Positions 1 through 24,063 of a stretch of DNA of 24,063 nt are shown piece after piece. The stretch covers positions 1-24,063 of IMG/VR virus record IMGVR_UViG_3300007722_001116; one strand, given 5' to 3'. A program made the position numbers and the translations under genes. This DNA is from a virus. Under the pieces are notes generated by a model, which saw only the letters and a list, made by a program, of their open reading frames with translations, was not told the DNA's origin and did no database searches. Each line of letters begins with the position of its first letter. The stretch's first letter is position 1.

Positions 1-483
1 ATCGCTGCCGGAACGCCGAACGTGCTCAAGTTCGCCTTTGCTAGTGGGGCAGCAAGCTCTACTGGAGTGGCTATCTTCGATCAGCGGGTGAGCGGAACGA
101 TCACGGCAGCCACGTTTGCTGATCGCGGACCGTGGAACAGGGTGTCTGGCGAGACAGTGTCAGAGGTGAGCGGTAACGACATCAAGATTCTGCAAGCTGG
201 GACGTATCTGGTGCATTTCAGCGGGAACGGGTATTCGTGTGATGAGCACCAGAGTAAGCTGCAAGTCGGTGGAGTAGATAAGTCGTTCGGGTCGATAGAG
301 TCTGCTCCGGTGGGCGCACAGACCGCTTCGACTGGGTGGATAACGCTTGCGTTGAATATCGACGACTTGCTCACAGTTCAGAGTGCCTCAGCAGCCGTGA
401 CTGTAGCAACTTATGGGCAGGGCTACGCTGGCGTGTTAGCGAACGCACGCTTTGGTCATGTAATCCTCATCAAGCTGAACTAA
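1..483 (+). CDS. C1q/TNF-like jelly-roll virion protein, 5' end outside window
   Basis: The reading frame is open from base 1, so the gene begins upstream; the GTG at 22 is only the first internal candidate start. The visible 160 residues are beta-rich and end in a pattern typical of C1q/TNF-like trimeric jelly-roll domains of phage decoration or tail proteins: AGTYLVHFSG, then KLQVGG, then a LNIDDLLTV strand, and a final strand FGHVILIKLN. These domains usually form trimers at the particle surface. The stop codon shares bases with the next gene's ATG (TAATG at 481-485), so the two are translationally coupled. The neighbouring propeller-like protein supports a virion role. The fold assignment is by pattern only; a tail-fibre tip or a head decoration protein are both possible. 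Confidence 0.6.
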   Translation: MAAGTPNVLKFAFASGAASSTGVAIFDQRVSGTITAATFADRGPWNRVSGETVSEVSGNDIKILQAGTYLVHFSGNGYSCDEHQSKLQVGGVDKSFGSIESAPVGAQTASTGWITLALNIDDLLTVQSASAAVTVATYGQGYAGVLANARFGHVILIKLN

Positions 484-2402
484 TGGCAAGAGACTTAGTC
501 AGTCCCACGCCAACCCTCCACCTTGGCCAGTCTGGCGGGATGGACTACTCAACCCCGCCGCACTTGCTCGACCAGCAGAAGTGGCGGATGTTGAGGAATA
601 TCCGGCAGGGTTGGTCGTTGGAACAAGTTCCGCGACTGCTGGAGCTAGTTACCGTGGGCTCCTATCCGGTGCAGGGTGTGGCGGCAGCGCCAAACCAGTC
701 AGCGAATAGAGGTCTGTGGTTGGCGTGGGACGACTATAATCTCTATCAGGTGTCTTCAAGTGCCGCTACGGTGCTGGATACAAATACTGGTGAGCCGTGG
801 AGCCGTATGTCCATCGCGCGACATAACGACTATCTGTTCTACTGTAGCAACTCTCAGCCGAAGTTTACGGATGGCGCGGTGGCGTGGAACCTCTGGGACC
901 AGCGGAAGTGCTTCACAAAGCACAATGGTGCACTGTCGATTGGTGATGGTGCGTTTGCTCCAGAGCCGTTCTACACGCTGGTAGGTGGAGCGTATGTCTT
1001 CGACGACGATCTAGGGCATTCGTTCACGTGGACGACCGGGACGAAGTACCGGGTGTACGTTACCAACGCTAGGCTGTTTCCAAAAGGTAGTAGTGTGAAG
1101 GTAGTGCGTTCGTGGTACGAGGGAGCGGCCTCCGTGACTAAGACGCTGACTGGACTAGTGCTGGAGACCGAGCTTGACTACATCGTGGTTAATGCGACGA
1201 ACACGGTAGCGAGTGTGCCGAATTACGGCACACAGACTGAGCCAACAGTCAGCGCTGACCCACCGTGGCTTATCACCTCCACGGATATGCCGAGTGTGCC
1301 GGCTGGACGGTACTGCACAGTGTTCTTCGACCATGTAGTGGTGGCGGGGTTGGTCGGCAACCGGAACGTGGTGGCATGGAGTGATGTGAACAACTATGCG
1401 GAGTTCATCCCGGATAGCGACAACGAGGCGGATACGTTCGTATGCACAGAGCATCAACGGATAGATGACCTCGCGACCGGTATCACGGGGATACAGCACC
1501 TTGGTGATAGCTTGCTAGTCTTCACGCCTAGTTGTGTGTACGAGATGACGTACACTGGTTTGCCTAGGGTTATGCACGTCCGGCCGCTGATTAAGGATGT
1601 AGGGAATGGGTTGCCGTATGCTACAGCCGGCTTGGCGGACAGCGTAGTGTGGTTTGACATCCACCATGGTTCATTCTTCATGTACTCTCAGAGCAGCGGA
1701 TTGCAGAATGTTGGGGCAGCTGTTTCGGAGTACTTTGTGGACACCCTTACTACTAGTACAGCAAACGCTCGACTAACATTCTCCTTCGTGGATCGGGAGG
1801 CGTCTGAGGTTGGCTGGTGGTTTATCGGGGCTGGTGATACGTACAATGCGGTAGTTTACAACTATACGAATAAGACGTGGTCTGTGCGGACTGCACCAGT
1901 CTACGTGAACTCACACGGAGTGGTCCCGGAGCGGGCTAAGACCGTATCGGAGTTGACAGCTGCTGTGAGTACGTACACTGGGCATGTGGAGGATCTAGAC
2001 GAGACGGGAGAGGGAGGGCACATTCTGCATGGTGGGACGACTAGTCTCTACAAGGCTACGTTCACCGGCTCTCCGCTGACGCACGACGCTATCCTCGTCG
2101 AGACTGGGGATATGCTGTTTGGCACGCTGGAGGGGATGAAGGAAGTTAGTAGGATTATCCTTGCGGTAGCCGGCACGCATAGTGGAGTGAAAGTGGAGGT
2201 GAGTGCTAGAGATAGGATTAGTGATACAGTGACGTACGTCAACTGTGGTACCTGGAACACCACTCTTCCTGAAAAGGCGTTGACGTTCCCGGTGCAGGCT
2301 GGCCGAGTGCTGCGCTACCGCTTCACCCCACAAGGTGATGTGAAGAGCTTCGTATTTCACGGTTATGAAGACAATGTTGTACAGACAAGGGCGAGGCGAT
2401 AG
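483..2402 (+). CDS. Beta-propeller-like tail/stabilisation protein
   Basis: This 639-aa protein starts at the ATG that overlaps the previous stop (TAATG). A longer open frame reaches back to 336, but it would run through the jelly-roll gene and the extra N-terminus looks non-native. The sequence is beta-rich with no signal peptide or membrane span. Repeated aromatic-rich blades are seen, for example VVAWSDVNNYAEF followed by HLGDSLLVFTPSCVYEM, and later DSVVWFDIHHGSFFMYS. This layout is that of phage propeller proteins related in style to the P22 gp10 tail-stabilisation family: an entry motif near residue 15, a propeller body, then a C-terminal jelly-roll-like region around residues 530-630. 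It probably sits in the neck or tail. The 3' end overlaps the next gene by 38 nt. The family assignment is by pattern and could be wrong in detail. Confidence 0.6.
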   Translation: MARDLVSPTPTLHLGQSGGMDYSTPPHLLDQQKWRMLRNIRQGWSLEQVPRLLELVTVGSYPVQGVAAAPNQSANRGLWLAWDDYNLYQVSSSAATVLDTNTGEPWSRMSIARHNDYLFYCSNSQPKFTDGAVAWNLWDQRKCFTKHNGALSIGDGAFAPEPFYTLVGGAYVFDDDLGHSFTWTTGTKYRVYVTNARLFPKGSSVKVVRSWYEGAASVTKTLTGLVLETELDYIVVNATNTVASVPNYGTQTEPTVSADPPWLITSTDMPSVPAGRYCTVFFDHVVVAGLVGNRNVVAWSDVNNYAEFIPDSDNEADTFVCTEHQRIDDLATGITGIQHLGDSLLVFTPSCVYEMTYTGLPRVMHVRPLIKDVGNGLPYATAGLADSVVWFDIHHGSFFMYSQSSGLQNVGAAVSEYFVDTLTTSTANARLTFSFVDREASEVGWWFIGAGDTYNAVVYNYTNKTWSVRTAPVYVNSHGVVPERAKTVSELTAAVSTYTGHVEDLDETGEGGHILHGGTTSLYKATFTGSPLTHDAILVETGDMLFGTLEGMKEVSRIILAVAGTHSGVKVEVSARDRISDTVTYVNCGTWNTTLPEKALTFPVQAGRVLRYRFTPQGDVKSFVFHGYEDNVVQTRARR

Positions 2403-2856
2403 ACAGCCGTATAAGCTCCATCTGCTTACCTCGTTGGACGAGTTTATGGAACACGTCTCGTTCATTCGAGAGGGGTTTGATACGCTGGAAGAGCTCGTAC
2501 GTGTGTCATGGGATGACTTTGCTGGACAGGTATTGCAGGTTGTAAGCGGGAAGATGGAGGCAGTGTTCGCTGTGTTTTTGTCTAAGAACGACAAGCCACT
2601 GGGATTCGTGATGGTGGTGGATGACACGGCTGGCAGCATTGAGAAGGTAGCACTAATATATGCTGCGTACAGCAATGGCAAGTATGTCGGCGCAGCAGAT
2701 GAGGCGGTACATTATGCAGAAGAGTGGGCAACGGCGAAAGGCTTTGACAAACTTAGAGCATCAAGCAGACGTATGAATGGCGCAGCAATGAAACTGTTCA
2801 AGAAGAAGTTGCAATTCAAACCGGCCTTCATCGTATTTGAGAAAGGACTAAAGTAA
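2365..2856 (+). CDS. GNAT-fold acetyltransferase-like phage protein
   Basis: This 163-aa protein starts inside the end of the propeller gene; an alternative ATG lies at 2374. It looks like a small alpha/beta GNAT-type domain: an N-terminal helix pair, strands AVFAVFLSKNDKPLGFVMVV, an acidic turn, a central helix DEAVHYAEEWATAKGFDKLRA, and a C-terminal segment AAMKLFKKKLQFKPAFIVFEK, which matches the usual GNAT 'altered neighbour' ending. GNAT-like proteins are often found among podoviral internal virion genes, where they may act structurally rather than as enzymes. A clear acetyl-CoA loop (Q/RxxGxG/A) is not evident, so catalysis is doubtful. The stop overlaps the next start (TAATG at 2854-2858). 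Confidence 0.5.
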   Translation: MKTMLYRQGRGDRQPYKLHLLTSLDEFMEHVSFIREGFDTLEELVRVSWDDFAGQVLQVVSGKMEAVFAVFLSKNDKPLGFVMVVDDTAGSIEKVALIYAAYSNGKYVGAADEAVHYAEEWATAKGFDKLRASSRRMNGAAMKLFKKKLQFKPAFIVFEKGLK

Positions 2857-3992
2857 TGGACTGGAAAGACTTCTTAGAAACAGCGGAGTATGTTGTTGCG
2901 GTGACGAAGGCGGAGTACCCGGGTGGGGAAGGTGTGATGTGCGGAGGTGGGGGAGGTAGTAGTGGTGGTTTTAGTCGCACTGGTACCGGACTGCACGAGC
3001 GGTATATGACTATACCGAGCGGGCTTAACGATTTAGTTACGCAGAATGCACAGAATGCTGGAACAGACCCAGCGCTGTCTGCGTTGCAGTCGACTCTGTT
3101 TAGCAACCTCATGACGGCTGCACCAGAGACACAGCCGGGGTATAGTAATCTGCTCAGTCTCTCTGGGACAGATCCAACTTCATATGATGGCAAGTCTTCA
3201 CTCGCATCGGTGGCCCGGCGTGATCCCTATGGTGGATCGTTCGAAGCGGATACGGAGGCAGCGTACCGGAAGCGTGCGGGGGATGCAATGGCTATGGCTG
3301 AGACTGGACCGCAAGCAGTTCGAGGTGGAGGGGCACGGAGTGGTATTGCGCAGGGAGTGATGAGCGAGAGACTAGCGCAGGGGAGGGGGGCGGAAGTGCG
3401 GCAGGCGCAGCAACAGGATGTAGGGAACGTGATGAACGCGTCCATGGGAATGGCAGGCGTTGAGGGTCAGCGGACGAACAACGTGTTGCAAGCGATCAGC
3501 GGTATCCTTGGTATTACTGATAGTGTTGGCAACCGTGGGTTGGCTGCGGGTAAGCAGTTAGACTTCAACAAGCTGAACAATCTCCAACTACTCCAGCTCG
3601 CGTCTACGCTGCAAGGCCAGACGAATGACAAGCAGACTGACAACTTCTCTGGAAGCGGCGATCAGAGCGGATGGCAAGGCGGTATCAGTTGCTGCTTTAT
3701 CTTCCTTCAGGCGTTGAATGGACGGTTGCCCTGGTACATCAACCTGGCAAGGCGGGACTTCTACACGCCGGTTCGGCGAAAGGGGTATAAGTGGATGAGC
3801 ACGTGGCTAGTACCTGCGATGAAGCGCTTTGCGCTCGTACAGCGGGTGGTGAACTTCGTGCTAATCAAGCCGTTCCTGCACTATGGTGCCTACATCTACG
3901 GAGACAAATCATCGAAGCAGTCGAGTGCCATGTTCGCACCGTACTGCAAAGCTTGGCTCGCCCTATGGGGTGCGCTAGGGAAGGTAGTGTAA
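2856..3992 (+). CDS. Virion/ejection-type protein with conserved basic C-terminal domain
   Basis: The 378-aa product has a Gly-rich start (MCGGGGGSSGG from residue 28) and a helical, Gln/Ala-rich middle (about residues 130-250). The C-terminal block (about 275-378) opens with CCFIF and carries RRDFYTPVRRKGYKWM, then LVPAM and a basic, aromatic stretch. That C-terminal pattern resembles a block recalled from other phage structural proteins; no function is assigned. The chosen start overlaps the previous stop (TAATG) and has AAGGA 8 nt upstream. A second start at 2937 also has a good ribosome site (GGAAGG about 5 nt upstream) and would begin the protein directly at MCGGGGG. The position between the GNAT-like and internal-virion-like genes favours a particle component, perhaps an ejected one. 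Confidence 0.55.
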   Translation: MDWKDFLETAEYVVAVTKAEYPGGEGVMCGGGGGSSGGFSRTGTGLHERYMTIPSGLNDLVTQNAQNAGTDPALSALQSTLFSNLMTAAPETQPGYSNLLSLSGTDPTSYDGKSSLASVARRDPYGGSFEADTEAAYRKRAGDAMAMAETGPQAVRGGGARSGIAQGVMSERLAQGRGAEVRQAQQQDVGNVMNASMGMAGVEGQRTNNVLQAISGILGITDSVGNRGLAAGKQLDFNKLNNLQLLQLASTLQGQTNDKQTDNFSGSGDQSGWQGGISCCFIFLQALNGRLPWYINLARRDFYTPVRRKGYKWMSTWLVPAMKRFALVQRVVNFVLIKPFLHYGAYIYGDKSSKQSSAMFAPYCKAWLALWGALGKVV

Positions 3993-3993
3993 T

Positions 3994-4875
3994 ATGGCTT
4001 ATCCTGGACTTCCAAATTGGGGGTATGGGCTTAACTTACGTCCTGCAGACTTAGGGCTTATCCTAGGCAAGTTGGGGATTAAGAATCCGTACTCGGATAT
4101 GAACGACGCGCAGATGGAGCAGATGCGTGCGCAGACGGCCGGCTTCACAGGCGCTGAGGAAAGGGCGGGTGCGTTGCAGCCGTCGACGTTGTCGAAGGCG
4201 CAGACGGAGGCAGAGTTTGCACCAAAGGTGGCACAGAGTGGGTTAGACAGTGACGTGGCCCTGAACAAGTACCGGGTGGATAGTAGCCTAGTTGGCGCGG
4301 CACAAGTACTACCCAATTTGATGAACTACACAACTGGCGCTTTCACCTCACCGTTTGGTGAAGAGATCATACGGCGGTTGCTGGGAGATAATGGTATTGT
4401 GCCGAGCAGCACGGGGACAACGGATGGAGGCTTGCCGGCAGGCGGATTAGGTGCTAGTCTGGAAAAAGCCAAAGCAGGTAGAGCAGCGACTAAAGCGGAG
4501 AAGCAACGGACTGCAGAAGGTAACAAGGGGTGGCTGGGACAGGTTATACCTTCACTGTTAGAGAACGTGCACGGCGCGCTCGGTGGGACTGTGGAAGATC
4601 CAAGTCGTGGATCAACTTCACTGTTCGATGTTGGAGCGAACATCGCTGGTGGAACGCCAACGTTACTAGAGCAACCTATCCCACCTGCTGTCTTGGCTAT
4701 TCTACAACGCTTGTTTGGCCAGCCGTCGGGTACTAGTCTAGGTGTGGGGATTGCCGCCCCGCCGCAGATACCGCAGACACCACAGACTAACGCAGTATCT
4801 CCACCCCAACAGCTAGACGAAAACCTCCTCCGTCAAGCGATGGAGCTTATCAGCCGCGACACTCAACGACGATAG
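3994..4875 (+). CDS. Putative internal virion protein, unknown family
   Basis: This 293-aa protein starts one base after the previous stop, with GGAAGG about 10-15 nt upstream. It is Ala/Gly/Gln/Pro-rich and mostly helical. It has an N-terminal LGLILGKLGI segment, a helical middle with AEFAPKVAQS and basic helices near residues 150-170 (EKAKAGRAATKAEKQR), and a Pro/Gln-rich linker (PPQIPQTPQT) before a terminal helix. There is no signal peptide, metal site or nucleotide-binding motif. No family is recognised. The composition and its place in the row of genes leading to the giant protein suggest a scaffolded internal or ejection protein; this is inference from context. Confidence 0.45.
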   Translation: MAYPGLPNWGYGLNLRPADLGLILGKLGIKNPYSDMNDAQMEQMRAQTAGFTGAEERAGALQPSTLSKAQTEAEFAPKVAQSGLDSDVALNKYRVDSSLVGAAQVLPNLMNYTTGAFTSPFGEEIIRRLLGDNGIVPSSTGTTDGGLPAGGLGASLEKAKAGRAATKAEKQRTAEGNKGWLGQVIPSLLENVHGALGGTVEDPSRGSTSLFDVGANIAGGTPTLLEQPIPPAVLAILQRLFGQPSGTSLGVGIAAPPQIPQTPQTNAVSPPQQLDENLLRQAMELISRDTQRR

Positions 4876-4879
4876 CATT

Positions 4880-5485
4880 ATGGCATTACAAGGACTAGCA
4901 CTAATCGCATTACAGGCCATCATGAAGGGTCTGGAGAAGGGCACAGCGTCTCAGAAGGCGTTCATGAACCTTAATCCAACCGGCGTGGGACAACAGGGAA
5001 TGGGACAAGGTGAGATGCAGCCGATGGGTGGAGACATGGAACCCGGTATGGGCCAGATGAACGCAGGATTCGATCAGAGTAGCATCTTTGGTGGGTCGGC
5101 TGAAGGTGGTGCTGGGGATATACTTGCCGGCATGGCAGGCGGTGCAGCAGGTGCGGCAGCAGGCGGTGCGGGTGGTATGACGCTGGGCGACTGGAGCAAG
5201 GGTGCAGGTGGGGCGTTTGGAGAGACGTTGCCAGAGCAAGGCGGCGGCTTCTTTGGTCAGCTTGCGAGAGGTGCAACAAGCGGGGAAGGCGGCCAAGGTT
5301 TCGCACAAAACCTTGGTGCATTGGCTGTGAATAACGCTAAGCCGCTAGAGTTACCACAAGCGCCAGACATGGGACAAGGGTTGCAGATGCAGAACCTCGG
5401 CGGCGGCGGACCACTCACGGCAAGCCAGCAGTCTGCCGGACCGTCTCCACAACTACTCGCAGCGATGCTGCGATACTTCCAATAG
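4880..5485 (+). CDS. Gly/Met/Gln-rich small virion-type protein
   Basis: This 201-aa protein starts 4 nt after the previous stop without an obvious Shine-Dalgarno sequence. It opens with a short hydrophobic or amphipathic helix (LQGLALIALQAIMKGLEKG, residues 3-21), then a low-complexity stretch with GMGQGEMQPMGG and AGMAGGAAGAAAGGAGG, and ends in a short helix LLAAMLRYFQ. The Ala/Gly segment around residues 75-100 could be weakly membrane-active. No known family is recognised. Its place directly before the giant gene, and the Gly/Ala/Met bias often seen in ejected podoviral proteins, suggest it helps form or enter the ejection channel; this is inference. Confidence 0.45.
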   Translation: MALQGLALIALQAIMKGLEKGTASQKAFMNLNPTGVGQQGMGQGEMQPMGGDMEPGMGQMNAGFDQSSIFGGSAEGGAGDILAGMAGGAAGAAAGGAGGMTLGDWSKGAGGAFGETLPEQGGGFFGQLARGATSGEGGQGFAQNLGALAVNNAKPLELPQAPDMGQGLQMQNLGGGGPLTASQQSAGPSPQLLAAMLRYFQ

Positions 5486-5491
5486 AATGTT

Positions 5492-8400
5492 ATGCCGGAA
5501 CCGAGCGAATTGACATATGGGCAGGTGGCTGATCTGCATCGCACGCTGGGGAAGAGCAACCCACAGCTAGCGGAACTGCCGTTGCAAGACTTTGCTGCAC
5601 TCGCTAACCAGGTTAGTGGGAGTGGGGAGTATTCAGCAGGGTTGAACGATAACTGGGTTAAGCGGACGAGTCATACGATAGATAGGATGTTCGCCCCAGT
5701 AGGCAAGCCAATAGGTGCGTTTGCGGAGTCCGTGACACGAGAGTTGGGCTATGAGAAGTACGCTGATCTGGCGAACGAGCTAGGGACTGGCCTACCGCGT
5801 GGCGCACTAGAGACTGCTGCTATGTTCACTCCTGCCGGGTGGGTAGGAAAGGGATTGACTGCGGCCGGCTTAGCCTCGAACTATGCCAATACGTACACCG
5901 CTACGGATAGCAAACTTGCCGGTGCGGCAAGTGCTGCAAGCCTTGGCCTGTTGCCGCCGATGATTAGGGCTGGTGAGAAACTTGCAATGGCGCCGTTGAA
6001 GCGAGGCTTCTGGGAGACTGTTTCTGGAATGCCGGGCGGTGCACCGGCTGTGAAGAGTGTACTACTACCTGTGGCAGAACGCTCCGCAGAGTTCGCTGGC
6101 CGGAATGTCGGTGCACTGTTGAACCAGGAGTTGGCCATCCAGAGCACGACGTTGGCAGCTACTGGTCGTCCAGCACCCTTCGATGATAGACATTACGCTG
6201 AGTTGGTGGCAGGGCAGTTGCCGTTCACGTTGCTGGAAGCGGCGGGAGTTGTGCGGCCACGGTTCCGTGGCGAGGCTGGGTCGAACGCCAGAGCGAGAGC
6301 GAACATAGAACTTCACGGTGCAGTGAGGGAAGCGACTAGAGCGGCAGAGACTGCGAACGACGCAATGCAGATGGATGTCGCGAGTACGTCTAAACGGGTA
6401 GAGAGTGTACTGAATGAGATCGCTGACCCGAAACAGCGTGCTACTGCTGCGACCGACGCGAACAAGATGTACCAGCGCGTGATGTCTGAGGTTATGATCG
6501 CCGGGACGGAAGGTCGTCCGTTGAACATGGAGCGGATCAACGCAGGCGCGACGGATAGCACTCGACGGATGGTGTCCGTCATTATGGACGACATGCTAGG
6601 TAGGCCGGAGGGGGAAAGGTTTCTGACGAGGGCAGAGGATGGTACTATTTCAGCGGTGGCGGGGTTCAATGTTGAGGAGGTTCTAGCTCGACGTGGTGGT
6701 AGGGAGAGCGCAAAGGTGCGCATCACACCGGAGGGTGGGCGAGAGTTACCACCTCTTGACTCGCTATGGCTTGGCGCAGGTGCGACAGCACGGAAAGGGT
6801 CTATGCTGGAGACGTTGATGGGTGTGGACGTACAGTCGCTAGAGCACCCAGCGCGGGTGGTCGAGGTGCTGCTTGGACCGGAGGCGGTGCAGAAACAGCA
6901 ACGTGCGTTCCAGGAGTACTTCCGCGCGGACGTCGCGGAGCCGAAGCGAGTGGCGGTGTACGGTGAGGGTGCTGCACCGAAGCCTACGCCGGCGATGACG
7001 CTAGACAGCGTGACCGACTATGGTACAGCGAAACAGTACATCTTAGAGCGGTTCTCTGCTCTAGCGAAAGGACGAAAGACTGATGAACTGGTTGAAGCGC
7101 GTCATATGCTGTATGGAGATGGTGTGTATGCGAGAGAGTCACTCGGTAAGGTCACCACGAAATCGTTCGCTGGCGCGGCTAAAGACTCCGCTCAAGTTTT
7201 CATCGGTGGAAAACCTACCGAGATGGTGCAGTACCAAGCACCGAGAACAGATGGGTCCTACTATACCGCTTTCCGTGAAGCTACACCGGGAGAACTTAAA
7301 GCGTTTGAAAAGCCAACGCTAACGAAAGCGAAGGCGGCTGAGGCGTCGCAGAAGGCGCAAGCGAGTTTTGTGCAGAAGGAGAATGCGCTTCGGCAGACCT
7401 TTGCCGAGGAGCGTCAAGCGGCAATGGATAAAGTGGGGGTGGGGAGTCTTGAGGAGTTGGCACAGAAGGCCGCTGACTCACACTCGCAAGTGGAGTATGA
7501 TCTTACTGGATTCTCCCGCCAGATCTCACCGGCGGAGCGGAAAGCTGGTGCAGTGGAGGGGCTGGTGTCGCTGTTACCGGAGGGGGAGCAGCGGACACGG
7601 TTGGAGCGGATGCTAACCCGTGGCGAGGGGGATCCGAACAGCGTCCGGCTGACGACCGCGGATGAGCTTGCGCTGTTGCAGGTAGAGGCGGAGCAGTTGA
7701 GGGTGCAGGTGACACAGCACGCACCAGAGGATGTGCGGAAGTTGCTGCACTTGGCGGATGGAGAGTATGCACAGCGATTCACCGAGCTAGCGACCACGAT
7801 TGAACGGGACGGTGGGTATAGTGGTGGAGTGGCTGCGGAGAGGTATGCCGCGCTATTAGCGAGACGGGTGAGGGATTTGCAGAGTCTACTCGGACTAACC
7901 GAAGGCGCGTATGCTAAGCACCTGGAAGCACGGTGGGAGGTGGAGGAAGGGACGGCTGTGCGGGAGGCGCAGGAGCGGCGGAGTAAGCTGTCGAAGCTAG
8001 TTGGGGAGGACCGGAAGGCGGAGACGGAGGGTGTGACGGCCGACACGGAGGCTGTACTGTTTGAGAAGATGCGAGTGCTGTCGGAGGACCCTGAGTTAAC
8101 TGGTGCGTTTGAGGGGCTGACCGATATGCTGTACCGGTTCGAGGTGACCCGGAGTGGACGTACCGGTCCCCTTGCTGACGTTGTGAGTCGGTATGGGTTG
8201 TACAAGATGTTCGACCATGCTGTTGACCTCATGGAGGGGTATAAGGATGTCAAGGCGGGGCGGGCGACGGATAACTCTAAGCGGTGGCTGGATGCGGCGA
8301 AGGGAGTTGGAGAGAGGAAAGAGCTGTACAGCAGCCCTCGTGACCCGCGGGAGGTGTTGCTGAGCGGGTTACGGAAGAAGGAGAGTAGGTTCCGGCAGAA

Positions 8401-11400
8401 GGGCGAGGGGAGTGAGTATGAGACTACGCCACTCGACCGGGCTGCCTCGTTTATGGAGATGTTGGATGATGAGCAGAGGGCGTTGCTACAAGAGGGGAGT
8501 ACAGAGTTCAGGGTGGACGATGACCTTGAGTTACAGCGGCAGATGAAAGTGGAGCAGTTTCTGGATGAAGATGAAGTACGTCGTATGGGTGAGCGCCTGA
8601 GCGGCACGGTGCGTGAAATCGAAGCGGGCACGATTGCGGATCAGGTGCGCACAGATGTGGTGGAGACACTCAAGGTGCTGCAGTTTAAGAAGGGGAAGCT
8701 GAAGAATCTGACGCTGGCGAAGATCATTATCAACCCAGTGACAGGGGAGATTAACTATCAGAAGAGCGGGAAGGTGGGATTGGTGGAGCGAGAGCGCAAG
8801 ACGACCAGCGGGATGGAGCTAGCGAACGTGCTGGAGAATACGCGTGACATTATCGTCAGTGCGAAGGAGTGGGGAGTGGAGATACGGTATGACGGGAACG
8901 GGGAGATCGTGATAGGGGTTGACGGGCAGCGGCACAGTCAGCGTGTGCTGGACGTGAAGGAGAGAGTGCTGAGGCATACTGGGAGTTACACGGAGCAGGC
9001 GACAGCCGAAGCTAACGCATACCGGGGGAATGTCACGGAGAAGATGTTGAAGGACTTCCCGGAGGCTAAGGTGGGGGATGATGTGCAAGACGCCACGAGG
9101 GCCGCACTCGTTAAACGGTTTCCAGAAGCAAGCGTAGCGACCATAGACGGGATGGCGCAGGAGGCGTTTAATGCTGCACGGTTGCGGTATGCGAACACGC
9201 TCCACAGCTTGTTCAGCGTGTGGGCAACAGGGAAGAAGGGACAGCCTAGCCCGGTGAAGAGAGTGTTGCAGGCTGCTATGGGCGAGGTGTGGGATACGAT
9301 GGTGACACCGACGAGAGACTTCGCCACAGCGAGAGTGACGAAGACGTTATGGCGGCGGCACGCCTCCCTTGACAAGAAGCTGAGGACGGCAGATGAAGTA
9401 ATCTTTGAGAAGCGGAGTGGGTATGAGACGCCTGATGCGTTCGACGCCACGACACACTTCTACTTTAAGAGTGAGTTCATGAAGCTGGGGTTGCCGGAAG
9501 GCGAGGCGTTGCTGTTTGCTGAGAGTGCGGTGCGTATCGCGCGAACGTTCGACAACATCACGAATGCTACGAAGCTCGGCCCGACGTTCAGGTCTGGTGC
9601 ACTTGGAGAAGCAGTGAACTTCCCTGGTGCTACGGCCGCCATCATGCTGACTATGTCGAACAGCAGGTTCTACAACAGCTTGCCGCATCTCGCACAGAAA
9701 CAGTTCCTCATGATGCAAGTCTTCGCACATGAGATTACACACATCCTCACTCGGCGGTCACAGTATGGAGAGTTGGGGGGTGTACAGCAAGCCGCGATGG
9801 ACGTGTTCGTGCGGAAGGTAACAGGCCTGTACGCTGGGGAGCGAGGGACGATCGTCCGTGATCTGATCGAGGCAAATGTGCCAGAGCAGTATCGCGGAGA
9901 GTTGATGGGGTATGTCGAAGCGCGCACTAGTGATGCGAGGGTGAATCCAGCAGAGTTTGTTTCGGATTATGTGGCGTTCCGCGTGCTGGGGATGGTCCGC
10001 CCTGCGGAGAGTGGGTTGAGGCGGGAGGGAGTGCGGTTCGTTCATGGGCCAGATTACCTCGCGCAGTTTGACCGGGCGCTGTTCAGTACGATGGATGACT
10101 TCGTGCGTGTGTACAAGGCGACTGATCGACTCGGCGCTGATGTGGAGTTCCTCGACAAGACGATCAGTGGCGCGTTGAAAGACCAGAAGCTGATAGATGA
10201 CGTGGGGAAGAGGATGAGTGCGCTGGCGGAAGAACGGCCAAGCGAGTATGGAGCGTTAGTGGGGCAGGGAGCGTTAGGCATGGGGGTGGATGAGGCGACT
10301 AGGTTCCTCAACGTCGATTATGGTGCAGCGGCTGTAGAGTATGCGTCTGTCGCTATGGGTAGAGGTGCGAAGGAAACGGTGGAGAGACACTTTGGTGTAT
10401 CCCCCGGTTGGATCGAGCGGACGTTCGCTCTGCCGGCTCACTTGGCCAAGCGGTATCCAGTACTCCGTCCAGCCATCGACGCGGTGTTCCGCTTCCGTCC
10501 TATGGCAAACGAGAAGGCACACTACATGGCGCTACCGATGCTGAAGGAGCACAAGATTTTCGGCCTTATCCCTGCTGGTGCGAAGCTAGATGTGGCCACC
10601 ACCGGCATCCAGTTTCTGACAAAAAACCAGAAGGCACACGACGCAGCAGTGCATATCGCGTTAGCGAAGCAGGGAACTGTGAATGCGGATGGGACTCCAG
10701 GTCAGCCAGGGAAGGTGATGTCTGATGTGGAGATGCGTGAGATTGCTACACGGTATGGTGTCACGAAGCCAGAGCACCAGCAACGGATTATTGACTTCCA
10801 TAGGAATGTGGAGAAAGTTGCACCGAGAATGAGAGAGATGCTGCTAGCGTCTATGCGAGAAATTGGTGCAATCGCGGTGGCGAGACGGCTGATGCTGACT
10901 GACAAGTCGATGAGTTCAAAGGTGGCGAAGGCGACCGGGAAGCGTATCTTTGAGCTAGTACGGGCTGCGGCATATGGGGACCAGAATGCGCTAGTCGCGT
11001 TGCAAGCGGAGACCATCGGCGGCAAGGTGATGGAGCATAGCATGGAGTTCATCAACAAGCTGAAGGCATTCGAGGAGCGGACGGAAGGGGCCGACTGGTT
11101 CATGTCCGAGATTCGGCTTGGTGAGAACATGGTTGTGTGGAGAGATCGTGCACAGAAGAAGCACGGCTCTGCTGGGTTTGAGACAGAAGGCGAGCTGGTT
11201 GCAAAACTGCAGCAGTTGGAACGAGATCCGAATGTGTCGAACATTCGTGCGTGGCGGAAGCATGACAGGAGTCAGCAGTATAGTGGGCTGAACCCAGACT
11301 TCATCACGCATATTAAGTCCATCGAGGATGCTGCGTTGCTGAAGGAACAGATTCAGGCTGGGTGGGGCGGGGATGAGATTGGACAGTTCAACTACACGCC

Positions 11401-13435
11401 GCTTGAGGCTACCCTCAAACAGGTGGAGGATAAGAGCGCCGAGCGGTATATGAAGGAGCGGAAGCTAGCGCCTGGACGGGAAGATGTGGATATGGTGAAG
11501 GGGTTCCTGACTCATATCACCAGCATGGCGAATGGGTTGGCGAAGGAGATTACTAAGGGCGAGGTGCAGCTTGCGCTGAGTGATCCGAGTATTAGGGGAA
11601 GTGACATCAATCTAAATCTAGCACGGGATCACTTCAACACGGTACTTAATCCTAGCGCAAGGGAGTTCAGTTCGTTGAAGAAGCTGAACTTCGCGTACTT
11701 CATGGGAATGAATATCTCGTCTATGTTGATCGAGCCTACGCAGGCGTTGATTGCGTTATGGCCTATGTTGACTAGGGATACTGGAAAAGTTGGTGCTGGG
11801 TTAAGTTCACTCGGTGTGGCAATGCGTATGCTCGGTACCGCTGCGACAGGGAAGGGTAAAGGGTTAGTGGAGCGGATTGCAAATGTTGACCCCGCTATGT
11901 CTCGCGGGTTACAGAAGGCTGTGCGGGAGCAGACGATTGACTTTGGTGTGATGCAGGAGTTCTACTCAGCCACGGATGATGCACTCCTCAATCTTAGGGG
12001 GTTGATGCGCGGCGGGACGGTGGGGGAGAAAGTTGGGAGGGGTGCGAAAGCGGCGCTGAACAGCTATGTGGATGTGACGAGAACCATCTATAGTCAGGTG
12101 CCGAAGCTGAACAACCTCATAGCGTATATGTCAGCCTTCGATGCCGCGAGACGGCATGGCGTGTTACAGAATGGTAAGGTGGTGAAGATGACAGAGGCTG
12201 GTGCGCATGAGTATGCCACAGACACCACCAGAGCTACCATGTACGGTGGTGGGGCAGCGGCGAAACCTATCGGGATGTTTGCCAGGGCGGGGAAGTTTCA
12301 AGGAGTGATGGGGTTAGGTTATTCGCTAGGGACGTACACCTTCGGCATACTCTCTCATTTCGCGAAGCTAGGCGCAGAGAGTATTGACCGGCGGAAGTTG
12401 CTCACTCCGGTGGAGAGGAAGGCGGCACAGAAAGCGCTGGGGCAGACTATCGCGACGCAGGTGGCGTTGGCTGGTGGGTTGGGGCTGCCTGGAACTGGAG
12501 CCGCGCTGGCGGTGTTAGAGGATATCTTTCCGGGGTTGCAGGCACGGAAGGCCGTCGAGGATGGACTGCGTGACCTGTTCAATGAGGACGAGGAGAGTGG
12601 TGGGTTGTTGACGGATTTCGCCCTCCGTGGTGCACCTTACTCTTTCGCTGGCGTTGATATGAGTAGCCGGCTGGCTATTAGTCAGGTAATGGGTGTGTCA
12701 CCCTACGATGGCTTCCGGCTTGCTAACGTGATGGGGCCAACTGGCTCCGTTGTGGAGAACATAGTAAAAGCAACCGGGCAGGCGAGTCAGGGACTAGTGG
12801 GTGATGCAGCGGAGACGATCATGCCGACTGCGTATAAGAACGTGGTGAAGTTGTGGAGGGATGGGTGGGAGGTTAAGGATAACGCGGGGAGGAAGTTGTT
12901 AGAGCCCACGCCAGGCGAGTTGATGCTTGACGCGATAGGGTTCAGGCCGGCGAGACTAACAAAGCTACGTGATGCACAAAGACAAATGCAACGAGGGGAT
13001 GAGATTGCAGCCAACGCCCAGTCGAGGTTTTACCGTGAAATGGGAGAGCAACTGTTGGCCGGTGACAGTGAAGGTGTGCGAGACGCGCTGCTCGCTAGAC
13101 AGAGTAAGGTCGAGGGGTTCAGTGCAGCCGCGGGGGCGAGGTACGTTGCAGATGCTGCGTTGAACCTGCTGCTGCCGTACGACCCTGCTCGCACCGGCAC
13201 CACTTCGAACGCCTCTGACCGTCAACGGCTGGCGCTCCGTGGTGGGTTTCAGCGAGTCAGTGAGATGGAACGGTTGCAGACGAAAAAACGCCTGGAAGCC
13301 CAAATAGGGTTCCCAGGCGCTAGGCCGTCAAATACGCAGGTGCGTTCGACGATGTTGATGGATCAACTGATGGATAGCAATCCGTTTATGTCTCGACAGG
13401 AGGCGTCTGCGATTGCTGAGGGGCGACCGTTTTAG
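5492..13435 (+). CDS. Giant 2647-aa polyvalent-like virion protein with zincin metallopeptidase motif
   Basis: This single frame encodes one third of the window. The N-terminal ~260 residues are Ala/Gly-rich with hydrophobic stretches (about 97-155). Residues ~610-1060 are highly charged and helical, coiled-coil-like. A zinc metallopeptidase signature HEITH lies at residues 1413-1417, followed by a probable third ligand at E1488 in NPAEFVSDYVA, the gluzincin-like layout. The C-terminal third has hydrophobic stretches at ~2251-2290 and ~2317-2350, then a segment RGAPYSFAGVDMSSRL (~2379) resembling C-terminal regions of phage large polyvalent proteins. Such proteins are packaged and delivered with DNA, and many counter host defence. 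N4-type virion RNA polymerase was considered, but no polymerase motif was found. The role (ejection, anti-restriction, proteolysis of self or host) is inference. The 3' end overlaps the opposing gene by 50 nt. Confidence 0.8.
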   Translation: MPEPSELTYGQVADLHRTLGKSNPQLAELPLQDFAALANQVSGSGEYSAGLNDNWVKRTSHTIDRMFAPVGKPIGAFAESVTRELGYEKYADLANELGTGLPRGALETAAMFTPAGWVGKGLTAAGLASNYANTYTATDSKLAGAASAASLGLLPPMIRAGEKLAMAPLKRGFWETVSGMPGGAPAVKSVLLPVAERSAEFAGRNVGALLNQELAIQSTTLAATGRPAPFDDRHYAELVAGQLPFTLLEAAGVVRPRFRGEAGSNARARANIELHGAVREATRAAETANDAMQMDVASTSKRVESVLNEIADPKQRATAATDANKMYQRVMSEVMIAGTEGRPLNMERINAGATDSTRRMVSVIMDDMLGRPEGERFLTRAEDGTISAVAGFNVEEVLARRGGRESAKVRITPEGGRELPPLDSLWLGAGATARKGSMLETLMGVDVQSLEHPARVVEVLLGPEAVQKQQRAFQEYFRADVAEPKRVAVYGEGAAPKPTPAMTLDSVTDYGTAKQYILERFSALAKGRKTDELVEARHMLYGDGVYARESLGKVTTKSFAGAAKDSAQVFIGGKPTEMVQYQAPRTDGSYYTAFREATPGELKAFEKPTLTKAKAAEASQKAQASFVQKENALRQTFAEERQAAMDKVGVGSLEELAQKAADSHSQVEYDLTGFSRQISPAERKAGAVEGLVSLLPEGEQRTRLERMLTRGEGDPNSVRLTTADELALLQVEAEQLRVQVTQHAPEDVRKLLHLADGEYAQRFTELATTIERDGGYSGGVAAERYAALLARRVRDLQSLLGLTEGAYAKHLEARWEVEEGTAVREAQERRSKLSKLVGEDRKAETEGVTADTEAVLFEKMRVLSEDPELTGAFEGLTDMLYRFEVTRSGRTGPLADVVSRYGLYKMFDHAVDLMEGYKDVKAGRATDNSKRWLDAAKGVGERKELYSSPRDPREVLLSGLRKKESRFRQKGEGSEYETTPLDRAASFMEMLDDEQRALLQEGSTEFRVDDDLELQRQMKVEQFLDEDEVRRMGERLSGTVREIEAGTIADQVRTDVVETLKVLQFKKGKLKNLTLAKIIINPVTGEINYQKSGKVGLVERERKTTSGMELANVLENTRDIIVSAKEWGVEIRYDGNGEIVIGVDGQRHSQRVLDVKERVLRHTGSYTEQATAEANAYRGNVTEKMLKDFPEAKVGDDVQDATRAALVKRFPEASVATIDGMAQEAFNAARLRYANTLHSLFSVWATGKKGQPSPVKRVLQAAMGEVWDTMVTPTRDFATARVTKTLWRRHASLDKKLRTADEVIFEKRSGYETPDAFDATTHFYFKSEFMKLGLPEGEALLFAESAVRIARTFDNITNATKLGPTFRSGALGEAVNFPGATAAIMLTMSNSRFYNSLPHLAQKQFLMMQVFAHEITHILTRRSQYGELGGVQQAAMDVFVRKVTGLYAGERGTIVRDLIEANVPEQYRGELMGYVEARTSDARVNPAEFVSDYVAFRVLGMVRPAESGLRREGVRFVHGPDYLAQFDRALFSTMDDFVRVYKATDRLGADVEFLDKTISGALKDQKLIDDVGKRMSALAEERPSEYGALVGQGALGMGVDEATRFLNVDYGAAAVEYASVAMGRGAKETVERHFGVSPGWIERTFALPAHLAKRYPVLRPAIDAVFRFRPMANEKAHYMALPMLKEHKIFGLIPAGAKLDVATTGIQFLTKNQKAHDAAVHIALAKQGTVNADGTPGQPGKVMSDVEMREIATRYGVTKPEHQQRIIDFHRNVEKVAPRMREMLLASMREIGAIAVARRLMLTDKSMSSKVAKATGKRIFELVRAAAYGDQNALVALQAETIGGKVMEHSMEFINKLKAFEERTEGADWFMSEIRLGENMVVWRDRAQKKHGSAGFETEGELVAKLQQLERDPNVSNIRAWRKHDRSQQYSGLNPDFITHIKSIEDAALLKEQIQAGWGGDEIGQFNYTPLEATLKQVEDKSAERYMKERKLAPGREDVDMVKGFLTHITSMANGLAKEITKGEVQLALSDPSIRGSDINLNLARDHFNTVLNPSAREFSSLKKLNFAYFMGMNISSMLIEPTQALIALWPMLTRDTGKVGAGLSSLGVAMRMLGTAATGKGKGLVERIANVDPAMSRGLQKAVREQTIDFGVMQEFYSATDDALLNLRGLMRGGTVGEKVGRGAKAALNSYVDVTRTIYSQVPKLNNLIAYMSAFDAARRHGVLQNGKVVKMTEAGAHEYATDTTRATMYGGGAAAKPIGMFARAGKFQGVMGLGYSLGTYTFGILSHFAKLGAESIDRRKLLTPVERKAAQKALGQTIATQVALAGGLGLPGTGAALAVLEDIFPGLQARKAVEDGLRDLFNEDEESGGLLTDFALRGAPYSFAGVDMSSRLAISQVMGVSPYDGFRLANVMGPTGSVVENIVKATGQASQGLVGDAAETIMPTAYKNVVKLWRDGWEVKDNAGRKLLEPTPGELMLDAIGFRPARLTKLRDAQRQMQRGDEIAANAQSRFYREMGEQLLAGDSEGVRDALLARQSKVEGFSAAAGARYVADAALNLLLPYDPARTGTTSNASDRQRLALRGGFQRVSEMERLQTKKRLEAQIGFPGARPSNTQVRSTMLMDQLMDSNPFMSRQEASAIAEGRPF
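13283..13319 (-). terminator. Intrinsic terminator of leftward operon, inside the giant gene
   Basis: Read on the minus strand, a 7-bp stem CGCCTGG/CCAGGCG is extended by an inner GGG/CCC part with one mismatch and one G-U pair, closes on a short ATTTG-region loop, and is followed at once by TTTTTT (the A-run at 13283-13288). It lies about 67 nt past the stop of the leftmost minus-strand gene. The hairpin sits within the coding sequence of the giant protein, so it has been kept under coding constraint. Confidence 0.8.
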
Positions 13436-14600
13436 CAGCCTCGATTTCACGGAACTTCGTTTCTGTTATGACGTGATCTATGCCGCCGATAGCTACACGT
13501 CGGATTTGCCCGATACTAGTCAAGTGGCTTAGGACTTGGTACAACTCGCCAGAGTTAGCATCCTTCCACAACGCGGTCATAACGTCATTGTACCGCATAA
13601 AGCCTCCACTAGCCGTCAGCATAGAGATCATCTTGGATGAGACGTCTGCTAGCTGGTTACGTCCGACGGCGCGGAACACGGCGGGGAGGTTGACAATGAT
13701 GGCGTCTATCATGGAACGGGCTAACTCGAAGAGTTCGATCGTCATGACAAGGTCGTCGCTTTGAGCTACACCCAGCAGCATAGCCACCTTCAGAATCTGG
13801 ATGTACTTTGTGCGGTCAAACGACCCAATGTCTGGGTCGGTCTTTATCTCACGAGTCATGTACCACTTCTCGTAGTGCGCCTTCGCAGCCGGGTCCCAGG
13901 AGAAGCAGCCGTACAACCTCATAAGCTCTGCACCCCGCTTGATACAGGAGTCGTAGGCAAACTTCATCTCTGGCGTTATGAGGGGGAAGGGAACACGGCG
14001 CTCGCTGTAGTCTTCCAGCACGAATATGCACCGGCGGGCGAAGCCGCTAGTGATGATGTCCGATTTGAGGTGCCGTGTGATCCAGTCTGGCACCGTGCAT
14101 CCAAGGATAGTGAAGAAGGGGTTGATGATGGTCTGGCCACCATGCCGGAGCGTCTTCTTCGTGTATGGGTCACAGTCATAGATCGTAACCCATAGGTCGA
14201 TCATCCGCGCCGGGTCGATCTCGACGAACTGACTTAGCTCTGTGGCAAAGACTGTGATTGGGGAGTACTCGTACAGACCGTCTTTCGTCTTGAGTATCTT
14301 GAGACCGGTGTCCGCTAGCATCTTGACGGTGTCCTGGGCAGACTGACAGTCAGCCGAAACAAGTGTTTCGTCTAGTCGAAGCACCATCTTCTTGCCGAGG
14401 GACATGGCCGTGGTCTTCTTGTTACCGGCAGGGCCGAGCAACACCAGGTAGAGGTTAGGGTAAACCTTGAAGTAGCCTAAGTCGATCCACACCTTGCGAC
14501 TGACAAGTGTCGAGAGTACAGCTAGCGCTGTCCACATATGGTAGTTGCGGTTCGCCTCGTTGCCTGAGGTGAACTTGTCGTAATCTGCTAGGAAGTTCAA
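13386..14600 (-). CDS. DUF3987-type ATPase, primase/helicase-like
   Basis: This 404-aa protein begins at TTG 14600. That codon overlaps the previous stop as TTGA and has AAGGA 6 nt upstream, and the product then starts MNFLADYDKFTSGNEANRNYH, the usual opening of this family. A GTG at 14615 is the alternative. Walker A is GPAGNKKTT (56-64), a Walker B-like strand is ITVFATELSQF, and an arginine-finger-like GFARR follows. The N-terminal RNYHMWTALAVLSTLVSRKVW block is typical of DUF3987 proteins, which sit in phage replication modules and act as primase-helicase-like ATPases. The C-terminus is Gln/Pro-rich. It is the last gene of the leftward operon, directly after the polymerase and a 57-aa protein, and converges on the giant gene with a 50-nt coding overlap. 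Confidence 0.8.
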   Translation of the reverse strand: MNFLADYDKFTSGNEANRNYHMWTALAVLSTLVSRKVWIDLGYFKVYPNLYLVLLGPAGNKKTTAMSLGKKMVLRLDETLVSADCQSAQDTVKMLADTGLKILKTKDGLYEYSPITVFATELSQFVEIDPARMIDLWVTIYDCDPYTKKTLRHGGQTIINPFFTILGCTVPDWITRHLKSDIITSGFARRCIFVLEDYSERRVPFPLITPEMKFAYDSCIKRGAELMRLYGCFSWDPAAKAHYEKWYMTREIKTDPDIGSFDRTKYIQILKVAMLLGVAQSDDLVMTIELFELARSMIDAIIVNLPAVFRAVGRNQLADVSSKMISMLTASGGFMRYNDVMTALWKDANSGELYQVLSHLTSIGQIRRVAIGGIDHVITETKFREIEAAKTVAPQQSQTPPVET

Positions 14601-14770
14601 TCTCCGTCCTTCCACTTTTTCCCAGCATCTAGCTTAACAAGGAAGTCTTTTGTAGTTTGATGTAATAGACTAAGGAGGATGAATTGTTCTGTGTCGTTTG
14701 CCGTACATGAATCCGAGTCGTCAAATTCAAACTCGTGATCGCAATGAGGGCAGTGTGTGTGGTGGATCAT
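14597..14770 (-). CDS. 57-aa zinc-ribbon-like protein
   Basis: This short gene fills the space between polymerase and DUF3987 ATPase exactly. Its ATG overlaps the polymerase stop (ATGA, 14767-14770) and its TGA overlaps the next TTG (TTGA, 14597-14600). GGAGG lies about 7 nt before the ATG, one of the best ribosome sites on this strand. The product starts MIHHTHCPHCDHEFEF, with CPHC, nearby His residues and a third Cys at residue 22, suggesting a small metal site, followed by an acidic stretch and one helix (EQFILLSLLHQTTKDFL). Its role is unknown; a replication accessory peptide is plausible from context. Confidence 0.7.
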   Translation of the reverse strand: MIHHTHCPHCDHEFEFDDSDSCTANDTEQFILLSLLHQTTKDFLVKLDAGKKWKDGD

Positions 14771-17373
14771 ATCTCACCCTCCGTCTCTCCCCAGCTAGGC
14801 CCGAAGGTTCCATCAAATGGAATAGTCAAAGGGATGCCGGCGATGTTGATGGGATTGTCGAACCATTCGTGTAGCTTGGTCTTTGCCCACGCTAGTTGGT
14901 CCTTCGGGAACTGGCCGCAGATTGCATCGTGTACTTGGTGGAGGGGTTCCACTATGAGAGAGCCGTCTGATCGCCTGTTCTCTGGATCGAGCCACAGACG
15001 CAGAGCAGCTTGATTAGTGAGGAAGGTTGTGTTTTGTTGCGGTTCTTCCGCCAAGTATGCCTTGAGCGTGGCGTGGTCATGGCGGCGCCCGTAAAAGCGA
15101 CGTGTGTGGCCACTTGCGCAGACCAGCGTACCGGTTTCGATAAGGGTTCTCTGGCAGTCTCTATGCCACATCCGTACGCCAGCGAACCGGCCAAGGAATA
15201 GGCGGATAAGTCGTTCGCAGATTTCTGGTTTAACATATATGGGTTTCTCTCCAAACTTGAACGAGAGTTTAAGGATCGTATCCGAGAGCGTTTCCGCTCC
15301 CATGAGGTAACTGGCACCGTGCTGGCATACCTTACACGCGAAGACTAGCCAGCCGTCAGGGTCTAGTTCGTCTTTTGCCATACGGCAAAGGTCGGGGCGG
15401 GTAAGCTTACTCACCTCTGCTCCGTGTTCGTGCATCAACGCGATGGTGTTCTTTGGTTTACAGCCAGCGTGGTAGTCGTCCAACATGGTGGGGTCGCCCA
15501 GGGCTGCGCTGCGTGCTGCGACGGTGTAGCCGTCTGCACCGACTAGGTCACATTGGAAGTACCAGTACCCAGCATCCGCTTGCCAGAACTTCCGCTGGGA
15601 CTTCGTACGGTTTTGCATGTTACCGCCTGTACCGTGAGCGGTCTCATAGGATGAGACACGGCCTGTGTCTGTGCCCACCACGTTATAGCTACACCGCATC
15701 CGGCCATCGTCATCGCACTGGAGCTTAAGTGCACTAATGCGGTCAATCTTCTGACGGAGGCGGAGCAGGCGGTAGAGACGGTCGTCCTGCGACTTAGTGT
15801 AGAGAGTCAGCATAGACAAGGCGTCTGTGCTCAGGGAGTTTGTACGCTTGCCGCGCACCTTGCGGTACTGTTTGGGCAAGCCCATGTTGTCGTACAGCAG
15901 TTGGACCATCTGCTTGTTTGAGTCGACGTTGATACCAACGCCCGTCTCCGTCTCAAGCTGCCCCCACTCAGCAGGGGTGATGTCTGGCCACCGGTCGATA
16001 ATGGCCGCTATGGCGTGGATGGAGACACGCCACGGTGCCTTGGGATTGCTGCGTAGCCCGGCGGTGTCTACGACTATCGCACGCTTCATACAGCAAGCAG
16101 TAGCGACAGTGTCGAGTAGCTCTCCTGCGCCGTGTGCAGAGAGAGAGTAGCCATCGAAGGCGAGGTTCAACTCATGCTGCGCCTCGTACACCTCCGCCTG
16201 GAGCTTCTTCCGTTCGGCGGCTACGCCGACCAGATCGAACCGCACTCCTTTAGTTTGCATGTAGAGGAAGGGCGCCAGCAACGCTACGTTTGTTCGATAG
16301 TGCTTTTCAGCGTCAGCACGTAGACGTGCTAGGATGGTGTCACGGCACTCGAACGTTACCGTGCAATCGGTGAGGCAGTACTCGAAGTGCTCCAAGCCAT
16401 ACGCCTTACGACCCGCTTTGTAGTATGGTTGGGTGGTATATATACTACATTGGAGGTCAAGTGCTTTGGGTAGTTCTGGAAAGAGTTCCCAGTGACCGAG
16501 CATGGTGTCGTCCGCTAGGCCCCGGACGTGGCAGCCTGCCCACCACGACAGCACGAACGCATCGTAGAGGTAGTTCTGAAGGATCTTCGGTACGAGCGGG
16601 TCCCGGAGCATAGTCGCGAGCGCACGCCAGATGGTGCACTCTTCGTCTAGTGTCCAGTGCGCCTTCCCGAATGGAATGATGAACGCGTTGGCGTGGGAGG
16701 TGGCCACTCCGATGCACGTGATGTTGCCCACTCCGCCTTCGATGTCCACGGAGACGGTGGAGTGGTTGCGACAGATATCGTCTAGCTGCGCGATGATGTA
16801 GGCCACAGTGGGCTGGAGTTCGTAACAGCGAGCCGGAGTCGGCACTACACTATCAGCACGTTGCGCTGCCGCGCGGGCTACGTCGAACGTGAGCAACGGT
16901 CTGTTGCTGTAATTCCGTAGGATGTTTGCCGGGTGGTAGGAGGCAACTACTTTCGGGGTGTAGAAGCCGGGTACGATTGAGCCTCTCCATGAACTAATCT
17001 TCTGTGGCCAGTCGTAGAGGTTGCCCTTACGTGGTGGGGCCACGTTGCCTTTCGTCAGGACGTGGAATGCTGCATTGCCGCAAGCGAGGACACAGTTTGG
17101 TTGTGCGATGAGCAGGTCGCTCTTTAGCTGTTCGATGCCGAGTTGGACCTCCATGTCGTCCCAGTCGAACGTGTCGAACTCGTTGTTTAACGGCCGGTGA
17201 CGGGAGACATTGAGCACAGAGACGTCTGTACGTGCTACACCAGCCTTACCGAGTAGCGCGAATAGGAGTTGTCCACTGCCGCCTACGAATGGGCGGCCTT
17301 GTTCAACTTCCTGCTTTCCTGGTGCTTCGCCTACGATGGCGAGTTTACATGGACGGATTTCGTTTGGTACCAT
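14767..17373 (-). CDS. Uracil-DNA glycosylase / 3'-5' exonuclease / family A DNA polymerase fusion
   Basis: This 868-aa replicative polymerase has three parts. Residues 1-~175 are a family 4/5-type uracil-DNA glycosylase domain: GEAPG at 15-19, GRPFVGGSGQLL, Asn in VLNVSRHRP, and SYHPA at 145-149. The Cys set (9, 94, 98) does not match the usual Fe-S pattern. Residues ~205-350 are a DnaQ-like proofreading exonuclease with D210-x-E212, N267/D271 and Y332-x3-D336 all present. Residues ~480-868 are the Pol I-type polymerase: motif A D609-LVGA-D614, motif B K681...H685-G686..Y689, motif C H815-D816-A817. The usual steric-gate Glu is Asp, the O-helix aromatic is His, and HDE is HDA. SPO1-type phages also carry a UDG-like domain on their polymerase. 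The start overlaps the upstream gene by 43 nt because the conserved LAIVGEAPG needs it. Confidence 0.92.
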   Translation of the reverse strand: MVPNEIRPCKLAIVGEAPGKQEVEQGRPFVGGSGQLLFALLGKAGVARTDVSVLNVSRHRPLNNEFDTFDWDDMEVQLGIEQLKSDLLIAQPNCVLACGNAAFHVLTKGNVAPPRKGNLYDWPQKISSWRGSIVPGFYTPKVVASYHPANILRNYSNRPLLTFDVARAAAQRADSVVPTPARCYELQPTVAYIIAQLDDICRNHSTVSVDIEGGVGNITCIGVATSHANAFIIPFGKAHWTLDEECTIWRALATMLRDPLVPKILQNYLYDAFVLSWWAGCHVRGLADDTMLGHWELFPELPKALDLQCSIYTTQPYYKAGRKAYGLEHFEYCLTDCTVTFECRDTILARLRADAEKHYRTNVALLAPFLYMQTKGVRFDLVGVAAERKKLQAEVYEAQHELNLAFDGYSLSAHGAGELLDTVATACCMKRAIVVDTAGLRSNPKAPWRVSIHAIAAIIDRWPDITPAEWGQLETETGVGINVDSNKQMVQLLYDNMGLPKQYRKVRGKRTNSLSTDALSMLTLYTKSQDDRLYRLLRLRQKIDRISALKLQCDDDGRMRCSYNVVGTDTGRVSSYETAHGTGGNMQNRTKSQRKFWQADAGYWYFQCDLVGADGYTVAARSAALGDPTMLDDYHAGCKPKNTIALMHEHGAEVSKLTRPDLCRMAKDELDPDGWLVFACKVCQHGASYLMGAETLSDTILKLSFKFGEKPIYVKPEICERLIRLFLGRFAGVRMWHRDCQRTLIETGTLVCASGHTRRFYGRRHDHATLKAYLAEEPQQNTTFLTNQAALRLWLDPENRRSDGSLIVEPLHQVHDAICGQFPKDQLAWAKTKLHEWFDNPINIAGIPLTIPFDGTFGPSWGETEGEI

Positions 17374-17552
17374 AGCGTTCGTTGTGCTTGTTTAGCGGCG
17401 CAGAGGAAGCAGACGTCCTCACGAACAATTTCGTTGCCCGGAAGGATGTTGCACTGGTCGAGGGTGAGTGAGGTGAAGCAGAGACAGCAGTAGAGACACT
17501 GGTGCTCTGAACGTTTGAGGCCGTGAAGGGCGCAAACTGGGTCATGAGTCAT
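17331..17552 (-). CDS. Cys-rich small protein, putative zinc-binding
   Basis: This 73-aa protein starts in an ATGA overlap with the stop of the preceding gene. It has eight cysteines, arranged as C7, a cluster HQCLYCCLC at about 18-25, then C34 and a CFLC pair near residue 48-51, with nearby His residues. This fits one or two zinc sites, for example an HNH-like or treble-clef scaffold without a recognisable catalytic motif. The last 43 nt overlap the start of the polymerase gene in another frame. No family is recognised. It belongs to the run of small genes between methyltransferase and polymerase. Confidence 0.6.
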   Translation of the reverse strand: MTHDPVCALHGLKRSEHQCLYCCLCFTSLTLDQCNILPGNEIVREDVCFLCAAKQAQRTLWYQTKSVHVNSPS

Positions 17553-17770
17553 CGTGGTAGGTGAACCTTGTAGTTCTGTACATTATCCGTGCCATACCGC
17601 CACCCCGGTAGCCCGCAAAGACCACGATGAAGGCGGAGGCCATCCGGTGGGCACTTCGTTTCCCGGTCTACACATAGCTGGCAGACCGGTCCGACGTTGT
17701 CCACCTTCACGGCGACACTGCCGCAAGGACAGTGGTAGAGATGCGCTTGGTAGCGCGGGTGAGTGCTCAT
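17549..17770 (-). CDS. Small zinc-ribbon-like protein
   Basis: This 73-aa protein opens with YHCPCGSVAVKV and then PVCQLC, giving two CxC/CxxC pairs (about residues 14-16 and 30-33) spaced as in zinc ribbons, plus two later Cys (C40 and C52). The C-terminal half is basic with Trp and Tyr. Both ends are 4-nt ATGA overlaps with neighbours, which fixes the start and supports expression. Function is unknown; nucleic-acid or protein binding through the metal site is a reasonable guess. Confidence 0.6.
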   Translation of the reverse strand: MSTHPRYQAHLYHCPCGSVAVKVDNVGPVCQLCVDRETKCPPDGLRLHRGLCGLPGWRYGTDNVQNYKVHLPR

Positions 17771-17937
17771 GTGGTGTAGTGGAATGTGACACAGCCAAGA
17801 GCGAACCAGAACACAGCGCCTAGCCAGTACAAGCTACATATACCGTCTAGCTCCTTTGAGGTGTACTCTTTGTGTCCGAATTCAACCACAGCTGCTATTG
17901 CTAGCACCCAGATTAGGAGGGGGTAGAAGTTGTTCAC
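17767..17937 (-). CDS. 56-aa two-span membrane protein
   Basis: This short GTG-started frame exactly fills the gap between two neighbours: the GTG overlaps the previous stop as GTGA (17934-17937) and its TGA overlaps the next start as ATGA (17767-17770). The product has two hydrophobic segments, PLLIWVLAIAAVV (about residues 6-18) and WLGAVFWFALGCVTF (about 38-52), joined by a charged loop GHKEYTSKELDG. It lies in the replication arm, with no endolysin next to it. A holin-like or membrane-anchoring role is possible but unproven. Confidence 0.6.
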   Translation of the reverse strand: MNNFYPLLIWVLAIAAVVEFGHKEYTSKELDGICSLYWLGAVFWFALGCVTFHYTT

Positions 17938-18119
17938 TCTGGTCTAAGCCTTTCACAAAGGGTATCGAGGATGTCCTCGAAGTCAGCATTGATGTCGTCG
18001 AAGTACGTATAGCATCCATTCGTCTTGCGGTAGACGCAAGAGACGGAGTAGTCAAAGTCGTCAATCTCGATGATGTAGTCGACGCCGTTGTAGGTAAGTT
18101 TAATTTTGATCGGGGTCAT
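17934..18119 (-). CDS. Small acidic protein, unknown
   Basis: This 61-aa protein starts at an ATG that overlaps the previous gene by 20 nt; a longer frame to 18167 exists but would overlap more. It opens MTPIKIKLTYNGVDYIIEID, a beta hairpin-like start, then an acidic helix (DDINADFEDILDTLCERL). No family is recognised. Its first bases (ATGACCCCGATC) nearly repeat those of the gene upstream (ATGACCCCGATT), which hints that the start region was copied in the same local duplication that made the Cys-rich pair next door. Confidence 0.55.
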   Translation of the reverse strand: MTPIKIKLTYNGVDYIIEIDDFDYSVSCVYRKTNGCYTYFDDINADFEDILDTLCERLRPE

Positions 18120-18315
18120 TTGTGCTTGTTGGTGAGAATAGACGAGCGTCTGGCCCGCAAAGACCATAACGCATCCAGTGACAGGTTCTGGATTGAAGGT
18201 CGCCGGTTACTGGGTCTATTTGTGCTTCCGCAAAGCAGACGTGTGGGTTAGAGATGGAGCCAAAGATGGCTTTATGGTGTCTGCAGTTAATACATAGTTT
18301 CATAATCGGGGTCAT
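18100..18315 (-). CDS. Cys-rich small protein, second member of tandem pair
   Basis: This 71-aa protein starts in an ATGA overlap. After MTPI it reads MKLCINCRHH, then a Cys near residue 27, then DPVTG, then TCHWMR and GLCG. This layout (MKLCxNC, C, DxVTG, C, CG) matches small phage metal-binding proteins recalled from other genomes. It is a clear paralog of the gene just upstream in transcription: the opening, the DPVTG turn, the TC-x-W and the CG end all align. The extra N-terminal MTPI may be an artefact, with M5 at 18303 as the true paralogous start. Function is unknown; zinc binding is inferred. Confidence 0.65.
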   Translation of the reverse strand: MTPIMKLCINCRHHKAIFGSISNPHVCFAEAQIDPVTGDLQSRTCHWMRYGLCGPDARLFSPTSTNDPDQN

Positions 18316-18551
18316 ATACGATTCTTGTTATATCCTAGCCAATGCCACCATCTTTGTGTTAAGATAGGAGGTAATGCTTGCTCGTGGTGTCTTGCCGCTA
18401 TACCGCAACTACTGCCAGCTGTTCTCGCCCAACTACAGGTGTAGAACTTTGGTGTTCCGGTTACTGGATCTACGTATTCAGTCTTTTCACAAAAAGGGGC
18501 TATGTCTGGTCCTAGGTTCATGATATACTTACAGTTGACGCATAGTTTCAT
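18312..18551 (-). CDS. Cys-rich small protein, first member of tandem pair
   Basis: This 79-aa protein begins MKLCVNCKYI, with further Cys before TEYVDPVTGTPKFYTCSWAR and SSCG. It shares the order MKLCxNC / C / DPVTG / TCxW / CG with its downstream neighbour, so the two arose by tandem duplication. The C-terminal tail after residue 55 (Trp/His-rich) is not shared. Both ends are ATGA overlaps. Four Cys suggest one zinc site. No enzymatic motif is seen. Confidence 0.65.
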   Translation of the reverse strand: MKLCVNCKYIMNLGPDIAPFCEKTEYVDPVTGTPKFYTCSWARTAGSSCGIAARHHEQALPPILTQRWWHWLGYNKNRI

Positions 18552-18751
18552 GATAATCTTCTCTTGTCTTCACTGAGAAGGAAGTAAACACGGGTAACCG
18601 GGTACGCGCCTCTACTCACTGCGTGTCTGCGTTTCATAGCTGTTTCGTGAATAGCAAGCGCTTTCGCGTCTGCTTCCGCAAGACTGTCAAACAGTCCGTG
18701 TTGTATGTGTATACTGTTATAACTTCTGAGGACTAGATACTGACTGTTCAT
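18548..18751 (-). CDS. Small basic protein, unknown
   Basis: This 67-aa protein starts in an ATGA overlap with the methyltransferase stop and has AAGGA 8 nt upstream; a longer frame to 18829 lies inside the methyltransferase gene and is not favoured. It reads as strand, Ala-rich helix (LFDSLAEADAKALAIHETAMKRR is the core), then strand VTRVYFLL, with a basic end. It has no Cys and no signal peptide. It is not recognised. Confidence 0.6.
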   Translation of the reverse strand: MNSQYLVLRSYNSIHIQHGLFDSLAEADAKALAIHETAMKRRHAVSRGAYPVTRVYFLLSEDKRRLS

Positions 18752-20064
18752 GCAAGGTGTCCTTTCAACGCAGCGATGTGCGCGTCGTCCATCTCGACCA
18801 TGAGAGCGTCGTAGTGGGAACCGATGCACGCGAGTGGGATGCTACCGCATCCGCCGTACGTGTCCACCACTACCGTCCCTGGCGTGGCAATACCCTTCAA
18901 CACCCACTCGTGGAGCTCCAACGGCTTAAAGAATGGGTTCGTAATCCAATCCGGTTTCTCGTTCGCGCAGGAGAAGTGCCCCTTCGTCTGTGCGGAGACC
19001 AACATGCTCTTCGGCGTACGAGCAATGAGGCACGCTTCTGTTGTCTTGGTGAAGTTGTACGCTGCCGCCATATTTTGGCACGTACTCTGCTTAACCCACA
19101 CCAGTGGCCACCGTTGAACAACTAGCCCAGCCGCGAGACACCGCTCTGCTAGCCATCTAAAGTTCCAGAAGTCACACCACATACCAAGGAAGCCATTGCC
19201 CGGTACTAGCTTAGTGGAGACGAGGTCAACGAAGGCTGTGAGTTCGGCTACGTTGTCTGTGACAACATGCGTGTTCGCTACATCCGACGTGTCCATTCCA
19301 CCTCCGACCTGCGAGATGTTTCCCATCTCGATGGCGTAGGGTGGGTCTGTGTAGACGCAGTTCAGCGAACCATCTTTCTGAGTCAGCAGCCACTCGCACG
19401 CCTTACCGTGAACGATCTCGATATGGCGTTTAGCACGGGACGGTGACTCGATAGTCGCCTCGGCGACTGTGTGCGGGCCTGCGGCGGAGGTTGCCGTGGC
19501 AGGCTTCAGCCGGCTAACAAGATGATTCTCAGCATGCTGTGCTCTACGCTTGAGGATGAGCTGGAGTGCGTCACGGGGACCAGCACACTGCATAATCGCC
19601 TCGTCACCCACTAAGAGATGCTTTGCAAGCTCTGTAGCGTTGTAGACACTACTCTTCGAGACGCCGAGAAGTTCACCCGTCATGCGAGGTAGCCAGATCA
19701 CGTGGTTTAGCGATTGTGCGGCAATCTGACTGTCGTGGATTTTAGCGATAGCCAACACCTCTTCCTGCCACGTGAGAGACTTCCGCCGGACGTTTTCCTC
19801 CAACTCCAACATGTCCAACTCGGAAGGTTTGAGACTGCTGTCAACCATTGCGAGTACGTCGATGTTTAACGCGATGCAAGCGGCGATGCGACGTCCACCA
19901 GCGACTAACCGGTTTTCCTCCGTGACAAGGACGGGTTGCAGTTGACCGAATCGCCTGATGCTGTCCGCGAGTGCGTCGATGTCACCTAAGTCGGTGCGCT
20001 GACGGTCGGTGCAGGCGATGAGCTTCGGACTGATCGTTATTATTCTAGAAGGGTTCGTTGTCAT
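18748..20064 (-). CDS. ParB-like domain / DNA methyltransferase fusion
   Basis: The 438-aa protein has a ParB/Srx-like N-terminal domain (about 1-100) with GQLQPVLV (40-47), the AGGRR box (55-59) and ENVRRK (90-95). A helix-turn-helix-like region follows (about 125-150). The methyltransferase domain has DPPY at 240-243 and DTYGGCGS at 401-408, an order typical of beta-class N6-adenine or N4-cytosine enzymes. S-adenosylmethionine is the expected methyl donor. No restriction gene is adjacent, so it probably protects the phage genome from host restriction or marks its DNA. The chosen ATG overlaps the previous gene by 20 nt; a TTG at 20127 would add 21 residues and is less likely. Such ParB-methylase fusions are known in phages. 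Confidence 0.9.
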   Translation of the reverse strand: MTTNPSRIITISPKLIACTDRQRTDLGDIDALADSIRRFGQLQPVLVTEENRLVAGGRRIAACIALNIDVLAMVDSSLKPSELDMLELEENVRRKSLTWQEEVLAIAKIHDSQIAAQSLNHVIWLPRMTGELLGVSKSSVYNATELAKHLLVGDEAIMQCAGPRDALQLILKRRAQHAENHLVSRLKPATATSAAGPHTVAEATIESPSRAKRHIEIVHGKACEWLLTQKDGSLNCVYTDPPYAIEMGNISQVGGGMDTSDVANTHVVTDNVAELTAFVDLVSTKLVPGNGFLGMWCDFWNFRWLAERCLAAGLVVQRWPLVWVKQSTCQNMAAAYNFTKTTEACLIARTPKSMLVSAQTKGHFSCANEKPDWITNPFFKPLELHEWVLKGIATPGTVVVDTYGGCGSIPLACIGSHYDALMVEMDDAHIAALKGHLA

Positions 20065-20251
20065 GTTGCCGGAGGATTGCTGTGTGCTTTTTAACTTTAG
20101 CGATGAATAGGAGTGTTTCGTCTGCAAGCTGTTCTCGACAAGCGTCGAGATCGGCGTCGTTATCGTCGAAGGTAGCGGTAAGTTCTATACGTATGTGCTG
20201 GAAAGGCGCCACCTCGACGTTGGTGCGGACAGTGGCGGTGGTGATTCTCAT
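20045..20251 (-). CDS. 68-aa small phage protein, unknown
   Basis: It starts at ATG 20251, right after the terminator's T-run; an ATG at 20269 inside the hairpin is less likely. The product is two or three beta strands (VEVAPFQHIRIELTATF), an acidic loop DDNDADLD, then a helix (ACREQLADETLLFIAKVKK). Small phage proteins with this strand-acidic loop-helix plan are recalled from other replication modules, but no function is known. No good ribosome site is free: AGGAGG is about 23 nt upstream and lies in the terminator stem. It overlaps the methyltransferase gene by 20 nt. Confidence 0.6.
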   Translation of the reverse strand: MRITTATVRTNVEVAPFQHIRIELTATFDDNDADLDACREQLADETLLFIAKVKKHTAILRQHDNEPF

Positions 20252-20254
20252 GAG

Positions 20255-20280
20255 AAAAAGGAGGGGCACCCGCCCCTCCT
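20255..20280 (-). terminator. Strong intrinsic terminator within leftward block
   Basis: On the minus strand a perfect 9-bp GC-rich stem AGGAGGGGC/GCCCCTCCT with a 4-nt loop is followed by TTTTT. It begins 6 nt after the TAG of the putative SSB gene. It divides the leftward block into an upstream recombination/ligase part and a downstream methyltransferase/polymerase part. Confidence 0.92.
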
Positions 20281-20285
20281 AGTGG

Positions 20286-20744
20286 CTACTCAGCCGCAGG
20301 GACGACTTCGGACAGCGCAACGATGCGGCCTTGTGTGCCGTACTGTTCACTCTCCTCCACTTCCCACTTGGCGGTGACGGTGCAGCCGACGTACTGCTCG
20401 ACCGGGTTGAAGGCCCCGGTCTCGTCGCCGGTGAGCGCACGGCGAGTACGCTTCAACGCCTTCTTAATGGTCTCGGAGCGGTCCTTGCCGTCCTTGTTGA
20501 CTCTGGCAAGCCAGACCATGTAGACGCCTCGATACCCCGGCTCGATGCTGTCGTCCTTGTTATGGGCGGTGCACGAGTCGATGGTCTCGAAGCTCAGACT
20601 AAGCATGGGGTCGTCGGCCTTCGTGGTGACGACCTCTGCTTTCGTGCACGTCATCTCCACGCGGGTCCCATGCTTTGGCACGGTGGGCGTGAGGTCAACG
20701 GCGGCGAGGTCTTGGTTAAGGATGTCAAGCGGATCACTGTTCAT
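20286..20744 (-). CDS. Putative ssDNA-binding protein of the recombination module
   Basis: This 152-aa protein has strands and a central GYRGVYMVWLARVNKDGKD segment, a basic helix SETIKKALKRTRRAL, then VGCTVTAKWEVEES and a short acidic/Ala tail. The layout resembles phage OB-fold-like proteins (DUF669 type) found next to Sak4/RecA-like ATPases and thought to bind single-stranded DNA. It overlaps the ligase gene by 11 nt and is directly followed by a strong terminator, so it closes the first leftward unit. Neighbourhood supports the role; the sequence alone does not prove it. Confidence 0.55.
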   Translation of the reverse strand: MNSDPLDILNQDLAAVDLTPTVPKHGTRVEMTCTKAEVVTTKADDPMLSLSFETIDSCTAHNKDDSIEPGYRGVYMVWLARVNKDGKDRSETIKKALKRTRRALTGDETGAFNPVEQYVGCTVTAKWEVEESEQYGTQGRIVALSEVVPAAE

Positions 20745-21693
20745 ATACGTTTGTTCGTGTTTGTGTTTCGCCAGAGGTTTCTGGCATTTCTAGGTCTAAC
20801 GGCGACCTAAAAGCTTTATAAATCGGGATGCGAGGTTTGTCCTTCGACCCGAAGAGTTGATACTTGAAGGTGACCACCTTCCCAACTAACGTCTCACGAC
20901 GCTGCCAGAGGTCGAGACGTTCGGCTTCCGTGAAGCCGGAGCCGATCTTGAAACCGCCGAAGCGGTCGTGGTGCACTGTCAACGCACCGAGCATAGACAC
21001 GGCGAAGCGGCCTGCCTTCTCATGACTGCGAGTCTGCAAGCCAAGCTCGTTGATGGTGGGTACGTTGAGGTTCTTGCGGAGGGGGAGGTAACCAGTGATG
21101 ATTGCCTCTGTGTCCTCGAACGGTTTGATGGCACACAGTTCTTGAGTGAGGGATGTGGAGCGGCCACAACGGTAGAGACTGTTCGCCGCACGGATGATAA
21201 CGCCTTCGTAGCCTTCTGCGAGTAGTTGACCAACGTGGTACTCTGCGGCAGACACATAGTGGCATGTAGTGCTCGGTGCGATGGTTAGTGCCAACGCAAG
21301 CCCTTCGTACTTCAGGTTTTTGACCAACCATGTGAGATGTTCAAGCCGGTCGAACAGTAGGCCAGGGTGGTAGTTGTCAAACACTACGTAGCGCTCTCTT
21401 CCGGGCTCCTTGTACTTCGACATGCAGAAACTGTCCGCCGCGTGGAAGCCATCGGGGTGGATGATCTCACCGTCTAGGCCATCTGGCAACGCTTGCACGA
21501 ACGCCTGAAGGTGCCGGTTTGGTAATGGCTTCATAGACGCCGAGGTGGCTACGCCGCCTTTAGTCATGCACCGTATGCCGTCGTACTTCGGCTGGATGAT
21601 AGCTGGCCAACAGCTAAAGTCGGCTACGCTGAACGGCCGAAGGCGTGTCCCTTTATACGGCTTCATGGGCCGTGTCCAAGTGAGTGTGCTCAT
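20734..21693 (-). CDS. ATP-dependent DNA ligase
   Basis: The 319-aa protein carries the nucleotidyltransferase motifs in order: motif I KYDGIR with the lysine nucleophile at K36, DGEII with E76, motif IV EGVIIR (163-168) and motif V AIKPF with K190. A C-terminal OB-fold-like domain follows (about 225-300). It forms an enzyme-AMP intermediate and seals nicks during replication or repair. The length is close to that of small T7-type ligases. The start at 21693 overlaps the stop of a 27-aa membrane peptide as ATGA; a longer frame reaching 21864 would overlap the Sak4 gene and adds non-conserved residues. M10 at 21666 is a second possible start. Confidence 0.92.
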   Translation of the reverse strand: MSTLTWTRPMKPYKGTRLRPFSVADFSCWPAIIQPKYDGIRCMTKGGVATSASMKPLPNRHLQAFVQALPDGLDGEIIHPDGFHAADSFCMSKYKEPGRERYVVFDNYHPGLLFDRLEHLTWLVKNLKYEGLALALTIAPSTTCHYVSAAEYHVGQLLAEGYEGVIIRAANSLYRCGRSTSLTQELCAIKPFEDTEAIITGYLPLRKNLNVPTINELGLQTRSHEKAGRFAVSMLGALTVHHDRFGGFKIGSGFTEAERLDLWQRRETLVGKVVTFKYQLFGSKDKPRIPIYKAFRSPLDLEMPETSGETQTRTNVYEQ

Positions 21694-21773
21694 GATTCGT
21701 TGATACGGATTGCTAGCCACATGATAGTTACGAAAGCGACGAACACGATTACTACGGTCACGCTTGCGGACAT
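21690..21773 (-). CDS. 27-aa single-span membrane peptide
   Basis: A short frame joins the Sak4-like gene and the ligase: it overlaps the former by 16 nt, and its TGA overlaps the ligase ATG (ATGA, 21690-21693). The product begins MSASVTVVIVFVAFV and has a hydrophobic core of about 17 residues with no charge, ending RINES. That is a single membrane-spanning peptide. No Shine-Dalgarno sequence is seen, so it would depend on coupled translation. Without this frame a 64-nt gap would be the only untranslated gap besides the terminator on this strand. Confidence 0.5.
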   Translation of the reverse strand: MSASVTVVIVFVAFVTIMWLAIRINES

Positions 21774-22552
21774 AACATTGGATAGGCGGTACGGATGACG
21801 TCAAGGTAGGCCCCAGCGGGGTCCATGTCCAGCTCAGCCGGTAACGACTTAGCCGAGTGGCCAAGTTGCGGCAAGCGTGCTATGGGTTCTGTGCGGACGA
21901 TGCGCTTGTAACCTCCCTTGCGTTCAGCGACTGAGCACGTCTTAGTCTCGATGCGCCAGGAGTCGGAGAAGTCTTTTAGTACCGTATCCTTGCTCTGCCC
22001 ACCTATCATCGGGCGGAGCACGGTGGGCGAGTCGTCTGACTCGATGAGTCGTTCGTGGAAGATACAGATGACTGGCTTGCCGTAAGTCTTCAACGCAAGG
22101 ATGAACTTACGGAAGAGGTCTTTGTAGGGATTCCAGTGACTCTTAGTCATTACCCTCTCACCACCGATAATGAGGTCTTTACCAGTACCGGCAAACTTGA
22201 CCAGGTGTGCTTCGAGAAAGATCCCGGCGGAGGTGATGCTGTCGATGATGAGGCCGGTGACCTTTGGTTCGGTGAGTGCTGCTTTGGCAAGGTCTACACT
22301 CCGCATGAACACCTTGTCTAACGGGATGGGGGTGTTGTCGTCCGCTCTATCCGGTGTAATGTAGTAGAACGGCTTGTCGCCGATACGCTCCTTGGCGGGA
22401 GCGATCTTGTGCTCGTAGTCCAGCACGGCGAAGTCCGGCGGCATGAGGTCAAAGGCAAGACACGTCTTGCCCGTGAATGGTTCACCCACAATGGCGAGTG
22501 TGAACTCCGCGAGAGGGGAGTACGTGGAGGAGGGGCGAAGTGAGGGGTTCAT
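21758..22552 (-). CDS. Sak4-like RecA-fold ATPase (AAA_24)
   Basis: The 264-aa protein has Walker A GEPFTGKT (23-30), a Walker B strand GLIIDS with D104, and a later strand PVICIFHERL typical of phage Sak4-type single-strand annealing ATPases (AAA_24 family). Sak4 proteins act in homologous recombination, usually with an SSB-like partner, and here a putative one lies two main genes downstream. The start at 22552 is the ATG overlapping the previous stop (ATGA); an upstream ATG at 22624 would add 24 poorly structured residues inside the coiled-coil gene. A nuclease lies upstream in the same operon. The function is inferred from family and context. Confidence 0.82.
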   Translation of the reverse strand: MNPSLRPSSTYSPLAEFTLAIVGEPFTGKTCLAFDLMPPDFAVLDYEHKIAPAKERIGDKPFYYITPDRADDNTPIPLDKVFMRSVDLAKAALTEPKVTGLIIDSITSAGIFLEAHLVKFAGTGKDLIIGGERVMTKSHWNPYKDLFRKFILALKTYGKPVICIFHERLIESDDSPTVLRPMIGGQSKDTVLKDFSDSWRIETKTCSVAERKGGYKRIVRTEPIARLPQLGHSAKSLPAELDMDPAGAYLDVIRTAYPMLCPQA

Positions 22553-22887
22553 TGTGAGGTTAGTTCGATTATAACGGAACCAAGGTAGTCGAGGGCGTTG
22601 AGACGAATGCGGTACTGAGAACACTTCTCCCTCAACTCTGTTTCACGAGCCTCAACAGCGTTTAACTCCTCTTCTGAGTCCTTGAAGTTCTGCTCACTAA
22701 CAGCTAGAGAAGCAGTCAAGCCTTTCACTTGCTCGGCTTGTTCGTCGAAGAGTTTGATTTTCTCTTTTGTTGCTTCGAGTGCCGCACGGAGCGAATCCTG
22801 GATGTTATTAGCAGAGACTAGGTCTGCGCTCAACTCCTTGATACGTTCGATCAGACTTGGCTCGTCATGTAGTGTTTTATGTTTCAT
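22549..22887 (-). CDS. Coiled-coil protein, 112 aa
   Basis: The protein is almost all charged helix with heptad spacing (IERIKELSADLVSANN ... SLRAALEATKEKIKLFDEQ ... EEELNAVEARETELREK), so a coiled coil over about residues 10-95 is expected. It lies between the Cas4-like nuclease and the Sak4-like ATPase, with ATGA overlaps at both ends. It may pair with the similar 66-aa protein upstream. No catalytic motif is seen; an accessory subunit for the nuclease or ATPase is a guess from position. Confidence 0.65.
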   Translation of the reverse strand: MKHKTLHDEPSLIERIKELSADLVSANNIQDSLRAALEATKEKIKLFDEQAEQVKGLTASLAVSEQNFKDSEEELNAVEARETELREKCSQYRIRLNALDYLGSVIIELTSQ

Positions 22888-23084
22888 AGCGCGGAGACTG
22901 TTCTAATGGTTTTGAGTATGGAGTCCTGCCGGGCGATCATCTCGTTCGCGTCCGCGAGTTCAGCACGTAGTACATCAATTCGATATAAGCAAGACATAGT
23001 ATTCTTGGTGTGTTTCTCTATTGCGGTGTTCAACTCCTTGATGATGTTGATAGCGTCTTTAAGGGCAGTGGGTTTAGCTTTCAT
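22884..23084 (-). CDS. Coiled-coil protein, 66 aa
   Basis: This small helical protein has two charged helices (LKDAINIIKELNTAIEKHTK and VLRAELADANEMIARQDSI) with heptad-like hydrophobic spacing. It overlaps the nuclease gene by 11 nt and the next coiled-coil gene by ATGA. A GGAG lies about 9 nt before the start. Function is unknown; a partner of the downstream coiled-coil protein is plausible. Confidence 0.6.
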   Translation of the reverse strand: MKAKPTALKDAINIIKELNTAIEKHTKNTMSCLYRIDVLRAELADANEMIARQDSILKTIRTVSAL

Positions 23085-23979
23085 TGGTGGGTCTCCATGT
23101 CACGGGTTGATACTCCCTTCCATTCAGCACGGCCTCCCGCATAGCTAGGTCGTTCAGCTCGCAGAGTGATAGGTAGTCACACCGGCCGTATTTGCTGACA
23201 CAGCTTGAAGTATGCTTGCAGAATACATCACTCGCACAAGCGCGGAGTAGGTCTGCGCAAGTGTTGAGGGTGTTCATACGCCAGTCCAGCAAGTCTTGCT
23301 GTTCCAGCGGGTAGGGCTGTCGTTCGACCTCCATCCCTTTACCCGTACGGGTTTCGCGGCGAGTGAACAGCGCGTTGATGACAAAGCCGTGGACCGGCTC
23401 GGCGAGGATGTCTTGCACGACCGCGGCGTAGCCACGCTGTTGCGTGGAGAGCTTGAACTGTGACCAGAAGGTATCTCCACCAATGATGGAGGTCTTGTGG
23501 TCTACCACGAAAAGACGGTTGTTCGCGTCGCGGACGACGAGGTCTATCTTACCTTCCCAGATGACTGGGATCGTCTGCTCGTCTATCGTCACGGAGCCGA
23601 TAGGGTGAGCGAACGGCATCTCGACCATTCGTTTGCTGTCGTGCGTGACGACGGTGTACGTCTCTGCCGCAAACTCGTCGATGTACCGTTTGAGAAGACG
23701 ACGAGCGTAGTCGACGGAGCGGTGGTCCTCGACACCGATCGCGGTGGGGTACGCCTCGTCGAGGACATGAAGGTAGTCCTCGCCAGGGGTGTAGTACGCC
23801 GCCAGGGCGGCATGCATTGCTTTACCGAACTCCCGTCCGATGTAAAACTTAGCCGCCTCACGCTTACGGATGCGGTAGTAGTAGAAGGAGGTGGGACATA
23901 CCATCCACCGGCCTTCCAGTGTGCTGGCGTCTATAACGAGTGCGCCGTTTTCTAGCACGGAGTCGAGGTTAGTCTTCAT
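23074..23979 (-). CDS. Cas4/AddB-like PD-(D/E)XK nuclease with Fe-S-type cysteines
   Basis: The 301-aa protein has the RecB-family nuclease motifs: H56 in FGKAMH, D146 in EGKIDLVV, D160-H-K162 in FVVDHKTS and the QQRGY box at 180-184. C28 in VCPTSFYYYR and a C-terminal set C254, C260, C267 and C273 match the arrangement seen in Cas4 and AddB, where one N-terminal and three C-terminal cysteines hold a 4Fe-4S cluster. It is expected to resect DNA ends. There is no CRISPR array or Cas1, so a recombination role with the Sak4-like ATPase is far more likely than spacer acquisition. The start overlaps the stop of the preceding gene by 11 nt. Confidence 0.88.
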   Translation of the reverse strand: MKTNLDSVLENGALVIDASTLEGRWMVCPTSFYYYRIRKREAAKFYIGREFGKAMHAALAAYYTPGEDYLHVLDEAYPTAIGVEDHRSVDYARRLLKRYIDEFAAETYTVVTHDSKRMVEMPFAHPIGSVTIDEQTIPVIWEGKIDLVVRDANNRLFVVDHKTSIIGGDTFWSQFKLSTQQRGYAAVVQDILAEPVHGFVINALFTRRETRTGKGMEVERQPYPLEQQDLLDWRMNTLNTCADLLRACASDVFCKHTSSCVSKYGRCDYLSLCELNDLAMREAVLNGREYQPVTWRPTNES

Positions 23980-24063
23980 CGTCTAGGAAGTTAAGCAACA
24001 TGTCCTTCTTGACCGGGGCCTCTGCCTTCGGCACGCGTGTTGGCTTTCCGAGTGCTCGTTTTA
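23969..24063 (-). CDS. Unknown protein, C-terminal 30 residues only
   Basis: A frame open to the window edge ends at TAA 23969-23971, overlapping the nuclease start by 11 nt. The visible tail is basic then acidic (VPKAEAPVKKDMLLNFLDDED). The overlap matches the style of this operon, which supports it being real. Too little is present to name it. Confidence 0.6.
   Translation of the reverse strand, partial: KRALGKPTRVPKAEAPVKKDMLLNFLDDED

Follow-up and report, generated by a model that had tools for sequence, protein, structure and literature searches.

The window is a 24,063-nucleotide stretch of viral DNA (IMG/VR record IMGVR_UViG_3300007722_001116) from a podovirus, a short-tailed phage whose sequence comes solely from metagenomes. 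Its plus strand encodes a giant protein of 2,647 residues at positions 5492–13435. A preliminary description, made from the letters alone, had proposed this protein, and the frame is real and continuous: it opens with an ATG and runs uninterrupted, with 46–148 stops in the other frames. A near-identical copy of the gene is present in the 39.8-kb IMG/VR contig IMGVR_UViG_3300007516_000048. The two copies differ at 21 synonymous and 4 non-synonymous codons (dN/dS ~0.06), showing that the giant is one functional, intact gene under purifying selection.

The giant gene is the final gene of the late block, following the capsid, tail and internal-protein genes. Upstream of it in the window, all on the plus strand, lie genes for a 640-aa tail or virion structural protein (480–2402; phrog_3287, E 4e-26), a GNAT acetyltransferase in the position of T7 gp13 (2365–2856), a 378-aa virion-region protein with a CCFIFL motif and four cysteines (2856–3992), a 293-aa cysteine-free protein that is probably an internal virion protein (3994–4875), and a 201-aa cysteine-free protein with no homologue found that is probably a small ejection or internal protein (4880–5485). 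This agrees with the earlier remark that the giant directly follows virion-type genes. A convergent primase/polymerase operon adjoins the giant gene on its other side. The place of the gene corresponds to that of T7 gene 16 (gp16), the last gene of the internal-protein block, and the giant is encoded among virion genes, one of the traits that define polyvalent proteins (Iyer et al. 2017).

Several smaller features accompany this arrangement. The 3′ end of the giant gene shares 50 bases (13386–13435) with a convergent primase-type gene (DUF3987). The 378-aa protein has a glycine-rich N terminus and the CCFIFLQALNGRLPWYI motif, and retains its cysteines in contrast to its neighbours. A GNAT protein in the T7 gp13 position is also found in CRP-810 (gp40), SopranoGao (SopranoGao_10) and epsilon15 (gp13, from an HHpred note in the record).

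The left part of the genome is supplied by IMGVR_UViG_3300007516_000048, which encodes a terminase large subunit and a major capsid protein, together with a small terminase subunit assigned by position and two further frames placed like portal (617 aa) and scaffold (249 aa, acidic) genes. Genes that look to be of glycosyltransferase and methyltransferase type lie between the terminase genes and the portal-position frame (7143–10041 of this contig, L004). A search of bacterial genomes found no prophage copies.

Searching with the capsid protein retrieves five cultured phages, in all of which the late block ends with or near a giant gene. In four of the five the giant adjoins a convergent polymerase/primase operon (Vibrio phage VS-ABTNL-3, 1,790 aa; Microcystis phage Mel-JY34, 1,894 aa; a Desulfofustis phage, 1,577 aa; and Caulobacter phage Kuura, 1,358 aa); the 2,016-aa giant of Roseobacter phage CRP-810 has a few more genes downstream of it. 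The VS-ABTNL-3 giant (PVS_24, 17815–23187) is labelled 'putative DNA methylase', yet we found no methylase domain in it. The label probably derives from longer family members, and it is not applicable to the window giant. The CRP-810 giant (gp35, 16062–22112) has two HExxH motifs and, close to the C terminus, a match to ART-PolyVal (ADP-ribosyltransferase) that falls below threshold.

Residues 1875–2533 of the window giant (11114–13090) match the NCBIfam PLxRFG domain NF032893 ('tail-700') with 109.1 bits (E 2.1e-31), above the curated NCBI cut-off of 100 bits. On sequence grounds, the giant is therefore one of the PLxRFG or 'DarB-like' giants, which substantiates the previously noted resemblance of its C-terminal region to phage large polyvalent proteins. 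The motif that gives the domain its name is degenerate: its position reads WFMSEIRLGENMVVW in the window giant, with the core SEIRLG, and MPERRFGQW in the relative L021 described below, so that only R-x-G is kept relative to the literal YFPLxRFG. By BLASTP, residues 2046–2541 match the VS-ABTNL-3 giant directly (E 8e-12), and the VS-ABTNL-3 and Mel-JY34 giants fall in phrog_11358/10089, PHROGs of 2,400–4,600-residue proteins, one of them named DarB-like antirestriction. Other PLxRFG relatives include the giants of F116, H66, PEp14, SopranoGao, PBC5, Atu_ph08, Y7 and Mwe-JY07, and the record of H66 gp60 annotates it as a virion component 'verified by mass spectrometry'. In the relatives L026–L031 the alignment is continuous over the C-terminal ~900 residues, and the middle varies in length and content.

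The window protein itself gave no match in tblastn searches of phages or in Pfam, PHROGs and PDB sequence searches; Pfam matches to YrbL (0.03) and YqaJ (0.12) were rejected as chance. Profile searches detect no homology between the C-terminal module and N4 vRNAP or T7 gp16. No LPD domain, which is common but not obligatory in polyvalent proteins, reaches the Pfam gathering score in the giant, and we found in it no counter-defence enzyme (methylase, helicase or ART) of the kinds that some relatives carry or are annotated with, no vRNAP Pfam domains such as N4 has, and no SLT or N-terminal lytic transglycosylase domain by Pfam. Polyvalent proteins are recognised by several disparate catalytic domains; in the giant the sole enzyme candidate is a zincin, and more than 1,000 residues carry no assignment. 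The giant adds one more member to a class already known, the PLxRFG/polyvalent giants with a zincin.

The nearest other relative is the 3,889-aa giant of IMGVR_UViG_3300005582_000023 (L021), which matches the window giant over residues 7–103 (residues 5–103 of L021; 33% identity, E 7e-11) and again over residues 1640–2641 (25% identity, E 9e-62); BLAST between the two matched nothing between residues 103 and 1640. The middle of L021 contains LPD23 (E 5e-11), two additional HExxH motifs and a stretch that weakly matches a D12 methylase. Because L021 matches both ends and not the middle, the comparison suggests constant delivery ends that flank exchangeable cargo. We accordingly divide the giant into an N-terminal cap (residues 1–160, 5492–5971), a middle region (residues 161–1300, 5972–9391) and, after the zincin-like region, a predicted helical, conserved C-terminal module common to the PLxRFG relatives (residues 1562–2633, 10175–13390), which probably has a packaging or ejection role. 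Constancy of the C terminus is well supported, and that of the putative cap comes from the single comparison with L021. The preliminary description had stated that more than 1,000 N-terminal residues lack a recognised domain; this largely stands, except that ~100 residues form the cap common to L021. In the middle region tblastn, Pfam, PHROGs and BLAST against L021 found no homologue or domain, and 33–38% of residues at 901–1200 are charged, as expected from the charged middle noted earlier. In relatives this position is taken by what we read as exchangeable cargo.

Several other members of the family bear cell-wall hydrolases in their N-terminal part: SLT in the PEp14, SopranoGao and L030 giants, and Hydrolase_2 plus M15 in the Atu_ph08 giant. 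For T7 gp16, the annotation gives an endolysin domain. These domains point to a role for the family in crossing the envelope.

The candidate metallopeptidase region spans residues ~1330–1530 (9479–10081). It contains HEITH at residues 1413–1417 (9728–9742), which had been pointed out before and is the only HExxH in the giant, against 0.04 expected from composition; an HExxH followed 40–130 residues on by E[FYW]x[AS] arose in 5 of 2,000 shuffles. H1413, E1414 and H1417 are invariant among nine aligned zincin segments (the window's included). The earlier nomination of E1488 (codon 9953–9955) as the probable third zinc ligand gains support from the relatives, since its column holds a Glu in E[FYW]x[AS] context in eight of the nine segments, again counting the window. 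Such a Glu lies 55–95 residues past HExxH in the window giant, L021, VS-ABTNL-3, Mel-JY34, CRP-810, N4 vRNAP, L027–L029, L031 and PEp14, a context that occurs in 9.6% of random stretches; H66, SopranoGao and Mwe-JY07 do not have the exact context. The giant thus has the HExxH and downstream Glu expected of a gluzincin, and the full H, E, H, E ligand set is retained at 12–19% identity to the window segment. The distance from HExxH to the C terminus is 1,083–1,294 residues in most zincin-bearing relatives (1,357 in L027). There is no HExxH in the giants of L026, L030, L043, Y7, PBC5 (orf23), Atu_ph08, the Desulfofustis phage and Kuura.

Profile evidence for the fold is less direct. The window segment matches no curated peptidase family in Pfam, and an HMM made from diverse zincin segments, the window's left out, did not separate the window from shuffled sequences. 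The weak matches that orthologous segments have in Pfam are largely to metallopeptidases (best 0.0017), and among the matches of a zincin profile to the PDB are fragilysin and matrix metalloproteinases, with HExxH aligned and weak E values of 0.35–1.8. AlphaFold models were unusable for the fold (pLDDT 45.6 for residues 1322–2520 with 8 sequences; 43.8 for the zincin segment with 9 sequences). Of the embedded zincin proposed in the preliminary description, the motif, third Glu, position and metallopeptidase-biased weak matches hold up, and the Pfam and HMM tests of the window segment do not add to them. Together the data support a gluzincin-like putative metallopeptidase in the giant.

The giant contains no cysteine in 2,647 residues, whereas the other proteins of the same phage that we read contain 117 in 7,948. 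The chance of finding none is ~1e-11 at the 0.95% rate of other ORFs of at least 300 aa in ten records, and 3e-6 at the 0.47% rate of the phage's own head and tail proteins. Across 25 giants, N4 vRNAP included, there are two cysteines in 67,573 residues. The C-terminal parts of the giants are homologous and hence not independent in this count, yet their middles, which belong to unrelated kinds, are likewise cysteine-free. Cysteine is also absent from most of the other podoviral ejection proteins that we checked, namely T7 gp15 and gp16, N4 vRNAP, gp51 and gp52, P22 gp7, gp16 and gp20, phiKMV gp35–37, and Syn5 gp44 and gp45; T7 gp14 has one. By contrast, P1 DarB has nine cysteines in 2,255 residues and DdrB two in 995. 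The epsilon15 ejection-type proteins gp14–17 (11586–19329) carry one or two each, against the podoviral pattern, showing that cysteine exclusion is a strong tendency and not a law; we reject absolute absence on account of epsilon15, T7 gp14 and the single cysteines in H66 gp60 and Atu_ph08.

The lack of cysteine in N4-like vRNAPs was noted in 2010 and tied to the route taken through tail or periplasm (PMC3715699), and was noted again for phage Presley (PMC5795418); the word cysteine does not appear in a 2022 review of ejection proteins (PMC8954989). A non-exhaustive search of the literature found no prior statement on cysteine absence in polyvalent giants, and as far as that search shows, the pattern beyond N4-like vRNAPs is new here. 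It extends a remark on N4-like polymerases to a testable tendency across many unrelated ejected proteins, and could help to pick out ejected effectors where phage genomes lack annotation. The absence of cysteine is likely to be a signature of crossing the cell envelope. A broader account, which we find plausible though somewhat short of probable, is that podovirus giants serve as a vehicle whose ends stay constant while the middle can be exchanged, and that any domain entering it loses its cysteines because the chain passes unfolded through the oxidising periplasm. If so, proteins that short-tailed phages eject could be recognised by their lack of cysteine, and the cysteines retained in P1 DarB would be explained by contractile-tail delivery.

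These observations bear on where the giant acts. It had been suggested that this polyvalent giant is possibly ejected at infection; to that suggestion can now be added its T7 gp16 position, the NF032893 match, the mass-spectrometry-verified relative H66 gp60 and the complete exclusion of cysteine, which fits an ejected protein. We infer that the giant is very probably carried in the particle and enters the bacterium with the DNA. That it is instead a late cytoplasmic protein outside the particle is very improbable given its gene position, its family, the verified relative and the cysteine exclusion. Relative to the preliminary description, our analysis contributes the link to a family with a mass-spectrometry-verified member, the reading of the ends as constant, evidence from relatives in favour of E1488, and the pattern of cysteine absence.

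Comparison with known systems places the giant more precisely. It resembles the PLxRFG giants (H66 gp60, F116, PEp14 gp27, SopranoGao gp6 and PBC5 orf23) in the C-terminal ~700–1,000 residues, the virion-gene neighbourhood, the possession of at most one cysteine and a variable N-terminal part, and several of them have HExxH; it differs from them in its middle and degenerate motif, and many are 3,800–5,000 aa long with wall hydrolases and annotated methylase or helicase domains. L021 is alike in its homologous ends, a collinear zincin with the same third-Glu motif and the lack of cysteine, but has an unrelated middle with LPD23, a D12-methylase-like stretch and two more HExxH motifs. PVS_24 (VS-ABTNL-3, 1790 aa) and XAI96480 (Mel-JY34, 1894 aa) share the gene position, the order of zincin then PLxRFG module and the absence of cysteine, but have a shorter N-terminal part. 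N4 vRNAP (gp50) is likewise a giant, ejected, cysteine-free protein with the same downstream Glu motif, and in its structure an HExxH subdomain (2124–2375) stands ahead of a large helical C-terminal domain, C2 (PMC12633501); only this layout is common, since its C-terminal module has no detectable homology and the window giant has no RNA polymerase. T7 gp16 is similar in gene position, in lacking cysteine and in being a large internal protein, but is half the size, shows no homology that we found, and has a transglycosylase/endolysin domain that the window giant lacks. P1 DdrB and DarB resemble the giant by features, as phage-delivered polyvalent proteins, and DdrB, whose HExxH is C-terminal, undergoes processing (PMC5512222), but P1 is a myovirus.

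The interpretation that we favour, and hold to be about evenly balanced between right and wrong, is that the giant is a podovirus internal (ejection) protein with constant ends and a cargo middle, whose zincin most likely cleaves the giant itself. The protein would be packed in the head, would exit through the tail before or together with the genome, and would cross the host envelope at least partly unfolded. The N-terminal cap and the ~1,080-residue helical C-terminal PLxRFG module would be the constant packaging and ejection parts, and the residues between them cargo that is swapped from phage to phage. Lying where the cargo meets the C-terminal module, the zincin would bind zinc and cleave the giant in the head or after delivery, freeing the cargo. 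Zincin metallopeptidases are the commonest domain of polyvalent proteins and have been proposed to release polyprotein domains, for which the cleavage of P1 DdrB is the cited precedent (PMC5512222). On the other side, N4 vRNAP is packaged unprocessed despite a zincin-like domain in a similar place (PMC5512222), the AlphaFold models (pLDDT 46 and 44) lend the zincin fold no support, and we identified no catalytic cargo in the giant that would need release. Nor can processing be general, because several relatives have no HExxH; the delivery module evidently works without a zincin in L026, L030, L043 and several annotated giants.

Self-processing at the junction of cargo and delivery module is the most likely function of the zincin, and an attack on host proteins its main rival. 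In this alternative, which we consider rather unlikely, the zincin is an effector carried by the giant and, once ejected, cleaves one or more host proteins concerned with defence or takeover. Iyer et al. list host proteins as alternative targets of polyvalent metallopeptidases (PMC5512222), relatives differ in whether they have a zincin and in its form, as expected of cargo, and no other catalytic domain is recognisable in the window giant. However, its near-constant position, mostly 1,083–1,294 residues from the C terminus, suits junction processing better than free cargo.

We think it improbable that the domain derives from a zincin but has a structural role in the packaging and ejection module, with no important proteolysis, as is perhaps the case in N4 vRNAP. 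That protein has HELVH at 2228 and a Glu in the same motif at 2310, followed by the large helical C2 domain (PMC12633501), and its unprocessed packaging (PMC5512222) is what such a role would predict. Against this, the ligand set is kept at 12–19% identity, suggesting retained zinc chemistry, and relatives with the same C-terminal module lack the domain, indicating that it is structurally dispensable. It is very improbable that the zincin acts at ejection to open up the cell wall or an envelope protein, substituting for the SLT, Hydrolase_2 or M15 domains of PEp14, SopranoGao, L030 and Atu_ph08, none of which was found in the giant or its tested neighbours: HExxH zincins generally cleave proteins rather than peptidoglycan, and SLT occurs together with HExxH in PEp14 and SopranoGao, so one is no clean replacement for the other.

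How proteins of 2,500–5,000 residues leave the head through a tail of ~35 Å, and how they act once inside the bacterium, is a question still to be answered (PMC12633501). The window giant is comparatively compact and has few recognised domains beyond the delivery module and peptidase, and for that reason cleavage and delivery could be separable in tests.

Two gene fusions lie elsewhere in the window on the minus strand: a family A DNA polymerase with an N-terminal uracil-DNA glycosylase domain (14767–17373; UDG 1e-20, DNA_pol_A 3e-13), and a DNA methyltransferase joined to a ParB-like domain, with PHROG matches to both parts (18748–20127).
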